From assembly GCA_951813535.1 (NCBI GenBank), contig OX638345.1, positions 3,526,608 through 3,590,607 on the forward strand: a stretch of 64,000 nucleotides of DNA. The letters are read 5' to 3'. The notes beneath the pieces were generated by a model. The model saw only the letters and a list, made by a program, of their open reading frames with translations, did no database searches and was not told the DNA's origin. A program made the position numbers and the translations under genes. Source of the DNA: an uncultured Dehalococcoidia bacterium (GTDB taxonomy: Bacteria > Chloroflexota > Dehalococcoidia > Lucifugimonadales > UBA3495). Below, in pieces: positions 1 through 64,000 of this stretch (positions are counted from its first letter, which is position 1; each line of letters begins with the position of its first letter).

Positions 1-83
1 GGCGGCGCCGAGCCAAGAGGCCAGACACAGTGCCACGACAGCGTTTAGCGCGGGCGTGCAGAAAGCGGAACTCGGCAAGTAAG

Positions 84-111
84 CCAGCCAGTCCCTTCAG
101 CCACTGGCTGG
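84..111 (-). terminator. Hairpin downstream of the lipoprotein gene
   Basis: A perfect 9-bp stem (CCAGCCAGT at 84-92 pairs with ACTGGCTGG at 103-111) with a 10-nt loop lies about 15 nt beyond the stop codon of the minus-strand lipoprotein gene. There is no strong T tract on either side, so it may be a 3' end-protecting hairpin rather than a classical intrinsic terminator. Nothing else is recognisable in bases 1-83. Confidence 0.4.
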
Positions 112-125
112 TCGTCCATGGTCTC

Positions 126-2135
126 CTACTCCGACCGCAACGCACGTTGGTACACCCGCTCCAACTCTTCATCGTGCCAGACCACTACGGCATCTTCGCG
201 CCGTTCGCCCGGCAGGGTCTGTTGCAGGGCGAAGAGCTCATCATTGCTGGCGCTCTCCAAGCCTCTCTCCTTGATTACGGCCTGAAAGAGTTTTATTTCG
301 CCCAATGCCTTCCCATATTCGGGGAGCCCGATGTTCTCCCAGTAGGCATCGCTATAGGGGTCGAACCCGAGGCGTTCGACGTGCGCACGGCATTCCACCC
401 CATTTTCACCCATGCAGTTGCCCCGATGGATGCTCATGTATTCTTCGGCTTCCTCGCGGGTGGGGGTGAGTTGGCGGCGTTCTACCTCTGCCTGTTCGAT
501 GAATTTATCGATGACGGCCACGATGGACTTTTCCACCGCCGCGCCCCTGGTCATGGACTCGTCCGTCATCATCCAGAATTCAGCATACTGTCGGATGTCC
601 CCATGGGTCACATCGTTTCCCTGCACGGTTGCCACCACCATCGTGTCTCCGTCTTTGGGTTCCAGGGCATCCTTGAGGGTCGATCCATCCCGCAGTCCGA
701 TGTCTTCACCCGTAACGTCTTCGCCCTCTACAGCAGCCACCACTTCCGAGTTGCCGTCTTCGGATTCGTAGGCATCGCCGCGGTTGTCACTGTGTTCAAG
801 CGGTGGCTCATTCCGATGGGTGGTTCCATACCTGGACCCCGTATCGGCGTCAAACGCTACCACACCCACCGAAAAGTCCCGCCGGGCTTCCTCCGGTGTA
901 ATGCCGGCCGTGCGCCATGAACCCCGGGCTTCTACCACCCAGACCAACGTGTCCGGGATTGCCGGGGACGATGATCCCCCTTGCATCGCATCAAACTCGC
1001 TCCTGCGCATCAAGCGGGCAGTTGGCGAGTGAGGTTTTCCGGTTACATTAAGCCCGGGGTAGTTGAAGCTCAGGTGCGCCAGTCCCAATCGGGCGGCCAG
1101 TCGTTCGGAGATTCTGGGGCCTCCGTCCATCCCAACCGGCCGATGCTCATCCGGTATTTTCCTCCACACTGACCGCGTTACGACCGGGTCCGTCATGATG
1201 CCACGCGAGAGTTCTCCCGTCTCCAGCCAGAAAGCCCGCACGACCGACGTGCCGTCCGAGAGCCGGATGCCGAGGAAGTAGCGTGGCCCGTCATGTCCAC
1301 GGTTCTGCTGATCCACCGGCGCTTCGAGCACCATGTCGACGAACCGCTCAATGGCGTGCCCGTCATCCATCGTGCCCAGGATGGTCAATTCGTTATCGTC
1401 AACGAGCACGTCTATGGCCGTGACCTTGCCCCGTATGTCCAGCAAATCCTCGCCGGTTTTGGCGGATGGGTTCGTGTCGGCTTCATACAGGATCGCCCTG
1501 CCCTCCTCCAACGTCCCCAGCCGGAACTTCGGCGAGTAGCCCATTACCTCAAAGACCTGAGTTCCCGGATTCAGGTGGGTGGAGTCGCCATCCTGGTACC
1601 GATACTCAGAGTCCGCATACCCGTCGCCTCTGAAGGCAACCCGGTACAGCTCTGGGCCCAGGTCTTCGACTGCCAGGTCGCGGTCATATCGGACATTTTC
1701 TTCTCCGGTGGAGCGCGACTTCCTCACGTACTGAATGCCGCCGAACTGCACTAAAGGAACCCAGCCGATGGTGTGCGGCCGAGGGCTCAGGTCCCCGCCG
1801 TTCGTCAGGCGCTGCACGACGAGAGCCACTGTGGGCCCGTCACTGAGAACTGTATCCAAGCGGTTCGCGCCGTCTGCCCGTCCGTCGTGTCGCTGCACGA
1901 CCCTGCCTTCGCTATCCAGAATGGCTTGAGAGCCCGACGCGACGTGAGTGATGTAGGCCACCCGTCCAGGCATCTCCGGAGTCAGTCCCTCCACGAAAGT
2001 AGCCACCACGCCGGAGCCCAGTTCCAGTCTATTGGCGGCCGAGTCCGACCATGGTGCGGGTCCCGGCATACCAGCGCAGGCCGACAGCGCGATAACCACC
2101 AGTCCCAGAGACACTGCGTTCAGAAGCGATTTCAT
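126..2135 (-). CDS. Secreted lipoprotein with a C-terminal SurA_N-like region
   Basis: Encodes about 669 residues. The ATG at 2135 is preferred over an ATG ten codons upstream because it has a GGAG motif at suitable spacing and directly starts a signal peptide (MKSLLNAVSL, hydrophobic core, lipobox ending in Cys20). The long N-terminal part, rich in Trp and acidic residues, is not recognised. The last 175 residues resemble the chaperone-like N domain of SurA/PrsA peptidyl-prolyl isomerases: a beta hairpin with VVATVQGNDVT followed by amphipathic helices; no PPIase domain is present. The hairpin motif occurs twice, about 40 residues apart (VVAAVEGEDVT, then VVATVQGNDVT), suggesting an internal duplication. 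Predicted to be membrane-anchored outside the cytoplasm. The function of the large N-terminal region is unknown. Confidence 0.75.
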   Translation of the reverse strand: MKSLLNAVSLGLVVIALSACAGMPGPAPWSDSAANRLELGSGVVATFVEGLTPEMPGRVAYITHVASGSQAILDSEGRVVQRHDGRADGANRLDTVLSDGPTVALVVQRLTNGGDLSPRPHTIGWVPLVQFGGIQYVRKSRSTGEENVRYDRDLAVEDLGPELYRVAFRGDGYADSEYRYQDGDSTHLNPGTQVFEVMGYSPKFRLGTLEEGRAILYEADTNPSAKTGEDLLDIRGKVTAIDVLVDDNELTILGTMDDGHAIERFVDMVLEAPVDQQNRGHDGPRYFLGIRLSDGTSVVRAFWLETGELSRGIMTDPVVTRSVWRKIPDEHRPVGMDGGPRISERLAARLGLAHLSFNYPGLNVTGKPHSPTARLMRRSEFDAMQGGSSSPAIPDTLVWVVEARGSWRTAGITPEEARRDFSVGVVAFDADTGSRYGTTHRNEPPLEHSDNRGDAYESEDGNSEVVAAVEGEDVTGEDIGLRDGSTLKDALEPKDGDTMVVATVQGNDVTHGDIRQYAEFWMMTDESMTRGAAVEKSIVAVIDKFIEQAEVERRQLTPTREEAEEYMSIHRGNCMGENGVECRAHVERLGFDPYSDAYWENIGLPEYGKALGEIKLFQAVIKERGLESASNDELFALQQTLPGERREDAVVVWHDEELERVYQRALRSE

Positions 2136-2342
2136 GACGCGCACCGCTCCATTTCCGTGACACATGGGTAAAGGACTATGAACCCACGCCTGCCCGATTC
2201 AACCATTTGCGCAGTATCCCCGCTGCCGCTCCACCTCGACCTTTCGTGATGTCCACTTTCGCCAATGGCAACGGACACGGCGTTACCAGGCTTCCTGCAT
2301 CATAAACCCACCATTCGTTTCCATTGGTGAGGACGCCCAACC

Positions 2343-2480
2343 GTTGTAAAAATGGTTGATTATAGTTACAAACTATCGTTAGCCATTCCTGAAGACGCGG
2401 TCTGAGCCGCGCCGCCGTCCCAACAGTGCAAGACGGCTCCGCTTGGGAATCTCACCCAAGAACACCGATCTGATCCCCGC
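2343..2480 (-). ncRNA. Putative TnpB guide RNA (reRNA/omegaRNA) region
   Basis: The non-coding stretch between the tnpB stop and the element end holds three hairpins: CTTGGG/CCCAAG (2442-2460), GCCGTC/GACGGC (2414-2437) and ATAGTT/AACTAT (2362-2376). In TnpB systems the guide RNA comes from the tnpB 3' end through the right end, with the guide read from the flanking DNA. By that rule the guide would start at base 2340 and run to lower coordinates, into the disrupted restriction-like gene. The location and structure are seen; the function is inferred from the family. Confidence 0.5.
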
Positions 2481-4052
2481 TCAAGCCGCCTCACGAGCCT
2501 CAGCCCGCACGACAGCCTGAACCGGATTGGGTCGGCGTCTCCGCTTCCCCAGCCGGTGTTGCGCTGCAAGCGCCGGTCTCAACTGCCCCAAGACCGCACC
2601 CCAGTGCGTCCACACGTGCTTCACTCGCGTCCTCGCGGGTACGGTGAAGGCGACCTGAACGCCATTGCCGACGGGACAGACCCACCGGCGTGGGATGCGC
2701 TCGGAGCAGCCGAGCAAACGTCGGGCCAGCACCAGAGCCGCTGCCTGATGGACCCTGAGCCCGTAACGCTCCATGAACTTCACCCGGCCGATCACCGAAC
2801 TGAACGCCGGGTTGACCTGATGTACCTCCACCCCCTGACGATAGCCGCGGGAGAAAAAGTACGCCTTGATCTTGCCGTAGCTGAAACTGGACAGCATCCG
2901 GCTGTACTTGCGGGACTCGCCTTCGAGAGCAGCCTTCTTCTGACGAAAGTCCAGCTTCTCAATGACGATGGGCTTGCCTGCCTCTCGAGCATAAGCCACC
3001 ACGCTGGCCACAGCATCTCCGATGATGGCCTCAGCCTGGCGCAGCGATTTCCCGTAGGTGACCAGCGGCACACTGAAGGCGTCCACATAGTTGCCCGAGG
3101 CGTCGGTCTCTGCCACCGCCAAGTGGTCGGCGTTGAGATCAACACCAATGGCACCATGCCGTCTATCCGTCAACACGGGCACGTCCATCATGGCTGTTGT
3201 GGCGAACACTCGCCAGCCCTTTTTGTCCCGCTTGAAGCGGTAGCTGATGGCCTGACCGAGAGTGGTGGCCCGTGCCGCTTTATCACCATGCTCGCCTCGG
3301 TAACGACGGTACTCAGCATTGCTGTCCAGCGCCGCCAGCACCTGCTCGTGACCGTGGTTGAAGTGGACGCCCCTGACCGTCAGGTATTTCCCATGCTGGT
3401 CCGCCAAGCAGTCAGGCAGCCGCAGCCGCAGGGTCAGGGTGCCGTCGTCGGCAACAGTGGCCACGCAGAGCTGGCAGCCCGCCGTCTCGTCACGACTGCC
3501 CAGCACGAAGAACTCGTCGCTACGAGAATCCCGCCAGTCAGGCAACCATTCCTGGTGGCTGCCGTAACCATTCTCCGCGAGGTGGTACTGCTTGCGCCAC
3601 AGCCGCCGCGACCCGAAGCACAGCCGCACCCGTCCCGCCGCTGTGTCGGCTTCCAGTGCCGCTTGTCGGCACCGCAGATTGACCAACCGCCGCTTCTTCT
3701 GATGAACCTGGTCATGCCGGCCACGTTCGGCGGCGTCGGCAATCTGCCGCTCAGCCCGCGCAATCCGCCGCTGCAGGGCGTCCAGCCGCAGTTTCTGCTG
3801 CTCTCTGACTGACGCCACCTTGCCGTCCAGCGACACGCGCACCCCGTTGAACATCCGGGCCGGTATCCCGTACCGTTGTAAGTACTCGCTCTTCATCGCT
3901 GGTGCGGACCGGCCGGCCGCCACCGCGGCAAAGAGACGCCGTTGCACGCGCCCGTACAATTCACCGTAGGCCGACAACGCGGCGTCGCCAACCACACGGT
4001 TCATCTGGCTGTACTCCGAAACGCGCGTCTGGTATGTGCCAGGATGCTGCAT
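2481..4052 (-). CDS. tnpB: IS607-type TnpB, RuvC-like RNA-guided nuclease
   Basis: 523 residues from the ATG at 4052, whose first base is shared with the tnpA TGA stop (TGATG), implying translational coupling. The RuvC-like core is clear: motif I IGVDLNADHLAVAE with catalytic Asp305, and motif II IVIEKLDF with Glu365. At the place of the third acidic residue the sequence reads YGLRVHQAAALVLARR, with His435 rather than Asp. The C-terminal Cys4 zinc ribbon of standard TnpB is also missing (a single Cys in WVCPVGNG). This longer, Cys-poor form appears to be a distinct subgroup carried by IS607-type elements. TnpB proteins cut DNA complementary to a transposon-derived guide RNA and help keep the element in place. 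Whether this variant cleaves DNA cannot be judged here. Confidence 0.85.
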   Translation of the reverse strand: MQHPGTYQTRVSEYSQMNRVVGDAALSAYGELYGRVQRRLFAAVAAGRSAPAMKSEYLQRYGIPARMFNGVRVSLDGKVASVREQQKLRLDALQRRIARAERQIADAAERGRHDQVHQKKRRLVNLRCRQAALEADTAAGRVRLCFGSRRLWRKQYHLAENGYGSHQEWLPDWRDSRSDEFFVLGSRDETAGCQLCVATVADDGTLTLRLRLPDCLADQHGKYLTVRGVHFNHGHEQVLAALDSNAEYRRYRGEHGDKAARATTLGQAISYRFKRDKKGWRVFATTAMMDVPVLTDRRHGAIGVDLNADHLAVAETDASGNYVDAFSVPLVTYGKSLRQAEAIIGDAVASVVAYAREAGKPIVIEKLDFRQKKAALEGESRKYSRMLSSFSYGKIKAYFFSRGYRQGVEVHQVNPAFSSVIGRVKFMERYGLRVHQAAALVLARRLLGCSERIPRRWVCPVGNGVQVAFTVPARTRVKHVWTHWGAVLGQLRPALAAQHRLGKRRRRPNPVQAVVRAEAREAA

Positions 4053-4642
4053 CAGCCTGCCTGCGCCGCCGCCAAGGCACGTTCCGCCCGCCGTCTGGCC
4101 GAACGCCGTCCGTAAAGCAGAGCGCACAGCGAGGTCATCACCTCGGTTACGTCCCGCACCAGGTCATCCTCCATCTCATCTTCTTCCATGACCAGAATGC
4201 GGGCTCCCCGTCCTGCCAGCGCAGCCGCCAGGTACTCAAACCCGAAACGGCTCAACCGCTCCCGATGCTCCACCACTATCGTGGCCACCGTATGGTCCGC
4301 TACTAAGCGACACAACCGACGGCGGTTTCCGTTCAATCCTGAACCGATTTCCTTGACCACCTCATCCGGTCGGCATCCCTGCTGCGTTGCCCATTCCACG
4401 ACCCGGCCCACCTGCCGGTCCAGATCGCCCTTCTGGTCTGCCGACGAAACGCGAGCGTACACCACGCAACGCCCATCCTGCTCAGGAGGCACCACCACGT
4501 AGTAACGCCCGTTCGGCAACTGCTCTACCTGAAGTTCTGGCGGCAGCTTCCCAGCATGGTGCATTCGGGCCGTGGTGGCCTTGTCGAAGCCATAAAGGCG
4601 GCCCCACGCGGTGAGGCTGATCCGGCGACTAACAACATCCAT
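4052..4642 (-). CDS. tnpA: IS607-family serine recombinase TnpA
   Basis: 196 residues from the ATG at 4642 (an upstream in-frame ATG at 4714 would begin inside host-gene sequence). The first 50 residues form a MerR-like HTH region (ISLTAWGRLYGFDKATT...GKLPP), followed by the serine recombinase catalytic domain: YARVSSADQ with nucleophile Ser66, the DLDRQ helix, and the conserved ERLSRFG motif, ending in a helix rich in Arg and Ala. This is the usual compact IS607 TnpA layout. It catalyses movement of the element through a circular intermediate and is followed by tnpB with a one-base overlap. Confidence 0.92.
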   Translation of the reverse strand: MDVVSRRISLTAWGRLYGFDKATTARMHHAGKLPPELQVEQLPNGRYYVVVPPEQDGRCVVYARVSSADQKGDLDRQVGRVVEWATQQGCRPDEVVKEIGSGLNGNRRRLCRLVADHTVATIVVEHRERLSRFGFEYLAAALAGRGARILVMEEDEMEDDLVRDVTEVMTSLCALLYGRRSARRRAERALAAAQAG

Positions 4643-5042
4643 AATCAACCAGAGTAGACTAAACTGACAACAGTTGGCAACCCTCCCGTCATGTCGGCAG
4701 CGTCGACGTACCACGAGAGTTGCTCTACGTGGGAATCAAGCGGCGCCCGCAACGATTTGGCCTCAATCAGTACGTTGGGCTGGACTTTCCCCTCAACAAT
4801 GGCGTGAACGTCGCGCTCCAGAAACAGCGCGTAGTCTACCCATCCGACATCGCCCTGCGCGTTCCGCATGAAATGTTCAATGGAGCATTCTTTCGGGTCC
4901 GCGGTGTTCCACCCCAGGGCTCGTATGATGGGGTCGATGACGGCGTATCGGGTTTGATCCTCGCGCCACGTATTCCACGGGAAGCCCATTGGGTCCCACT
5001 CGGCAATGACGCCGCAGACGTGCTCCACGGTTAATGCCAAAT

Positions 5043-5222
5043 TCATAAAGGGTCATCCTCGTCAGCGAATGTGATTCCCGCCAGGACACCGCTTTCTGCG
5101 CCAGGAAAGATGGAGTCTATCACCGCCTTGAAATCTGGCCGGAAAGCCCGGTTGATGGGCAAAGAGTTATGCTCCGGGTCGGTGGAAACTGCGCTCGCGT
5201 ACAGGAACTCCCTCCGAGTCAT
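5043..5222 (-). CDS. Small 59-residue protein between NYN and HsdR-N genes
   Basis: Starts at an ATG four bases after the stop of the NYN gene and ends in an ATGA overlap with the restriction-like gene. This tight spacing on both sides is the main argument that it is translated. The product begins MTRREFLYAS and ends in the acidic tail FADEDDPL; there is no signal peptide, membrane segment or cysteine. No family was recognised. Position between two predicted nucleases suggests a partner or inhibitor, but this is inference. Confidence 0.55.
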   Translation of the reverse strand: MTRREFLYASAVSTDPEHNSLPINRAFRPDFKAVIDSIFPGAESGVLAGITFADEDDPL

Positions 5223-5226
5223 GAAT

Positions 5227-6069
5227 TTACAGCACCGGATTTGACTCGGGCCCCTCGCTGAAACCCAGGGCACGTCGCACCGTCTCGTTGGTGCGCACCA
5301 GCCGGATCGCCGACGTGGGCCAGTCGGGGTTGCTCCGGCTGAGCACCTCGTGGCGCTCCACGATCCCCGCCTGCTGGTACTCGTCGACGAGCTTGCGGCA
5401 CTCGAAATCGTTCCAGGCCAACCCCCAGTCAAGCATCCATTGGTTGCACAGCATGCTGTAGCCCACAAAGTTGAGCCGGCCCTCCAGCCGGTCCATCTCC
5501 CTGACGAACCGCTCCAGGCCGTCGTCAATGCCAGCGTCATCATCGTCCGGCTCTTGCTGAACCGACACGGGCACATCACCATGCTCCGCCAGATGGATGC
5601 CCAGTTCCGCCTCCAGGGGGAACAGCGGCGCCGCGGCCAGCAGGTCCCGGGACACTGATTGGCTGAAGGCGCACAGCACGATGCGTGTGCCGTGGAGCCT
5701 GGCCCGGTCCACCAGGGCCTGGTAGTCGGCGTCCCCAGAGCCGAGGATCACCGTGCCGCAGTCCTCCCGGTCCCGGACCCACTCGTAAACCTCCAGCAGG
5801 ATGGCCGGGTCCGTCCGGTCCTTCCCCGCGCCGGTGCGGGGAGCGTGATACCGAGCCATGCCCTCATCGGTGAACTGTCGACCATCGTCGGCCCACAGCG
5901 TCCAGTCGCCGAAGGCCTTGCCGCCCTCCACCTCGCCGAATATGACGCCCACAGCCCGCATGGCGCGGCAAAGCTCGGCCGGCGTGACGGTCCGCTGGTA
6001 GAGTCGTGCGCCACGCCTGATGCTCTCCCAGTCGATGGCGATAAGGACACCCCGGGTCTGTTGGCTCAT
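5227..6069 (-). CDS. NYN (LabA/DUF88-type) domain nuclease
   Basis: 280 residues. Residues 8-160 form a NYN/PIN-like Rossmann domain: LIAIDWESIRR with Asp13, KDRTDPAILLEV with Asp84 and Asp87, and TVILGSGDADYQALV with Asp113 and Asp115. These are the acidic residues that bind metal in this RNase superfamily. The C-terminal region (190-280) looks helical with a winged-helix-like segment and ends SEGPESNPVL. The start overlaps a tiny upstream reading frame (ATGA). It is followed after four bases by a 59-residue gene and then by the HsdR-N-like gene, so it probably works with them, perhaps in nucleic-acid defence. NYN proteins are also found in RNA turnover, so a housekeeping role is possible. 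Confidence 0.8.
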   Translation of the reverse strand: MSQQTRGVLIAIDWESIRRGARLYQRTVTPAELCRAMRAVGVIFGEVEGGKAFGDWTLWADDGRQFTDEGMARYHAPRTGAGKDRTDPAILLEVYEWVRDREDCGTVILGSGDADYQALVDRARLHGTRIVLCAFSQSVSRDLLAAAPLFPLEAELGIHLAEHGDVPVSVQQEPDDDDAGIDDGLERFVREMDRLEGRLNFVGYSMLCNQWMLDWGLAWNDFECRKLVDEYQQAGIVERHEVLSRSNPDWPTSAIRLVRTNETVRRALGFSEGPESNPVL

Positions 6070-6155
6070 CTCATCGACCCTTGTGGCCCCGGTGCCCGTT
6101 GACAGTTCGTCGCCGTCATCCCGCAGGCCAGCGCCATCAACAGGAGGACCATCAT
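6066..6155 (-). CDS. Possible 29-residue lipoprotein-like or leader peptide
   Basis: A short frame starting MMVLLLMALACGM overlaps the NYN start codon by four bases (ATGA). It looks like a minimal signal peptide with a lipobox-like LALAC. No Shine-Dalgarno motif is evident, and it may be a coupling leader peptide or simply chance. The 150-bp gap between the upstream 180-residue gene and the NYN gene holds nothing else. Confidence 0.25.
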   Translation of the reverse strand: MMVLLLMALACGMTATNCQRAPGPQGSMR

Positions 6156-6219
6156 CGCCAGCGCGTCGCGCAGACAGTGCACGGATGGCTCTCTCAAGCG
6201 CCCAACGACGGAAACCCCG

Positions 6220-6762
6220 TCAGGGGCAACCCGCCCCGTCGGCCAGCCCGTCCGGCATTCCATCGCCGAACATCTGGACCGACGCCACCGCCGCGAAGCC
6301 GGGGTCGACGAAATAGCTCTGCAGCGGACTGTTGGCCGCCACCGGCCGGGACAATATCCTCCCCCGCTCCCGCTGGAGCCTTGCCAGCGCGCGGCCCATC
6401 CGCATCGCCAGCGCGCGCAGCTCCACCGGGGTCAGCTCGGCGCGCTGGCACAGGGCGCTCCTATGGATGCCCGCCGCACCGGCCCGCCACACGTGCAGCG
6501 CCATCCGCCGGGCTGCCGGCTGCAGACCGGACAGGAAACCTCGGGCCAGGGCCTCCGTCCATTCCCCGGGAGATACCTCGTGGGTTACCGCCATCACCTG
6601 CGCTTGGGCGGCTGGCGCGGTCTCGCCGACGTCATCACCAGGTCTCTCCGTTGACCGGTCAGCGTCACCCCCGGTGGCGGGGCGCCCCGCGATACCGAGC
6701 TGCCGCAGCACACCCATCACCTCGTCGACGCTGCCCTCGACCTCCACGCTCATCTTCGCCAT
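6220..6762 (-). CDS. Hypothetical 180-residue protein
   Basis: The ATG at 6762 is chosen because of a GGAG motif eight bases upstream. The N-terminus (MAKMSVEVEGSVDEVMGVLRQLG) looks like a small alpha/beta unit. It is followed by a low-complexity linker rich in Ala, Asp and Gly, then a helical domain at about 75-160 with many Arg and Leu residues (SALCQRAELTPVELRALAMR) that could be a winged helix. No enzyme motif or membrane segment is visible. It lies on the same strand and upstream of the NYN operon and may share its transcript. The function is unknown. Confidence 0.6.
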   Translation of the reverse strand: MAKMSVEVEGSVDEVMGVLRQLGIAGRPATGGDADRSTERPGDDVGETAPAAQAQVMAVTHEVSPGEWTEALARGFLSGLQPAARRMALHVWRAGAAGIHRSALCQRAELTPVELRALAMRMGRALARLQRERGRILSRPVAANSPLQSYFVDPGFAAVASVQMFGDGMPDGLADGAGCP

Positions 6763-6892
6763 GCCTGACACTCCGCTATGCTCGCTTACCACTCCGCAAT
6801 CATGCAGCAGAAGACGCCGCCCGACGGCGTGGCCACCGATGCTCCGACCTCATGAGTTAGAATTATGTCATTCCAAACCGGAGTTTTCATCC

Positions 6893-7057
6893 ATGACCAC
6901 GCCCTCCGATACCGTCGAGATTTACTGCGTCAAGTGCAAGGCCAAGACCGGCTCCAAGGACATCGAGGCCGTGACCATGAAGAACGGCCGCGCCGCCACC
7001 CGCGCCGTCTGCGTGGAGTGCGGCACCAGGAAGTTCCGCATCGGCGGACTGCCCTGA
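6893..7057 (+). CDS. DUF5679 small zinc-ribbon-like protein
   Basis: 54 residues starting at the ATG at 6893, with a GGAG motif eleven bases upstream. It carries two CxxC knuckles (YCVKCKAKT and VCVECGTRK) separated by about 30 residues, typical of the DUF5679 family. Members are short stand-alone proteins, common in Chloroflexota and Actinomycetota, or appended to ribosomal or topoisomerase proteins; the role is unknown but likely involves zinc and nucleic acid. The gene is intact and monocistronic. Confidence 0.85.
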   Translation: MTTPSDTVEIYCVKCKAKTGSKDIEAVTMKNGRAATRAVCVECGTRKFRIGGLP

Positions 7058-7105
7058 CCGTCCTCATCACCTGCCCGTCATGGCGCTGGACCTGGGCCTG
7101 ACCAC

Positions 7106-7474
7106 TCACCAGCTGCTGTTCACCCTGGACGGCGTGGTATCGGACGCGCATACCCGCGGACACGCCTGGACGATGCCGTTAACCGCGCTCTCGACATACC
7201 CGCCGGCGAGGCCCTCTTCCGCACCGCAGATGAAGTCCTGAATGCTCCCGGTCGGCTGGTAGGTGACGAGCGCGCCGTACCGGGCACCGGTCAGGTAGCG
7301 GGCGTTGTCGATAACCTCCTGGAGGACTACGCTGACGTCGAGATGCTGGCTGACGCGGCAGCTTGCCTCGCTCAGCTTGGATATCAGGGTTCTCGGCGCT
7401 TCGATCCGGCGCAGCAGGTCGTCAGTTTGCACTGGTCTCATGACGTCTCGACGCGATGTCAAGGTGAACTCCAC
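7106..7474 (-). pseudogene. Truncated GAF-domain sensor fragment
   Basis: The reading frame contains the beginning of a GAF sensor kinase: a helix (LLRRIEAPRTLISKLSEASC) followed by QHLDVSVVLQEVIDNARYLTGARYGALVTY. This resembles the N-terminus of the intact hybrid kinase at 11558-13966 (LELDAVLQEVVDSARSLTDADYG). The match ends near residue 85 and the rest is unrelated, so only the start of the gene survives. Probably non-functional. Confidence 0.6.
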
Positions 7475-7611
7475 TGGCCGGGAGCGTGACTCGACTGGCG
7501 CAGATGAGAGGAGACGGTTGGACCCCGGTCTCCCGTCGGCTTACCAATCGCCTCTGCGCTTGCGATTCGAACTCCAATTGAGTTCCTCGCGGTGCCGAGT
7601 CGTCCGATTTC

Positions 7612-7830
7612 TCACCAATGGGACGCGCCCGCATCAGCGGGTTGCGGTGATTGTGTACTCCTGGATTTGGTGGATGCATCAGCCGCGGTGATCGTGATCA
7701 CATTTTCGCCGGCGCTGAGGTCGCCCGTGTCGTCGGTGAGCGACGCATCTGTGTCGGCCGTGATGGAGTAGGTGTCAAAGAGGTTGGTCACTTTCCGGGA
7801 GAGCGTGATGCAGGTTGTGTCGGAAGGCAC
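7612..7830 (-). pseudogene. Decayed cadherin-like beta-sandwich repeat fragment
   Basis: The fragment VPSDTTCITLSRKVTNLFDT...TGDLSAGENVITITAADAST matches the pattern of the cadherin-like beta-sandwich repeats found in large bacterial surface proteins. The domain should continue with a TYTVTITR-like strand. Instead the frame shifts after ADAST, and the continuation is partly readable in another frame. There is no start and no end, so this is a relic of a surface-protein gene. Confidence 0.5.
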
Positions 7831-8271
7831 CGTGAGGGTGTACGAGGTGACGTCTTTTGCAGACGCGTGTTCATGCTAGGCTCCGTGTCCATGAATCGTG
7901 AGCGTGTGGAGGGAGCGCCGGAGCCGCCCCCAGACATCTGCACCAACGATAGGCCAGGAGCCCGGGGACGTGTGTTGCAATAATGTGATAAACGGAATGA
8001 CATTTATGCAGTCGGTATGACTCGGTATGACGTCGACTGCTGACCATCCTCGTTTTCCACCGCAGGGAAGTAACCCTGCCGATAGTTCCTGACCTGACCC
8101 GCGAAAATCGCAACGGGTTCGACGTTGGGACGCTGGGCCGAAACGGGGATGTTATCGCCGCTCCAACGATGAGCTTGATCGTCGAAATGGGATTGACCCA
8201 CCCCGAGGCAAGGGCATCATCCGCACATACTCAGTGAAGGTATGCACTACACATTACTGAAATGTGGTGAC
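7831..8271. other. No gene recognised
   Basis: Short frames exist on both strands but none shows codon bias, a ribosome binding site or a recognisable motif. The region lies between surface-protein and IS21 remnants and is probably degraded mobile DNA. Confidence 0.5.
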
Positions 8272-8950
8272 ATGGAAGAAACCCAAGACATGAGAGGTGC
8301 TGTCCGTCTGATTCGGGGGATTGCTCCGGAGTTGGACCTGTCCCGCGGTGCGGTTCGGAAGTACCCGGCGCCGGCGTAAGCCGACGGCATTGCACGGGAC
8401 GGGCTGGCGCCCAGTGAATAGCAGTTGAGCCGATTGGGGACGATCAGCCAGCAGTGGTCACCACAGCTGGAAACGCCCGGTCAGGATCTGTTGGAACCCT
8501 GGGCCGGCGAGATTTACCAGTGGCCCGCGAGCGACCGTCTGCTGATGGCCTGGATCCACGAATTTCCGCTCGCCCGTGGCTGCTCGGTATCGTATCCATC
8601 ACTGCGTGGCTTCATCGTAAAGCGGAACTGGCGCAGGGGCAGAATGACCGCGGTAATGATGAGGGAAACAACACCCGGTGATCGAGACGAGGCTGATTTT
8701 GGTCCGATGGGGATGATCACCGGCCCCGCCACCGGCAAACGTTAGGCGGTCCGTGCCATGGTCATCATGCTGTGCCACTTCCGCCACTGCTTCTGCCGGC
8801 CTATGGGGCCGCACCAGCCGGAGGGTGGCCGCCCTGAGACGGCGTGGCCCATATTCAGCAAGTTTTTCAAATCTCTGGTCACCACCGGTTTCACCGTCGC
8901 ACTCGTGGATAGCGACTCGCTGTGTGCCCACTTCACCGCGCCCGTTTCAA
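8272..8950 (+). pseudogene. istA: Degenerate IS21-family istA (N-terminal half), copy 1
   Basis: Starts as MEETQDMRGAVRL...LDLSRGAVRKY, the HTH of IS21 IstA, and is interrupted by a stop at about 8380. It resumes from 8425 with DRLLMAWIHEFPLARGCSVSYPSLRGF and DEADFGPMGM (the entry into the DDE domain), then in another frame with VIMLCHFRHCF...KSLVTTGFTVALVDSDSL. Several frame changes and stops are present, and the catalytic domain is incomplete. A second copy of the same segment lies at 24740-25050. Confidence 0.65.
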
Positions 8951-8971
8951 CCGCCACTCCCGACGACGTAT

Positions 8972-9270
8972 CTAACTGCTGTCATCATGAACCAGCGCCC
9001 ACACCCGCTTCAGCGGCAACTCCGACCGGACGGTTGCGGACAGCTTCTCGTAGTTCTCAAGGACCACTTCGAGCAGCTGCTCGGCGCCTGACAGCCGCAC
9101 GTTGAAATACAGAGCTTTCGCCTCCTGCTCAGCGGGTCGGAAGAAACCGCCCCAAGACACCAAGAGCCCATTGTCAACCTGAAACGTCTGCATGACTCCT
9201 TGAAGTTCCCTGATAGCGTGTTGAAATGGAGCGTTGTCGGGTTGGGTGCAGGTGAGAAGGGTCATGCGGC
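8972..9270 (-). pseudogene. C-terminal fragment of an Mrr-type restriction endonuclease
   Basis: The C-terminal 95 residues read FQVDNGLLVSWGGF, then KALYFNVRLSGAEQLLEVVLENYEKL, then ELPLKRVWALV. These match the end of Mrr_cat-containing restriction endonucleases that cut modified or foreign DNA. The catalytic N-terminal part is missing: upstream (above 9270) the frame becomes unrelated and meets the truncated IS110 gene. It is a relic of a restriction gene cut by mobile-element activity. Confidence 0.6.
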
Positions 9271-9333
9271 TCGGTGTGGACGTATAGTTCGTTGGGGCGG
9301 CGGGCTGATTAACGCTGGTTGCGGGGCGATTGA

Positions 9334-10086
<753 letters not shown>

Positions 10087-10209
10087 CTTTCAAGACAGTT
10101 GCTTGACGGTAGATTGTGGCAAATCGTTGGTGGTTGGAGCCGGTGTGACGAATCGCAATGTTTTGTCAAAGGTTCCGAGGGCACGTAGACTCCGCGCGCC
10201 AATAGAACG

Positions 10210-10270
10210 GCCCCGGTGTATCAGACCGAGGCCGCAGTGATGGGGAATCCTGCTCCCCGATCGCGGCGTA
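10210..10270 (+). ncRNA. Structured RNA element A, possibly HEARO/omegaRNA-like
   Basis: A strongly foldable segment: GCCGC (10231-10235) pairs with GCGGC (10263-10267) around an inner GGGG/CCCC stem. The core CCCGGTG, CAGnCCGAGGCCGC and GATGGG is shared, in the same order and spacing, with a second element at 14105-14170, so the two are related rather than chance hairpins. IscB remnants lie nearby, and stand-alone HEARO/omegaRNA loci are known in Chloroflexota, which is why that identity is proposed. A riboswitch-like leader of the secreted-protein gene at 10531 is the alternative. Confidence 0.4.
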
Positions 10271-10298
10271 TTTTAACGCTGCGTTTTCGAGCGTGTCC

Positions 10299-10328
10299 AG
10301 CCCTGTCGTGGTGCGGCAGGGCTTTTTT
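10299..10328 (+). terminator. Intrinsic terminator
   Basis: AGCCCTG and CAGGGCT form a perfect 7-bp stem with an 11-nt loop, followed directly by six T residues. It lies just downstream of structured element A and 200 bp before the secreted-protein gene. It would end a small RNA starting near 10200 or attenuate transcription into that gene. Confidence 0.75.
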
Positions 10329-10530
10329 GGGCTATGCGTTTCAGGGAGTTCCTGGATTCTATTCTTCTGTCGAATGTGGCGTTTTGATTGGGGTCAGGCG
10401 ATTGTTCTCTGTCGACGTATTCGCGTTTGAAGGTGACATGTTCGGTTTGAGATATGGGACGACGATTTCTGAGACTGGCGGAGGTTTCGATTCGTTGCTC
10501 CATTTTGGATGATGAAAATGGAGTTTCGAG

Positions 10531-11200
10531 ATGAGAAGTTTTCCCAATTGTCCGGCGGGTCTCAGGTTGGTGATGCTGGCCGGTGTGTTCGCCGCCGCGG
10601 CGTTTGCCCTGGTTCTGGTTTTGCAAGGCGGAATCGGCGGGTTGTCTGCGCAGGACGGAGATGGTGGGAGCGGTGGTGCTACCACACCTACGCCGGGTCC
10701 CTCGCCGACTCCTGCTGTGGTAATTAAGAGCAAGGACGTTGGTAGCAAGGGTGGGGTGTCTTCGGATGGTTCTGCGACGGAGCGGGCTGCTTGTGGGGTT
10801 ACTCCGATGGGGGGTATTTCTGACGTCTTGACGCGGACAGGCTCGTGGAGTGATACCTGCCGTTCGATGGACCGTGCTGGTTCGTATGCGCGGTTCTTCA
10901 GTTTCACAGTGGCCTCTGAGGCCCATGTGACAGTGGAGTTGGAGTCCACGGATGACCCGGCCGTTGATACTTTTTTGTATCTGCTGAACGGGTCGTACAC
11001 GACTGGAGACGTCGTTGAGAGTGATGGCTATGACGGGGATGGTTTCGATTGGCGTATCGAGCGCCCCTTTCGGCAGGGACTTACACGGTTGAGGCGACCA
11101 CCACGTTCAGTGGGCAAAGTGGGGGATCCGCGATTACCGTTGAGGTTCTCGAGGATTGCCTGTGGTCGTTGGGTTCAGTAATTGGGCCAGTGACGCATTC
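10531..11200 (+). pseudogene. Frameshifted, truncated secreted repeat protein
   Basis: Starts at an ATG with a GGAG motif eight bases upstream. It has a signal peptide (LVMLAGVFAAAAFALVLVL), a Pro/Thr linker (TPTPGPSPTP), then one PPC-like beta-sandwich repeat: SDTCRSMDRAGSYARFFSFTVASEAHVTVELES, then DTFLYLLNG. After DGDGFDWRI the frame shifts (near 11055). The alternative frame continues sensibly as APLSAGTYTVEATTTFSGQSGG and begins a second repeat (CLWSLGSVIGPVTHSGVW). The sequence then runs into an IscB fragment on the opposite strand. It was probably a multi-repeat adhesin-like extracellular protein that has lost its 3' end. Confidence 0.6.
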
Positions 11201-11204
11201 TGGG

Positions 11205-11541
11205 GTCTGGGAATCACGAGGGCGTAGGCGCGAACCTGCCAGCCGAATAGGGTGCCGCGTTGGTATTCGACGCCTCTGATGTCGGGGTTGGCCATCAGCT
11301 GTGGGTCGAGCTTGTTTCGTTCAATGCTGATGCTCGAGATGGGGTAGATCTGGGTCACGGTATTGACGACGCGCAGCGTGTCCACGGAGGGAGGCAGCGT
11401 GCCGGGTTTGCGGCGTCGGTTGTCGAAGCGCGGAGCCCGGTAGCGCAGTTGGCCGCGTCGGTTCTGGCGGTGCTGCCGGCGACCGGTCATGGTGGCCTCG
11501 ATGTTGCGGGCGCGGTGCTTGAGTTCGACAGCGGCTAGCAC
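11205..11541 (-). pseudogene. iscB: IscB (RRXRR/RuvC) nuclease fragment
   Basis: A fragment of about 110 residues contains the IscB bridge-helix signature: LLAAVELKHRAR, an Arg-rich helix GRRQHRQNRRG, then LRYRAPRFDNRRRKPGTLPPS. It is followed by the RuvC-II region ISSISIERNKLDPQLMANP and VEYQRGTLFGWQVRAYAL, after which the HNH domain should start. Both the N-terminal RuvC-I motif and everything from HNH onward are missing. The fragment is squeezed between the end of the hybrid kinase gene and the truncated secreted-protein gene. IscB is the RNA-guided nuclease ancestral to Cas9; this copy is dead. Confidence 0.75.
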
Positions 11542-11557
11542 GGTGCGTTGGCCGGCT

Positions 11558-13966
11558 TCATCGTCGGCTAGGTTGGGGCATACGGTAACCGACGCGGGGT
11601 TGGGTGAAGATGTACGCGGGGTTGCTGGCCTCGTCTCCCAATTTGCGCCGGAGGCGAGTAACCACCGTACGCACCAGGCGCACGTCCCCGCTGTGTCCCA
11701 AACCCCAAACCCGGTGCAGCAACTGATCGTGGGTCAAAGGCCGTTCGTAGTTGGTCGCAAGTTGCGCCAGCACGTCGTACTCCAGCGCAGTCAACTCCAC
11801 GGGCCGGCCGGCGACGGATACCTTGCGTTCGTCATAGTTGATGGTGAGGTTACCCAACACGTAGGGTTCGACGGGTTGAGCCATCGAAGCTCCGGTCCAC
11901 CTGCGCAACGCGGCCTGGATACGCGCCACCAGTTCGGTGGGCGAGAAGGGTTTGACCATGTAATCCGCCGCGCCGGATGCGAAAGCGCGGGCTACGATAT
12001 CGTCCTGACCGTAAGCCGACAGGAAGATGATCGGGATGTCACTCATCGCGAGGATCCCCTGCATCAACTCTATTCCGTCTGTGTCTGGCAGCAACAGGTC
12101 CATGAGCACCAGGTGCGGACGGTTGGCCTCGATGAGATCCTTGACCGCATCCGGATCGCCGGTCACGATTGGTGAATATCCCGCGTCTGAGAGCGCATCA
12201 CGGGCGTACCGCAGCGCGCGGGGGTCGTCATCCACCACCAGAATTCGGCCGGATGACAACTCCGCTCCAGCATTGGGTACAGCCGTTGACGGTACGCCAG
12301 CCGGTTCGGGAGAGTCATTCACCGCCGCCACGGGCAGCGTGAAGACGAACTTGGACCCCATTCCAAGACCATCGCTTTCGGCCCATATTCTGCCGCCTTG
12401 CGCCTCGACGATTCCCTTGCAAATAGCGAGCCCCAAGCCGGTTCGACCCAACGTCCTTCCGTCCTCGCCGCGTTCGGTGCGGTGGCCGTAGAATTTCTGG
12501 AACAGCCGTCCCAGCTGTTCTTCCTCCAATCCCGGTCCCCGGTCCACCACGGATATGGCTACGTGGGTATCTTGCAGCTCTGCCGTAATTTGGATAACGG
12601 GAAACTCCCTGGAGTGTTGTGCCGCGTTGGACAGCAGGTTGATCAGTACCTGCGAGGTCCGGCGACGGTCCGCCATGAGGCGAGGCAGGTTCGGCTCCAG
12701 GCTGATCTCGACCCGGTGCCGTTGGGAGCCACTCAGGAACGTGTTCCTGGCATCATCCACCAACCTGGCTACCGACACCGGCTCGGGAGCGACCGACAGT
12801 GCGCCCGTTTCGATGCGCACAATGTCCAGCAGGTCGCTGATCAATTCCCGCATGAGGTCTGCCTGGACGTCTATGATGCGAATGAACTGGACCAATTCTG
12901 CCGGATCCAGGGTCTCGAAAGCGGTAAGCAGGGTGTGGGTGGATCCCTTGATGGAAGTCAGCGGAGTCCGTAGTTCGTGGCTCACCATGCCAAGGAACTC
13001 AGCTCGCAACCGCTCCAGGTCCTCCAGAGGCGTGATGTCCTGGACCGTGGCAATGGTCGTTTCCGGCTGACCGTCCGTGGAGACAATCGAACCGACGTTG
13101 AGCAGGGCTTTCACCGAACGGCCGTCGGTTTGAATGATTGAGACCTCTTCGGCCCTAACCGACCCCCCATCTCTGATCGTCCGCGCAATGGGATGCTCAC
13201 TGAGCGCGACCCCTCGACCATCGGGGCGTCGAAACACCATCGAGCGCAGGAAGTCCTCGAGTTGCTCCGGCGCGCCATGCCGGCTCCCGGCAACACGGCG
13301 AGCCTCTTCATTGGCGGTCATGAGATTTCCGGTCCTGGTTTCAAAGACCAGGACGCCGATGGGGGAGAGATTGACCAGCGCTTCCAAGTCGTTTCTGGCC
13401 CGCTGTTCGTCCCAATACCTGCGGGCGTTGGCGATGACCAAAGCCGCCTGGGCGGAGAACATCATCAGGAGATCCTCATCCTGTTCGGTGAAGGACGATC
13501 CGGTCAACTTCTTGGCCAGGTAAATGTGCCCCACCAGGGAGCCGTGATGACGGATGGCCGCACCCAGGAAAGCGCGCACCGGTAGGGCCGGGAATTCGGG
13601 CAACTGCAACTGGTCGGTGTGTCGGATGAAATCTTCCACCCTGATCGGTCCCTCCGACCTGGCAAGGTGATCGAACAACTGATGGCGGAATGGCATCTCT
13701 GCCAACTGTTGATGCTCTTCATGAGTCGTCCCCGAGCTCAGGAAGGGTTTGCCATACCGCGCATAGTCCGTAATCGTGATGACGCCGTAGTCGGCGTCGG
13801 TGAGGGAACGGGCGCTGTCCACGACCTCCTGGAGCACCGCGTCCAGTTCGAGGTTCTCGTTAATGCGGAGGCTGGCCTGGCTGAGACGACTGAACCGGTC
13901 TCTGAGGACGGTGACCTCGTGTTCGAGAAGATTGTCTTGCAACGGATGGCTCCTGGATACGCGCAC
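11558..13966 (-). CDS. Hybrid histidine kinase with fused receiver and DNA-binding domain
   Basis: 802 residues from a GTG start at 13966. Domain order: GAF sensor (about 27-180), PAS (195-310), HisKA with phosphoacceptor His330 in MVSHELRTPLTS, HATPase_c (425-545; N box NLLSNAAQH, G boxes DRGPGL and GRTGLGLAICKG), receiver (573-690; phosphoacceptor Asp623 in LVLMDLLLPD, Lys672 in VKPF), and an OmpR/PhoB winged helix (700-797; YDVLAQLATN, RTVVTRLRRKLGD). A kinase, receiver and output DNA-binding domain on one chain is unusual: it folds a whole two-component system into one protein. The signal is unknown; the GAF domain suggests a small ligand or redox cue. No membrane segment is seen, so it is cytosolic. 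A palindrome 70-90 bp upstream could be its own operator. Confidence 0.92.
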   Translation of the reverse strand: MRVSRSHPLQDNLLEHEVTVLRDRFSRLSQASLRINENLELDAVLQEVVDSARSLTDADYGVITITDYARYGKPFLSSGTTHEEHQQLAEMPFRHQLFDHLARSEGPIRVEDFIRHTDQLQLPEFPALPVRAFLGAAIRHHGSLVGHIYLAKKLTGSSFTEQDEDLLMMFSAQAALVIANARRYWDEQRARNDLEALVNLSPIGVLVFETRTGNLMTANEEARRVAGSRHGAPEQLEDFLRSMVFRRPDGRGVALSEHPIARTIRDGGSVRAEEVSIIQTDGRSVKALLNVGSIVSTDGQPETTIATVQDITPLEDLERLRAEFLGMVSHELRTPLTSIKGSTHTLLTAFETLDPAELVQFIRIIDVQADLMRELISDLLDIVRIETGALSVAPEPVSVARLVDDARNTFLSGSQRHRVEISLEPNLPRLMADRRRTSQVLINLLSNAAQHSREFPVIQITAELQDTHVAISVVDRGPGLEEEQLGRLFQKFYGHRTERGEDGRTLGRTGLGLAICKGIVEAQGGRIWAESDGLGMGSKFVFTLPVAAVNDSPEPAGVPSTAVPNAGAELSSGRILVVDDDPRALRYARDALSDAGYSPIVTGDPDAVKDLIEANRPHLVLMDLLLPDTDGIELMQGILAMSDIPIIFLSAYGQDDIVARAFASGAADYMVKPFSPTELVARIQAALRRWTGASMAQPVEPYVLGNLTINYDERKVSVAGRPVELTALEYDVLAQLATNYERPLTHDQLLHRVWGLGHSGDVRLVRTVVTRLRRKLGDEASNPAYIFTQPRVGYRMPQPSRR

Positions 13967-14036
13967 GGCGTTTGGTCATATATCTGCAATGAATATAAGC
14001 GGCTAAATCATATCATGGTAATACATCACAAGCTCC

Positions 14037-14057
14037 GTTGATAGTACTGTTATCAAC
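14037..14057. promoter_or_regulatory. Dyad upstream of the hybrid kinase
   Basis: GTTGATA and TATCAAC form perfect 7-bp arms separated by seven bases, 71-91 bp upstream of the minus-strand GTG start of the hybrid kinase. The surrounding 80 bases are AT-rich relative to the window, as expected of a promoter region. Because the kinase carries its own DNA-binding domain, autoregulation at this site is a reasonable guess. Confidence 0.35.
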
Positions 14058-14104
14058 CGTAGTCGACTCGGCCGTCTCCTACGGTCAAATGGGCCAACGA
14101 GACG

Positions 14105-14350
14105 TGCCCGGTGGTCAGTCCGAGGCCGCGGCGATGGGAAAGTGCCCTCCGCCGTCGGGCTCCGCGGTGCCCTCGCGTGCAAACACCCATTCGTGTGGCA
14201 AAAAATCTCCGACGTGCTCCGAATGTCCGGTGGAGGCGTCTTACATCGGGTTGATGTCTATGAGGGCCACCGCCAGGTGAAAGATCGCGGTAACGCAGCC
14301 CTCCGGCGCCCCGGTTCGCTAAAGCTACCGCGAGATCGGTAATCTCGCTG
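14105..14350 (+). ncRNA. Structured RNA element B, related to element A
   Basis: The first 60 bases share the CCCGGTG, CAGnCCGAGGCCGC and GATGGG core with element A at 10210. Paired CCGCGG copies at 14126-14131 and 14162-14167 close the domain. Further along, GCGAGAT/ATCTCGC (14330-14348) forms a 7-bp hairpin. No coding frame is convincing between the kinase start and 14672, so a non-coding RNA of up to about 250 nt is plausible. The true ends are not known. Confidence 0.35.
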
Positions 14351-14672
14351 TAACGGTCTGGGCGCCGGCGAATTCGCTATGGACGTCCTGACATGGGCTT
14401 CGACGGCAGCCGCGATCATCTGAAGTGGTTATGAACACACCGCAGTTCATCTCGCGGCGGGCGTCCGGCGCACTACGGTGCTTGACGTTGCAGGAATGTG
14501 CTTTGGGCACCGGCACGGTTTAAGTTCGCTGTCAGTCGCGTCGCCTGCCCGACCTATCGAATTGGGATGGTTGCCATGGGGCATGCCGGATTTTCAAAAC
14601 GGGGGAATGCCGACGGCAAATATGCTGAACCCGATCCGTGATAGTCGGAAAACAGTGATCAGGAGGTATGGT

Positions 14673-16223
14673 ATGCGTCCCCTTCCTCAGCACATGGCCG
14701 GCGGCCTGCATGCAGTAGAACGGGTCAAAATCGCTTTGTGGTACATGCCGTTGGCCAGTGTGCCTGAATTGGCGGCGTTGCTGGGCCTCACCACCAAAAC
14801 GGTTCGGGCAGCGCTGAACGAATTAGAGCGACAAAAGGCCTCTATCTGCCGCCGGTTGGGCGCCGGCAAACGTCGGCAGCAGAGGTGGCGCCTCAGTTGG
14901 GAGGCAGCCAGAACGGTGGGACTGGGTGATCCCGGGTGGACCACCCCATGGGGATTGGCCATCCTGTTGCGTCGGTTGAGGGTGGCGGAGGATTTTTATA
15001 GCTATGCCGCTCAAAGCTACCCTGGCCAGGTGTATCGGTTCCTGTGGGCTGACCGCAGCCCCGTTGATGCCATCCTCTATGAGGGATTCGCAGACTGGCA
15101 CGTCATGGTGTGGTCTGGGCACTGGGAGAGCGAGTCCGATCTTGGAAAAAGGCTGGTGGCAGTAACCGATGATTTGCAGCGTATGGCGCTGATACCCCAG
15201 GCAGCGACCGCGCCCATACGTCCATATCCGTCGTCATGGATAGTCGTAGTGTCGGACCCTTGGCAAATGGAGGTGGCCAAAAGAGCATCCATGCGGGCCG
15301 GAATCGCGGACACGGTGCGGATAGCATTGGTGTCCCAAGCGTCTCGGTTGAGGGATCCGGGTGCGGCAGATCCCCAGAACTCGTCGGACCTTCGGGCTGG
15401 CAATGGCGTAGTTTGGCCGCAGTTGCAACAGCGCGCGGGCGGCAAGGGATGGGCAAAAAGTCTGGAAGAGTCCCTGGCCACCCGCGATGATTCGTGGATG
15501 CTGCACCGGGCATTGGACCTGGTTAGCGAGTGGCCGGGTGCCTGGCTCACGGAACTCGGCAAGCTCGGAGGCGGCGAGAATTTACGTCGTCTGGGTGCGG
15601 CGTTTGATCAACTGGTGATGCTGAAGATGGCCCGGTTGGATTCGGAGTCGGGAGTAAATCGTCTGGGAATCGAAGATGCGGGCCTCCTGGTCGTCGCTCG
15701 GCGCGACCGGGTCGATCCCGACGCATCGGCTGGAGCCAGCCGGGCGTTGACCTGGCAGAGATTCAGGGATCAGCGCGACCACGAGGACTGGGTGATCAGG
15801 ACCATGGCGCCTTTCGGCGCAGTCGGTCTGGCCGTAGCGTCGGGCTGGCGATGCGATGAGGATTTTCCCGGTGGCGGAGTCAATCCCGACGCGATGGTCC
15901 ACCTGCCCTCCGCTCCATACGGGCCCGGCTGGTACTACGTGGAATGCGAGCGACGGATGAATAAGGACGCTCAGGGAGTTGTGGAAAAGCTGGGCAGGTA
16001 TGCCGATCCAAAGCGATGGCGATATTTCCTGGGCGACGGCGAGCCTAACCCGTTGCTCTGCATGGTCGTCGACGAGGCCATGGAGAGACTGATTCACGAG
16101 CAATTTGGCAATACGCCGATCTTGACCATGGCGCGGACCCGTTGGAACGCGAAAAACCCGTTCCAGGATTGGAGCCAGGCCGGCGTGATGGTAAATCTCC
16201 ACGGGAGGGACGAAGGGAGATGA
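14673..16223 (+). CDS. Replication-relaxation family protein
   Basis: About 516 residues from the ATG at 14673, which has a strong AGGAGG six bases upstream; longer in-frame starts lack one. An N-terminal winged helix (ALWYMPLASVPELAALLGLTTKTVRAALNELER) is followed by a long domain ending in YYVECERRMNKDAQGVVEKLGRY. The latter resembles the Replic_Relax family of plasmids and integrative elements, which often shows a nuclease-like fold with E-x-E-R. Such proteins are typical of conjugative elements of Gram-positive and Chloroflexota hosts and are thought to help start replication. Its neighbour, converging on it, is a UvrD-type helicase, so the two may be the core of a degraded mobile element. 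Confidence 0.65.
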   Translation: MRPLPQHMAGGLHAVERVKIALWYMPLASVPELAALLGLTTKTVRAALNELERQKASICRRLGAGKRRQQRWRLSWEAARTVGLGDPGWTTPWGLAILLRRLRVAEDFYSYAAQSYPGQVYRFLWADRSPVDAILYEGFADWHVMVWSGHWESESDLGKRLVAVTDDLQRMALIPQAATAPIRPYPSSWIVVVSDPWQMEVAKRASMRAGIADTVRIALVSQASRLRDPGAADPQNSSDLRAGNGVVWPQLQQRAGGKGWAKSLEESLATRDDSWMLHRALDLVSEWPGAWLTELGKLGGGENLRRLGAAFDQLVMLKMARLDSESGVNRLGIEDAGLLVVARRDRVDPDASAGASRALTWQRFRDQRDHEDWVIRTMAPFGAVGLAVASGWRCDEDFPGGGVNPDAMVHLPSAPYGPGWYYVECERRMNKDAQGVVEKLGRYADPKRWRYFLGDGEPNPLLCMVVDEAMERLIHEQFGNTPILTMARTRWNAKNPFQDWSQAGVMVNLHGRDEGR

Positions 16224-16318
16224 GGAGCTTCGCTCCGAACATCAAACATGAGTGTCCATGTCCGGATCCAGTCGAGGTTGCCCGATCAGGCGTACAACTT
16301 GACAGATATTCCGGCGGA

Positions 16319-18307
16319 CTACCGGCGGTCTACCAGCTCGCCCAGCATCGTGATCAACTCGAAAGGCGCCTGCGCAGTGTTATGCCCGTCGCTGTCCGGC
16401 GGGCAGAAATACAGACGGTCGCGCGCCCGGGACATGGCGACGTAAAACAGCCGGTAGACCTCGTCGGGATCATCCGATCCACGAATGGATCGTTTCATGG
16501 CCTCCTCGGTGCAATCGACGACGAATACGGTATTCCATTGCCGGCCCTGGGCAGCACGAAAGGTTGACAATGTGACCCCCGGCGCGTCGGCGCTCTCGTG
16601 CCCGAAGCTGGGAACCGACTCCGCAGAGTGCGCGGTGACTGTCCATTCGTGCAGAAATCTGCGGATGTGGTCCATCAGGGACTCATCGGAAACTTTCGGG
16701 AAGGTCTGGGCCCGCTGTAGGATCTCGTGTAGTGGCTGGCTGGGATAAGGGTCATAGTGGTCCTCCCGATGCTGCGATATGTTGGACCACGCGTTCTCGG
16801 CGATGCTGCCCAGGGTGGCGTTGTAGGCATTCATTGCGCGCGACAATTGCTCGCATGAATCCACCACGTAGCTCAGTCGCCCGTACAGGACGGCGCGGCT
16901 CCCGATATTGGGCAGAAGATTGCGGGCGGCCGTGACCAGGTCACTGCCAGTCCGTCGGGACCGTTCAATTATCGAGTGGAAATGCTGTCGCTCACGGTCT
17001 CGCGTCAGGGAATTGGGCCGCCTGGTGTCAACCTCGGTGGCCTGGACGAGTGCTGCGCAGTCACAGGGGTTGACGATTAACGTCAAAATCGCTCGCAGAG
17101 CCCTGCATTCCATCGTCTCGCCGTAACCGGGCTCGCCCAGCACGGTGTATGGGATTCTGCGGTTGGCCAATTGGGTGGTCAACGTCGGCCGGACCGACGG
17201 GTTGGGATACAGGATCGCAAAATCCGCCAACGGGGTTTTGTTAACGTAATGCTGAAATTGAAGATCGTTCGCAACTGTCTGATAAAGGCGCGTGGGTCCG
17301 TTGCGGATGAGGAGGATGGGTTTACCCCGGTCCGGTCGGACCGCCCTCTGTTGGTCAGGATCAAATCCGGGTACGGCGCCGGATGAGTTCACGTTTTCGA
17401 TGATGCTGACGAGGCGCCCCGTTGCCCGATGATTGATGCGGAGATGGTGCCTCCCCACATCACGGAAGTCGCGCACGAACGCGGGGCAGATATTCGGGTC
17501 GGCAGCATACCCGGATCCTATCCTTTGGTTAGGGTCGGCGAAGACGGTGATCGAACGCGTGGGTCCCGTCATGCGACGGAGCAGTGCGTATTGAAGTCTG
17601 GTGGTGTCCTGGAAATCGTCGATCAGGAGATGCCGGGTTCGAGTGCTCCTCCACTCGTCGCGAATGTCCGCGGACGCATCCAGAGTGTGGGCCGAAAACT
17701 CGGTCAAGTCATTGCAATCCATCACACTCAGTTCGGCTTTCGCCTTCTGGAAGTCCCTGTCCAGTACGTACCAGCTTCGGTCCGGGGGTGGAATGTCGGG
17801 GTCGTCCGGGCGATTGCGGTTGAAAGATTGCCAATCCAGAAACCGGGACAGTTCATATTCGCTGAATCGTGCTGCCTGGTAATGGTGGCTGCGCGCGATA
17901 ACACTCAATAGCGTCCGGCATTGGTCGGCGCCCCAGATCGTGAATTTCGGCACGCGGTCCGGCTGTCCAGTAGCCAAAGTCCTCAAAAAATGCGCGGTGT
18001 AGGCATAGAGGGTGCCGACGAACACGTGGTCAACGCGGTCGTCGCCTTCTCTAAGGTTCAGGAGGTCCTGTTTCAATTCCATCCCGGCATGGTCGCTCAG
18101 GGTGATGACCGTAATTTGGTCTGGGGCAGCCCCTGCCTCAATCAGCTTGTCTACTCTGGCGATCATGGTGTGCGTCTTCCCTGTGCCCGGACCCCCCAAA
18201 ACTATGGCGGGTCCTTCTCTGCACCCGGCGACGTCCCGTTGCTCGGGAACCAGCGGCAAAAACGGCTGCCTGGTGTCGGAATGACGATCGATGACTAGGC
18301 GTCCCAT
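16319..18307 (-). CDS. UvrD/Rep-family SF1 DNA helicase
   Basis: 662 residues, with SD sequence GAGGTGAT seven bases before the ATG. SF1A motifs in order: Walker A GGPGTGKT (38-45), motif Ia ITVITLSDHAG, motif II LLIDDFQDTT, motif III ITVFADPNQRIG, motif IV LRINHRATG, motif V VTLSTFRAAQGRQWNTVFVV and motif VI RLFYVAMSRARDRL. Motif II has DD where UvrD family members normally have DE; this conservative change in the Mg/ATP site is worth noting. It is shorter than UvrD/PcrA (about 720) and lacks a nuclease domain. Such short helicases accompany mobile elements and defence genes as well as repair. It converges with the replication-relaxation gene. Confidence 0.85.
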   Translation of the reverse strand: MGRLVIDRHSDTRQPFLPLVPEQRDVAGCREGPAIVLGGPGTGKTHTMIARVDKLIEAGAAPDQITVITLSDHAGMELKQDLLNLREGDDRVDHVFVGTLYAYTAHFLRTLATGQPDRVPKFTIWGADQCRTLLSVIARSHHYQAARFSEYELSRFLDWQSFNRNRPDDPDIPPPDRSWYVLDRDFQKAKAELSVMDCNDLTEFSAHTLDASADIRDEWRSTRTRHLLIDDFQDTTRLQYALLRRMTGPTRSITVFADPNQRIGSGYAADPNICPAFVRDFRDVGRHHLRINHRATGRLVSIIENVNSSGAVPGFDPDQQRAVRPDRGKPILLIRNGPTRLYQTVANDLQFQHYVNKTPLADFAILYPNPSVRPTLTTQLANRRIPYTVLGEPGYGETMECRALRAILTLIVNPCDCAALVQATEVDTRRPNSLTRDRERQHFHSIIERSRRTGSDLVTAARNLLPNIGSRAVLYGRLSYVVDSCEQLSRAMNAYNATLGSIAENAWSNISQHREDHYDPYPSQPLHEILQRAQTFPKVSDESLMDHIRRFLHEWTVTAHSAESVPSFGHESADAPGVTLSTFRAAQGRQWNTVFVVDCTEEAMKRSIRGSDDPDEVYRLFYVAMSRARDRLYFCPPDSDGHNTAQAPFELITMLGELVDRR

Positions 18308-18329
18308 GTGGCAATCACCTCAACTTGGA

Positions 18330-18998
18330 GGTCATCATGATGCAGCGAGGAGGGAATCCGGCGTTTTGTTTTTGTTGCAGTCACATATTGAGGTGCGGGT
18401 ATGCGTGGCGGACCGCAGCGTTGAGGAAGCCATGGGACTGGCTCGCCAGAGCGACGGCGTCGAGTAAATTCACGGACATCGTCATCGACAGGCTCAAGAT
18501 TGGAACGCTTCCCGTTCCGGTGTCCATTTCACGTGGACCAAACCAACATCGCCGGCTCAAACAGTCCCTGATTCACTGCGTACCTGAGCCCGGAATGGTT
18601 TGCGGGTCATGAGTCGAGGTACGTCGACACGAGCTTGTCATCGGTGGCCTGGCGGAATATCGCCGATTACTAAGTAGCCCACCGTTTTTGGTTTTCCAGG
18701 GGATGCGGATTAGCGCGGCCTCAACGACCTTCAAAGACTTGGGGTTCCAGCTTTGGAGGGTTGTCGCTTCCGAATATCCCTCTACACGCCAACGGCCATC
18801 GGCTCCGCAGGGTGTTGGGAGTTAATGAACCAATAGGGCGTACCGGATTTGGCCTATTTGTGCTCAATCGCACGCTTAGCGAGATGAACGAACAGGGACC
18901 TGCTGGGCCACGAGGTACGGTAGGGGGCCTGTTAACAGATCCTTCGGAAACACCGCATATCAGGGTGAACGAATGGGGAACTCGACAGATGCCCCGCG
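18330..18998. other. No gene recognised
   Basis: Frames of up to about 100 codons exist on both strands, but none has a convincing start, composition or motif. The right edge meets the IS21 remnant. It is probably degraded sequence. Confidence 0.5.
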
Positions 18999-19726
18999 TC
19001 AACCATATTTACCGGTGCACCGGCTCGGGATGGCCCCGTTGCTGGGTTGATTCATCCGGTAGCTGGGGACATCAAACTCCAGGATGACGCAGTGGTGCAC
19101 GACCCGGGCGGTCGCCGCGGTGGTGGCCATGGGGTTGGCGAAGATGCGTTCCCACTCCGAGCAGACCAGGTTCGACGTGAGGTCCAGGGACCGGTGTTCG
19201 TAGCGTTCGGCGGTCAGGGTGCAGAGGACTTCGGACTCCTCGGCGCTCTGGAGCAGGTCCAGGTCACACTTGGCGGTGAGCAGTTCCTGCACCAGGCGGT
19301 AGGCCGGTGCGAAGAGGACCGAGTGTCCGGCTTCCACCAGGCGGTCGCCCAGGGCGCAAAGGGCGTGGGTCTTGCCGGTGCCGGGGAGCCCGAAGGCCAG
19401 CGCGTCGACGCCGTGTTCCACGAAACTGCCCTGGGCCGGATGGTCCAGTTGCTGCCCCAGTGCGAGTGGCATCCGTTGGTGCTCGAAGGTCTCCCAACTC
19501 TTGCCCGAGGGTAGCCGGGGTGCCTGACGCCACCGGCGCATCAACCGGCTGCGGCGATCATCGGCCTCCTGTCCAGCACCTCCAGGAAGATGGACAGGGT
19601 GTGGTCGTGGCCGGCTTCGGTGAAACGGTCCACCGACTGGGCGCCCACGGTGGGCAGCTTGAATTCACGGTAGAGCTGGCCGATACGGTCCTGCATCACG
19701 GTAGTGTCGGTGTCCATCATGCGCAC
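18999..19726 (-). pseudogene. istB: Degenerate IS21-family istB
   Basis: The 5' part (DRIGQLYREFKLPTVGAQSVDRFTEAGHD...LEVLDRR) is in one frame from 19726 and shifts near 19550 into RRWRQAPRLPSGKSWETFEH. The Walker A GLPGTGKTHALCALGDRL is present. About 35-40 residues around the Walker B motif (normally LLILDDLGY) are deleted between LLTAKCDLDL and LQSAEESEVL. The end (NLVCSEWERIFANPMATTAATARVVHHCVILEF) is conserved. It cannot hydrolyse ATP and is therefore dead. Confidence 0.8.
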
Positions 19727-20020
19727 GGCCCCGCCGTGGCGAGGCTTCCCGCGAGCAGGCCGTCATAGATTGTCAGGTCCGCCTTTCCGGACAGGACCAG
19801 TGCCGGGGCCTCGGGCGGTTTGGGCTCGGCCAGGCCCCGCAACCTGGGCGTAGTCGACGGGCTGACCGGCCTCCAGCAGCAGCGACAGCGCGCTGTCCAC
19901 CATGGAAGCCATGGTGGACGCCGCCAGGTGCAGGATGCCCACGTACTCCACGTCGGCACGCTCCCCGCGCCACTGCCTGAGCGCGTCATAGTCCAACCTA
20001 AAGTGCAGGATAGTGCCCGC
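19717..20020 (-). pseudogene. istA: C-terminal remnant of IS21-family istA
   Basis: Reads RLDYDALRQWRGERADVEYVGILHLAASTMASMVDSAL...EAGQPVDYAQV, then changes frame near 19850 to LAEPKPPEAPALVLSGKADLTIYDGLLAG. These are the IstA C-terminal sequences that precede istB in IS21 elements, and the order istA-istB with a small overlap is kept. All of the N-terminal and catalytic part is missing above 20030. Confidence 0.75.
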
Positions 20021-20112
20021 AGAGGAGGCGCATGTTGATGTAAATCGGCCGGGAGGATCGGACCCCGGCCATGCCGGCGCTGCGCCGGCTGGATGCTTCA
20101 TCGAGGCAACCC

Positions 20113-20202
20113 GTGCTGGCCCACGGCGAGCGCCGGTTGTCCTCGGTCAATGTTGGCGATGTCCGTCGCCACGGCCACCGCATGGAGTTGACGGGCGCGT
20201 GA
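20113..20202 (+). pseudogene. C-terminal remnant of a PIN-domain toxin
   Basis: The 29 codons before a TGA at 20200 read VLAHGERRLSSVNVGDVRRHG and on to MELTGA. They closely match the C-terminus of the intact PIN protein at 27109-27531 (MLAHGERRLLTFNTADFRRYGDRIEL). No start or catalytic N-terminal part is present. The rest of 20020-20262 is empty. Confidence 0.55.
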
Positions 20203-20261
20203 TGTTGGGTGCCTCGTTGAGTGCAGCAATTGTCTCGGGGGCCGGTGCCCGGAGGCTCGCG

Positions 20262-22893
20262 TTACATCGTCAGCGCCACTGCGCTCCAACCGTCGCCATC
20301 GTAACGCCAGGCGTGCCGTGGTCCCTGCCCCAGGATCAGCACGTCGCCACCACAGTCGGCGTTCAGCATCCGCTGGGCCACGTCCATGGGAAACTCGCTC
20401 ACTGGCTTTACCTCGACGCAGGACTCGACGTCGCCCAGCACGAGCCGGAAGTCCGGCGTCCAGCCGTCGAACCGCTTGGGCTCGTACTCCCAGGCGATGC
20501 CATGTCGGTCGAAGTAGGCCGCCCACCGGGCCTCCAGCTGGCTGCGGAATGTCACGCCGCCGTACTCGGTGATGGCGGGGGTCTGCTCGGGGTTGAGCCT
20601 ATGCGGCGCCACGGCAGCCGCCCACCCGTGCAGTGCGGTCGCCGTATCCTCGCTCAGCAGATGCTCCCGCTCCGAACGCTGTCCCGGTTGACGGGCGATC
20701 TCGAGCAGCGCTTGGGTGTAGCACCCCAGGTTGTCGCCACGGCCTTCGACAGTCCGAGCGCACCGCCCACCTTGTCCCAGAGGACGATGGCGCGATGTGC
20801 CTCGCTGCTGCGGCCGTCCCGCACCACCTGGACGTTCTGGTGCGTGGTGCGGATATCGGCGGGATGGATAGACTCCCGGCTGCACATCACCGTCCGCAGA
20901 GCTCGGGCCACGTCCCGGCGGGTGTTGGCGTCATCGAACCAGTCCTCCCAGATGACGATCACTGTGGCCGTGGTGCGCAGGTTGGTCTCCACCTCGGGGA
21001 TGCCCTCAGCACCATAGTTGACGTCTCGCCACTCGCTGTCGCCTGCCTCGCGGACGGAGCAGCCGACGATGCGCTCCCAGGCCACCGCCTGGGCGTTGGT
21101 ACAGTACTCCAGGTGTCCCAGCGTGGACGCCCGGGGCTGTTGCAGCGTGACCGTTGCGCCGCTGCGGATGATGGGACGGGTCTCCCGCGGCGGAGCATGC
21201 CTCGCCGTGATAACCGTCTCGTTGTTCGACTCTGGCCAGGCCAAGACGGAGTAGCTCTACTTAGCGTGAACGTAAGTGGCCAGCGGGTAGGCGTCCCCTG
21301 TTGCCTCCCGACGGGTCATCTCGCTGGTCAGCAGCTCCGTCTCACCGACCAGCATCAGCTGCATAATGCTGGCCCGGCCATTGGCGGCGTCGCGAATGTC
21401 GCCTCGGTGGGGCGGCTGGGGATCGCCGGTCTGGAACTCCGGCGCGTAGTGGTCGCCCCGGTCGATCTCCCGGAGCGTTTGGGGCAGCAGGCGTCGGTGG
21501 GCGACGGTATGGCGCGCTCCATGCCGTTCAGGTCGGTCTCCTTGGCCAGGCAGCGGCCGTGGGTGTTCTTTATGTTGGGATTGGACGGATACAGCCGAGC
21601 CGGCTCCACCGCCTGCTCCCAATACACTGCCAGGCTGTCCTCGTGGAACTGGAAGGCATGGCGCGGCGCCACGATGATGAACCGCCCCGGGCCGGTGCGT
21701 CCCACCCGTCCGTCCGGCTGCCTGAGACGTCCCACAGAGTGGGGCAGTCCCAGGTTGAACCCCACCTGCAGGTCGGGGATGTCAATGCCCATCTCCATGG
21801 CGCTGGTGCTGGACAGGACGCGGATGTCTCCGGAACGCAGGGCCTCCTCGATGCGCTCCCTACGCATCAGACCCGAGCGGTAGGCCATGGCGTCCCGGGA
21901 CTCCACGATGATGGCGTCCTCGGTGATGCTCCTGGCCGCCTCGATGCCCGCGGCGGCGCGCTCCGCCAGCTGCCGGTCGTCGATGAAGGCGATGTACGAC
22001 TGGTCGGGGTCCTCGCTGATCACCTCCCGCACCGCGGCCTGAAGGTCGCGCCAGCCCTCGTCGTGGGGCTCGCGGCCGACGACGTGCTGCACGGTGAGCT
22101 CGGCGCGGGGACTGCCGTTGTAGCGGTCGTCCACCACCTGGAAGGGCAGGCCGGTGAGCGTTTCCAGGTGCTGGGCCGGATTGTGGACGGTGGCGCTGGC
22201 GGCGATGACCCGCAGGGGCTCGAACTGGGCCATCAGCTCTTTGCGCTTCTGCTGGAGCCGGTGCAGCAGGTAGAGGCAGTGGGTGCCCAGGGCGCCGTCG
22301 TAGGTGTGGGCCTCGTCCAGGATCAGGAACGCCAGGTTCGAAACGAAACGGCGTACGTTGTACTGGGTGTTCTGCACCTCACGGAGGTCATGACGCAGCG
22401 GCCGTTTGCCATAGAGGGGCTCCGAGTAGGCCATCAGCCACTGCTGGATCACGTCGGGGGTCATCAGGGCCAACCGGGTGCGCTGCAGGATCTGGCGGCG
22501 CTCAGTCAGGTCACGCAAGTCGCCGTCGATGCGGTTGACGCACTCAGGATCCAGACCAGCGGCCTCGGCCATGCCCTGCCAGCGGATGACCTGGTCCCGA
22601 GCCAGGGCCTTGATGGGGTAGATGGCGATGGCCGTGGCGTTGGGGTTGGCCGCCAGATGATGCAGGGTGGGCGCCTGGAAGACCAGGGACTTGCCGCTGG
22701 CGGTGCCGGTGCTGATCACCAGGTTGTGGCCCTGGCCCCCGAGATCCAGCCCCATGGCCTGGTGCAGGTACAGCTGGCCGTCACCCGTCTGGGCCGTCAC
22801 CGCCGGCCAGACCGGGCTGGCGCTCAGCCAGGCGGGGGCATCGCCGTGGCGGGCCTCCTGTCCGGGGATGGTGATCTCGTCGTGGATGTCCAT
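20262..22893 (-). pseudogene. MrfA/Hrq1-like DEAD/H helicase with C-terminal nuclease domain, broken
   Basis: From 22893 the helicase reads normally: motif I STGTASGKSLVFQ, LAFLILDEAHTYDG, VIAASATVHNP, then TSAMEMGIDIPDLQVGFNLGLP and RQPDGRVGRTGPG. At about 21510 the frame shifts (after NGMERA) and continues as HRRLLPQTLREIDRGDHYAPEF. At about 21258 an in-frame TAG interrupts TYVHAK-SYSVLAWPE. A third lesion near 20725 shifts the frame again after VGGALGLSKAV. The last 120 residues hold a PD-(D/E)XK-like domain: FRSQLEARWAAYFDRHGIAWEYEP, WTPDF, CVEVKP. The reconstructed protein is about 870 residues. MrfA-type helicases act in DNA repair, and fused or adjacent nucleases are common in defence. 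The gene is inactive here. Confidence 0.75.
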
Positions 22894-22908
22894 GATTGCA
22901 GAGCCGGG

Positions 22909-23421
22909 TCAGAGCCCGTGCGCATCGTTGATGCGGTCGCAGCACGTCGGCCCGCAGGCCTTCAGGTCGCCGGCGCGGGTGTCGAAGGCGTGGCCGACCT
23001 GGATCCGCTCGCCGCACCAGGCGCAGATCCTCCGCAGCAGTGCAGAGCGCAGTTGCTCCGGAAAAGACGCCGGGTCCAGCGCAGGCCGGTGATGGCGGCA
23101 GTACCAGTCGGCCAGATCGGCGGCGATGGCCGGAATCGACCGCTCCAGTATGTCGATGGTCAGGCCGTCCTGCCACTCGGCGAAACGGCGGGCCTGGTCA
23201 TCGGTCATCATGGCCTCTCGGTCATCATGGCCTCCATGATCATCCCACAAGCGCGGCCTCGCCCAGACCGACACCGATGAAAACTTCCGGGGAAGCGGGC
23301 GACAGGTCACCCGCACTCCGACGTCGCTGAGAACGTCCATCTGCCCCGCGACACCGAGTCTGGGCAACGTTACGTGCGCTCTCAGCGTGGGCTTTCGCTT
23401 GCTGAACCATCCAGCGATCAC
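22909..23421 (-). CDS. Hypothetical protein with a cysteine-rich C-terminus
   Basis: 170 residues from a GTG at 23421 that overlaps the stop of the preceding gene (GTGA), which argues for coupled translation. An internal ATG at 23208 is an alternative start giving about 100 residues. The C-terminal 60 residues contain a probable zinc site: RRICAWCGERIQVGHAF...DLKACGPTCCDR. The middle (RRFAEWQDGLTIDILERSIPAIAADLADW) is helical. It ends 15 bases before the broken helicase gene, so it was probably part of the same operon. The family was not recognised. Confidence 0.55.
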   Translation of the reverse strand: MIAGWFSKRKPTLRAHVTLPRLGVAGQMDVLSDVGVRVTCRPLPRKFSSVSVWARPRLWDDHGGHDDREAMMTDDQARRFAEWQDGLTIDILERSIPAIAADLADWYCRHHRPALDPASFPEQLRSALLRRICAWCGERIQVGHAFDTRAGDLKACGPTCCDRINDAHGL

Positions 23422-23690
23422 AGGATCGACTCCGGCGGGTCCGGGTCCAGGTACCTCACCGCGACGGTGCTCCGGTCGCTCTCCCCGGGCCTGAGTTTGG
23501 CGAGCAGCTCGGTCAGAGTGTCGGCGAAGGTGAGCACCTGCTCCGAGTTCATGCCCGCCCACTGATGGGGGCGCTGGAGGACGAGGTCTTCGGTTTCCCC
23601 TCGCAGGCGGTTGGAGATCACTTCGCACTCCCGTATATGGGCCGCGATGCGGGCCGCCTCTTCGGGTGTTGTCGGTACTGGTTGGCTCAT
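23418..23690 (-). CDS. Small helical protein (90 residues)
   Basis: Starts MSQPVPTTPEEAARIAAHIRE and ends PDPPESIL, with helical, charged composition and no Cys or membrane segment. It overlaps the following gene by four bases and, at its start, a decayed antitoxin-like frame (ATGA). No family was recognised. Its position at the head of a helicase/nuclease operon is the only functional hint. Confidence 0.5.
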   Translation of the reverse strand: MSQPVPTTPEEAARIAAHIRECEVISNRLRGETEDLVLQRPHQWAGMNSEQVLTFADTLTELLAKLRPGESDRSTVAVRYLDPDPPESIL

Positions 23691-23865
23691 CTCACATCCG
23701 CAAGGTCACTCGTAGCCTGGCCCTCCGTTCGGTCAGCATCCAAAACTTCGTGGGTGGTGGGCCCGTTCCATAGCGAGGCTGCATTTGACTCCTCTTCGCC
23801 GTGGTCCAGGTCTCGAAGTATCTCGGCGAGGTTGGCCTTCACTCCCCGATACTGTACGTGGTCAT
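23687..23865 (-). pseudogene. Phd/YefM-type antitoxin remnant
   Basis: ATG at 23865 gives MTTYSIGE followed at once by TGA. With one missing base restored the frame reads MTTYSIGE-VKANLAEILRDLDHGEE, the N-terminal DNA-binding signature of Phd/YefM antitoxins. The remainder diverges and ends at 23687, overlapping the next start. No matching toxin is present. A 51-codon frame from GTG at 23842 is open and could still be translated, but it lacks the first strand of the fold. Confidence 0.5.
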
Positions 23866-23869
23866 GCCA

Positions 23870-24217
23870 TCAAGCCTCAGCGCCAGTGCCGGTTTCCTCC
23901 TCAGACACCCTGGAGAAGTTGGTGATGGCCACCTCGCCAGCGGGGAACGACGCCACGATGCGCAGCTCGCCGCCGATGGACTCGATGTAGGAACGCAGGC
24001 TCGAAATGTACATGTCGGTCCGCTGTTCCAGCTTCGCCACCGCGGGCTGGTTCACCTGCAGGCGGTCCGCCAGGTCCTGCTGGGTCAGGTCCATGGCACG
24101 TCGCAACTCGCGCAGCGCCATTTCCGCGGCAAGCTCCGCTTTCTTCGCACCCACCCGCCGGCGCCGTTCCGGTGTGAAGTCCCTGGTCAGTTCCTGGAAT
24201 TGATGGCGTCCGCTCAT
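23870..24217 (-). CDS. XRE-family antitoxin (HigA-like)
   Basis: 115 residues. A helical N-terminus is followed by an XRE helix-turn-helix at about 45-80 (RRAMDLTQQDLADRLQVNQPAVAKLE), then RTDMYISSLRSYIESIGGELRIVASFPAGEVAI, the usual C-terminal strand of antitoxins paired with RelE/Gp49-like toxins. The start overlaps the stop of the toxin gene (ATGA), giving the toxin-first order typical of higBA. Antitoxins of this kind repress their own promoter; a dyad overlapping a strong promoter lies just upstream of the toxin. The antitoxin gene is intact although the toxin is not. Confidence 0.85.
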   Translation of the reverse strand: MSGRHQFQELTRDFTPERRRRVGAKKAELAAEMALRELRRAMDLTQQDLADRLQVNQPAVAKLEQRTDMYISSLRSYIESIGGELRIVASFPAGEVAITNFSRVSEEETGTGAEA

Positions 24218-24575
24218 GGGATGATGCCCTCCTCACGCAGTTCTTCAAGATGGTTGTCGTACAACGCGTCGGCGATGGGCACGTACTCTTCGTAGAAACG
24301 GTCGTTTCCGGTTTTGACCCCGCCGATCAACAGGATCGAGACGCGCCTGGGATCAAAGGCATAGAAAGTGCGCAGGGGCTCACCCCCGCTCTGCGTCCTG
24401 AGCTCTCTCATGTGGCTGTGCCGCGAGGTCGCTATCCCTGAAGAGTAGGGATACGGCAGCGTGGGTCCGCGCTCCATCAGCAGTTCCAGGTGGCCGCCAG
24501 GTCCTCCTGCTGTTCGTCGCTGAGCGTGTCCCACCACTCCTTGAACTGGTCCGTGTGCTCGACCCGCCATGGCAT
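24214..24575 (-). pseudogene. RelE/HigB-like toxin with a frameshift
   Basis: The start MPWRVEHTDQFKEWWDTLS...EDLAAT is typical of the Gp49/HigB toxin family. One base is missing at about 24488, so the frame runs into a stop after AATWNC. In the next frame the protein continues as ELLMERGPTLPYPYSSGI, MRELRTQSGGEPLRTFYAFDP and ILLIGGVKTGNDRFYEEYVPIADALY. Restored length is about 120 residues, normal for mRNA interferases of this type. The loss of the toxin with retention of the antitoxin is the harmless direction of decay for such a pair. Confidence 0.8.
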
Positions 24576-24581
24576 GGGCCC

Positions 24582-24610
24582 ATTATATTCCTGTAACGGA
24601 ATAATGCCAA
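24582..24610 (-). promoter_or_regulatory. Promoter and operator of the higBA-like operon
   Basis: On the minus strand TTGGCA (24605-24610), a 17-base spacer and a perfect TATAAT (24582-24587) form a near-consensus sigma-70 promoter. The inverted repeat TATTCC-n6-GGAATA (24586-24603) lies within it, as expected for antitoxin autorepression. The ATG of the toxin begins only six bases after the -10 box, so the transcript would be leaderless. Confidence 0.7.
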
Positions 24611-24739
24611 AATGATCCTGCCCGTCCTCTGTCAGCAATGACTGGCGAACTGTTGTGAATAGGCACCGAAAGTCTGGCATCCACCCTCTGCAACGTTCTG
24701 TCCAACCTGTTGGGGCTGGCGTGATGCGTTCGGTGCGTA

Positions 24740-25050
24740 TCGTCGTGGCTGGCGCTGGCCAGCCGGGCCAGGACCTGCTGGAGCCGTGGGCCGACCGGAT
24801 CTCACAGTGACTCACCGGCGACCGACTGCTGATGACCCGGACCCACGAATTGCTGCTGGCCAGTGGATGTCCGGTATCGTATCCATCACTGCGTCGCTGC
24901 ATAGTGAAGCGTTACTGGCGCGAGGGCAGCAGGACCATGGTGCGGATGGCGGACACGCCGACCGGCGAGGTGGCCGAGGCTGGTTTCGGCCCGCCGGGGA
25001 TGATCAGCGAAAACCGCCTGGTCCGCACCCCGCCTTACCGGAAGTCCGCA
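24740..25050 (+). pseudogene. istA: IS21-family istA fragment, copy 2
   Basis: Carries the same segment as the copy at 8450-8745: LTGDRLLMTRTHELLLASGCPVSYPSLRRCIVKRYWRE, then VRMADTPTGEVAEAGFGPPGMI. A TGA precedes LTGD, and the catalytic DDE region is absent. It ends before the papain-like gene at 25203. The two copies stand in the same orientation, 16 kb apart, and could recombine. Confidence 0.65.
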
Positions 25051-25202
25051 GTCGCGGGGGAGGCGGTTTGCTCACTGGTCCCGCAACGTGGACCGCTCTA
25101 TCATTGCAGTTGATCAACGAGCAAAGCGCCATACGCCGCGGCGAAACCCGTTTCCTGCCGACGTTGTGATCCGCAATCCTTGGCAACCCATCTGGGGAGA
25201 AT

Positions 25203-26279
25203 ATGATGCCCGACCCAAGCGAAAAGCAAAATGATCCTTTCCGCCCAATACAACGCCCGCTGGTCAACTCGTCCAACGCGCAGGCCAACCGGTTGACGTT
25301 TCTGGACGCTCTCGCCAAAGCCTCAGACACCTGCCGCGCCGTCGCAGGATGGGCAGCCCCGCCTCAGGAATCCCGGGAGCGATCCAGATTCGGTGGCGAC
25401 CAGTTCATCGAACAACTCTCCAAAGTCCTGGAGAACCGCCTGCGCGCCATGCGTCAGATGCTCGATGCCGCCGTGGAATCGCGGAATAGGGGTTCTGACG
25501 GCGCCGAGTATGCCAGTATCGCCACGGGACTGGTCAACTGGGAATACTTCCAATGGATCGTTGACTTCCAACGGATACCGCCCCGGTCGGTGAACGAAAC
25601 CTGCTCGAACTGCGAACTCTTCAGACCGGAGGGCATCGGGACAAAATGCCGTTCCTGCGACGAGATCGAAAGCGCGTCAAAATGGACCGCATGCCTGCTG
25701 GGGAAACCCCTTGATCTGTCGGATTTACAGCCCAGAGACGGCGAGCCCAGGGACGAGTACGCCAGCGACTGCGCGGTCAGAGCCTTGAACGCGGCCATCG
25801 GCGGTGATGGCAACGTCTACGGCGAGATCTGGGATGCAATCACCCAAAGCGTCAGGGATCTTGGCTATGCGCTCGACGCCGATCAGGGCGCCAACTGGTT
25901 GGCTATCCATCTGATATACGAGAGTTATGGGTTGCGGCTGATCTACGACGACGACAAGATCAGCCACCGTTTCCATCGCCGCCTGATTGACCTGAGAGAA
26001 GTTCCCGGCCTCCTGGGGCCGCTTTTCGCGCAACACCAGAAGCCGTTGACCTACACGGTCGGCACCGATGTCCATTACGTCACGGTATCCAACGGCGCTA
26101 TCCATGACTCTTGGGATAGCGGACGAATGGGTGACAGCGACCAACTGGGTAGGGCTGGCCGGGTCAAGTTCCTCTGGATCAGGTCCGACGATGACGAACT
26201 CACCGAAATGGCTCACTCCCGGTTCAACGCCTACGCTCAAGTACGCGGCTACGATAGGGCCGGGTTGCCCTGGCGGTAA
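25203..26279 (+). CDS. Zinc-finger protein with a papain-like domain
   Basis: 358 residues with a GGGGAG motif shortly before the ATG. Residues 130-165 hold a four-cysteine zinc site (TCSNCELF...TKCRSCDE). The C-terminal half contains DYASDCAVRALNAAIGG-like sequence (Cys in SDCAVRAL, about residue 194) and, 95 residues later, TYTVGTDVHYVTVSNGAIHDSWDS. The order Cys in DCxxRAL, then His before a beta strand and DSWDS, is the arrangement of C39/papain-like cysteine peptidases. Whether it is an active peptidase cannot be told. It is monocistronic and flanked by IS21 fragments, suggesting arrival with mobile DNA. Confidence 0.55.
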   Translation: MMPDPSEKQNDPFRPIQRPLVNSSNAQANRLTFLDALAKASDTCRAVAGWAAPPQESRERSRFGGDQFIEQLSKVLENRLRAMRQMLDAAVESRNRGSDGAEYASIATGLVNWEYFQWIVDFQRIPPRSVNETCSNCELFRPEGIGTKCRSCDEIESASKWTACLLGKPLDLSDLQPRDGEPRDEYASDCAVRALNAAIGGDGNVYGEIWDAITQSVRDLGYALDADQGANWLAIHLIYESYGLRLIYDDDKISHRFHRRLIDLREVPGLLGPLFAQHQKPLTYTVGTDVHYVTVSNGAIHDSWDSGRMGDSDQLGRAGRVKFLWIRSDDDELTEMAHSRFNAYAQVRGYDRAGLPWR

Positions 26280-26349
26280 CCGTGGATTGTTGAGAAGAGT
26301 TTCTGGACAGGCACGAGCACGTCCTGCCGGTAGGAGTGGTTGGCATCGT

Positions 26350-26490
26350 CAAGAGATAGCCCAGACCCTGGGCTACTGGGCCGTCCACGTCGGCCATGCT
26401 GTACGATTCAGCCACACCGCCGACTTCTTCAAGGTCATGGCTCAAGCCAGGACGGAAGGACGATTCGTAACCGCGCTGCCCAACGTAATG
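26350..26490 (+). pseudogene. IstB-like ATPase fragment (second subtype)
   Basis: Reads QEIAQTLGYWAVHVGHAVRFSHTADFFKVMAQARTEGRF, which matches the region after Walker A of IstB proteins (normally GKTH, then the DDFF helix). The Walker A itself is corrupted and nothing of Walker B remains. Other parts of the 26280-26695 gap show no recognisable sequence. Confidence 0.55.
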
Positions 26491-26695
26491 GATGTTACGC
26501 GAACCAGGTCCACTGATTGGAGGTGATCACGGCAGAATCCACGGAACCAACAGAGCCTGTTCTGACGTCGCCGCCTTTGCCATAGGTGTCCTCGCGACGT
26601 CGCCCGAGGCTGAACCCGAGGAGCCTTTCTCCATTGGGTTTCTGGCCCTTTGACACAGCAGGTACTAACTAACTATGATGGATCGGGAGGCGGTC

Positions 26696-27100
26696 ATGGT
26701 GATTGATCGAGAGCGCAGATATCGGGACATGGCGATGCGGGGCAAGTACCGGAGACTGTACGCTCACCTCTGCAGCCTGGGTTCACACGAATGGCTCGCC
26801 TCCTTCACTGAAGTGGAGGCGATCCTGGGGTTCCAACTTCCCCTGTCGGCCCGTATGCACCGGCCCTGGTGGGCCAACCAGAGCCGGGGGAACGGGCACA
26901 GCCACGCCCTGGCCTGGACCACGGCCGGATGGAAAACCGCCCAGGTCGACATGGAAGCCGAGACGCTGCTGTTCCGGCGCAGGGAGCCCGAGCCCCTTGG
27001 AAACCTTGATCTCGACGAGTTATGGCCCGTCCACTCTGCCGGCGCGTGGCCGTCAGGCCTGAGCCTCCGCAGAGAGGACATCTACGACGAGAGGATTTAG
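26696..27100 (+). CDS. DUF7662-type protein, possible antitoxin partner of PIN
   Basis: 134 residues from the ATG at 26696, chosen for the GGGAGG five bases upstream; an ATG at 26675 has none. Core motif: KYRRLYAHLCSLGSHEWLASFTEVEAILGFQLP, then HRPWWANQS, then HALAWTTAGWKTAQVD. This is the DUF7662 pattern seen in many bacteria, often as a domain of larger nucleic-acid-related proteins. The PIN gene starts eight bases after its stop, so the two form an operon. A neutralising role is inferred only from this arrangement. Confidence 0.65.
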   Translation: MVIDRERRYRDMAMRGKYRRLYAHLCSLGSHEWLASFTEVEAILGFQLPLSARMHRPWWANQSRGNGHSHALAWTTAGWKTAQVDMEAETLLFRRREPEPLGNLDLDELWPVHSAGAWPSGLSLRREDIYDERI

Positions 27101-27108
27101 GCCGGCCG

Positions 27109-27531
27109 ATGTTCGTCGACACCAACATCCTGGTGAACGCCCGCATCCACGAGGCGCCGCACCACGAATCCGCCCGGGCCGGTCTGGAAAGCGCCCTTCG
27201 CGGTTCTGATCCGCTGCGCATCAGCCGTCAGATCATGCGCGAGTACCTGGCGGTCGTCACCCGTCCCCAGGCCTGGCCGGTGCCCATCACCCGCAGGGAA
27301 GCCCTCGACGACATCGGCCGCCTGAACCGAGATCTGGAGGTGCTTGAGGACGGTCCGCGGGTCACCGAGATGCTGGTGGCCCTTTGCCGGGCCGTTCAGG
27401 TGGGCGGACGGCAAATCCACGATGCCAACATCGTGGCCACCATGCTGGCCCACGGCGAGCGCCGGCTGCTCACGTTCAACACTGCGGATTTCCGGCGATA
27501 CGGAGACCGCATCGAGCTGTCGGTTTCCTGA
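27109..27531 (+). CDS. PIN-domain ribonuclease (VapC-like toxin)
   Basis: 140 residues. PIN motifs are complete: MFVDTNILVNARI with Asp4, IMREYLAVVTR with the conserved Glu, and RQIHDANIVATMLAHGERRLLTFNTADFRRY with two Asp residues. The size is that of VapC toxins, RNases acting on tRNA or rRNA. It follows the DUF7662 gene by eight bases in the usual antitoxin-first order, although the partner is not a standard AbrB, RHH or Phd protein. A decayed relative of its C-terminus lies at 20113. Confidence 0.85.
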   Translation: MFVDTNILVNARIHEAPHHESARAGLESALRGSDPLRISRQIMREYLAVVTRPQAWPVPITRREALDDIGRLNRDLEVLEDGPRVTEMLVALCRAVQVGGRQIHDANIVATMLAHGERRLLTFNTADFRRYGDRIELSVS

Positions 27532-27689
27532 TGCCTCTGCCCTGCGCCAGCGCCGCAATATGTTCCTAAGCAGAGCCACCGAGTACGGTTTCGAGACGTC
27601 ATGAGCGTCCCAGTCCCGCGCACTAGTACGAGTCGACCTGGTATGGGGCAGGGCCGTAGGTTAAGGGTAATGGTGACGGTTGAGTGTGC

Positions 27690-28060
27690 GGTGACGGTTG
27701 GTCTTGAGACGGAGAAGAGCTTGGCGAGGTCGCTGATGTAATACTCGCCCGTGGCATGCATGCGGCAGAGTTCCCGCTGCTGTCGGTCGGACAGTTTGGG
27801 CTGTTTACCGCGCAATTTCCCCCTGGCGCGGGCGACGGTCATGCCCTCGCGGGTGCGCATGCCGATGGGACCGGCTGCTAACTCAGCGAAGGTGTCGAAG
27901 ATATTGAAGAGCAACTTTCCCATGGGATCGTCCGGCTCGAAGAGCGTCCGGCCGAGGGACAGTTTCACGTCGTGTTCCACAAGATGGTCAGCGATGGCGC
28001 GAGCATCTGGAACGGACCTGCCAGCCGGTCGAGTTTCGGCACGAACCGGGTAATTCCGGC
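27690..28060 (-). pseudogene. Resolvase/invertase remnant
   Basis: The core reads VKLSLGRTLFEPDDPMGKLLFNIFDTFAEL, then IGMRTREGMTVARARGKLRGKQPKLSDRQQRELCRMH, then YISDLAKLFSVSRPTVT. These are the E helix and HTH of a Tn3-type serine recombinase. The N-terminal catalytic serine region is missing; a frame change near 28030 separates LVPKLDRLA from the following part. The C-terminal end also runs on into unrelated sequence. Non-functional. Confidence 0.7.
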
Positions 28061-28177
28061 TACCAGATTGGCTTGAGACTACAAGGCAATCGCTGATTAG
28101 CGACGGTCGAGCGTCCAATGCGCCGATCCTGCACTAATCGCCGGGTGGATCACACGGGATATCAGCGGGAGGCCAAC

Positions 28178-28930
28178 ATGGCTACTGACAGATTTCCATC
28201 GGAAGTAATTTCTGCCCTCAAGTATTACGTCTATCGTCTCATAGACCCTCGAAACGGCGAAACCTTCTACGTTGGAAAGGGGCAGAGCAATCGTGTCTTT
28301 GAGCACGCCGCCGGTCAGTACAAGGAGACCGATAACCGTGCGCCAGACGACAAAGGCAAACGGATCAGACAAATCATCAACGCCGGCTTTCAGGTAGGGC
28401 ATGTCATTCATCGCCATGGGATGACAGAAGATGCTGCCTTTGAGGTGGAGGCCGCACTGATCGACGCTTATCCTGGTCTCGAAAACATTCAACGGGGCGT
28501 TGACGCGAAAACCCGAGGTAGCCATCACGCCGACGAGATCATCGTTCAATATGCCGCTGCACCGTTCGTGGTGAAAGAGAAGCTCATGCTCATTTCAATC
28601 CGGAATTCTCTCGAGACTCGAGATCTTTATCATGCTGTCCGTGGAGTTTGGAGGGTGGACCGGTCTAAAGCGGAGAAATACAAGCTCGTTTTGGGGCACG
28701 TAGACGGGCTTGTCAAATGCGCATACCGACCCACTAGATGGCTCGGATCTACAGAAGGCGATTTTCCTCACGACCCTGACCCTGATCCGAAGCGCTCGGG
28801 GTTCGACGGCCACCGGGCGGAAGACGACGTCTGGAACTACTATGTCAACAAGCGCGTGCCCGATCAGTACAAAGTTAAAGGAGCTCGGAATTCAATTCGG
28901 TACTGCAATCCTCCCGAGCGAACAACATGA
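28178..28930 (+). CDS. GIY-YIG (LEM3-type) nuclease-domain protein
   Basis: 250 residues from the ATG at 28178 (GGGAGG eight bases upstream). A GIY-YIG domain occupies about residues 14-110: YYVYRLIDP, FYVGKGQSNRVFEH with Arg39, and EVEAALIDAYPG with the catalytic-position Glu. The bacterial members of this LEM-3-like group usually have 230-260 residues with an uncharacterised C-terminal part, as here (WRVDRSKAEKY...YVNKRVPD). Predicted to cut DNA with one metal ion. It is monocistronic and starts just outside the resolvase remnant. Confidence 0.8.
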   Translation: MATDRFPSEVISALKYYVYRLIDPRNGETFYVGKGQSNRVFEHAAGQYKETDNRAPDDKGKRIRQIINAGFQVGHVIHRHGMTEDAAFEVEAALIDAYPGLENIQRGVDAKTRGSHHADEIIVQYAAAPFVVKEKLMLISIRNSLETRDLYHAVRGVWRVDRSKAEKYKLVLGHVDGLVKCAYRPTRWLGSTEGDFPHDPDPDPKRSGFDGHRAEDDVWNYYVNKRVPDQYKVKGARNSIRYCNPPERTT

Positions 28931-28944
28931 TCGCGCGACCGCGG

Positions 28945-29400
28945 TTAGAAACACCAAAGGCAAACACCAGCGATCCACTGCCAGAAGGGCTGCCGACCGA
29001 CGGCTGGGATCGGCTCGGGCAATGGCCTCACATCGTCCAGGAACCACAGCCAGCGGCCGGGACTGAAGTCGCCCCAGGGATCGATGTTGGTTCCACCCAA
29101 CGGCACGCCGTGGCCGATCTCGGTGCTGAGTCGTGAATTGCCTGATTGGTCAACAGGTCGACGCGCTCCACCTGTGCAACGCCGGCCAAGGTCGCGGTGG
29201 CCAGCACCGCGCCTGCCGGAACGGCCCGCCGCCAATCATCCCCCAGACGGTCTCGCAACTCCCTTTCGATCTGAGCGCCCGGTTGCCTGACCACTCTCCG
29301 GCCGGCGTGGATAGCGATCCGCTGCCCCACCAGCCTGGCCGGCGCCGGCCACGACCGGGTTTCCACTGACCGGTCGGCCCGGCCGCCGCCGCGGCCCATG
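28945..29400 (-). pseudogene. ASCH-domain protein, 5'-truncated and frameshifted
   Basis: Starts within VETRSWPAPARLVGQRIAIHAGRRVV, the second motif of ASCH proteins, without the N-terminal LTLWQPWA-type motif. It continues LRDRLGDDWRRAVPAGAVLATATLAGVAQVERVD, shifts frame near 29130, and ends GDFSPGRWLWFLDDVRPLPEPIPAVGRQPFW. ASCH domains bind RNA or act as hydrolases of modified cytidine. A more decayed relative lies at 42895-43080. The rest of 29400-29600 holds no gene. Confidence 0.7.
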
Positions 29401-29600
29401 GTACGGAGAGCGGAAGCCCCGACCACTGATGGCGGGTTGAACTGATTGGAGGCGCGGATGCCGCTGCTACGCTCGTAGCGGGACGATCCCACAGTAAAGG
29501 GGCGGTGGCAGACTCGTGGTCGTAGGACCAGATGTCAACTTCGTCCACACCCAGAGCCTGGGCGCGAGGCGCGACTTCCGCGGCGGTTACAATGGCGGGC

Positions 29601-30800
29601 ATGTCGCAGTCCATCCGGCATCCCGACGTCAAACTTGGCCTCCTTCTGGTGGCGGCCACTCTCCTCCTGGATATGGGCGCCTCAGAAACTCTCCGGGCCG
29701 TATACGTTTCCGACCTCCTCCGCCTCAGGGCGATGCAGTTCGGTTTTCTTGGCATCGCGGCTGGGCTGGGAGGACTGTTCGTGGTGCTGGCAGCCATCTG
29801 GGTGGACCGCCGCCCTCCCAGCGGAATGATGGCGGCCGGCGCCGGCATCCTCTCCGTTGGGATCGTCATGGTGACCCTCGCCGGCAGCTTCGGGCCGGCC
29901 GTCGTCGGTTTGTTCCTGGTGGGAGCCGGTGGGTCCGCCTTCGCCTCCCTGATCTTCTACGCGATTGTCGTGAAGGGCCACGCCCGGTTCAGGGGCACGC
30001 TCATCGGCGCCCTCGGCCTGGTGTTCGGGGCTAATCCGGGGGCCGCAGCAATCCGCAACTGGGATTTTGACTTCCCCATCGGGTGGTTCGCGCTCGTGCT
30101 GGCCCTTATAGGCGGGATGGTCCTCTGCATATTTCTCCCCCGGTGGTTCAGAGGCAACTATCAGCCAGGCCCGACGCTCCGGGAGACCATCGCAGTCCCG
30201 GGCGTCAAGGCCCGCTTCGCTTCTGCCGCCGCCGTCTACCTGGTGGCGGCCACGATCATTGGTGCGGGTTCGACCCATCTCGGGTGGGTTATGGCGGCGG
30301 CGGTTGGCGCCGATTATTATGCCTGGTACCAAGCCATGGCCCTGGCTGGAGGAATTGGCGCTTTGGTTTGGGGCATGGCGGCCGACTTCTTTCCTGTACG
30401 CTGGCTGCTCATCGCTCTGACGGCGCTTTCTCTGCCGGCCGCGGCATGGGTTTGGCTGTCTGATGACCCGGTCGGAGGCGCACTGCTCCTGTCATTGGTC
30501 CGGGGCGGCCTGATCAGCCTCCCCTGGGTGCTGACGGCGGATCTTCTGCCCAAGCCGCATTTCGCGAAACTCGCTGTGGCCATAGCCATGCTGGGCATGT
30601 TGGGCAGTTCGTCGGGCTCGCTCTACCCGGGTGGGGCAATGGTTGCTTGGGGAGCGGGATCGCTCATCTGGATCGCCCTCATTGAAAGCATTGTGCTGGC
30701 GGCGGCGGTGGTCGCGTGGCAGCCCACTGAGGGAGGGACTGGCAGCCGCATAAGGTGGTGGAACAAGCCGCCGCGGTGCCAAGACCAGAGGCTACAATGA
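29601..30800 (+). CDS. Major-facilitator-like membrane transporter
   Basis: About 399 residues from the ATG at 29601 (an earlier ATG at 29532 adds 23 polar residues without a ribosome binding site). Ten to twelve hydrophobic segments are visible in two halves joined by a loop near residue 195 (PRWFRGNYQPGP). Between segments 2 and 3 the basic-loop sequence AIWVDRRPP occupies the place of the MFS motif A. Segments are rich in Gly and Ala. The substrate is unknown. The C-terminus is short and basic. No operon partner is obvious. Confidence 0.7.
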   Translation: MSQSIRHPDVKLGLLLVAATLLLDMGASETLRAVYVSDLLRLRAMQFGFLGIAAGLGGLFVVLAAIWVDRRPPSGMMAAGAGILSVGIVMVTLAGSFGPAVVGLFLVGAGGSAFASLIFYAIVVKGHARFRGTLIGALGLVFGANPGAAAIRNWDFDFPIGWFALVLALIGGMVLCIFLPRWFRGNYQPGPTLRETIAVPGVKARFASAAAVYLVAATIIGAGSTHLGWVMAAAVGADYYAWYQAMALAGGIGALVWGMAADFFPVRWLLIALTALSLPAAAWVWLSDDPVGGALLLSLVRGGLISLPWVLTADLLPKPHFAKLAVAIAMLGMLGSSSGSLYPGGAMVAWGAGSLIWIALIESIVLAAAVVAWQPTEGGTGSRIRWWNKPPRCQDQRLQ

Positions 30801-30990
30801 GACGGCCGAGAGCAAGAAAGGTTGCCGGATATACTGGCGATGGGCAACACCAATGGCCAAGTCCGACCGTGGCATGCCTGCGGCAGCAGCGCGGTATCCC
30901 GACCGGACAGATCACCATGATGCGTCTTTCGCAGATCCGCGTCCTCGGCCCACCTGATGCTCATACCGAGGCAATGGACTGGCTACAGCG

Positions 30991-31425
30991 ATGATGTTCA
31001 CTCTATGCGCGGTCAATGAGATCAAGCTGCTGGCTTTTTACTCCTTTTTCGCCATCGCGTTTCTTACCGGTCCGGCGACCGGATTGGTCGTGAGTTGGTC
31101 ACTCGGCTGGGTCCAGAAACTGAGGGGCGTGGCAGTTGGCTCCGCCGTGGGGGCGGTGGCGGTGGTGGCCTTGGCCAGTATGTTCGACACCGGGGGAGTA
31201 GTTCCGGTGCCCGGTGAACCCAACCGGTATACATTCACTTGCGGGCCGCCGGACCTGTCCGGTAATGTCACGTTGGGTTGGACGATGCTGTACGCGGTGC
31301 AGGTGGCGGCGATCATTCTGACCACTAAATTCGCCGCTACCTCCCTGTTATCCTTCAGCGCAATGGCTGTGCAGTTCGCGATGCGGCTGAAACGGAACCC
31401 GCGTCCGCGGTTCGGTCCGGAATGA
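30991..31425 (+). CDS. Small membrane protein upstream of serpin
   Basis: 144 residues with three or four hydrophobic segments (LLAFYSFFAIAFLTGPATGLV, GSAVGAVAVVALASM, AVQVAAIIL, SAMAVQF) and a short extracytoplasmic loop containing a Cys. No family was recognised. Its stop overlaps the serpin start (ATGA), so the two are probably co-translated. The 190-bp gap before it holds nothing evident. Confidence 0.6.
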   Translation: MMFTLCAVNEIKLLAFYSFFAIAFLTGPATGLVVSWSLGWVQKLRGVAVGSAVGAVAVVALASMFDTGGVVPVPGEPNRYTFTCGPPDLSGNVTLGWTMLYAVQVAAIILTTKFAATSLLSFSAMAVQFAMRLKRNPRPRFGPE

Positions 31426-32798
31426 AGCTCCGTATCTGGCCGGTGGTAACGGCTTTGCTCCTGTTCGCGGGCCTTGTCGGTTGCGGGGAGGAATTCCCGG
31501 CGGCAGTTCCCTCGGCGACGCAGGCGCCGACTGCGGCTAATTTGACCACCCCTGTCCTTTCAACCCCGACGGGGGAGGTGGAACGGCGTTCGGACAAGGA
31601 CCGGTCTGTTCCGGCCGTGGGCTCAGCGGACCTGGGCGAACTGGTGCGGGGAAACAATGCCTTCGCTTTCGACCTGTACCACGCACTGAGCGATGGAGAT
31701 GGCAACCTGTTCTATTCCCCCTTCAGCATCTCCCAAGCCCTCGCCATGACGTCCGCAGGGGCCAGGGGCGAGACACTGAGCCAGATGGAGACCACGCTTC
31801 ACCACAGGCTCCCGCAAAGCAGCCTTCATCCCGCGTTCAACGCCCTGGACCGAACCCTGGCCTCGAGGGGCCAGGCGTCTGGGGGCACGGCCAACGACAA
31901 GGATGAAACCGGACAGCATTTCCGCCTGAACATCGCCAACGCACTCTGGGGTCAGGACGGCTATCAATTCCTGCCCGACTTTCTCGACGTGCTAGCCGCA
32001 AACTACGGGGCCGGCATGATGGCCGTGGACTTCGCGGGCGTGCCGGACGAGGCTCGCGTCAGGATCAACGACTGGGTGTCTGACGAAACCGAAGGCAAGG
32101 TCAAGGACCTCCTGGCGCCGGGGACGATAGACGAATCCACGCGGTTGGTGCTCACCAACGCCATCTACTTCAACGCGTCTTGGCACTGGCAGTTCGACCA
32201 GAGGGATACCGAGGCACGGCCCTTTCATCTGGACGGGGGTGGGACGGTGAGTGTCCCTATGATGACGGAGACCACCAAGGATTTCTACGGATATGCCAAG
32301 AGTAATGGGTACCAGGCGGTTGACCTGCCCTACTCATGGGGTGAGCTGTCCATGACGATCCTGCTGCCCGACGAGGGTAGGCTGGGAGAGTTCGAAGGCT
32401 CGCTGGACTCGGCAATGCTTGACCGGATCATCGATGAGATCGAGATTGACTACATCACCCTCACGATGCCGTTGTTCGAGTTCGAATCGGAGTTTGACTT
32501 GGGAGATACCCTGGCTGGAATGGGGATGGCCGACGCCTTCGCCAGCGGCGCTGACTTTTCAGGCATGACCAGGTCCAGCGACCTGTGGATTTCCGAGGTA
32601 GTCCACAAGGCGTTCGTTTCCGTGGACGAAAAGGGCACCGAGGCGGCGGCGGCCACCGGCGTGGTGGTACCCACGTCAGGTCCCGTCAAAGAACCCATTG
32701 CGGTGACGGTCGACCGGCCCTTCATATTCTTGATCCGCGACACCGGCACCGGCACGATCCTGTTCCTGGGCCGCGTGTCTAATCCCGATTCGGAATGA
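31422..32798 (+). CDS. Serpin-family protease inhibitor lipoprotein
   Basis: 458 residues. A signal peptide with lipobox (LLLFAGLVGC, Cys21) and a Thr/Pro-rich linker precede a full serpin domain (about 65-455). Diagnostic motifs: NLFYSPFSISQALAMTSAGARG, LTNAIYFNASW, and the C-terminal RPFIFLIRDTGTGTILFLGRV. The reactive-centre hinge EKGTEAAAATG has small residues at P12-P9, the mark of an inhibitory serpin; the scissile bond probably lies near the Pro-Thr-Ser-Gly that follows. Membrane-tethered outside the cell, it may protect against host or competitor proteases. Serpins are uncommon in bacteria but recurrent in Chloroflexota and thermophiles. Confidence 0.9.
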   Translation: MKLRIWPVVTALLLFAGLVGCGEEFPAAVPSATQAPTAANLTTPVLSTPTGEVERRSDKDRSVPAVGSADLGELVRGNNAFAFDLYHALSDGDGNLFYSPFSISQALAMTSAGARGETLSQMETTLHHRLPQSSLHPAFNALDRTLASRGQASGGTANDKDETGQHFRLNIANALWGQDGYQFLPDFLDVLAANYGAGMMAVDFAGVPDEARVRINDWVSDETEGKVKDLLAPGTIDESTRLVLTNAIYFNASWHWQFDQRDTEARPFHLDGGGTVSVPMMTETTKDFYGYAKSNGYQAVDLPYSWGELSMTILLPDEGRLGEFEGSLDSAMLDRIIDEIEIDYITLTMPLFEFESEFDLGDTLAGMGMADAFASGADFSGMTRSSDLWISEVVHKAFVSVDEKGTEAAAATGVVVPTSGPVKEPIAVTVDRPFIFLIRDTGTGTILFLGRVSNPDSE

Positions 32799-33105
32799 AG
32801 CAGCAGAGAATCGTAGACCACGGCCCGAGTGCCTACCCCGAGCTCCCTGCGCGGTCGTCCTGGGGATTCATTCGCCCATGCCGCTTCAAGCGCGACCGGA
32901 TCGGCTCCTTTCCCGTCTGCGGCGCGATCTCCCACCGTCGCTAGCTTGACCAAACCGACGTAGCGCCACCAGTTTGACGGCAGGAATGGCGACGGTCTGC
33001 CTCGCCGGCCTGACCGCCGATGGCTGGGATCCCGTCGCGACCGCCCTTACCACCGCGGCTATCAGCGGCGTGCGAGGCTGGCGCAGGATGACGGCTTACA
33101 CTTCA
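32799..33105. other. No gene recognised
   Basis: About 300 bases between the serpin and the zinc-ribbon remnant. Short frames only; no hairpin with a T tract, no motif. Confidence 0.45.
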
Positions 33106-33340
33106 TCAGCGCTGGCGGGGCCGGTCGTACTCGACAGGAGACGCTCCTCGGAGCATCGCTGCCACCGGGCCGGCGCCGGGCTTGATCTCGGTGATGTCTC
33201 CGGCGGCCACAGCGGCCCCGATGATGTGATGGCGGCAGTAGTCCTGGCCGCCGATGCGGTAAAGGCTCTTCGCGTAGAAGGTGTGCGGCATGCGGACGGG
33301 CGGAACCAGTTCCGCGCCGCAGGCAACGCAGGTTCGCGAC
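33106..33340 (-). pseudogene. Degraded copy of a small zinc-knuckle protein
   Basis: The frame TCVACGAELVPPVRMPHTFYAKSLYRIGGQDYCRHHIIGAAVAAGDI matches the intact gene at 47650-47853 almost throughout. The ATG-Pro-Ser of that gene is replaced here by non-start codons (SRTCVACG), and no ribosome binding site is seen. Translation could only start internally at ATG 33291, after the first CxxC. The C-terminal tail also differs (AAMLRGASPVEYDRP). It is probably a dying duplicate. Confidence 0.55.
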
Positions 33341-33461
33341 CGCGCTGCACTGCGTAATGGATGTTGGGCGAACCAACGCGAGTGCCGTTAAACCCAGAAG
33401 CACAGCAACGCTTGCTTGCTTAGCCACCCCGGCACGACACGCCCCCTATCGGTGGACTGGG

Positions 33462-34175
33462 CTAAGGAAGCTGCGGGATGCTGTTGCCGGGTGGAAGCAA
33501 ACGATACTCTACGAGGGTCTCTTCTTGAGTCAGAGTCTCCACGCCTTCACTATCGATCCGGTAGTCGGAGCGCCGCAACAGCAACGGCGCGTCTTCCACG
33601 AACTCCTGCTCCCACCGGGTCTTCCTCGAATCCGACCAACCTACATAATAAAGGGTGGCTCTCCCGTTCAGTTCGCCGATGCCCTTGAGCTCAAAATCAG
33701 GGTTGGATGCCAGGGTCTGCGGCAGATTCCAAATCCAATCGATCCACTCTGCCGGAGATCCCCACTGGACGTTCATTTCCATCGTCTCTCCGCTGGACAC
33801 GAATGTGGTCGTATATCTTCCATCTATTCCTTGCGTATATTGAAGCAACCCGCCGTCCTGGTCGCGCATCGTCACCACGTTCAGTTCGCCCTGATCACCC
33901 GCGTCGGGCTGCCACCAGGTCTCGATGATCACTCGATGCGGCGGATTGCTGTCGCCGGGAATTATCCGGTCCATCCGGTAGTCCTCTATCTTGAAGTAAA
34001 GAATGCGCCCGTCGGCCAGTCCGTCCAGCAAAACCTGCTCATTACGGTCGACAGGAGACAACGCCTCGCCAGCGATGTTCGTTCCGTTCTCCAGAAAGTG
34101 TAGCGTGCCACCCCAAATCGCGACACCCATCAGCAAGATTAAAGCTACTGCGCCGGAAATCCGCGACGATTTCAT
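33462..34175 (-). CDS. Membrane-anchored hypothetical protein
   Basis: 237 residues from the ATG at 34175. One N-terminal transmembrane or uncleaved signal segment (ISGAVALILLMGVAIWGGTL) is followed by an extracytoplasmic domain of alternating strands: RVIIETWWQPDAGDQ, LNVVTMRDQDGGLLQYTQGID, GRATLYYVGWSD. The pattern recalls LolA/outer-membrane-lipoprotein-like or anti-sigma extracytoplasmic folds, but no family can be named. Trp and acidic residues are frequent. Monocistronic. Confidence 0.6.
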   Translation of the reverse strand: MKSSRISGAVALILLMGVAIWGGTLHFLENGTNIAGEALSPVDRNEQVLLDGLADGRILYFKIEDYRMDRIIPGDSNPPHRVIIETWWQPDAGDQGELNVVTMRDQDGGLLQYTQGIDGRYTTTFVSSGETMEMNVQWGSPAEWIDWIWNLPQTLASNPDFELKGIGELNGRATLYYVGWSDSRKTRWEQEFVEDAPLLLRRSDYRIDSEGVETLTQEETLVEYRLLPPGNSIPQLP

Positions 34176-34316
34176 TATGACCAGGCAGGCTGTCGCATAT
34201 GGGTAAATTACCTGTTGTGGTTCCTGCGCAAGCGGAATCTCAGTGACTGACTTCGGCAGTTTCGTGGCGAACATCCAGCAAATTGCACACTCCGGACTCC
34301 TGCCTTTTCACGAGTG

Positions 34317-34500
34317 AAGGGGTTGCAACGTCATATGCGATTGCCCAGTCGTCGAAGACGATTTGGATGCGGTCGGTGTGGTTGTGCGTTGGCATCTGGA
34401 CATGCTGTCTCGCAAACCATCATACCCGAAGCACAGGAGCACTTTCTTACCCCATCAGCACGTCGTGATACTTACCCTTTCGGTGGATTGGGGCTTAAGC
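34317..34500 (-). mobile_element. Solo end and gene start of an IS1380-family element
   Basis: Read on the minus strand, the sequence begins TAAGCCCCAATCCACCGAAAG, passes through AAGAAAGTGCTCC...GCTTCGGG, and reaches an ATG at 34395 followed by DRIQIVFDDW-like codons. It matches the left end and first 20 codons of the IS1380 element at 62998-64000 (DRIKIAFDDH), in opposite orientation. Everything beyond is missing. The rest of the 34176-34810 gap has no recognisable gene. Confidence 0.7.
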
Positions 34501-34810
34501 GTGGGCGTCGGTGCCAGCTCGGCTCGGTCTTGGCAGCTGGCGAACACCAGCAGCATCGAGGCTGCCGTCACCAGCGCGGACATCTGAAGGAACGAAGTGA
34601 TGTTTACATTCATATCGTTCACAACGATCAGCGAAGCCCAAAGTACCGGAACTCACGGGAACAGTACGAGTATCCACCGGGTCGGTCAGTAATTGTCATG
34701 GGCAATGATCCCGCGAAAGTTTCAGTTACTCTTGCCCAAGTCTCATCGCCATGGATTGCACTACTTTTTATCCAATCCAACGGTAATGCAGGTGCGTCCC
34801 GGGCTCGGTC

Positions 34811-36841
34811 TCAACTGCCCTCCGCAACTGAAGAACAAGGTGCCAACCCATTGCCAACGCCGGCTCGACCCTCATCCGAATCAGGGTTGAGAAACTTTTG
34901 TGTGATAGCCTTCTCGAAGTGGAGCGTCTCGGGTGGCCACTGAAGCCGCAGCATGGGCAGACCTTGCCCCGCGAGTGTCATTGCATTCAAGTTTGTGTTA
35001 GGAAATTGCTCCGCCAGCAGTTGAATTTGGCTCACCGGAAGCAGGACCACCACATGGAGCGAGCCGTCGCGATTCGGGGGTGCGTAGATATTGCGCTGAG
35101 CGAGCCAGGCACGAATACCGTCTCCCGTCTCCGCATCAGGGACCTGGACATCGACGGCAACGGTTTTACCCTTCACCGCAAAGGCGTATAGAGCCGCCTG
35201 GTTTTCGGGCATCCCGCCTTGATGGGCCACCACTACATTGATCAATGCCTCCTCCAGATTGGGGTGAGGACTTTCCCGATGTTCTGAGCTCAGCGTCCCG
35301 TCGGTCTCTGCAAGTGCGGTGAAGAGTACGTCCGGGCGGCATACGACGGACGGGACCAGCCCGATGGGCATCGACCAAATATATTCGCCTTCAGACACCC
35401 CTCCGCCTTCTTTGATGTATACGTCCAAAGGCACCCCCGTTGAAATCTCGGGGTTGTACCAAATGGCCAGCCTCACCGTGTCAGCCGTCGCCTTGTTGGC
35501 GCGTTGGTCATAAAGCAGGCCTACCAGCACGGGATCGATGTATTCGGTATTGGGCCCCAGGAAATCAGCTTGGTCCTTCCCGCCGGCATCGGCTGTACGA
35601 ACGGGCGATGGCTCACAGAATTCCAGACTGAGCTCTTCCGCGAGATAGTATTGAAGTCGCAAACTGATTGGTATGCAGCCACTCAATTGGTTCCCTGTGA
35701 GACCCAGTTCAACTAGCCAATCGAGGTCGCCCAGTTCCGGGGGTATCTCGCCGCTGAGATGGTTGCCGTCGAGTTTCACACTCTGTACTTTGACCAGACC
35801 ACCCAATCCCGAAGGTATTGGTCCATTCAGCTGGTTCGCGACGATGTCGAGTTCCTCCAGGTTACCAAGACGGCCCAGGTCCGGAGGTATCGGCCCGCTC
35901 AATTGGTTTCCGCCGAGATCCATGACCCGCAGACTGGCCAGGTTTCCCAATTCCACGGGGACCTCGCCGGTCAATTCGCTTTGGCGGATGTACAGTTCTT
36001 CCAGGTTGGCGAGGTGCCCCAACTCCGAGGGTATCTCCCCACGCAGATGATTGTAGCCCAGGTTCAACTCCCTCAAGTTGGTCAGATGGCCCAGCTCCGG
36101 CGGTATCGGTCCGCTCAACAGGTTGACGTAGAGGTCGAGCTTTTCTAAGTTGGCAAGGCCGCCCAGTTCCGAGGGTATCTTTCCAATCAGTTTGTTCTTG
36201 CGGATGGTCAGTTCCTTCAGGCTAGTGAGGTTACCCAACTCAGGCGGTATCTGGCCTCCCACATCGTTGTAAATCAATTCCAGCACTTCCAAGTTGGTCA
36301 AATTGCCCAATTCGGATGGTATCTTCCCACCCAGCGACCGGTCGTTCACGATGCTCAGGGTCACCAAGCTAGTGAGGTTGCCCAACTCGGGAGGTAACTC
36401 TCCCGTCAAGTTGTTTCCACCGAAGTCCAATCCAGTGACCCGGCCGTTAGCATCGGTGGTAACGCCGTACCACTCTCCAATTCGCGCCGAACTCAGCCAA
36501 TTCTCGTTGTTGTTCCAGTCGGGGCCGCTGGTGGCTTCGTAAAGCGCAACGAGCGCTTCCCGGTCTACATTGGCAGGTTCCACGGGCGGCGTGCTCGTCG
36601 TCCCGCCACCGGTTGGTATAGTGGTTGGTATCGTAGTTGACGGCGTAGTTCCGGTCGGAGGCTGGTCGTCCGCCTCGGTTGGCGGCTGAGTGGGAGTAAC
36701 AATAGATCCCGATGAAGCCGTCAGCTCCGGCGTTTCGGCGGGAGCGGTCTGAGTGGTTGCCTCCATGGCTGGTGACCCACCGGTGCAGGCCAACTGGGAA
36801 ACAAGGACTATCAAAAGGAAGCCGTGGAATATTTTTGACAT
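34811..36841 (-). CDS. Leucine-rich-repeat lipoprotein (plant-type LRR)
   Basis: 676 residues. A lipoprotein signal (lipobox ending in Cys19) and a long Thr/Pro-rich linker (25-90) lead to DREALVALYEATSGPDWNNNENWLS, the cap typical of bacterial proteins with plant-type repeats. About eleven 24-residue LRRs follow (125-395) with the consensus LxGxIPPELGNLTNLxxLxL. The C-terminal 270 residues form a separate domain (YIDPVLVGLLYDQ...VVAHQGGMPE...VQVPDAETGDGIRAWLAQRNIY) not recognised. Surface exposed and probably protein- or polysaccharide-binding. The repeats make it prone to misassembly, yet the frame is intact. Confidence 0.88.
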   Translation of the reverse strand: MSKIFHGFLLIVLVSQLACTGGSPAMEATTQTAPAETPELTASSGSIVTPTQPPTEADDQPPTGTTPSTTIPTTIPTGGGTTSTPPVEPANVDREALVALYEATSGPDWNNNENWLSSARIGEWYGVTTDANGRVTGLDFGGNNLTGELPPELGNLTSLVTLSIVNDRSLGGKIPSELGNLTNLEVLELIYNDVGGQIPPELGNLTSLKELTIRKNKLIGKIPSELGGLANLEKLDLYVNLLSGPIPPELGHLTNLRELNLGYNHLRGEIPSELGHLANLEELYIRQSELTGEVPVELGNLASLRVMDLGGNQLSGPIPPDLGRLGNLEELDIVANQLNGPIPSGLGGLVKVQSVKLDGNHLSGEIPPELGDLDWLVELGLTGNQLSGCIPISLRLQYYLAEELSLEFCEPSPVRTADAGGKDQADFLGPNTEYIDPVLVGLLYDQRANKATADTVRLAIWYNPEISTGVPLDVYIKEGGGVSEGEYIWSMPIGLVPSVVCRPDVLFTALAETDGTLSSEHRESPHPNLEEALINVVVAHQGGMPENQAALYAFAVKGKTVAVDVQVPDAETGDGIRAWLAQRNIYAPPNRDGSLHVVVLLPVSQIQLLAEQFPNTNLNAMTLAGQGLPMLRLQWPPETLHFEKAITQKFLNPDSDEGRAGVGNGLAPCSSVAEGS

Positions 36842-37343
36842 GGAAGCCGTATCACTCCTGTCCTGAGGCTAAACGGGGTACTGGCTCACCCTGCGCCTCG
36901 GCACACTTGGCCTTGAATAGGTTTGCTGATCTGGCGCTCTTTTCGATAGCGCGTTTGGTTCACTATTGCCGCGCGTTCGGTGTATCTACATTCCGCGGAG
37001 ACCTCGACATCCGCTCAAGCCGCACGGATTCCACCGTCACCGCACCTTTCTAAGCTGGGCTTTGTACGTTCAAGCGGCGTAGGCGAGGGAATCGATAAGC
37101 CGGGAATGCAAACAGGGACCAGAGTCTTGATTTGTTGGGGACGGTTTCACCGCTGCGAGATGGCGGACCAGCATCGCGCATGGTGAACCTATCTGTCATC
37201 ACGCCAGGGGCATAACCTCCGCTGACTCCGTGGAACATTTTGCCGCCGCCGTTTTTCGTTGGCGGATTTTCATGACAATCCGGCGGCCCTGAGGGTGCTT
37301 TGCAGGATGTCATCTGCAGGTCCCGCTCGACCAGCCATGGACG
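36842..37343. other. No gene recognised
   Basis: About 500 bases upstream of the LRR gene. It should contain that gene's promoter, but no clear -35/-10 pair stands out. A weak hairpin (CCGCC/GGCGG near 37240) lies toward the 3' end of the beta-propeller gene. Confidence 0.45.
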
Positions 37344-40067
37344 TTACGGTGGCGACAGGGCGTACACCCGGCCGTCGGGCGTCGCCGCGAGCACTGTTCC
37401 GCCACCCACCGGTAGGCTGGACGTCATCAGTAGTCCGCGATATGTCCACAACGGCTGACCCGTCGCGGCATCGTACGCGGTTACGTGGCCATACTGTTCC
37501 GGAGCCGCGCCTGGCTCGTCGGCGCCACCAGAATACGTGTAGGCAAATACGTCGAACGAATGGACGTACAGCACGCCATTCTCGCCCGTCGTCATGGACG
37601 CGGGGTTGCCGGTGGTTCTCCCGCTCCAGATCACTTCCCCGGTAGCGGAGTCGATAGCGTGGAGGTGTCCGCTCAACAGTTGTCCCTCCAGTTCCGGACG
37701 GGGTTTGTCGCCGCCGGATGGAATTCGACCGTCCTGGCTGGCCAGGTATACGACACCGCCCCTCTCCTCCAGAAAGCTGGCGATTCCATCGGTGCTGAGA
37801 CGCCAGCGCCGTTTCCCCGTCTCGGCGTCCATGGCATGTACGGAGCCGAGCCCGCCCGCGCCAGAGATTGGTGAAGCGTCTTCCAGGAGGGCGGTTGAGG
37901 CAACGTACACCGCGTCGTCAACTACCAGTGGCTCAAACAAGTTGTCGAATATCGTCCTTTGCCCGCCTGTCGGCGTCGGAGCGTCGTAAGTCCACAACGG
38001 CTTTCCGGACGCGGCTTCCACCGCATGAATCTGACCATCGGCCGTACCGACGTAAACGGCGCCGGAGGCAACGACCGGCGGAGTTGCGAAGGCGTGCCCG
38101 GCGCGGTACTCCCAGAGGAGCTCCCCAGCGTTGGTGTCCACGGCACGAAGACCGTCGTAGGCGAGCCAACTGTATGGGTAGGCGACGCCATCAGCAACCA
38201 CGACGTACGGGAATACTGTCCCAGTGAGTGGCGTAGGTATTCCAACGGGCGCCGAGGAGGTGTCCGCGTCTCGGGCCGTCAGGAAAAGCCATTGTTTCTC
38301 CCCCGTGTCCGCATCGGTTGCGACCAGATCTCTCTCGAATCCCAAGTAGGTTCTGCCCTCGGAGGCCGACACGCTAGTGAACTGGTCTTGCCCGGCTCCG
38401 TACGCCCAGCGCAGCCCTCCACTCTCCGCGTCCAGCGTTTGCACGGAACCGTCTCCGCCCCTGATGTAAACCGCGCCGTCGGCGACTAGGTCCATCCGGT
38501 AATGGAACCGCTCATGGCCCATGTCGTAACGCCACAACGTTCGTCCGTTGTCGGTCGCGAACGCATAGGCGTAGCCGTCCCGTGACCAGGCGTATGCGAC
38601 CCCATCCGCTTCCTCCACGAGGACAATTCTCTCGTGGGCGACCTGTCGCTTCCACTCCGTTGTTGCGACGGGTGGTTCAGGCCATTGGTTTTCAGTCGTT
38701 TGAGGCACCGGAGCAGGCGCCGGCGTGGGCGTGGGCAAGACCAGGGAGCCCGCGGCCGGACCCTGCAGCGCGTACAACCGTCCTTCACCGGAGCCTGCAT
38801 ACACCACGCCCTCGCTTGAGACGGCCAAAGACCAGATCGCCTCGTCAAATTGGTGTTCCCAAACCCGTTCACCGGTGGTTACATCAAGGGCATACACGCA
38901 GCATTGTTGAGCGCCGAAGTACACCAGGTCATCTTTGACGACCAATGGCGCGCCCTCGTGGTCTTCCGGCCCAACCTGATGCTCCCACAGGAGTTCGCCG
39001 GTGCGTCCGTCCAACGCGCGCAGGTATCCGTCCTCAGTGCCGATGTAGGCCACTCCTCCGGATATGGTGGGCCTCATGGTGATTTGCTGGTTTCCTTCAT
39101 GGCGCCATACCAGTTCGCCGGTCTGCAGGTCCATGACATGGACCGAACGCCCAAACCCGTACTGATTTGGATCCTGGTTCCCGAAGAAACCGTAGAGCAA
39201 GCCGTCCGCCCAGATGGCAAAGCGGACCGGGAATTCGGATTCCAGGCGGCCGGTGATTTGCCCAGTCCGTGCCTCGAACTCCACCAGGACGCCTTCCATC
39301 AAGGCGTGCAAGCTTCCGTTGTGCACTGCAGCCTGCCCGGCCCCACCATCCGGCTCATAAGACCAGACCGTTTCCCCTGATCGGGCGTCCAGGGCCACCA
39401 GGGGTCGATAACCCCCGCTGGCGTAGATGATATCGTCCAACATGACCAAGTTGGAAAAGTCGCGATCAAAATCGCGCCGCCACCGCAACTCTCCAGTTTT
39501 GGAATCAACGGCGAACACATGGAGACTGAAAGGACCGAAGTACACCGTGTCGTCCGCGAACAGTAGCTCTCCCGAGGGGAAACCGTCAGTTTCGAGGCTC
39601 CAGATGAGTTCCCCGCTCCAGGCATCAACCGCGTGCACGGTGAATCCCTCCACCACATACACGGCGCCATTCGCAGTAGCGTGTAACCCGAACACGGGAC
39701 CCAACACTTCTCTCTGCCAGATGATTTCCTGATCGGTGCTTCTGGACGGTGAGTGTGCAAAGGAAGGCGCCATCGTGACGGGCGTGTTCGAATCCGGTGG
39801 CTGCCCCGCTATGTTGTCCGGCGTGGCAGTCGATATCTGGCGAGGTGGTTCCACCGACGGATCGGGCTGCGCCGCCTTCCCCTGTTCCGCGGGGGCGGAC
39901 CGCCCCGTCGGCTCTGTTATCGCCGTTGGCTCGGCATTGGTCTGAATTTGCTGCGGCAACTCCGCTTGGTCTGGCTGGCAAGCGGTGAAGATGATCACTG
40001 TCATCGCCAGCATCAGGACTGATGCAATCGGAAGCGCTGTACAGGTTCGATTGGCTGGAAGGTGCAT
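37344..40067 (-). CDS. PQQ-type beta-propeller lipoprotein (BamB-like repeats)
   Basis: About 907 residues from the ATG at 40067, which directly begins a lipoprotein signal (lipobox IFTAC, Cys30). A Pro/Thr linker is followed by around fifteen PQQ-like repeats of the form VYVGTxDGxxxALDAxTGExxWxY, arranged in two groups separated by a linker (LVLPTPTPAPAPVP, near residue 440). This suggests two eight-bladed propellers. No catalytic residues of quinoprotein dehydrogenases are seen, so it is probably a binding or scaffold protein on the cell surface. The double-propeller size is larger than BamB (about 390). Confidence 0.88.
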   Translation of the reverse strand: MHLPANRTCTALPIASVLMLAMTVIIFTACQPDQAELPQQIQTNAEPTAITEPTGRSAPAEQGKAAQPDPSVEPPRQISTATPDNIAGQPPDSNTPVTMAPSFAHSPSRSTDQEIIWQREVLGPVFGLHATANGAVYVVEGFTVHAVDAWSGELIWSLETDGFPSGELLFADDTVYFGPFSLHVFAVDSKTGELRWRRDFDRDFSNLVMLDDIIYASGGYRPLVALDARSGETVWSYEPDGGAGQAAVHNGSLHALMEGVLVEFEARTGQITGRLESEFPVRFAIWADGLLYGFFGNQDPNQYGFGRSVHVMDLQTGELVWRHEGNQQITMRPTISGGVAYIGTEDGYLRALDGRTGELLWEHQVGPEDHEGAPLVVKDDLVYFGAQQCCVYALDVTTGERVWEHQFDEAIWSLAVSSEGVVYAGSGEGRLYALQGPAAGSLVLPTPTPAPAPVPQTTENQWPEPPVATTEWKRQVAHERIVLVEEADGVAYAWSRDGYAYAFATDNGRTLWRYDMGHERFHYRMDLVADGAVYIRGGDGSVQTLDAESGGLRWAYGAGQDQFTSVSASEGRTYLGFERDLVATDADTGEKQWLFLTARDADTSSAPVGIPTPLTGTVFPYVVVADGVAYPYSWLAYDGLRAVDTNAGELLWEYRAGHAFATPPVVASGAVYVGTADGQIHAVEAASGKPLWTYDAPTPTGGQRTIFDNLFEPLVVDDAVYVASTALLEDASPISGAGGLGSVHAMDAETGKRRWRLSTDGIASFLEERGGVVYLASQDGRIPSGGDKPRPELEGQLLSGHLHAIDSATGEVIWSGRTTGNPASMTTGENGVLYVHSFDVFAYTYSGGADEPGAAPEQYGHVTAYDAATGQPLWTYRGLLMTSSLPVGGGTVLAATPDGRVYALSPP

Positions 40068-40480
40068 GGGTCTTGTCCGTTCGGAGGGTGATGGTTGGGT
40101 GAACACACCCGTTCGTGCCATCGGTTTCTACAAAACGATGGTTTCCAATCCCAGCGATTTTTTGTCGGCTACCGCGTCGTGCAGTAGCTCTGGGCAAACA
40201 GCTGGTCTATGCCACTTGATTGTACAAAGCCGACCTGGCCTTTAGACCTTAATATTGACAGGTTTCACCCGGCCCACCAATGCTCATCCTCATGGCCTCC
40301 CAATGCCGGCAAATCTGGCAAGCCATTCCTGCGGCCGTGCAATTTGTCAGTGTCTCGCTACGGCTGCACACAGCAATCAAGAGACTGATAGGCCTATGGG
40401 ATTAGGGTGACCGGCTCTGGTGACAATACCAGTTCAAATCTGGGCTTTGTGGGCACTGCTGCCACTACTTCGCCCGCAGG
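40068..40480. other. No gene recognised
   Basis: About 410 bases between the beta-propeller start and the stop of the XRE gene. Presumably holds the beta-propeller promoter. No motif, repeat or RNA was recognised. Confidence 0.4.
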
Positions 40481-40984
40481 TCATCGATTTCGGCGAGCCG
40501 CCGGCAAAATCAGATCCTCAACCTCGACTCCCAGGGTCCGCGCGAGTGCCGTGAGGGTTTCGGTTCGCGGGCTGTGCTCGCCTTTCTCAATGCGGGTGAG
40601 CGTCACTCTGCCGATGCCAGCGCGAGACGATAACCTTGCCTGGGTTAAACCGGCCGCCTCGCGACGCTCCCGTATACGTCCACCCAGACTCTCACGTGCC
40701 TGCCTGGCCTGAGCCTCTATCTGCGGCCGGTAGGTCGGATCGCAGTAGTGGCGGGCGAAGTCCCAGGGAATCTCGGACAGATCGCCGCTAACCGTGATCA
40801 GGATCATCTCATACGGCGTGGGCAATTCCAGATCCTTGAGACCGCCACCCTCCGAAACTTCGGGCAGGTCGCCGAACGGTATCAGGCCGGAGCATCCATC
40901 CACGAAGGTGAGCTCGATTCCCTCGTCCAGCACGGAGGCGGACGACATCATGCGGTCGGCGTTTTTCACCAGCGTCGTGGCCAT
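40481..40984 (-). CDS. DUF2442-XRE fusion regulator
   Basis: 167 residues. The N-terminal 75 residues match DUF2442 (GIELTFVDGCSGLIPFGDLP...YEMILITVSGDLSEIPWDFARHYC), and residues 100-160 hold an XRE helix-turn-helix (RIRERREAAGLTQARLSSRAGIGRVTLTRIEKGEHSP). DUF2442 proteins pair with DUF4160 proteins as a putative toxin-antitoxin module; fusion to an HTH would let the protein repress the operon. The DUF4160 gene lies six bases upstream. A perfect palindrome is found upstream of the pair. Confidence 0.85.
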   Translation of the reverse strand: MATTLVKNADRMMSSASVLDEGIELTFVDGCSGLIPFGDLPEVSEGGGLKDLELPTPYEMILITVSGDLSEIPWDFARHYCDPTYRPQIEAQARQARESLGGRIRERREAAGLTQARLSSRAGIGRVTLTRIEKGEHSPRTETLTALARTLGVEVEDLILPAARRNR

Positions 40985-40990
40985 TGTTCC

Positions 40991-41233
40991 TCACCTCGCG
41001 TGAATTCGGAACCACTCTTCCCGGATGGCGGCCGCGTGGGCGTCGAAAGCCTCGAGAATCGCGCGGTAATGCCCGGGCGGAGGTTCGTGGGAATATTCGC
41101 CGTTGTCCAGGAGAATCCGTGCCCAGTCTTCATTCCCGACGCGTACGTGGACGTGGGGCGGCTCAAAATCAAACTCCCTGGTGCGGATGACGAATTGGTA
41201 CTGGCCTACGATGGCCACCGTCGGCATATCCAT
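40991..41233 (-). CDS. DUF4160 protein
   Basis: 80 residues: PTVAIVGQYQFVIRTREFDFEPPHVHVRVGNEDWARILLD and HEPPPGHYRAILEAFDAHAAAIREEW, the standard DUF4160 fold with the conserved EPPHVHV motif. In many genomes it is followed by DUF2442, as here, and the pair is listed as a possible toxin-antitoxin module without a demonstrated mechanism. First gene of the operon; the start codon lies 39 bp from a palindrome. Confidence 0.85.
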   Translation of the reverse strand: MDMPTVAIVGQYQFVIRTREFDFEPPHVHVRVGNEDWARILLDNGEYSHEPPPGHYRAILEAFDAHAAAIREEWFRIHAR

Positions 41234-41271
41234 CTCCAGGAAACCTGAAAGTCCAGCTCGCGCCGGCTCGA

Positions 41272-41292
41272 TTGTATCACGATGTGATACAA
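41272..41292. promoter_or_regulatory. Perfect palindromic operator of the DUF4160/DUF2442-XRE operon
   Basis: TTGTATCAC and GTGATACAA are perfect 9-bp arms around GAT, 39 bp upstream of the DUF4160 start on the minus strand. The minus-strand TACAAT at its inner edge could serve as a -10 box, so binding would block transcription. The HTH of the second gene is the obvious candidate binder. Confidence 0.65.
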
Positions 41293-41417
41293 CCCCCGCC
41301 CGAGCCTCGTGCGGTTGGCAACCGGTGAGTCATGCACCATCTGCTGGTTTGCTTCGGTTACCCGCCCATCGGCTTTTTCCCATAACTACCGGTTTCGGAA
41401 CAGGAACCACCTCTGCC

Positions 41418-42404
41418 CTAATTCACCTCCACGTACGACTCTGGCAGGTTGCCGGGTCGGTAGCCGTTATCGGGGTCGGCCATGCGTTGCAATACGCTCA
41501 GGTGTATCTTGGCGCCATCCGAGATGCGGCGGTCCTTCGCACCCAGCCGCCAGATATGCCGGTCTGAGTGTCGGGTCTCTCCTGAATGGTCGGCGTTCAG
41601 AGACTCCCTCCAGTCGGGTCTCAGTTTTAATCCCTTGTCCTCGGCGTGGCGCAGCATCCATTCCAGCGTGATGTCGGAGATGCGCCGGTCGGATTCCTGT
41701 CCTCCCACGTCTCCGTGGCATCCGGGGAACCACACCTGCTCGATGGTCTGGCCTACGGGCAGATCGGTCTCGTCCCACTGCGAGACCCGGAAGTGGTGGC
41801 GTCTTTCGTCCAGTGCCAGCGCCTGGTATCCATGGGCAACGTCGTGGTTCAGACGGTTGTTGGAGAACTGCTTCCGCCTCACCCATCCGATCGAAGCCAC
41901 GGTGTCCCATACGCCGATGAAGTGAGGCTTGCACTGGCGGGAGAAGCTGCGCTTGAACCCGGCGGCGATTTCTTCGTTGCCCACGCGGCGGTAGATGGAG
42001 GTCATGTAGGGGAGCAGGTTCTCGCTCCCCTTGGTGAGCAAGCCGCACTTGTGCAACATGCCGGCCAGTACCCGAACGGTGTGAGCGCCTCGGCTGTACC
42101 CAAACAGGTAGACCTGGTCCCCTGGCTCGTAGCCGGCCATGAGGTATCGGTAGGCTTCCCTGACATTCCCGTTCAGACCCTCGCTGGTTATCCCCATGCC
42201 GGACGCCGACGCGACCAGCATGTCCAGCAAACCGATGGTTCCGTTCCGCAGCGGACTGTGGGTTCCGACGCCCGGGTCGTAGTAGGAGATCTGCTCCGGA
42301 CCATCCGGACCCAGCCGCTCGAACAGGCGCACCACGTTGGTGTTCTTGTCCGGGGCGTCGTACTTGCCCCGAGTGCCGTCGCAGCAAACCACAATTCTTT
42401 TCAT
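41418..42404 (-). CDS. DUF2235 alpha/beta hydrolase (Tle-like)
   Basis: 328 residues. It begins KRIVVCCDGTRGKYDAPDKNTNVVRLFE, the DUF2235 signature. The nucleophile elbow is FGYSRGAH (Ser104), followed by IGVWDTVASIG and a late CHGDVGG with the probable catalytic His. The family includes type VI secretion phospholipase effectors (Tle1) and many uncharacterised cytosolic hydrolases. No secretion genes or signal peptide are present. A two-TM protein gene ends 25 bases upstream, which suggests a two-gene unit. Confidence 0.85.
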   Translation of the reverse strand: MKRIVVCCDGTRGKYDAPDKNTNVVRLFERLGPDGPEQISYYDPGVGTHSPLRNGTIGLLDMLVASASGMGITSEGLNGNVREAYRYLMAGYEPGDQVYLFGYSRGAHTVRVLAGMLHKCGLLTKGSENLLPYMTSIYRRVGNEEIAAGFKRSFSRQCKPHFIGVWDTVASIGWVRRKQFSNNRLNHDVAHGYQALALDERRHHFRVSQWDETDLPVGQTIEQVWFPGCHGDVGGQESDRRISDITLEWMLRHAEDKGLKLRPDWRESLNADHSGETRHSDRHIWRLGAKDRRISDGAKIHLSVLQRMADPDNGYRPGNLPESYVEVN

Positions 42405-42429
42405 GATCCGTCCCTGGTCAATGGTTCGG

Positions 42430-42657
42430 CTATTTGTCGTTCATCAACGTCGTGCCCAGGCTCGATAGCGCTGTGATCCCCACCGGCAGCAGCCCCACGA
42501 GCGCGCCGGTGACAAATTCCGATATCTCATCAGTTGTGATTGCCAGGTAAACCAGATAGCCGATGCCCCCGTTCAGGATCGCAATCAAGAGCGCGATGAC
42601 CAGCAGGTTCACGCGTACGGGCGTGAACCAACGGCGCTTCCCTGTTTCCTCTGCCAT
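42430..42657 (-). CDS. Two-TM small membrane protein upstream of DUF2235
   Basis: 75 residues from the ATG at 42657, with AGGAGG ten bases before it; a longer frame upstream has no ribosome binding site. Two hydrophobic segments (VNLLVIALLIAILNGGIGYLVYLAI and FVTGALVGLLPVGITAL) with a short acidic turn. The size and topology resemble holins or phage-shock small proteins, but no family is recognised. It is co-directional with and 25 bases from the hydrolase, so it may recruit it to the membrane. Confidence 0.65.
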   Translation of the reverse strand: MAEETGKRRWFTPVRVNLLVIALLIAILNGGIGYLVYLAITTDEISEFVTGALVGLLPVGITALSSLGTTLMNDK

Positions 42658-42894
42658 GACGATGCCTCCTTTTCCGGCGCCGCTCGTCAACCTCGGCAAG
42701 GACGCAGCTGCCCTCACCTGGCCCGAGCAGTCCCCGGTGTTGACGTTCCTGCAGGGTTGACCACGCACCGAGGGGCCGTCGGTGTGGGATGCTAACCCAT
42801 GCGACCGCGACGGCGCCGACCACGCCACCACGAGCCGGCCGAGCGGCGGGTTGGCGAGCTCAAAATAACGGGCACGAGTATAATATCCCCGGGT

Positions 42895-43080
42895 TTATGT
42901 CTCCCACTTGGGCCATGCCGTCCCAGGACGGCGGAGGCCAGCGCCCAGCCCGCCCGATAGTCCGGGGCAAGTCCCAGTTCACGCGGGTTCGCATCTCCCG
43001 TTCTATGGAAACGCCCGGTTGACGGACCACACACTTGCCGGCACGGTTGAGGCCAGACCCGTAATTGGTGAACACAACAG
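42895..43080 (-). pseudogene. Second ASCH-domain remnant
   Basis: The fragment AGKCVVRQPGVSIEREMRTRV resembles AGRRVVRQPGAQIERELRDRL of the ASCH remnant at 28945-29400. After a frame change it continues as an equivalent of AGAVLATA...GMAQVGDI. It lies head-to-head with the STAND gene and ends just before that gene's start. It is useful for placing the STAND start at 43136 rather than further upstream. Confidence 0.45.
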
Positions 43081-43119
43081 ATCTTCGCTCCCGAATATGC
43101 CAGGCGCATACCCGTCCGA

Positions 43120-43125
43120 TATAAA
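43120..43125 (+). promoter_or_regulatory. Candidate -10 box of the STAND gene
   Basis: TATAAA ends 10 bases before the chosen ATG, so the mRNA would have almost no leader. No Shine-Dalgarno motif precedes the ATG, which fits. The -35 region is not recognisable. Confidence 0.35.
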
Positions 43126-43135
43126 TACAAAAACC

Positions 43136-46100
43136 ATGCCTTTGCCCGGTGGAGCCAGTGATAAATCTGGCAATCGATACGAGCTTCTCTGGACTGTCGT
43201 CAACATGGCGAGGGTTTTGGGTGGAGAAGCCGCATCGATTTCTCTCGAGCCCGTCGGTGACGATGGTCAAGGGGCGGAGTTCACCGTCACAGGGCCGGCG
43301 GCGATCAAATACCACCAGGTGAAGCGCCAGCGAACCGGCCGCGGAGTTTGGTCCTTGACGGCATTGCAGTCCGAGGGGGTGCTGGGTAGCTTCTGCCAGA
43401 AATTGGACGTCGCGACCTCAGAAACCGTGTTCGTGTCTACGCATGCTGCTCATCCGCTCGACGAGCTCACTGATCGGGCTCGATCTGCGTCTTCGTGGAA
43501 AGAGTTCGAGTTCGGTTTTTTGGCTTCCGCTAAATGGTCTGCGGATTTCAATGACCTGCACCAACGTTGGGGGATGGCCAGCAAAGAAGATTCGTATGAG
43601 CGCCTGAAGAGGGTTCACGTCGAGACCATCAGCGAGAGAGCACTTCTCGAACTGGCTCACGCCAAGCTGAGCATGCTGCTAGACGGCGACCCAGCCAATG
43701 CGACGGACGTCTTGGCTCAATTCGCGCTGAACCAGATTCATCAAACATTGACTGCGGATGACATCTGGCAGCACCTTCATCAGCGGAATTTCCACCGGCA
43801 GACGTGGGCCCATGATGATCAGGTGGCCAACACGATTGCGGAGGTAAACCGGACCTACATGGCGGGCATGCAACATCGGGGCATTGGCGGAGACAGCATT
43901 CCTCGTAACGAGACAGACCAATTGTTGGGGTATTTCAAGGAGGAAGGTACACGGAAGGTCGCACTGGTCACTGGTACAGCAGGGGTAGGGAAGACATCCG
44001 TCATCGCCCAAGTTTTGGAAGATGCGGAGACCATGGAACTGCCGATGCTAACCCTACGGGTCGACCGCTTGGAACCGGCCGACCTACCTGAAGCGGTGGG
44101 CAAAAATATGGGACTACCAGCGTCCCCGGTACGAACCCTTGCGGCGGTGGCACAAGGCCAGGGATGTCTCTTGGTAATCGACCAGCTCGACGCCGTCAGC
44201 ATGGCATCTGGGCGGAACCCCCAGTTCTTCGACTGCATCATTGCAATGCTCGAGGAAGCTCGCCAACATCCCAACATGAGGGTGCTCAGCGCCTGTCGCA
44301 AGTTCGACGTTGACAACGACAACAGGCTCCGCGATCTGGTCGGTGACAACGGGATCGCCCAGGAATTTCGGGTCGAATCGTTCGACACTGAGACTGTGCG
44401 TTCCCTGTTGGCTCGTCTGGGAATGGATCCGGACCAGTTCAGCGCCAAGCAAATCGCCCTCCTCACGCTCCCATTGCATATGCACCTTTTGTCGGAGGTG
44501 GCCAGAGGCGGCGCAGTCGATACCAGCGTATTGCAGACCACCAAGGACCTGTACGACGCGTTCTGGCGCTACAAACGGCAGGCTCTCCAATCCCGAGGAG
44601 TGTCTCCGAGTCAAATGCGCGAAGTAGTCGACTTGGTGGTCAATCAGATGACCGACCGCGAGTTGCTCTTCGTTCCTGAATCCCTGCTGGATGACCACGC
44701 AGACGTTATGTCAGCGTTGGCATCGGAGAACATCTTGGTGCGCGAAGGGTCGCGGGTCTCATTTTTCCACGAAAGCTTCCTGGATTACGCCTTTGCTAGG
44801 CGGATGGAAGCTACCGGCGACGACCTGGCGACGTACATCCTGGCCCGAGACCAGAGCCTCTTTGTGCGTTCCCAAGTCAGGCAAGTGCTTTTGCACCGAC
44901 GCGATGACGATCCCGGGAGTGCTCTGCGCGACGTCGACGCCGTTCTCAACGACGGCGGCATTCGGCCGCACCTCAAGGCCATCGTGATATCGCTGTTGGG
45001 AGCCTTGGACGACCCAACCGAGGCAGAATGGCGCCTTCTGGAACCCTCGTTGGCGTCAGAGTTGTTCGATCACGTGCTGCGTTCAATTCATGGTTCCGCA
45101 AGCTGGTTTGACCTACTGGACACCATCGGTGTATTCGACCTCTGGTTGAATGGAACCGATGAGACTTTGGTCAATCGGGCGATTTGGCTGATGCGCGGCT
45201 GTATGCGCGACCGGCTGGATCGGGTGGCGCAATTGCTTGCTCCTTTCCTGAGCACGTCAGCATCGTGGGATAGACGCTTGGTATCCACGGTATTATCCGC
45301 AGACTTGGAAACGAGCCGGGAGATGTTTGACCTCTGCTTGGCGTTGGTCAACTCCGGAGCAGCTGATGATGCTCTCGTGGGCCGCAACGGCTCCTCGCGA
45401 CTCTGGCATACCGCGCACACGCTGGCTGACAATAACGCGGAGTGGGCTTGCCAACTGATCGCTGCCTGCTGCGACCGATTGTCCGCTCTGGCCTCTATCG
45501 TGGGATACGGAAATCCGTTCGAAATGAGTATCGGTCCGCACGGTAGCGACGGGCTGGCCGTGAAGCAGGCCGCAGACAGTGCACCCCGGGAGTTCGTAGA
45601 CCTGCTGCTACCCTTTGTTCTGCGCGTGCTGAATGGCAGTGTTGCCCAGGATGACGACCCACCCTGGTCTGATCCGGTCTGGCACCCGGAGCTCTACGCC
45701 AACGGACATGCCTTCAAGGATAATTTCCTCCTGGCGATGGAATCAGCCATATGCTGGCTCGCAAAGAACGATACCCACGCGTTCAGCCAGCTAGCTACGC
45801 AGTTGGGAACGCAGAACTTTCAGACAATCCATCTCCTGCTGGCGCGAGGGTACCAAGCCAATGGAGCAGTGTTCGCCGACGAAGCCACCGATTACGTTGC
45901 AGATGCACTCATCAAGTTCAGCGGACGCTTCCCTGGAAGTGCCAGATGGGCGGTCGCTCAGTTGATCCAAATTTCGACAACCCACTGCTCTGACGGAAGT
46001 TTGGCTCCGCTGGAACGGGCGATACTTGATCATTACACTCCACTGGAGATGACTCCAACGGGACGCCGGCGCTTGGGACACTCGCAGTTCGTAATGCTCA

Positions 46101-47587
46101 GTGCCGTCGATGAAACCCGACTATCGCATCCAGCCCTGCTCAGGCTCGGCGAATTGCGTCGCAAGTTTCCGGATCCGGGTGAACCCGGACCCAGCATCTT
46201 CACACTCGAGAGCGTGGAATCCCCTATCCCCGAGGCTTCCGCCCGTCAAATGAGCGATGACAATTGGTTGTCTGCGATGGAACGTCATAGCGTCGAAGAC
46301 TCGCCCAGCAGTGTTGATTTCTGGATAGGCGGCGCCGTTGAGTTGTCACACGTCCTGGAAGCTCTAACCAAAGAAAATCCCGAGCGCTTCGCGAGCTTCG
46401 TTCACCGCATGTCAGACGAGATCAATCCGGCCTATTTCGAAGCCATTTTGCGGGGAGTGACTGCTTCTGATCTCAGCATCGACCAAATCGTACGGGTCTG
46501 TATGCGATGCCATCGGCTGCCGGGCCGGCCTTTGGGGCGTTGGGTAACCAGGCCGCTGGTCCACTTTCCAGACGGCGTTTTACCCAATGAAGCATTGGAG
46601 ATGACGGCCTGGTACGCAACCCAGGATCCGGACCCTCATAAAGGTTCCACGGATTACCAGGGGGACCTGATGACCGCGGGAATTAACTGCGTCAGAGGGA
46701 CAGCTGCGGACTCCATCGCGAGGTTCATTTTCCAGGATAGTCGCTACCTCGAGTTTTTCAAACCCTTTCTGGAAACCATGGTCCACGACCCGTCACCCGC
46801 GGTCCGGACCGTGGTGGCGTACGCCCTGCTCGCTACGTTGAGATCCGACCGCGATTTCGGAGTAGCCCGATTCGTGGAACTCTGCAGTGAAGACGAGGTT
46901 CTGAGCACCCCCTTCGTAGAAGAATTCCTAAAGTACGGGGTCCAAACCCACTTCGTTGAGTTGCAACCCATTCTCTCGCGTATGTTGGCGTCCGTTGACG
47001 ATGATGTGGCGACAGCTGGGGCACGTCAATCCTGTTTGGCCTCGCTGACCATGGAGGCGGCACTCTCGTTGGCTGAGCAGTGTGCTGACGGTTCCCAACC
47101 GCTCAGATTGGGCGCCGCGGAGGTTTACGCCGCCAATCTAAAAGCCAGCGCCCTGCGTGCGGAATGCGAGGCCATGCTCGCTAAGTTGTTTGACGACCCT
47201 GAACAAAATGTCAGGGAAGCAGCAGCTTTATGCTTTCGCCGTTTCAGCGGGCGCGATTTGCTGGAATACGTCGATCTGGCATATCGTTATATCGAGAGTG
47301 CCGCGTTCACCACCCAGGTTAATCCTCTCATCATGGCGCTGGACGAGACCACCGCCGCTGTCCCTGAGTTGATCGTGTCAGCCTGCGAGCGCTACTTTGA
47401 CCTCGCCGCCGATGATATGCCCAACATGAACGTGGTCGACACTGGATCCGTGGCTAATCTGGTGGTTCGGGCTTACAGTCAGACCTCAGACCGCCAGGTT
47501 ACAACCCGATGTCTCGACCTGATCGACCGTATGCATCTGCTGGGATTATACGGCTTGGACAGGGTCATGGCGGACATCGATCGTTAG
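43136..47587 (+). CDS. Avs-like STAND NTPase with N-terminal Cap4-like nuclease domain
   Basis: 1483 residues from the ATG at 43136 (MPLPGGASDKSGNRYE, the usual start of this group). Residues 1-130 are a PD-(D/E)XK nuclease-like domain of the Cap4/DUF4297 type (GNRYELLW, GAEF, KYHQVKRQ with Lys63). A STAND/NACHT-like ATPase follows: Walker A GTAGVGKT (280-287), Walker B CLLVIDQLD (344-352), and a sensor region LSACRKFD. From about 600 to the end there are only helical repeats (HEAT/ARM-like), probably the target-sensing part. This layout is that of antiviral STAND NTPases, which detect a phage protein and then degrade DNA. It stands alone and intact near a DISARM operon. Other members of the STAND class work in signalling, so antiviral function is inferred. 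Confidence 0.8.
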   Translation: MPLPGGASDKSGNRYELLWTVVNMARVLGGEAASISLEPVGDDGQGAEFTVTGPAAIKYHQVKRQRTGRGVWSLTALQSEGVLGSFCQKLDVATSETVFVSTHAAHPLDELTDRARSASSWKEFEFGFLASAKWSADFNDLHQRWGMASKEDSYERLKRVHVETISERALLELAHAKLSMLLDGDPANATDVLAQFALNQIHQTLTADDIWQHLHQRNFHRQTWAHDDQVANTIAEVNRTYMAGMQHRGIGGDSIPRNETDQLLGYFKEEGTRKVALVTGTAGVGKTSVIAQVLEDAETMELPMLTLRVDRLEPADLPEAVGKNMGLPASPVRTLAAVAQGQGCLLVIDQLDAVSMASGRNPQFFDCIIAMLEEARQHPNMRVLSACRKFDVDNDNRLRDLVGDNGIAQEFRVESFDTETVRSLLARLGMDPDQFSAKQIALLTLPLHMHLLSEVARGGAVDTSVLQTTKDLYDAFWRYKRQALQSRGVSPSQMREVVDLVVNQMTDRELLFVPESLLDDHADVMSALASENILVREGSRVSFFHESFLDYAFARRMEATGDDLATYILARDQSLFVRSQVRQVLLHRRDDDPGSALRDVDAVLNDGGIRPHLKAIVISLLGALDDPTEAEWRLLEPSLASELFDHVLRSIHGSASWFDLLDTIGVFDLWLNGTDETLVNRAIWLMRGCMRDRLDRVAQLLAPFLSTSASWDRRLVSTVLSADLETSREMFDLCLALVNSGAADDALVGRNGSSRLWHTAHTLADNNAEWACQLIAACCDRLSALASIVGYGNPFEMSIGPHGSDGLAVKQAADSAPREFVDLLLPFVLRVLNGSVAQDDDPPWSDPVWHPELYANGHAFKDNFLLAMESAICWLAKNDTHAFSQLATQLGTQNFQTIHLLLARGYQANGAVFADEATDYVADALIKFSGRFPGSARWAVAQLIQISTTHCSDGSLAPLERAILDHYTPLEMTPTGRRRLGHSQFVMLSAVDETRLSHPALLRLGELRRKFPDPGEPGPSIFTLESVESPIPEASARQMSDDNWLSAMERHSVEDSPSSVDFWIGGAVELSHVLEALTKENPERFASFVHRMSDEINPAYFEAILRGVTASDLSIDQIVRVCMRCHRLPGRPLGRWVTRPLVHFPDGVLPNEALEMTAWYATQDPDPHKGSTDYQGDLMTAGINCVRGTAADSIARFIFQDSRYLEFFKPFLETMVHDPSPAVRTVVAYALLATLRSDRDFGVARFVELCSEDEVLSTPFVEEFLKYGVQTHFVELQPILSRMLASVDDDVATAGARQSCLASLTMEAALSLAEQCADGSQPLRLGAAEVYAANLKASALRAECEAMLAKLFDDPEQNVREAAALCFRRFSGRDLLEYVDLAYRYIESAAFTTQVNPLIMALDETTAAVPELIVSACERYFDLAADDMPNMNVVDTGSVANLVVRAYSQTSDRQVTTRCLDLIDRMHLLGLYGLDRVMADIDR

Positions 47588-47649
47588 CCAGCCCCCGCTG
47601 CGCCCTCTTTTTCGCGAAGAGCTTGTGATCCCAATAGCCAAGCGGTCGG

Positions 47650-47853
47650 TCAGCCATTGGCGTTGATGACGACGATACTGGTTCTGGCGCCGGGCTTCAC
47701 CTCGGCGATTACGCCGGCCGCCACGGCGGCCCTGATGATGTGATGGCGGCAGTAGTCCTGGCCGCCGATCCGGTAGAGTGTCTTGACGTAGACCGTGTGG
47801 GGAGCGCGGACGGGCGGCTCCAGTTCCGCGCCGCAGGCAACGCAGCTGGGCAT
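47650..47853 (-). CDS. Small zinc-knuckle protein (67 residues)
   Basis: The ATG at 47853 has GGAGG eight bases upstream. The product starts MPSCVACGAELEPPVR and includes YRIGGQDYCRHHIIRAAVAAGVI; CxxC plus CRHH form a likely zinc site. It ends with a short strand (TSIVVINANG). No family name is known to me. A decayed paralogue lies at 33106-33340. It converges with the STAND gene. Confidence 0.65.
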   Translation of the reverse strand: MPSCVACGAELEPPVRAPHTVYVKTLYRIGGQDYCRHHIIRAAVAAGVIAEVKPGARTSIVVINANG

Positions 47854-47954
47854 GGTTATCACCTCCGGGAATCTGGCTGATTGCCGGCATTTTAGTTACG
47901 AACTCCCAGGATCCGTTTTGCTTGCGGCGCCCGCCGCCGCGCAGGGTGTGCAGT

Positions 47955-48050
47955 GGTATCGATTGTGATGCCATGGACTCCAGTGCATTCGATACCTATG
48001 CATTCCATTGGACTGGTATGGAACCCATTGGAATGCATACCATTGGAATG
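47955..48050. repeat. Dense nested short repeats upstream of the recombinase
   Basis: Within about 95 bases there are a perfect 8-bp inverted repeat GGTATCGA/TCGATACC (47955-47962, 47989-47996), GGTATG/CATACC (48015-48020, 48036-48041), a 12-bp imperfect inverted repeat (48000-48011 and 48025-48036) and a direct repeat ATTGGAATG (48027-48035, 48042-48050). The composition is AT-richer than its surroundings. It may hold arm-type binding sites for the recombinase that follows. Confidence 0.45.
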
Positions 48051-48222
48051 GACACCTGTGGTTTCGTCGCCGGCGTCGCCGGTGCGGCCCGGAACGCGCT
48101 CAGGCGGCAGGACCGGATGCCTGCGGCGGTTCGGTCGTCCCGGGACCGACCTCAGGCCCGCGGTGGTCAGGCAAACGACGGTGAAGACGCCCTCTTGCGC
48201 CCGTCTCGCGCACGCCCGTTCG

Positions 48223-48250
48223 TTGCGCGATAATCACCATTATCGCGCAT
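48223..48250. promoter_or_regulatory. dif-like palindrome upstream of the tyrosine recombinase
   Basis: Arms TGCGCGATAA and TTATCGCGCA are perfect inverted repeats separated by six bases (TCACCA), 50 bp before the recombinase ATG. Ten- to eleven-base arms around a six-base core ending ATAA/TTAT is the layout of Xer/dif and XerC/D-type exchange sites. It could be the recombination core used by this enzyme, or an operator. Only one copy was seen. Confidence 0.5.
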
Positions 48251-48298
48251 CTTTCACTCGCCCAAATCGCCCGCGAATCAGCCGCCGGAGACCCGCCC

Positions 48299-49150
48299 AT
48301 GGCCACCGCCGCCGACCTGCAGATCGTCCCCCGCCAGCCCACGTCCCTGCCGGCCCTGCGCGCTGCCGACCAGGGCGTGGCCTCCGCCCTGGAGTCCGTT
48401 CTCTCCGACAACACCCAGCGCGTTTACGCCGCCCAGTGGCGCATCTTCACCAACTGGTGCGGCGAGATGGGCCTCCGCCCCCTGCCGGCCGATCCCCTCA
48501 CCGTGGCCCGTTACCTGGCTGCCCGCGCCGGTTCCGGCGCCAGCATCGCAACGCTGCGGCTGGCCACGTCGGCCATTTCAAAAGCTCATGAGTGGGCCAA
48601 GCTGGAGTCCCCCTGCCGGGACCCGGGCGTGCGCGCCTCCCTGAAGGGATGGGGAAGACTTCTCTCGAAACCCCAGCGGCAAGCCGGGGCCCTCACCGCC
48701 GATGTGCTCGCCGTGATCCGCCTCACCGCCGTCCAGCCCCGCCGGCGGGGCCGGGGGATGGAGACGCCGGAACAGGCTGCAGAAAGGGGGAGGTTCGACG
48801 TGGCCCTGGTGGCGGTATTGTCCGATGCGGGGCTCAGGCGCAGCGAAGCGGCCGTCCTCACCTGGGGAGACGTGCAGCGCTGGGACGACGGAAGCGGCCG
48901 TATCACCGTGGTCCGCTCCAAGACCGACGCCCTGGCCCAGGGCGCGGTGGTGGCCATCACCCCCGCCGCCATGAAAGCTTTGGATGCCATCCGGCCGGAG
49001 GGCGCTGTTGGCGAGGTGAAGGTGTTCGGGCTGTCGGAGTCGCAGATCGCCCGGCGGGTGAAGGTAATCGCCAAGTCCGCCGGTCTTGCCGACTGGGAGA
49101 GTTTCAGCGGGCACAGCGGGCGGGTGGGCCTGGCCCGGGGAGAGCGAGAA
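48299..49150 (+). pseudogene. Tyrosine recombinase lacking its C-terminus
   Basis: An N-terminal core-binding SAM-like domain (SDNTQRVYAAQWRIFTNWCGEMG) and catalytic domain start (DAGLRRSEAAVLTWGDV, Arg I) are intact, as is FSGHSGRVGLAR with the His-x-x-Arg pair. The sequence then enters an IS5-type transposase remnant on the opposite strand. The last helix with the nucleophilic Tyr is missing; the frame runs on to a stop at 49273 with foreign residues. The enzyme must be inactive. Its family resembles integrases of small mobile elements. A dif-like palindrome lies just upstream. Confidence 0.8.
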
Positions 49151-49603
49151 CGTTATGCCGGTTCGAGCATGTGCGGCAACCATATGAATCTTGGTGGTCC
49201 AGCCGCCCCGGGACTTTCCGATAGACTGGGGGCCGTTTTTTTAGCGCACCCGTGCCGTCGGGGTGGACCTTGACGATGGTGCTGTCCATCGCTACCACTT
49301 CGAGTTTGATGCGCACGATCTGTTCCCGCTGGAGGTGTGCAAACACCCGGTCGAGCACCCCATTCTTCGACCAGCGATTCATCCGTGTGTAGACGGTATG
49401 CCAGTTGCCAAATCGGGGCGGCAACCCCCGCCACTTGCAGCCCTGCTCGGCGACATACGGGATCGCGTTGAGCACTTGCAAGTTCGACAGTTTGACGTTG
49501 CCGCGCTGAACGGGCAGGACCGATGCGATGCGTTCGTACTGAGCTTCCGTAATCTCCATGCGGGCATGACAACATTTCAGCCTTGGTAGTATGAACAGGC
49601 CCT
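49130..49603 (-). pseudogene. IS5-family transposase, N-terminal half
   Basis: From the ATG at 49559: MEITEAQYERIASVLP, LQVLNAIPYVAEQGCKWRGLPPRFGNWHTVYTRMNRWS, and the first DDE Asp in VAMDSTIVKVHPDG. At ALKK a run of seven A bases is followed by a frame change; in another frame the sequence continues KNGPQSIGKSRGGWTTKIHMVAA. The C-terminal half is gone where it meets the integrase at about 49140. The terminal inverted repeat, ending GTATGAACAGGCCC, is at 49587-49603. Some IS5 members use programmed frameshifting at such A runs, so this may not be a lesion; the truncation is. Confidence 0.75.
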
Positions 49604-49655
49604 AGTCGTATTGCTGAAGCAGAGTCGTCTCGGATTGTTCTCAATGCGAGCTAAT

Positions 49656-50456
49656 CTATTTGGTTAGCGGCAGTCTCTCAAGGTACCCATCCCGGATCAG
49701 CGAATCGAAATGCTCCTCGATCTGACTGGCAATCTCCGGGGTTCTCACGAGCAGTCCCAATTCCATGTTTCGCTCCTGGGCTGCCTCGGTAAAATTTGCG
49801 GAAGTAACCAAAGCTCGATTACCATCGATTACGACGCATTTGCTGTGTAAGGCACTACGGCCGGCACCGTGGTCGGTCAAGGAGCGTGGATCGAAATATA
49901 CCCGGGGCAAGCGTTGACCTGGCCACTCATGCTCAACGAAATTTCGAGCGAATCGGCCGGCGATTTGGCGGTCAATCGAGGTGCTGCCTGGGACCCGTCG
50001 AACGTCCAAACAGAGGGTCACCTCCAATCCATCCTCGGAATCAAGGCGCTCCGCCAACGTTCGAAACACTGAACGCCCCTGATGAACGGCGAACCCCACA
50101 GCCAGAATCCGCGATTCGGCTTCGGTGAACAACTGCCGCATCACCACGCCGGTCTCACGCGCAGTCGACGTCGCATCGGGCCCGCTGACAACGACATCGA
50201 TGATCTTAGACAAGTCGAGATCGGACGCTTTGCCAGCAGCAAATGCCCTCAGTATCACGGCAATTTGTGCGGGCCTTTCGTTCTTGCTGTCCAGATCACT
50301 CAGGAACGACAACAAGGGACTGACGTGGACTCGGGGTACGTGGCCCTGCAAACCCAGCGCGGTGAACGGGGGAGCAACCAGTCCTGTTTCGACTAGGTTG
50401 GCCAACCTGGTCAAGCTCGCCACGTCTAGGGCGTCCAGCACGTGGAATGCGATCAT
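49656..50456 (-). CDS. drmC: DISARM protein DrmC, phospholipase D-like nuclease
   Basis: 266 residues. The single HKD motif is LHSKCVVIDGNRALVTSANF near residue 205, followed by NMELGLLV, the standard end of the PLD fold. DrmC is the last gene of DISARM operons and is a PLD-superfamily nuclease reported to be dispensable in some tests. Its start overlaps the drmB stop (ATGA). The region to the IS5 remnant downstream (49604-49655) shows no clear terminator. Confidence 0.9.
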   Translation of the reverse strand: MIAFHVLDALDVASLTRLANLVETGLVAPPFTALGLQGHVPRVHVSPLLSFLSDLDSKNERPAQIAVILRAFAAGKASDLDLSKIIDVVVSGPDATSTARETGVVMRQLFTEAESRILAVGFAVHQGRSVFRTLAERLDSEDGLEVTLCLDVRRVPGSTSIDRQIAGRFARNFVEHEWPGQRLPRVYFDPRSLTDHGAGRSALHSKCVVIDGNRALVTSANFTEAAQERNMELGLLVRTPEIASQIEEHFDSLIRDGYLERLPLTK

Positions 50457-52261
50457 GGATCCAAGGGGGTTGTGTCAAAAAACGCTGCACCCGGAACGCT
50501 TACTGTCGGGACCACCAGAGCACGGTCTAAGAAATCATTACGCTGTTCGCAACTGGTCTCAGAGATCAATAGGCAACCGTGACAAGCCGCGCCATGCAGT
50601 GGCCGTCCTTCGAAGGAAGCTTCCGGGATGTGTTCCGCGCACACTGGATCATTGGAACACAGGAGATTGTCCAAACAAGCTCGAGCTAGGTGCTCGGGAA
50701 AACGGCGGCCAGCTTCTACCAATCCCCCCAGCGTTCCCTCCGAATCGGAAGAACCGGTGTAAATGAGGACTCCATAACTGTCGACCCCCGCATAAACCCT
50801 CTCACGCAGCGAACTCGCTGGATATCCGCAATCTAGCGATATGGTTGTCATCAACATGTGGGCCAACGAATGCAACATTACGTATGGCAGTCTTGGGAAG
50901 TTGTCTTCTGTACGCCGACGCTCCCTAGCCCATAACCGATATGCAGAATCAAGAGCTTGCCCCCGGATCTGCACCTCGGGGCGTGCTAACCAATCTTCGA
51001 TGGCCTGGGTTTTGAATGACGCAAATATTCCCTCACCGCGATTTTCGATGGTTGGCAACCAGGTGATGGTTTCAGCCAACGACGCACGTGCGACATCGAG
51101 GTCGAGTTCACCGTCAATTCCAGGGTTTATCGATTCCAGCCGCGTGAAACCTAGCAAAGACGCCACTTCTCGCAACCGGTGGACCAGCATCAGATGTTGC
51201 ACTGAGTCTAGAAGTGGGTTATCACCTTGTTCCCAGGCGTTGCGGGGTAGGGTCTCGCCATAGAACTTCGATCCCGACAGGTCTAGGCCAATTTGAGGGT
51301 CCCCTTTGTTTAGAATTTGGAACTCGGCGACTTTGACCGGAACCTCGTCGTCCTCGCCACCTCCTTTCTGGCGGAAATATTCTGCGATTATTTCCGCATC
51401 GTCGATTCCATCGAACGGCGCGTTCAACTCGGCCGACATTCGGAAATTGGCCAACGCTCCCACGTCATCCAAGGTTTTTAACCGGTCGTAGTTGGCCGTC
51501 ACTTTGGACGCCAGTCCAGCGTCGAATTCGGGCAGCGAGATAACATTCATCATTTGTGGGAAGTAGGCGTTACTGGCGGTGCGTACCAGCAGCCGATACG
51601 GTTCGTCGCATTCCTCCGACGCGTACTGACCGATCCACGGGCGTCTGCCCATGCACTGCCCGAGCGCTCCCATTCCGGGGCGGAAGGCGTCCAGCAGCGA
51701 CCTTTGCTCGCCGCAATCGCACACTCCGTAGCAGTCCGAGATGTCACCGCTGGTGCCCCGTTCCTCTAGCCATAGCGGACGCTCGCAAGGATTACCGCCG
51801 CGGTGAACGAACACGCGCCAGTTCAAGTCGTCGATGTGGCCGCGGCGGCAGCCGCACACGAAGCGAACGGGAACCACCGGTTGACGCTTCCGATCTTCGT
51901 CCACGAAACGCAATCTGTCCAAGTGAGCCCACCTAACCAATCTCCGGCGTCGCCATTGCTGGTTTTGCCCGGACGGTTGGGCATCTTTGACTATGAACCA
52001 GGTAGGGAAGATACGAGCTCCAACCGGGGCCCGTTGATCTGTGCCCTCTTCATGCTGAGGCGGCGTGTACAACTCCAGGGACGGAACATCCAGGAGCCGT
52101 TGCAGCTTGGAAATAAGCCTGGGCTCGTCAATTTTCTCTCGCCGAAGATGAGCCCAATCCTCCAGACTGGACACTATGACCGAGTAGTCCGGCAAGTCGA
52201 TCATCGCGCCAGGGCCGTAGGTAGTAATCAGCTGGCTTTGTCTTATGAAATTATCAGGCAT
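50453..52261 (-). CDS. drmB: DISARM protein DrmB (DUF1998)
   Basis: 602 residues. It starts IRQSQLITTYGPGAMIDLPDYSVIV, the invariant N-terminus of DrmB. Several cysteine clusters point to bound zinc: FVCGCRRGHID, CYGVCDCGEQ, and at the C-terminus CLDNLLCSNDPVCAEH, CHGCLLISETSCEQRNDFLDR. The DUF1998 region at 430-590 (LPYVMLHSLAHMLMTTIS and IYTGSSDSEGTLGG) is typical. DrmB forms a complex with DrmA that scans incoming DNA and in known systems is blocked by a trigger loop until it meets a 5' overhang. Starts eight bases after the drmA stop. Confidence 0.93.
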   Translation of the reverse strand: MPDNFIRQSQLITTYGPGAMIDLPDYSVIVSSLEDWAHLRREKIDEPRLISKLQRLLDVPSLELYTPPQHEEGTDQRAPVGARIFPTWFIVKDAQPSGQNQQWRRRRLVRWAHLDRLRFVDEDRKRQPVVPVRFVCGCRRGHIDDLNWRVFVHRGGNPCERPLWLEERGTSGDISDCYGVCDCGEQRSLLDAFRPGMGALGQCMGRRPWIGQYASEECDEPYRLLVRTASNAYFPQMMNVISLPEFDAGLASKVTANYDRLKTLDDVGALANFRMSAELNAPFDGIDDAEIIAEYFRQKGGGEDDEVPVKVAEFQILNKGDPQIGLDLSGSKFYGETLPRNAWEQGDNPLLDSVQHLMLVHRLREVASLLGFTRLESINPGIDGELDLDVARASLAETITWLPTIENRGEGIFASFKTQAIEDWLARPEVQIRGQALDSAYRLWARERRRTEDNFPRLPYVMLHSLAHMLMTTISLDCGYPASSLRERVYAGVDSYGVLIYTGSSDSEGTLGGLVEAGRRFPEHLARACLDNLLCSNDPVCAEHIPEASFEGRPLHGAACHGCLLISETSCEQRNDFLDRALVVPTVSVPGAAFFDTTPLDP

Positions 52262-52269
52262 AATATTCG

Positions 52270-55200
52270 CTAGTTGAGATCTTGCCCTTCCGGCGTTTTG
52301 ATTGCGAGAAGCACATTTGGCTCAACGTCCCGCAAGGACCGGGGCGCGCGGAAGCGCAGTTGGGTGGGGGTCAGCGTGTTACGATCTGGATCTATCATTT
52401 CACGCAACAACGGTGTCGATACGCCGGCATCACGGCGGGCGTAACCGAAGGCGATACCGTCCTGTCCAGCCTCGTGGGCCAAATGCGCCCAGTCGTCGAT
52501 AAGACTCTGTACTCGGAGCCGAACCAGCTGCCCTAAACCGGGCGGCGCGAACTCGGCGTGAGTCCCTGCTCTATCGCTGATAGCGTCGGCTATCTGCTTG
52601 GTTTCCGAACCGTGACTCTCCACCTGCCTCGCCGACAGGGTCGGCGTGAGATCTTCTATGCCCAAGCGAACCAGCGCCACGGTGATCGCCGGCAAAGCCC
52701 GATCCATCGCACCTGAGGAAAACGGCGTGACGCTGGTCGCCTCCACCCCACGGTAGAATGACTCGTGGTAATTGGCGTAGCGTTCGTAGTGGGAACGGTC
52801 CCGCGGCTTGTGGATGTTCAGCAGAGTTACCACTAGCCCCGGTCTTTGAGGATGCCGTCCGACCCGGCTGGTGGCCTGGATGTACTCCGATGTCGATTTG
52901 GGTTGTCCGGAAACCAGCATAAGGCCCAGGCGCGTGATGTCCAGCCCCACTGAGATCATGTTGGTAGCCAAGGCCACATCAACCTTTTCCTTGGCGGTAA
53001 AGTCGAGGGCGAGCTTTCGCTTGGCATCCGCCACTTTGGCGGTATCCACTCGTGAGGTCAATTCCACCGGCTCGAAGGCGATGTGGCGGTCGTCGAACAA
53101 ACCGTCGGCTTCCCCGACCCGCTTGCGCTCGGAATAGGTGAGGAGCCTGGAGTTGATTTCGTCCTCCACGATGCGGCGGGCGCTGCCCAGTTCGCGCAGG
53201 GCGTTGAAATAGACCACCGCGGTCATGTAAGGGTCGGCCGGATTTACGGTGCCGGATCCACCGGCAGCGTTCCAAGCGGCCTGGGCCCCGCTCATCAGGG
53301 TAGTCATGGAGCGCAGGAAAATGACTTTGGGTCCCCGGCCCTGCGCCGCCACGCCCACGTAGGCGCGTGCCGAGTCCGGTTCGTCTTCTATTTGTTTGGC
53401 AAAAAAGGAGTCCCGACGGTCCACGCCCGGGGCCGGAAAGATCACAGCCGTATGACGGTTGAACAGCGCGCGGATCTGTTTGGAGGCCAATCTCACCGTC
53501 GCGGTGGATGCGATCACCTTGGGGCGCACTACTTGCCCGTCGACCTGGCGCCGGCAGAGATGGTCAATGGCAGTTTCATAAATGCCGGCCATGGAGCCCA
53601 GTGGCCCGGAGATGAGGTGCAGCTCATCCTGGATGATCAGGTCTGGAGGCCTCGGGTTGGACGGATCTCCCCCGCGGAAGAACCTGGCCGTCTCGCCGCT
53701 CCACGGGAGAGCCGCAAACTTGTCGGCGGTGGCGATCATGAACGCCGGCAGGCGCCGGTAAATGGGTTCGTCCACAGCCACGATGGGCAGGTGCCGCTTG
53801 CGCCTGGAAAAGTCGCAGTGGCGCGACGCACAGCTGACCCACAGATCGGTGGGTTCGTTCGTGTTCGGCTCCAACTGGAATGAGTTGCCGCTGAACCGCT
53901 CGCCGCACCAGGGACACTCTTCCAACGGCAATGGCTGTGGCCGGGAAGTGTCCTGCGCGTAACGCAACGTCCTGACCCGAGCCGAGTTGCCGCTGCGGTC
54001 TCCCTGGCGACCCATGTAGTTGGGGGTGGCAGCACGACCAACCCAAAGGCCAATTTCGAAGGACCATTCCCCCAAGGCAACCGGATCTTGCTCCCGTTCC
54101 AGCTCGAGGGCGCAGATCATGGCGGCGGCACGGCCCAGCTGATCCAGCGTCAGCAGGCGCAGGGTGTAGCGCATCAAAACCGATAGGCCCCGGTAAACCG
54201 GATCAGGGTTGCGCAGACGCCGCAACACCAGCGTGAAAGCCGCCAACCCCAGGTAGGCTTCCGTTTTACCGCCGCCGGTGGGGAAGAACAGCAGGTCGAC
54301 GATCTCCCGCTCGAAATGCGTCGGCTCGGCGATGCTCCGCAGGTTCATCAGGATGTAGGCCAACTGGAATGGGCGCCATTCCGGCGGATCGACCTCATCA
54401 GGGCCCACGTTATTCCCCAACGCACGACGACGTCGGCCAGCGGCCGCCATGGCCCGGTTGGCGACCCGGAAGGCTTCCAGCACGTCGGGATCGGATAGGA
54501 GATCGATGCCGGCCTGAATGCGATTGGCTACGCCCGTGGCCCGGCTGACCAGCAGGCTCGCTACTTCCTGGCGGCGGCCGGTGAGTCCCTCAGAAAACGT
54601 GCCCTGCCCGTCGATCCAGGTTCGATATAGCTGTACCAGAGGGTCGAGGAGCAGTTTGGCAGCAGCGCCGTCGGCGACCGCGCCCAGCGTCTCCATGCGG
54701 AACTCAACCTGGTCTATCGGCGCCGACACCGTCCGATCCACCGACGTCCGGGGCATCCACTCGGTGCTGACCCGGCAGCATTCGCCGTCGTCCACGTGAG
54801 GGGAGGTGGACACGTTGTGGCCCACCGCGTACTCCACCACGTCGCCGAAGTGCAGGTCGGCCAGTCGTTCGTCCCAATCCTCGCTGTCCAGGCCGCGCAG
54901 GTTGGCCCGGGCGATGAGGGGCTGGTCGGCTTCCACCGTTATCTCCACCTGGAAAGCGTAGGCTTTGTCCTGCAGGTTGTCGTCGGCAGGTTCTCGCCGG
55001 TTGACCACGAATACGGACACCGCCCTACCTGCCTGGGAGCCATACTGGGCTGGGACGTTCGTTGCCCTCGCTAGGCAGACCACTTGCATTCCGCCGCTGC
55101 CTTGGATGGGATAACGCGCCGGTTTGGTCGAATCCAGGATGGATAGGTCGATGGAAACCGAACCGTGCATCGGGGTGCGCCGCCAAGGTCCGAAGCGGAG

Positions 55201-55668
55201 TCCGGTGTTGTCGTCGCCGATTGCCTCGGCGACTTCGAGACTTGCACCAGCGTCGACCGCTTCGTGATCCGCCTCGGCGCTCCCTTCGGGCGCGTAGTCG
55301 CCCCAGGCCAACGACACATCCAGCGTCTTGGTTTCCTGGGTGACCCGGATGCTCATGCCGATGGACGACGGGAAGAAGTTCCGCTTGGCGCTGCCCCGGT
55401 CCGGCGTGCCCCCGTCGTCGCTGCCGTGGAAAGGACCGTCGGGCTGGTCGAATTCTTCTTCGGCGTCCTGCGCACGCTGGGACTCCGGCGCATTCGACGG
55501 CACCAGGAACCCGGTCAGATACCAACGGGACGGGGCGTGGGGCAGCAGTTCGTAGGCCAGCTCCGCATCGTCGGGCCGGGGGCCGATGAGGTCCAGGCGC
55601 AGCGCGTGGGTGAGGTAGTCCCGCACCGAGGCGCTATCAGTTATCTGTCCTGCCGAGATTTGGGCCAT
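52270..55668 (-). CDS. drmA: DISARM helicase DrmA
   Basis: 1132 residues. An N-terminal domain of about 440 residues precedes the SF2 helicase core: Walker A FFPTGGGKTEAY (461-472), DELH box (681-684, DLIIQDELHL), motif III VIASTATVR, and C-lobe ATNMISVGLDITRLGLMLV with QATSRVGR. A zinc-finger-like insertion (CPWCGE...SCASRHC, 585-618) sits between Walker A and DELH. DrmA with DrmB is the core of all DISARM classes; it translocates on foreign DNA. The start is five bases from the drmMI stop. Confidence 0.95.
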   Translation of the reverse strand: MAQISAGQITDSASVRDYLTHALRLDLIGPRPDDAELAYELLPHAPSRWYLTGFLVPSNAPESQRAQDAEEEFDQPDGPFHGSDDGGTPDRGSAKRNFFPSSIGMSIRVTQETKTLDVSLAWGDYAPEGSAEADHEAVDAGASLEVAEAIGDDNTGLRFGPWRRTPMHGSVSIDLSILDSTKPARYPIQGSGGMQVVCLARATNVPAQYGSQAGRAVSVFVVNRREPADDNLQDKAYAFQVEITVEADQPLIARANLRGLDSEDWDERLADLHFGDVVEYAVGHNVSTSPHVDDGECCRVSTEWMPRTSVDRTVSAPIDQVEFRMETLGAVADGAAAKLLLDPLVQLYRTWIDGQGTFSEGLTGRRQEVASLLVSRATGVANRIQAGIDLLSDPDVLEAFRVANRAMAAAGRRRRALGNNVGPDEVDPPEWRPFQLAYILMNLRSIAEPTHFEREIVDLLFFPTGGGKTEAYLGLAAFTLVLRRLRNPDPVYRGLSVLMRYTLRLLTLDQLGRAAAMICALELEREQDPVALGEWSFEIGLWVGRAATPNYMGRQGDRSGNSARVRTLRYAQDTSRPQPLPLEECPWCGERFSGNSFQLEPNTNEPTDLWVSCASRHCDFSRRKRHLPIVAVDEPIYRRLPAFMIATADKFAALPWSGETARFFRGGDPSNPRPPDLIIQDELHLISGPLGSMAGIYETAIDHLCRRQVDGQVVRPKVIASTATVRLASKQIRALFNRHTAVIFPAPGVDRRDSFFAKQIEDEPDSARAYVGVAAQGRGPKVIFLRSMTTLMSGAQAAWNAAGGSGTVNPADPYMTAVVYFNALRELGSARRIVEDEINSRLLTYSERKRVGEADGLFDDRHIAFEPVELTSRVDTAKVADAKRKLALDFTAKEKVDVALATNMISVGLDITRLGLMLVSGQPKSTSEYIQATSRVGRHPQRPGLVVTLLNIHKPRDRSHYERYANYHESFYRGVEATSVTPFSSGAMDRALPAITVALVRLGIEDLTPTLSARQVESHGSETKQIADAISDRAGTHAEFAPPGLGQLVRLRVQSLIDDWAHLAHEAGQDGIAFGYARRDAGVSTPLLREMIDPDRNTLTPTQLRFRAPRSLRDVEPNVLLAIKTPEGQDLN

Positions 55669-55672
55669 TGGG

Positions 55673-58600
55673 TTAGACCTTCAACGTTTCTTGGATTAAT
55701 TTGGCGATGCGTTCTCTCTCGGCGCGTTCCTGCTCGGCCCGTTCACCGTTCAGGGACAGCAGGCGGGCCAGCACCATATCCCGCACTTCGTCGGGCCAAC
55801 GGTAGCGCCAAGGCTTTTTCCTTCTGCGATATTCTTCCTCGTCGATCTCGAAATCCAGCAGGAATTCGCAATCGGTGGCGATGTCCGTCCAGCCGTAGGC
55901 GTCGAGGACCGCCCGGTCCATTTTCTCACGAAGTTCCCGCAGGCGCAGTATGTCAGGGTCGCGTTCATCTGGATCGTGGAACCGGTTGTAGGTCTTGGTC
56001 ATCCCCTCGTCATTGCGGATCATCAGCGCGGCCCGGAAGGTGTAGTACTCCTTTCCCGCCGCCTCCAGGGTTGCATCCTTGTCCCAATCTACCGGGAACG
56101 GGAATGTCTCGAAGCAATCAATGGTGGCATACATGAACCGATCTTCGAGGGACGATCCGAAGAACCGCGCCCAAACCTCATGCACCGTGGATTGCAACAT
56201 AGCGAAATTAGAGTCGCTAGAATCGGCGACGATCACCAATCGTTCGGAATAAACCATGCCGGGTGGCAGAAAAGTGAAGGCTATATATTGGGAAACCCGG
56301 GAGATGGCCAGCACGCGATCAAACCCAGATGTCGCCTCGGTTAACCCTGAGCTCTTTTCCGCGTATTGCCACCAATTATCCTGCCGAGTCTTACGGTTTT
56401 GACGATCGCGCTCGGGTTTGACTTTATCTTCAACAATTGATATCAAATCCGGCCAACGGGCCCGGCAATATTCTTCGCCCTTAGCCCCGAAGTTTATGAC
56501 GAACCGATGGTGCGCGTGATCAGGCCTGTTGTTCAACTCCTCCCCGCCGATGTAAGGGAATATCACCTCCCGGTTCTGAGGGTCCTTTTCGATTAGGGCG
56601 TCCATAACCGAGATGGACGTTGCCACGCCCTTGCTGTCCGTGTCGTCGAAGGTGAACCCCATGCCCAGCACGATGCTGCCTTGGAAGCTCTTCCCATCGT
56701 TGGCGTGCAGCCTCGTTGGGTCGTCGTGGGCGCCGGCGTGGAAGAGGAAGGCCGTGATGGTATCCACTGGTTTGTCATCCAGCACCCGGGGGGCCGTCAA
56801 TTCGGCCTTGGTGAAGTGGACTACGCTGACCACCACTGCCGCTTCGCCGGGCCACTGGATGCGACGTTGGACACGGTAGATTGAGCCGCCGTTCTTGCAG
56901 ATCCAGCGCAGACCGGTGGATCGGGTGTCGCCCTGGCCGATGGTGTTGGTGGCAATCAGCCCCACCGTGCCGCCGTCCCGGATCAGATCAAAACCCCGTC
57001 GGAAAAAGTGCGCCACCAGATCAGCGTTGCCGTGGCTCTGCGGGTGGATCTCTTTCAGCCAGTCCGGGTAACCGTCGACGTTGGACGCGGCGACGGAGTT
57101 CTTACCGGCAAAGGGCGGGTTGCCCACGATGGCGTCGAAGCCGGAGTTCTCCCGCTCAAACACCTCTGGGAACTCGATACTCCAGTGGAAGGGGGCCAGG
57201 CCCAACGATTCCCCTTCCTCGAGCAACGTCTCCACCGCGTCGCCGTTGCCCACGATGGACAGGACGTATTCACGCCGTTTGAGTTCCCGGGCTTTGTTCT
57301 TGGCTTGTTTGAAGAACGCCGTCAGTACCAGATCGCCGGTGCGCCGCACGTTGCACAACTCCCGCTGGGAGCTGTCCAGGAGGGTCAGCAATTCCTGCTC
57401 GGTGGCATCGTCACTGTGTTCCCGGATCTCCTCACGAAGCTCCCTCACTCTCTTCATCCGTTGGTTGATCTGAATGGCCTCCACGCCGGGCTGGAATATG
57501 TCCGCGTCGGCCTTCCAGTGAAAGGCCTCGATTTGCCGGCGGGTCAGGCCCACCAGTGAGTCGCCGTGGCGCAGGGTGTGGTCCACGAAGGTGAACTCGT
57601 GGTCCCGGGCCAGGGTGGATAGCCACAACGATAGCCTGGCGAGGTCGATGGCCATGGGATTCTTGTCCACCCCGTAGAGGCATCGCTGGGTCACCAGGCG
57701 GCGGGCGTGGAGGAAGAGGTCTTCGTCAGCAGGTAGGTCGGTGGGAGCGCCGTGGTAGCTCCAGGATTCCACCAACCTCTCGGCAAGCTGCCGGCTTGTC
57801 TCCACCAGAAACGCGCCCGAGCCGGTGGCAGGATCCAGGATTTTGAGGTCGAGGATCTGCTCAGGCAGAGGATTGGGTCCCAATCGCTCGAATATGGGCC
57901 GCAGCGCCTCAGTGACGATGGGCTCGGTGAGTGAGCGGGGTGTGTAGTGGCTGCCGGAGCGTCGGCGTTCGTCGGTGGGTTGCAGCACCGGCGTTCCCGC
58001 CGGCAGGATGGTGGGGGTGGCGTCCCGGTCCACGTTGCGGTCCAGGGCGACCACGATGTCCTCGGCGAAGGCCGAGTCGCGCAGGTCGTTGGCAGCAGCG
58101 CCGGTGAGCCTACGGTCGGTGGCGACCTGTAGCTCCCGGGCCCGCCGGCTGCCATCCTCCGCCAGCATGACGTCCAGGTCGATGACGACGGCCGCGCCGG
58201 TTCGTTTCGGTGAGCGCACCGCGATGGAACGGCCCGTGGTCAACTCCACGCGGAACCCCATGATGGCTTCGTACACCGACCCGATCTGCTCCACGTCCAG
58301 GGTTCGGTATGACAGCCGCTCGCCGTCCAACACAATCAGGTTTTGCAGTACGTTCCAAACGGTGGAATCGGGCACCAGGGGGATATCGACCTGGCCGTCC
58401 TCGGTCCGGCCCTCCAGGAAGGGGAACCGCTCCGGATCGAACAGGCGACCCTTGCGGGCGACGAAGGTCAGGTCATCGTGTCCGCCGCCGCCGTGGATCA
58501 AGCGGAACAGGGACAGCAGTTGGGCCCAAGCGCCAAAGCGCTGGTCCATGGTGTCGGGCCAGGCCGCGGCGTCATCACGAAGTTTGGCGAACAAACCGCT

Positions 58601-59542
58601 CAGCGAGTAATGCTGATGGTATACCGGGTGGTCGGACATCAACCCCCGGTCCTCGGCATACAGGATGAAGACCATCCGCATTAGGGCGGTGATAAGTCCG
58701 CTGTAGAGTTCCTGGGGTTGTTCGCGGGCCAGGTCGGCTAACTTTCCATCTCCGCCCCGCGCGTCGGCGGCCACGAAACCTTGCAGGAGCTGGTAGAGGG
58801 CGGCCAGGACCTGCTGGGACAGGCGGGTGGAAACCTCTGCCTGAGCCTCACGGCTCTTTCTGAGCAGGGTGGGGAGGGCACGATCTGCCGGGCCGCTGAA
58901 CAGAGCGTACTCGGACAGCAGCATCTGAAAGGCTGCCAGGATGGGGCGCCCAGCCGGCAGCGCCATGTCGGAAAAGTCGAAGGAGATGTGGCCCGATGAT
59001 TCCCCGGGTGGCGCATAGATCAGCCGGATACACCGATCATTGCAAAGCAGGCCGATGGGGATGCCGGTTTCTCGCAACAGGCGCTCAAACCGGCTGTGCA
59101 GCGAGGCGTTCCACCCATCCTCGTCGGGCGGTTTGTCCAGATCGCTTCCATCATCTTCAACCCGTATCAACATCATCCAGGGCGGGCCCGACGTTACCTG
59201 CGACGGCACGGCCCAGGTCGCGGACAAAACCACCTGCAGCTCGGGTAACGCTCTTTCCAGCTCATCCCGATGCTCATCGGCGTCGACCAGGTCACCAGTC
59301 TCCCACCCCAACCAATCCAGGAAGATGCGTTTCAGATCGGGAGCGCGATGGCGCATGGTGGCGCCGCTGCCGTTGACCTCCAAGAGCGCGGTGAACTCTC
59401 GCTGCCGGGGAACAATATTGCGATCCGGCACGACCTGGGCCCCCACCATAACAGTGGGGGCCACGACCAAGCCCACCGGCTGGACGAACCCCAGCCACTC
59501 CTGGTGGGCGAATATGATGCTCTGTCTTGCTCGATCCGGCAT
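55673..59542 (-). CDS. drmMI: DISARM class 1 adenine methyltransferase DrmMI
   Basis: 1289 residues. A long N-terminal region resembles the PglX/Eco57I-type start. The N6-adenine methyltransferase domain has motif I LDPATGSGAF (569-578) and motif IV GNPPF (807-811); a target-recognition-like region fills 830-1150. The C-terminal tail (ERAEQERAERERIAKL) is a short coiled coil. DrmMI modifies host DNA so the system spares it and marks class 1 DISARM. It begins three bases after the drmD stop. Size is normal for this family. Confidence 0.93.
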   Translation of the reverse strand: MPDRARQSIIFAHQEWLGFVQPVGLVVAPTVMVGAQVVPDRNIVPRQREFTALLEVNGSGATMRHRAPDLKRIFLDWLGWETGDLVDADEHRDELERALPELQVVLSATWAVPSQVTSGPPWMMLIRVEDDGSDLDKPPDEDGWNASLHSRFERLLRETGIPIGLLCNDRCIRLIYAPPGESSGHISFDFSDMALPAGRPILAAFQMLLSEYALFSGPADRALPTLLRKSREAQAEVSTRLSQQVLAALYQLLQGFVAADARGGDGKLADLAREQPQELYSGLITALMRMVFILYAEDRGLMSDHPVYHQHYSLSGLFAKLRDDAAAWPDTMDQRFGAWAQLLSLFRLIHGGGGHDDLTFVARKGRLFDPERFPFLEGRTEDGQVDIPLVPDSTVWNVLQNLIVLDGERLSYRTLDVEQIGSVYEAIMGFRVELTTGRSIAVRSPKRTGAAVVIDLDVMLAEDGSRRARELQVATDRRLTGAAANDLRDSAFAEDIVVALDRNVDRDATPTILPAGTPVLQPTDERRRSGSHYTPRSLTEPIVTEALRPIFERLGPNPLPEQILDLKILDPATGSGAFLVETSRQLAERLVESWSYHGAPTDLPADEDLFLHARRLVTQRCLYGVDKNPMAIDLARLSLWLSTLARDHEFTFVDHTLRHGDSLVGLTRRQIEAFHWKADADIFQPGVEAIQINQRMKRVRELREEIREHSDDATEQELLTLLDSSQRELCNVRRTGDLVLTAFFKQAKNKARELKRREYVLSIVGNGDAVETLLEEGESLGLAPFHWSIEFPEVFERENSGFDAIVGNPPFAGKNSVAASNVDGYPDWLKEIHPQSHGNADLVAHFFRRGFDLIRDGGTVGLIATNTIGQGDTRSTGLRWICKNGGSIYRVQRRIQWPGEAAVVVSVVHFTKAELTAPRVLDDKPVDTITAFLFHAGAHDDPTRLHANDGKSFQGSIVLGMGFTFDDTDSKGVATSISVMDALIEKDPQNREVIFPYIGGEELNNRPDHAHHRFVINFGAKGEEYCRARWPDLISIVEDKVKPERDRQNRKTRQDNWWQYAEKSSGLTEATSGFDRVLAISRVSQYIAFTFLPPGMVYSERLVIVADSSDSNFAMLQSTVHEVWARFFGSSLEDRFMYATIDCFETFPFPVDWDKDATLEAAGKEYYTFRAALMIRNDEGMTKTYNRFHDPDERDPDILRLRELREKMDRAVLDAYGWTDIATDCEFLLDFEIDEEEYRRRKKPWRYRWPDEVRDMVLARLLSLNGERAEQERAERERIAKLIQETLKV

Positions 59543-59545
59543 GAG

Positions 59546-62500
59546 CTAACCCGTCTTGGGCCAAAGATACACCAAACCGATGGGATCGACACGATGGGCG
59601 CGGATGGAATATGAGTCGGCGATGCGGGCCGGCTCGCTCTCCAGCTCCTGCTCAATCGCCTGGAGCCTCCGTTCCCAGGCGCGTCGGTCCGCTTCGTATT
59701 GCCGCAACTCGGCTGGGTCGAGGCCCAGCGGCATCTGGTAGCCCTCCCCTCCCATGGTCTCCTGGATGCGCGTCTGTTGATTCTTCAAAAGGTCCACCAT
59801 GCTCTGACTTTCCGCCTCGGCTCGCTCCGCCAACAGGTTTTCAGCGCGTTTCAGGGCGCCATCGGCCCGGGCTTCCAGATGCGGCAACAGGTCGGCGATG
59901 TCCTGCTGTGCCGACTGCTGAAGGATTTCGTGAACACGATCGGCTACGGTGGTACGTCCGGCTTCGTCCAGCGCGACTCGGAGCGACTCCAGCGTAGTGT
60001 GTTCGCCATCGCGTTGGAAAGGAACGAGCGGTCCTTGGCGTTGCTCCGGATAGAACCACCTGGCGGTGATGGGAACAATCTCCTCATGCAGCCGCGCAGC
60101 TCCGGGCCCGTAGATGGACAACCGGCCGATGAGCACTACTCGTATCCATGAGTCGGGGCCCGACGCCAGGCAGGCTTTCGCCAGGTCATGGTGGATCAGG
60201 CCCTGGCTGGTGAATCGGCTGAGCAAGCGTTGAGCGACCCGGTGTTCGAGGTGCAGATGGACCGCATTGTCGCCCAGCCGTCCCGGGTCCTCGAAGACCA
60301 CCGGGCGTACCTGGGCCTTCTGGCGCCATTCGTAAGTGGGTACACCGCGCCCCCGCCGGGGGCGCAGGGTGTCAATAGCCGGCGCCCAACCCGAGTCTCT
60401 GGCCAGCGAATCCGCTGTTGCGGGGAAGATGTAGGTGAGCGGGGTGTCGGGCTCAAGGTCCCGGTTGCGATCGGTTTCGGTGATCCCGGGTGCACCGGAA
60501 AGCTGCAAACTCATGGAAAGAGTCTGACGGAGTTGAGGCTCGGTGATGCCGATGCGGATTCTCGAACGTTCCAGATTATCCCTGAGCTCATCAACTTCCC
60601 GCATAAGCTTGGATTGGCGCGATCTGGCCGCCCCAAGTTCGTCCCCCACCACCTGCTTGTGGTCATCTAATTGGACGCCATCGATCAGGTTTTCCAGCTG
60701 CCCCACTTCAGCGCGCTTGATGCCCCCTTTGCCGATACTGGCGGCCAGTTGCGAATCCAGCACGTTTGCTGCACTGCCCAGCTCTTGCCGTATGATCTCG
60801 GATTTTTTTACCAACACTTCGAGCACCCGGTCTTCAGGCCGTTGCTTGAAGACGAAGTATTGACAGAAGACCTCGTCGGCCGGCTGCAATTTCCGGTCGA
60901 TACGTCCGTTGCGTTGATCCAACCGGCTGGGGTTCCACGGCAGATCAAAGTGGAAGAGGTTGCTACAGTGCCGTTGCAGGTTGAGGCCTTCGCGGGCCGC
61001 GTCAGTGGCAATCAGGATGCGCAGCGGGTGGTCCTTCGGTTCGGTGTTGAACGCATCCCTGATATCCAGTCGCCGCTCCCGAGAAGTAGTGCCGCTGAAA
61101 ACGGCGATGCGCTCTACTGCCCGGTACGTATGTGAGATGGCCTCGTTCAGGCATTTTTCTATGTAACGACGGGTGTCCTCGTATTCGGTGAAGATGATCA
61201 CCCGGTTGTCATTCCAAGCCGGATGTTCTTCGTTTGACGAAGACAACCCGGGGCACATATTTTTGCCAATCCAGCCGACGATTTCCTGAATGCGCCGATC
61301 AGCCTGATATCGGGCGTCTTCCGCAATCTCCCGCATTTCGTCGATGAGGGCCAACTCTCGCTGTAGTGCTTCGCGGAGATCCAGTTGACTGGCGTCGGTG
61401 GTGGCGGCCGTAGCAAGGTCAACCAGATCGTGCAGAGCTTCCTCCTCCTGATCGGTAGGCTCCTCGATCTGTTCCGGCAGTCCATCGGCGGCGAGCTCGT
61501 CGGCGTCGTCTGTTTCGTCCAGCGGACCGGAGGCGGCATCAATGTCAAAGTTCAGCAGTTGTAGGTCGTCAATCAAAGATTCGGGAGCTTCCGCCGCCGC
61601 CTGAGCGTATAGCAAAGTCGATTCGACGCTCCGCCGGTGAACTGCCAGCGTCCTGGCGAAGGCATCAATTGACGACAGCAATCGTTTTTGCAGATGTCCG
61701 ATTACCAGGGCACCGGCTGCCTGTTGAAATGCCGAGGCGTCTGCCAACCTCCGGTCCCGTGCAGAGCGATAGGTATCCAGTTTGTCGGCCAGAGTCAGTT
61801 CGGCGGCGTCGGGCGGCAGCCCATCGATGTCGATCTGGACTACCATCCTATCCGGAAATCCGCCACTGAGTTCTTTGATGTCGGACTTGAGACGTCGGAC
61901 CATTATTTCGTCCAGCTGACCTTGCAGAACTCGCACCCCTCGAGTAAATCGCTGCGGGTCCAGTATCTCCAGCAACGCGGAGAAACTGTTGGAATGGCCG
62001 TTGTGAGGGGTCGCCGACAGGAACAACCGGTGCTCGAAGCGAGGCGCTATGTCGCGGATGGCCCGGGTGATTTGCGAGTCAATGGCGTACCGGGCGCCGC
62101 TCGATGGCGCCACGTGGTGTGCCTCGTCCAGGATGAGCAACGATTTTGGAGCGAATTCGCCTAGCCAATCACGCAGTCCGCCGGTGTAAGCCTCGTCGAT
62201 GAGCAGACTGTGGGATATCAGGAAACGGGAATGGGTTTTCCACGGGTTCACGGAAAATCCGCGCTCCCGGCGTTTGGCCGCAACATAGTTGCGGTCCAGT
62301 ATGGCGAACGTGAGGCCGAAACGTGCCTCCAACTCGTCTCGCCACTGCTCCAGCATTGACGGAGGGCAAGCAACCACTATGCGATCTATGCGTCGCCGCA
62401 GCAAGAGTTCCCGGACAATCAATGCGGCTTCAATGGTCTTACCCAGGCCTACATCGTCAGCGATGAACAGATTGACCCTGGGCAATCGTAGGGCTTTGCG

Positions 62501-62860
62501 CAGGGGTTCGAGTTGGTAAGCATCAAGGCGGATTCCGGCGCGGAAGGGCGACTGGAACAGGTCTGGATCCGTAGCCGTTACGCAGTTCCAGGACAGCGTG
62601 CGAAGGTAGGCGGCGAACAAGGCCGGATCGTCGAATCCATCATCGGCCACCGCGGACCAACCTGCATCGGTCAGCATGCGTGCATCAAGCTCGTGCTCCC
62701 ACAAAACCGTTAGCGGTTCCCCTTGGGCGTCATCGTCCAAGCAAGACAACGACACCATCGATGCATCGCTAGCCGACTTGGGCTCAACGACATCTTCGAC
62801 CAGGTAACGTCGCTGGCGAACGAGAGCTAGTTGGCCTAGTTGGGGTGAAGTGCCAGGCAT
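59546..62860 (-). CDS. drmD: DISARM class 1 SNF2-like helicase DrmD
   Basis: 1104 residues from the ATG at 62860 (MPGTSPQLGQL); a frame open to 62932 adds residues without a ribosome binding site. SNF2 motifs: DDVGLGKT (135-142), LLILDEAHH with DEAH at 245-248, LSATPHNGHSNSF, IIFTEYEDTRRYIEKCL, and IATDAAREGLNLQ...FDLPWNPSRLDQRNGRIDR. The acidic insertion between the lobes (TDDADELAADG...EEPTDQEEEALH) and the C-terminal domain are as in DrmD proteins. DrmD distinguishes class 1 from class 2 DISARM. First gene of the five-gene operon. Confidence 0.93.
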   Translation of the reverse strand: MPGTSPQLGQLALVRQRRYLVEDVVEPKSASDASMVSLSCLDDDAQGEPLTVLWEHELDARMLTDAGWSAVADDGFDDPALFAAYLRTLSWNCVTATDPDLFQSPFRAGIRLDAYQLEPLRKALRLPRVNLFIADDVGLGKTIEAALIVRELLLRRRIDRIVVACPPSMLEQWRDELEARFGLTFAILDRNYVAAKRRERGFSVNPWKTHSRFLISHSLLIDEAYTGGLRDWLGEFAPKSLLILDEAHHVAPSSGARYAIDSQITRAIRDIAPRFEHRLFLSATPHNGHSNSFSALLEILDPQRFTRGVRVLQGQLDEIMVRRLKSDIKELSGGFPDRMVVQIDIDGLPPDAAELTLADKLDTYRSARDRRLADASAFQQAAGALVIGHLQKRLLSSIDAFARTLAVHRRSVESTLLYAQAAAEAPESLIDDLQLLNFDIDAASGPLDETDDADELAADGLPEQIEEPTDQEEEALHDLVDLATAATTDASQLDLREALQRELALIDEMREIAEDARYQADRRIQEIVGWIGKNMCPGLSSSNEEHPAWNDNRVIIFTEYEDTRRYIEKCLNEAISHTYRAVERIAVFSGTTSRERRLDIRDAFNTEPKDHPLRILIATDAAREGLNLQRHCSNLFHFDLPWNPSRLDQRNGRIDRKLQPADEVFCQYFVFKQRPEDRVLEVLVKKSEIIRQELGSAANVLDSQLAASIGKGGIKRAEVGQLENLIDGVQLDDHKQVVGDELGAARSRQSKLMREVDELRDNLERSRIRIGITEPQLRQTLSMSLQLSGAPGITETDRNRDLEPDTPLTYIFPATADSLARDSGWAPAIDTLRPRRGRGVPTYEWRQKAQVRPVVFEDPGRLGDNAVHLHLEHRVAQRLLSRFTSQGLIHHDLAKACLASGPDSWIRVVLIGRLSIYGPGAARLHEEIVPITARWFYPEQRQGPLVPFQRDGEHTTLESLRVALDEAGRTTVADRVHEILQQSAQQDIADLLPHLEARADGALKRAENLLAERAEAESQSMVDLLKNQQTRIQETMGGEGYQMPLGLDPAELRQYEADRRAWERRLQAIEQELESEPARIADSYSIRAHRVDPIGLVYLWPKTG

Positions 62861-62960
62861 TCGGTGGTAACGATATGTGCGTGCAAGGAGTTCAATAGGC
62901 GCCCGGACCGAATATTTGATACGGCAGGGCAATCACCAGGGTGCGATGTTCTGTTGGCCG

Positions 62961-62977
62961 TAGTTTAACCTAAACTA
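62961..62977. promoter_or_regulatory. Perfect dyad upstream of the DISARM operon
   Basis: TAGTTTA and TAAACTA are perfect arms around ACC, about 100 bp before the drmD start and 20-30 bp from the IS1380 end. On the minus strand TTTCAC, 18 bases and TAAACT could be a weak promoter that overlaps the dyad. No regulator gene is part of the operon, so the binder would be encoded elsewhere. Confidence 0.45.
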
Positions 62978-62997
62978 AAGCCAAGGTGAAACCTACA

Positions 62998-64000
62998 TGG
63001 GGATTAGCCCCAATCCACCGAAGAGATGAGTGTGGCGTCGTGGTGAAGGGATGAGAAAGTGCTCCCGCGCTTCGGGGATAATGGTTTCTGACACACGAAA
63101 CCAGCCCGAAACGAGGAGCACCCAACGGATGCTATCACGCAACGACCCCGACCGCATCAAAATCGCCTTCGATGACCACCGCTTGGTGGCCAATGCCGGA
63201 TTGTTGCTGCCGGTCACTCTGGCCCATCATCTGGGACTGGGCCAGCTGGTGGACCACCACGTCGACTTGGGAGACGCGCCGGGTCGGGCCAATGGGGGAG
63301 ACAAGCTGCTGACCCTGGTGGCGTCGGGCTGGCCGGAGGCGACTGCATCGACGATGCCGATGCGCTGCGCGCTGGGGGAACCGAGCAGGCGCTGGGCTGC
63401 GCGGTCAAGGCGCCATCCACGTTGGGGACCTTCCTGAGGAGTTTCCGGTGGGGCCACGTCCGGCAACTGGATCGGGTGAGCCGGGAGTTTCTGGCCCGAG
63501 CGTGGTCGGCTGGCGCCGGACCGGGCGATGATCCGTTGACCATCGACCTTGATTCCACCGTCTGCGAGACTTACGGTCTTGCCAAGGAAGGCGCACAGCG
63601 CCACAACTACGCCGGCCAGCGGGGCTATCACCCGCTGTTCGCCGTCGCTGCTGGAACCGGCGACATGCTGATGGCCCGCCTGCGCAAGGGACGGGCCAAC
63701 ACGGCCCGGGGCGCCGCTCACTTCCTGCGGGAGACGGTGAGCCGAGTGCGCTACGCCGGTGCCACCGGTCCACTCACCATGCGGGCCGACAGCGGCTTCT
63801 ACACCCACGACATCGTCGCCGTCTGCCGCAAGGCGAAGGTCCGCTTCTCCATCACCATCCGCCAGCACCAGAGCGTGCGCAACATCATCGAAGCCATACC
63901 CGAGGCGGAGTGGACGCCCATCCCGTACTGGATGGAGGGCGCTGCCGACGTGGCCGAGACAACCTGCGTTCCTTTCCAGCATGAGCCCGATGCCGTGGCG
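62998..64000 (+). mobile_element. IS1380-family insertion sequence (left part, continues past window)
   Basis: The left end begins near GGATTAGCCCCAATCCACCG. It is followed by a leader shared with the solo remnant at 34317-34500 (GAGAAAGTGCTCC and GCTTCGGGGATAATGG) and then the transposase gene. The right end is outside the window. It sits directly upstream of the DISARM operon, oriented away from it. Confidence 0.75.
63129..64000 (+). pseudogene. IS1380-family transposase, frameshifted, incomplete at window end
   Basis: From the ATG at 63129: MLSRNDPDRIKIAFDDHRLVANAGLLLPVTLAHHLGLG, then LVDHHVDLGDAPG. One base appears to be missing at about 63328 (after LVAS), so the first frame runs to a stop at 63437. 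The next frame continues correctly: LAGGDCIDDADALRAGGTEQAL, FLRSFRWGHVRQLDRVSRE, LTIDLDSTVCETYG (first DDE Asp), and TMRADSGFYT (second Asp). The third catalytic residue lies beyond the window. Either the copy is dead or the base is a sequencing error. Confidence 0.8.

Follow-up and report, generated by a model that had tools for sequence, protein, structure and literature searches.

A gene in the window (the whole 64,000-nucleotide stretch of DNA analysed here) encodes what domain scans and confident AlphaFold models (pLDDT 91 and 88) indicate to be a bacterial immune-receptor-like protein, in which a PD-(D/E)XK nuclease, a STAND/NACHT NTPase and a helical solenoid follow one another. Effector, central STAND NTPase and C-terminal repeat sensor are thus found in one chain, as in Avs proteins, and the three-part antiviral layout proposed in a first-pass annotation of this DNA is borne out. 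The gene is a member of a widespread clade of single-gene, probable antiphage receptors, to which current defence databases give only weak scores. If these are antiphage receptors, Avs-type immunity would reach a large clade that spans phyla and differs in sensor fold. Coordinates of the gene, its domains and its neighbours are given in Table 1.

Table 1. Features of the receptor gene and its surroundings (positions in the window)
Feature	Residues	Position	Strand	Basis
Full-length single-protein STAND receptor gene	1483 aa	43136..47587	+	Intact ORF; orthologues; upstream stop; dN/dS
Predicted Cap4/LmuA/HamA-type PD-(D/E)XK nuclease	1-222	43136..43801	+	AF2 topology, fold matches, PF14130 in relatives, column counts
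Predicted STAND/NACHT NTPase with winged-helix region	223-640	43802..45055	+	Fold matches; nSTAND1/NACHT/AAA Pfam matches
HEAT/ARM-type helical solenoid, putative sensor	641-1483	45056..47584	+	AF2 model, scaffold matches, PF02985
Fast-diverging mosaic sensor middle, candidate ligand surface	701-1100	45236..46435	+	Identity and silent-site contrast
Tle1-like/DUF2235 hydrolase, divergent neighbour		41418..42404	-	PF09994 E 4.8e-73
Small ORF beside Tle1-like hydrolase		42430-42831	-	Context
DISARM system beside receptor gene		49656..62932	-	PADLOC and sequence reading
drmC		49656-50456	-	PADLOC DrmC E 1e-69
drmB		50453-52261	-	PADLOC DrmB E 1e-75
drmA		52270-55668	-	PADLOC DrmA E 1e-264
Large methyltransferase-like ORF		55673-59542	-	Sequence reading only
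SNF2-type helicase-like ORF		59546-62932	-	Sequence reading only

The longest version of the open reading frame opens at a TTG at 42908. Two congeneric orthologues, however, carry an in-frame stop 8 codons ahead of the conserved MPLPGG ATG, and we therefore place the start at 43136, where the first-pass annotation had put it; the 1483-residue frame is uninterrupted, so that the gene was also rightly called intact. A chance reading frame can be ruled out given that (i) same-genus orthologues are 74-75% identical to the window protein over 1483/1483 residues; (ii) dN/dS of approximately 0.1-0.35 indicates purifying selection, with no codon-level positive selection seen, and (iii) full-length relatives occur in many phyla.

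On the strength of its fold and of the conserved E38, E/D48 and K63, the N-terminal domain is a Cap4-type nuclease, predicted to cut DNA. Its AF2 model (pLDDT mostly >90) runs helix-3 strands-helix-strand-helix, and residues 6-222 match HamA, LmuA and Cap4 in fold comparison (VIA) with Z of 14.6, 14.5 and 14.1, the last of these bearing out the Cap4-type PD-(D/E)XK fold suggested earlier. PF14130 (Cap4_nuclease) is matched by 10/60 homologues (best E 9.5e-8) and by relatives alone, as the window protein itself falls under the Pfam reporting limit for this family. Among ungapped homologues E38 is present in 79/80 and K63 in 78/80, while position 48 is E or D in all 80 (D in 7/80). The conserved motif H60-(Q/S)61-x-K63 lies within the KYHQVK on which the first-pass annotation had relied and which we find at residues 58-63. 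Where D/E would be canonical, at the middle position of (Q/E)-x-K, the family has Q or S, as is also known from active PD-(D/E)XK nucleases. The protein is not a housekeeping STAND protein devoid of a nuclease fold, the one outcome that had been named as fatal to the earlier reading. It had also been suggested that the nuclease is of a type unlike that of Avs1-4. This found no support: residues 1-628 of the model can be aligned with the cryo-EM structure of Avs3, so a nuclease of Cap4-type fold on a STAND core was already known. The effector appears to be modular, in that one relative (L012) has the same STAND and solenoid parts behind an N-terminal CHAT protease-type domain and another (L013) has them without a nuclease at the N terminus.

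The central part, with its P-loop, NACHT fold, winged-helix region and conserved motifs, is by sequence and model a STAND/NACHT NTPase, and it is matched by the nSTAND1, NACHT and AAA families of Pfam. It contains a Walker A motif (GTAGVGKT, residues 280-287), a Walker B-like IDQLDA (residues 348-353, with DQLDA at 349-353), CRxFD (387-391) and FFHESFLDY (543-551), and G283, G285, K286, D349, D352, R388, D391 and H545 are present in 82/82 homologues. In fold comparison (VIA) the core matches NLRP9 with a Z of 23.8 and NLRP3 with one of about 22, NACHT proteins including NOD2 falling in the range 20-24 over about 380 residues. The animal NLRs thus have the core fold in common with the window protein but differ from it in effector and sensor domains, at approximately 10-14% identity.

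The remainder of the chain is modelled as almost wholly helical (pLDDT 88.4) and resembles the importin, CAND1 and PP2A-A scaffolds, with C-terminal HEAT repeats recognised by PF02985 (E 1.9e-8); no known phage-protein sensor matched the solenoid model in fold comparison. The 880 residues of helical repeats previously described need a minor correction: helices set in near residue 560-600, and what is modelled as a single solenoid is residues 641-1483 (about 840 residues). The suggestion that these repeats differ in type from those of Avs1-4 is supported: the window sensor is a HEAT/ARM solenoid, whereas the sensors of Avs1-4 have TPR-type repeats. Divergence is concentrated in the middle of the solenoid. 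Identity to L024, a close relative, is 0.89 in residues 1-560 and 0.54 in residues 701-1100; silent-site divergence is 0.26 in residues 1-700 versus 0.54 in 701-1100 (Fisher p 3e-5), and identity between L025 and the paralogue peaks in residues 701-1100 (0.79). This signal reflects mosaic ancestry and not codon-level positive selection. Because residues 701-1100 are the fastest diverging and mosaic part of the solenoid, they are likely to form the recognition surface, and a 400-residue candidate region singled out in this way among close relatives should make a search for the trigger feasible.

An alignment-based scan of genome contigs recovered 175 related loci in many phyla, with many homologues in Cyanobacteria and Streptomyces; a plain single-protein scan of genome contigs recovered no relatives. 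Each genome checked has one family copy, and occurrence is patchy (2/13 other genomes of the genus and 11/400 in a sample of the phylum). The phage records and viral contigs scanned held no family copy. Homologues on plasmids, recombinase-like neighbours and this patchiness suggest that the family is mobile. As the first-pass annotation supposed, the gene appears to stand alone, since across 97 loci the only recurrent neighbours are split halves of the receptor gene and a three-locus background. The Tle1-like hydrolase is also retained next to the receptor gene at two other places, the paralogue locus and L024; we rejected it as a dedicated partner, as it is retained in close relatives only and is absent beside distant homologues. 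Receptor-gene neighbourhoods are richer in defence genes than control regions on the same contigs: the neighbours in 14 loci matched 119 PADLOC models, type I R-M operons and a CBASS cyclase among them, versus 31 in the controls, where matches were mostly to generic PD-T4-6 kinase models. In the window, the downstream distance from the receptor gene to drmC (49656) is 2.07 kb, and a tyrosine-recombinase ORF begins at 48299, in agreement with the 2 kb previously given as the distance to a recombinase/DISARM segment. The split paralogue has a true Avs2 at a distance of about 6 kb and an Avs4-like fragment at about 12 kb.

We favor, and consider probable, the interpretation that the window protein is a one-protein antiviral STAND receptor in which a phage protein held on the solenoid causes the NTPase to oligomerise and paired nucleases to degrade DNA. 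In the resting state an ADP-bound STAND core would keep the receptor off. During infection the HEAT/ARM solenoid would bind a phage-made protein, most likely through residues 701-1100, whereupon the protein would open, bind ATP and oligomerise through its STAND cores; Cap4-type nuclease domains would then meet as active dimers and cut double-stranded DNA without strict specificity, aborting the infection. These steps are modelled on the literature on Avs and HerA-DUF4297. Avs tetramers switch on their N-terminal nucleases, and the nuclease domains of Avs3 dimerise (PMC12198126); the nucleases of Avs1-4 cleave phage and host DNA once terminase or portal is bound (PMC12931631). More tentatively, and with the balance of our judgement against it in this full form, the clade may be an unclassified antiviral STAND type whose importin-like HEAT/ARM sensor reads a phage component other than terminase or portal, relatives being retargeted by swaps of the mid-solenoid while the nuclease-STAND part is kept.

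Among HEAT/ARM solenoids both nucleic-acid binding and protein binding occur (the nearest matches here are mainly protein-binding scaffolds), the effector nuclease is of the Cap4/HamA group, and R-M systems adjoin some homologues, all of which would suit a restriction-like STAND protein or a sensor of plasmid or other invader DNA, whose solenoid would recognise nucleic acid or an intermediate of replication and whose nuclease would degrade the invader so that the host survives. We regard this as unlikely: the domain scan detected no DNA-binding module in the window protein, the fast, mosaic evolution of the sensor better suits a diversified protein ligand, and the layout is that of Avs proteins, the ligands known for these being phage proteins (PMC12931631). 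A somewhat poorer prospect is a signalling or cell-death protein that answers to a trigger from within the host, be it stress, development or kin recognition, and has no antiviral role. STAND NTPases are common in multicellular-type bacteria with large genomes, Cyanobacteria and Streptomyces among them, home of many homologues; yet a catalytically conserved DNA nuclease, defence genes as neighbours, a patchy distribution, a diversifying sensor and a paralogue beside Avs2 all argue against such a role.

To our minds the least likely reading of all is that the protein is a divergent member of the Avs3 type, with Cap4-type nuclease, STAND core and terminase sensor. The Avs3 structure 8dgc does align over residues 1-628 with a Z of 16.2, at an rmsd of 15.7 A over 464 residues because the domain orientation differs. 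However, a full-protein phmmer search with E up to 10 turns up neither an Avs3 nor an Avs4 chain, and the family profile yields none at E up to 0.1; PADLOC matches at E up to 1 include no Avs3 model; and the C-terminal part resembles HEAT/ARM scaffolds, with no Avs chain among the fold matches listed.

Returning to the antiviral receptor that we favor, its placement in a separate clade, also anticipated in the first-pass annotation, is borne out against Avs2 and Avs4, the families compared, by model scores and by a STAND tree built without Avs1, Avs3 and Avs5 and without relatives L012, L013 and L022, whose P-loops lie outside the extraction pattern. Avs2 (PADLOC PDLC02161-02166, PDLC02166 being Avs2) likewise joins an N-terminal effector, a STAND NTPase and a C-terminal sensor, but the window protein scores 16 bits to its model (E 5e-4, STAND part only) versus 1397-1620 for true members, the Avs2 of the same genome scoring 1397; the Avs2 STAND clade lies apart in the tree (100/100 support, branch of 4.8 changes per site). 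To the Avs4 model the window protein scores 9.9 bits, with an E of 0.023 and a match confined to the Walker region, versus 545 for a real member. Foldseek's best match to residues 1-640 is Avs4 8dgf (E 2.6e-13), and Avs4 (8dgf, portal-bound) and Avs3 (8dgc, terminase-bound) have the same nuclease-STAND-repeat order, with no significant sequence match. PADLOC matches at E up to 1 include no model for Avs1 or Avs5. EfAvs5 (9jap) is a weaker fold match; the Avs5 effector is SIR2, that of the window protein a nuclease fold. The best PADLOC match is the candidate PDC-M54A (E 3.5e-19, STAND part), which has a similar layout. It gives 66 bits, mostly in the STAND part, versus 1111 for member L125 and forms a separate group in the tree; the literature searched held no description of PDC-M54.

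Also already known is a full-length distant homologue with a solved structure, the 1523-residue 'AAA family ATPase' of PDB 9n00, 9n01 and 9yix. Its match to the family profile (E 1.1e-55) runs collinearly through the nuclease-STAND part (48-658) and again through C-terminal profile positions 1025-1501; its score to the window protein is 81 bits, versus 340-390 for other full-length family members. It was not among the best 50 fold matches listed (structures to April 2026), and a literature search by entry code found no publication for 9n00. Since this structure exists, the mechanism can be tested directly. Cap4, LmuA, HamA and DUF4297 have the nuclease fold in common with the window protein (Z 14-15) but are controlled otherwise, whereas in the window protein nuclease and STAND switch form a single chain. 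For Cap4, LmuA and HamA, control comes from cyclic nucleotides or from separate partner proteins, ATPases or helicases. In HerA-DUF4297, too, nuclease control lies in a separate protein (PMC12198126).

The first-pass annotation described the candidate Avs-like receptor gene as intact, and this holds: window positions 43136-47587 (+) carry an uninterrupted ORF with a 1483-aa product. Its start is secure because, in both congeneric orthologues (L024 and L025, also handled as L004 and L005; 74-75% identity to the window protein over the whole length), the frame is shut by a stop 8 codons upstream of the conserved ATG. In every segment that allowed the calculation, dN/dS was 0.1-0.35; purifying selection therefore acts on the gene.

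An N-terminal PD-(D/E)XK nuclease had been proposed from the sequence, and the predicted fold bears this out. The model of residues 1-640 has a mean pLDDT of 90.7 and is of high confidence over residues 1-222, whose predicted element order (helix 7-28; strands 34-37, 49-52 and 57-63; a helix; strand 95-101; helix 106-117) is that of a PD-(D/E)XK core. Furthermore, the modelled nuclease part alone matched HamA (8zue; Z 14.6, rmsd 3.7 Å, 189 residues), LmuA (9nxx; Z 14.5, 3.4 Å, 199 residues) and Cap4 (7yia; Z 14.1, 3.6 Å, 208 residues). Pfam Cap4_nuclease was matched by 10 of 60 relatives (best E 9.5e-8), the window protein itself giving no match in that scan. The candidate active-site residues hardly vary across the 82 homologues aligned: E38 occurs in 79, E/D48 in 80, H60 in 73 and K63 in 78, and position 61 is Q in 63 and S in 17. 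One relative (L012:213-5108) carries a CHAT domain (E 1e-21), a putative protease-type effector, on the same STAND and HEAT solenoid body, and another (L013) has this body with no recognised effector at its N terminus. These alternative N termini support the idea that the N terminus is an exchangeable effector.

Residues 222-640 matched the NACHT core of NLRP9 (Z 23.8, 391 residues) and also those of NLRP3 and NOD2, whereas Avs4 and Avs3 matched less well (Z 16-17) and with a large rmsd, as expected if domain orientation differs. For residues 1-640, the best Foldseek match was Avs4 bound to phage portal (E 2.6e-13). All 82 sequences are identical at G283, G285, K286, D349, Q350, D352, R388, D391, F543 and H545. 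The putative sensor, residues 641-1483, is almost entirely helical in the predicted model (mean pLDDT 88.4) and matched the HEAT/ARM scaffolds of importins, CAND1, SF3B1 and the PP2A A subunit (the last with Z 16.5, rmsd 9.1 Å); since repeats commonly reach Z near 13, according to the aligner's own caveat, we assign the model to the general HEAT/ARM fold class only.

There is precedent for how such a protein might act. Avs proteins described in the literature form oligomers on phage terminase or portal, and their N-terminal nucleases are thereby paired (PMC12198126; PMC12931631). By analogy, we propose that the window protein would bind a ligand, oligomerise and thereby pair its own nucleases, with nuclease activity and protection as the presumed outcome.

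Among PADLOC models, PDC-M54A fitted the window protein best, at 66 bits compared with 1111 for a true member. The source genome, a single contig of 4.38 Mb, also encodes a true Avs2 (C1:3400072-3404676), which scores 1397 bits against the Avs2 model where the window protein scores only 16, and an Avs4-like fragment (3397116-3398438). In a maximum-likelihood tree of the STAND core, 25 family members grouped with modest support (82/85) and Avs2 was set apart by a very long branch with full support; Avs4, a single long row, is of unsure placement. A distant full-length homologue, 'AAA family ATPase' of 1523 aa, is represented by three PDB entries (9n00, 9n01 and 9yix; family profile E 1.1e-55). 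A literature search by entry code found no paper on it; any published function may bear directly on this family.

The sensor appears to be mosaic. We compared the window protein, L024, L025 and the paralogue, a second, split copy in the source genome. Over residues 1-560, L024 is nearest to the window protein (identity 0.89), but over 701-1100 these two are the least similar pair (0.54) and L025 and the paralogue the most similar (0.79). At fourfold silent sites the window gene differs from L024 by 0.26 over residues 1-700 but by 0.54 over 701-1100 (Fisher p 3e-5), and from L025 by 0.43 and 0.60 (p 0.013). The shift in which sequences are most alike, combined with the higher silent divergence, indicates that the middle of the sensor was swapped by recombination or gene conversion, and we infer that residues 701-1100 carry recognition specificity.

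Both of the closest orthologues are from MAGs that carry the label Chloroflexi. The gene occurs in 2 of 13 other genomes of the genus, and 11 of 400 genomes in a phylum sample (source genome included) gave a match. When genome contigs were scanned with an alignment-based method, 175 related loci were confirmed, of which 80 were kept (Cyanobacteria, Actinomycetota, Planctomycetota, Pseudomonadota, Acidobacteriota, Myxococcota, KSB1 and others), with one copy per genome in 14 of 14 genomes checked. Full-length homologues (~25% identity) lie on rhizobial and planctomycete plasmids; none was found in the phage records or viral contigs searched. At seven loci (L033, L043, L044, L068, L088, L011, L017) the homologue is two same-strand ORFs with a varying break point, either assembly frame errors or real two-gene forms.

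Features of the receptor locus and of the paralogue
Feature	Position	Details
Tle1-like (DUF2235) hydrolase gene and small ORF, divergent, upstream of receptor	window 41418-42831	minus strand
Tyrosine-recombinase ORF and transposase-like ORF overlapping its end	window 48299-49559	transposase-like ORF 49104-49559, minus strand
DISARM operon: drmC, drmB, drmA, large methyltransferase-like ORF, SNF2-like helicase ORF	window 49656-62932	minus strand
Second, split copy of receptor gene	G000:C1:3410438-3425209	loci L002, L003, L104

An insertion of ~10 kb, with a transposase-like ORF (L104:6520-7551) in it, separates the halves of the paralogue (77% and 71% identity). Lying ~6 kb from Avs2 and ~12 kb from the Avs4-like fragment, the paralogue forms with them a cluster of STAND defence genes.

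The reported closeness to DISARM was confirmed, the operon, apparently complete, lying 2 kb downstream of the receptor gene. No neighbour family other than split C-terminal halves of the receptor gene itself recurred in more than 3 of 97 loci. ORFs lying up to 5.5 kb from the receptor gene on 14 large contigs matched 119 PADLOC models at E < 1e-20, among them those for each of the three kinds of type I R-M gene and for a CBASS cyclase, compared with 31, mostly generic PD-T4-6 kinases, in control stretches of similar size on the same contigs; as models and not genes were counted, this enrichment is qualitative.

The tyrosine-recombinase ORF is probably broken, because the transposase-like ORF overlaps its end. 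A related ORF (L128:15147-15947) lies close to the genome's Avs2, and the window ORF diverges from it in the C-terminal part; the presence of related recombinases beside each suggests a mobile context common to both STAND loci. Window 63003-63958 shares 86% identity with L104:210-1165, which lies near the paralogue; this repeat, common to both islands, probably belongs to an insertion sequence. In the paralogue locus and in L024, too, the receptor gene has the Tle1-like hydrolase beside it, with a protein identity (93-94%) that exceeds that of the receptor itself; the small companion ORF of the hydrolase looks membrane-anchored. In Rhodopirellula, a separate 1601-aa protein with a P-loop motif (L070:2634-7439) directly adjoins a family member and is possibly a second STAND receptor in tandem.

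Follow-up and report, generated by a model that had tools for sequence, protein, structure and literature searches.

The question raised by this locus is what a short palindrome standing directly before a tyrosine recombinase gene is for. It lies in a window of 64,000 nucleotides, the whole stretch of DNA that we analysed, which corresponds to positions 3526608-3590607 of the one-contig 4.38-Mb genome of an uncultured Dehalococcoidia bacterium (labelled G000). An earlier note had read the palindrome as a dif-like site of Xer type, possibly the attachment core of a small element related to Xer-using mobile elements.

The palindrome, its module and its recombinase

The 26-bp palindrome, TGCGCGATAA-TCACCA-TTATCGCGCA, is located at 48224-48249 on the plus strand, with arms at 48224-48233 and 48240-48249 around a core at 48234-48239 (TCACCA). 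It is the sole match in the window at up to 3 mismatches and was found 0 times in 100 shuffles; the palindrome is real, and chance is ruled out as its source. The site reported in the earlier note was therefore genuine, its 28-bp span (48223-48250) adding one unpaired base per side, and the distance of about 50 bp to a tyrosine recombinase was also given correctly, as the ATG at 48299 is 49 bp downstream of the site. The pattern ATAA-N6-(C/T)TAT is one that we take to match loxP.

Upstream of the site and on the same strand are a conserved 22-bp block, TGGTCAGGCAAACGACGGTGAA (48164..48185), and an array of ATTCC/TTGGAATG inverted repeats (47983..48053), some 170-240 bp away from the site and also seen in relatives that retain this side. 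Farther out on the minus strand is a gene for a 70-aa CxxC-motif protein (47650..47862), which is zinc-ribbon-like by eye, has no Pfam or NCBIfam match and is encoded divergently from the recombinase in most of the copies that retain their left side.

The ORF of the Cre-like tyrosine recombinase (48299..49273, plus strand) is homologous to its relatives only up to 49138, from where it continues in insertion sequence, being interrupted by the ORF of an IS4/5-type transposase (DUF4096; 49104..49559, minus strand). Because the homology gives way to transposase sequence at this point, the predicted protein lacks the C-terminal part with Trp and Tyr; the window recombinase is dead as judged from its reading frame, and the window copy is a decayed member of the module family. 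In the close family in G000, only the copy at 997 kb is full length without stops, and a relative with 49% identity is present at 3785 kb within a longer open frame. Domain models assign the intact copy P0001 (321 aa; L015:3167-4132) to Phage_integrase and Phage_int_SAM_1, and all 17 PDB matches listed are Cre or its derivative Tre; the best whole-sequence E value is 3.2e-07, with query residues 34-221 and 266-311 covered and single stretches weak alone. The similarity to Cre covers both domains, which marks a Cre-type recombinase, and a lox-like inverted repeat is present near the gene. Catalytic residues of Cre-type enzymes are R, K, HxxR, W and Y, and the catalytic motifs in the intact copies are GLRRSE, RSKTD, GHSGR, GRW and GRYT. 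Against Xer models, the intact copy scores far below the cut-offs; as the PDB matches listed consist of Cre and Tre only, the recombinase lends no support to an Xer relation of the site. A fold prediction gave a mean pLDDT of 56, too poor for a structure search.

Several unusual relatives were encountered. An open 329-aa paralogue (L124:6855-7841, on G001:C54), about 51% identical, has its catalytic R, K and H motifs replaced and is possibly a dead recombinase retained as a DNA-binding protein; two repeats of about 70 bp with imperfect palindromes are found upstream of it. Recombinase remnants in two genomes (L019:3274-3388 and L050:1505-1630) have a seemingly common internal deletion that ends at recombinase nucleotide 837. 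Viral contigs gave no close recombinase relative, and a distant one was found in 2 of 50,697 phage records. Exact 18-bp arms with N6 cores are present in 22 viral contigs (L151-L172), many of them flanked on one side by outer AATTCCACTAC-like sequence, and the stretches fetched from these contigs gave no convincing recombinase relative (best tblastn E 0.26). Because of this lack and the frequent outer AATTCCACTAC-like sequence, we treated the viral arm matches as unrelated, and a virus origin was rejected for want of a close viral recombinase relative.

Recurrence of the site and variation of its core

The genome holds further copies of the site, as the earlier note had proposed to look for: exact arms occur at three places in G000 (927507, 997091 and 3574832, the last being the window site) with the cores ATGCTC, TTACAG and TCACCA, respectively, and a fourth copy with one arm change is present at 3406 kb. 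A backwards-pattern control for the exact arms gave 0 matches in G000. All four sites shortly precede a relative of the same recombinase. When 60 related genomes were searched, G000 included, the exact shorter site pattern was found in 4 (G000, G001, G002 and G009), and these are the same 4 that have the recombinase at 86% identity or more; 6 other genomes of the 60 have weaker or partial matches only. In a wider sample of 393 genomes from the class, 5 (G000 among them) matched at E <= 1e-15, the four besides G000 with 32-43% identity.

If one changed arm or a 5-bp core is admitted, the four genomes contain 13 full sites (4 in G000, 6 in G001, 2 in G002 and 1 in G009). The right arm TTATCGCGC is identical in all 13, and the left arm is GCGCGATAA in 11 and GCGCGACAA in the remaining 2. 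A recombinase gene, in some cases truncated or with stops, directly follows 9 of the 13 (927, 997, 3406 and 3574 kb of G000; C54, C58 and C61 of G001; C56 of G002; C60 of G009). Three are followed by a nucleotidyltransferase gene (G001 C5, G001 C15 and G002 C112), past which the recombinase is the next gene at G001 C5 and C15 and the contig stops at G002 C112; one (G001:C24, 3433) has a truncated leader only. According to MAG labels, the named loci of close relatives (n=11) belong to SAR202 (7), Chloroflexi (2), Dehalococcoidia (1) and Alphaproteobacteria (1). The SAR202 MAG bin87 stems from a study of the sponge Aplysina aerophoba (PMC5649159).

More distant relatives of the recombinase (<60% identity) are present in 906 plasmid records, from which 20, hand-chosen from listings, were sampled (28-38% identity). 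We scored the motif CGATAA-N6-(C/T)TATCG, at 10 or more of 12, within 200 bp before the start, which was more informative than generic palindrome searches. With this motif, which was defined after the first six plasmids (record L144 being searched from the match and not from the annotated start), the design (C/T)GATAA-N6 was found before the gene in 11 of the 20 relatives and in 29 of 2100 background stretches of the same records (Fisher 4e-15); the other 9 relatives have no such site. The distance from site to start codon is 63-64 bp in 8 of the 11 and 43, 91 and 119 bp in the others. The earlier note would have been contradicted by absence of the site upstream of homologous recombinases, and the 13 full sites of four genomes, together with these 11 of 20 plasmids, speak for its presence. 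Since the design recurs in plasmid relatives, the arrangement is a plasmid-type Cre/lox-like module, and varied cores are a wider feature of it. Six sites of Methylobacterium-group plasmids have 5 different cores (CACCAT twice, TGCCGC, TAGGGC, TTGAGA and TGGCAG), five recombinases of this group being 77-90% identical in pairwise comparison, and the cores differ between two plasmids from a single M. indicum strain.

On the chromosomes, the cores vary too, 13 full sites having 13 different cores: TCACCA, TTACAG, ATGCTC, TTAGGC, TCAGAG, TCAGGG, TTACCT, TTACGG, TCACTC, TTGCA (5 bp), TCTGGG, TTGCAT and TTAGCT. In 9 copies (36 pairs), copies with the 5-bp core or without enough recombinase being omitted, the mean pairwise identity at core positions 1-6 is 1.00, 0.44, 0.78, 0.44, 0.22 and 0.31. 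The fourfold sites of the 9 copies have an identity of 0.69 as compared with 0.32 for core positions 4-6, a contrast weakened by the fact that fourfold sites in a GC-rich genome may saturate at a higher identity. Positions 4-6, which were picked after looking, are below random triples of fourfold columns (P 0.001), and the test over all six positions is weak (P 0.06, 9 copies).

Half-sites and the explanations of the site

Three half-sites bear on what happens at the core. Left half-sites without a right arm are present at G000:980135 (GCGCGATAA-TTAGGC, then other sequence) and at G001:C15:28440 (GCGCGATAA-TTGGGC, then other sequence), and a right half-site without a left arm at G001:C24:1387 (other sequence, then TCACTC-TTATCGCGC); in all three, the similarity to the module ends at or inside the 6-bp core. 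The core and its edges are where a tyrosine recombinase would join DNA, and half-sites breaking there therefore support strand exchange. Two of the 3 have a core that recurs in a full site within their own genome (TTAGGC at 3406 kb of G000 and TCACTC at G001:C58), which fits exchange but may be due to chance, given the bias of core positions 1-3. Toxin genes, PemK/MazF-like and PIN-domain, are found near the two left half-sites. Motif searches for a matching partner end of the 3 half-sites (2 left, 1 right) found none, and the flanks of the G000 and G001:C15 half-sites led to no clean empty site; the toxin-antitoxin flank of the former is present in two relatives, with similarity beginning 25-26 bp past the core, and the flank of the latter gave weak matches only. 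Of the weaker half-site candidates (up to 2-3 mismatches; in the longer list as numerous as in the backwards control), five were inspected and none counted: G001:C57:3546 was rejected because the conserved upstream block is absent, and G000:1396457, G000:1732697, G013:C149:38304 and G013:C24:31448 because, by eye, no module sequence extends beyond the motif.

Left-side distances between copies do not correlate with recombinase distances (r -0.18, Mantel P 0.61; 28 pairs, 8 copies), and the within-side controls are weak as well (r 0.56, P 0.12 between recombinase halves; r 0.17, P 0.30 between left halves). By this comparison, the left and right sides of the module appear not to have a single shared history. 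The mosaic is no proof of exchange at the core, because of these weak controls and because breakpoints occur also elsewhere.

On the basis of these findings, we consider that the palindrome probably serves as lox-like crossover site for the Cre-type recombinase whose gene follows it. Two recombinase monomers would bind the two arms, and after pairing of two such sites, the strands would be cleaved at the borders of the 6-bp core and swapped, in the manner of Cre/loxP. Because efficient exchange would require equal cores, a site should recombine mainly with an identical copy (a sister copy, a dimer or a circular form) and little with copies having other cores; rare exchange with poor partners would give rise to half-sites breaking at the core. 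The module, composed of the small zinc-ribbon-like gene, the repeat array, the site and the recombinase, is of the plasmid type; members of this genus have it on the chromosome, in several copies that are mosaic and often decayed. As the window recombinase is dead, the window site is a relic, unless the intact 997-kb copy acts on it in trans.

A circular integrating element of Tn916 type would explain some of the same observations. The site would then be its attP junction, with the recombinase at the left end, the zinc-ribbon-like gene and the repeat array at the right end, and cargo in between. On this view, full sites would mark joints of tandem elements and half-sites their outer ends, and the core would be a carried-over coupling sequence. 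The breaks of half-sites at the core and the near saturation of core positions 4-6 agree with this. Similarity between copies ends no more than about 15 bp from the recombinase stop codon (11 right ends) and, on the other side, close to where the small gene ends in copies having that gene, as if variable cargo lay between, although shuffling of genes in islands likewise makes similarity end at gene ends, and two pairs are exceptions on the left, the window having further upstream genes in common with L124 and with L121. Further points speak against it: there are 13 full sites against 3 half-sites, the window copy has no outer ends in G000, and a pair of ends with one core bracketing a segment was not found. 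We regard such an element as unlikely. The earlier idea of an attachment core of a small element lacks support on similar grounds, as there is one site per recombinase and no pair of element ends, with none of the 3 half-sites matching.

The arms could alternatively be an operator, at which the recombinase or another dimeric protein binds and regulates the recombinase gene without strand exchange. The near-constant distance to the start codon points in this direction, as does the existence of the open, catalytically altered paralogue at G001:C54:6855-7841. By eye, a possible promoter is seen at 48206..48234 (plus strand), where the left arm overlaps a -10-like GATAAT placed 17 bp after a -35-like TCGCGC; the -35-like box is TTGCGC in 7 of 13 copies (3 of 6 consensus letters), and the -10-like letters are GATAAT in 10 of 13, GATAAA in 1 and GACAAT in 2. 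However, a consensus promoter scan found no promoter at the site, the Methylobacterium plasmids have, by eye, a promoter-like sequence between site and gene, and an operator predicts neither half-sites breaking at the core nor a 6-bp centre with Cre/Xer spacing, so that a purely regulatory role is in our judgement very unlikely. The most improbable explanation is an RNA hairpin acting as attenuator or terminator, its stem conserved and its loop unconstrained: the loop does vary and a terminator-like scan matches the L015 copy (1 found, 0.4 expected), but the scan misses the window copy, a long T run is lacking, the stem letters are kept as sequence with 0 compensatory changes among 13 SAR202-type sites, and the two arm changes (GACAA) weaken or break pairing.

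Defence genes nearby and known recombination systems

The crossover site proposed here stands between genes of defence type. Upstream in the window is a gene for a large STAND-type ATPase with HEAT repeats, PDC-M54A-like (42908..47587, plus strand), a homologue of which is also found upstream of the site in L121. Downstream on the minus strand is a class 1 DISARM system of five genes (49656..62932): DrmC (49656-50456), DrmB (50453-52261), DrmA (52270-55668), DrmMI (55673-59542) and DrmD (59546-62932). Taking the nearest ORFs of 300 aa or more around the 13 sites gave 21 proteins (5 of 26 sides had none), 9 of which have PADLOC matches at E <= 1e-15: the window twice, L015, L016 and L122 downstream, L122 and L120 upstream, and both sides of L027. 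Among 20 random ORFs of G000, 1 had such a match (Fisher P 0.006), a comparison in which two control regions overlap, all controls come from G000, and G001:C58 and C61 have a common upstream region. Some control ORFs may not be genes, because only 11 of the 20 have a Pfam match, and against those 11 the enrichment has a P of 0.06. Defence genes are frequent near the sites, the enrichment is weak, and a link to the module is suggestive.

Individual loci show further arrangements. In L016 (3696-10119), an Avs2 gene lies between a recombinase and the orphan 3' end of a further recombinase copy. Two G001 sites (L122:1-2944 and L120:2000-4400) are preceded by CRISPR-like repeats and a Cmr6-like gene, these two loci having the upstream region in common and different cores. 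In L027, genes of the candidate defence family PDC-S26 flank the module on opposite strands (126-1529 and 4022-5509).

A more far-reaching idea is a chromosomal Cre/lox-like family in which the 6-bp core acts as a private barcode, with arms common to all copies and one enzyme type; neighbouring genes, defence genes included, would be exchanged or excised between equal cores and the rest of the genome left unscrambled, as by an integron-like device. We hold this to be quite unlikely. In the SAR202-type genomes and Methylobacterium plasmids, Cre-type recombinases can be matched with candidate sites whose arms are conserved and whose cores vary freely. Such a set is useful for asking how the core decides recombination partners and for new orthogonal recombinase tools, and it suggests a link between site-specific recombination and gene turnover beside defence systems. 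Among the literature matches listed, none names such a module in SAR202, in alphaproteobacterial plasmid multimer resolution or in defence islands.

Among known systems, XerCD/dif has XerC and XerD acting on a single dif in each chromosome, and its sites, like those of Xer-using mobile elements, share with the present one the 6-bp core and the ATAA/TTAT inner edges. Here, unlike in these systems, the arms are symmetric, one dedicated recombinase nearest to Cre is present, and copies follow the recombinase; G000 has four full copies, each by a recombinase of this family, which does not agree with a single dif. A search for the host dif as RCATAA-N6-TTATGTNAANT with up to 2 mismatches, a consensus that may not suit the phylum, gave 0 matches in G000 (backwards control 3), and two relatives searched gave 2-mismatch matches only. 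From the Xer-type reading, we thus keep a site of tyrosine-recombinase type with a 6-bp exchange core that goes with a recombinase, and give up its tie to host XerCD/dif; it looks more like a lox-like site with a dedicated recombinase than like a dif site of XerCD. The plasmid multimer-resolution sites cer and psi, which use host XerCD, similarly combine a core site with a conserved region of about 200 bp on one side, the difference being the own recombinase of the present module. Conjugative transposons of Tn916 type have a variable 6-bp sequence at the exchange point, as here, where in contrast both arms flank the core beside the recombinase and paired element ends were not found.

The closest likeness is to Cre/loxP, Dre/rox, Nigri/nox and Panto/pox, which have a single Cre-like recombinase and inverted repeats around a short spacer in an intergenic site near the gene. 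Cre-type systems in which a lox-like site accompanies the gene were already known, and nox and pox were identified by a similar search logic, the design looked for being an intergenic site of 34 bp near the gene with 13-bp repeats and an 8-bp spacer (PMC4957104). Compared with the 13-bp/8-bp lox design, the present arms are symmetric over 10 bp on either side of a 6-bp centre, which corresponds to an 8-bp spacer, with asymmetric positions farther out. Unlike those systems, the present one has symmetric arms of only about 10 bp, is chromosomal and multicopy, with differing cores in its 13 full copies, and has a conserved repeat array on one side and often defence genes nearby. Judged on these features, it appears as a variant of the Cre-type site and recombinase that stands out by its spread over chromosomes and its varied cores, in many cases close to defence genes.
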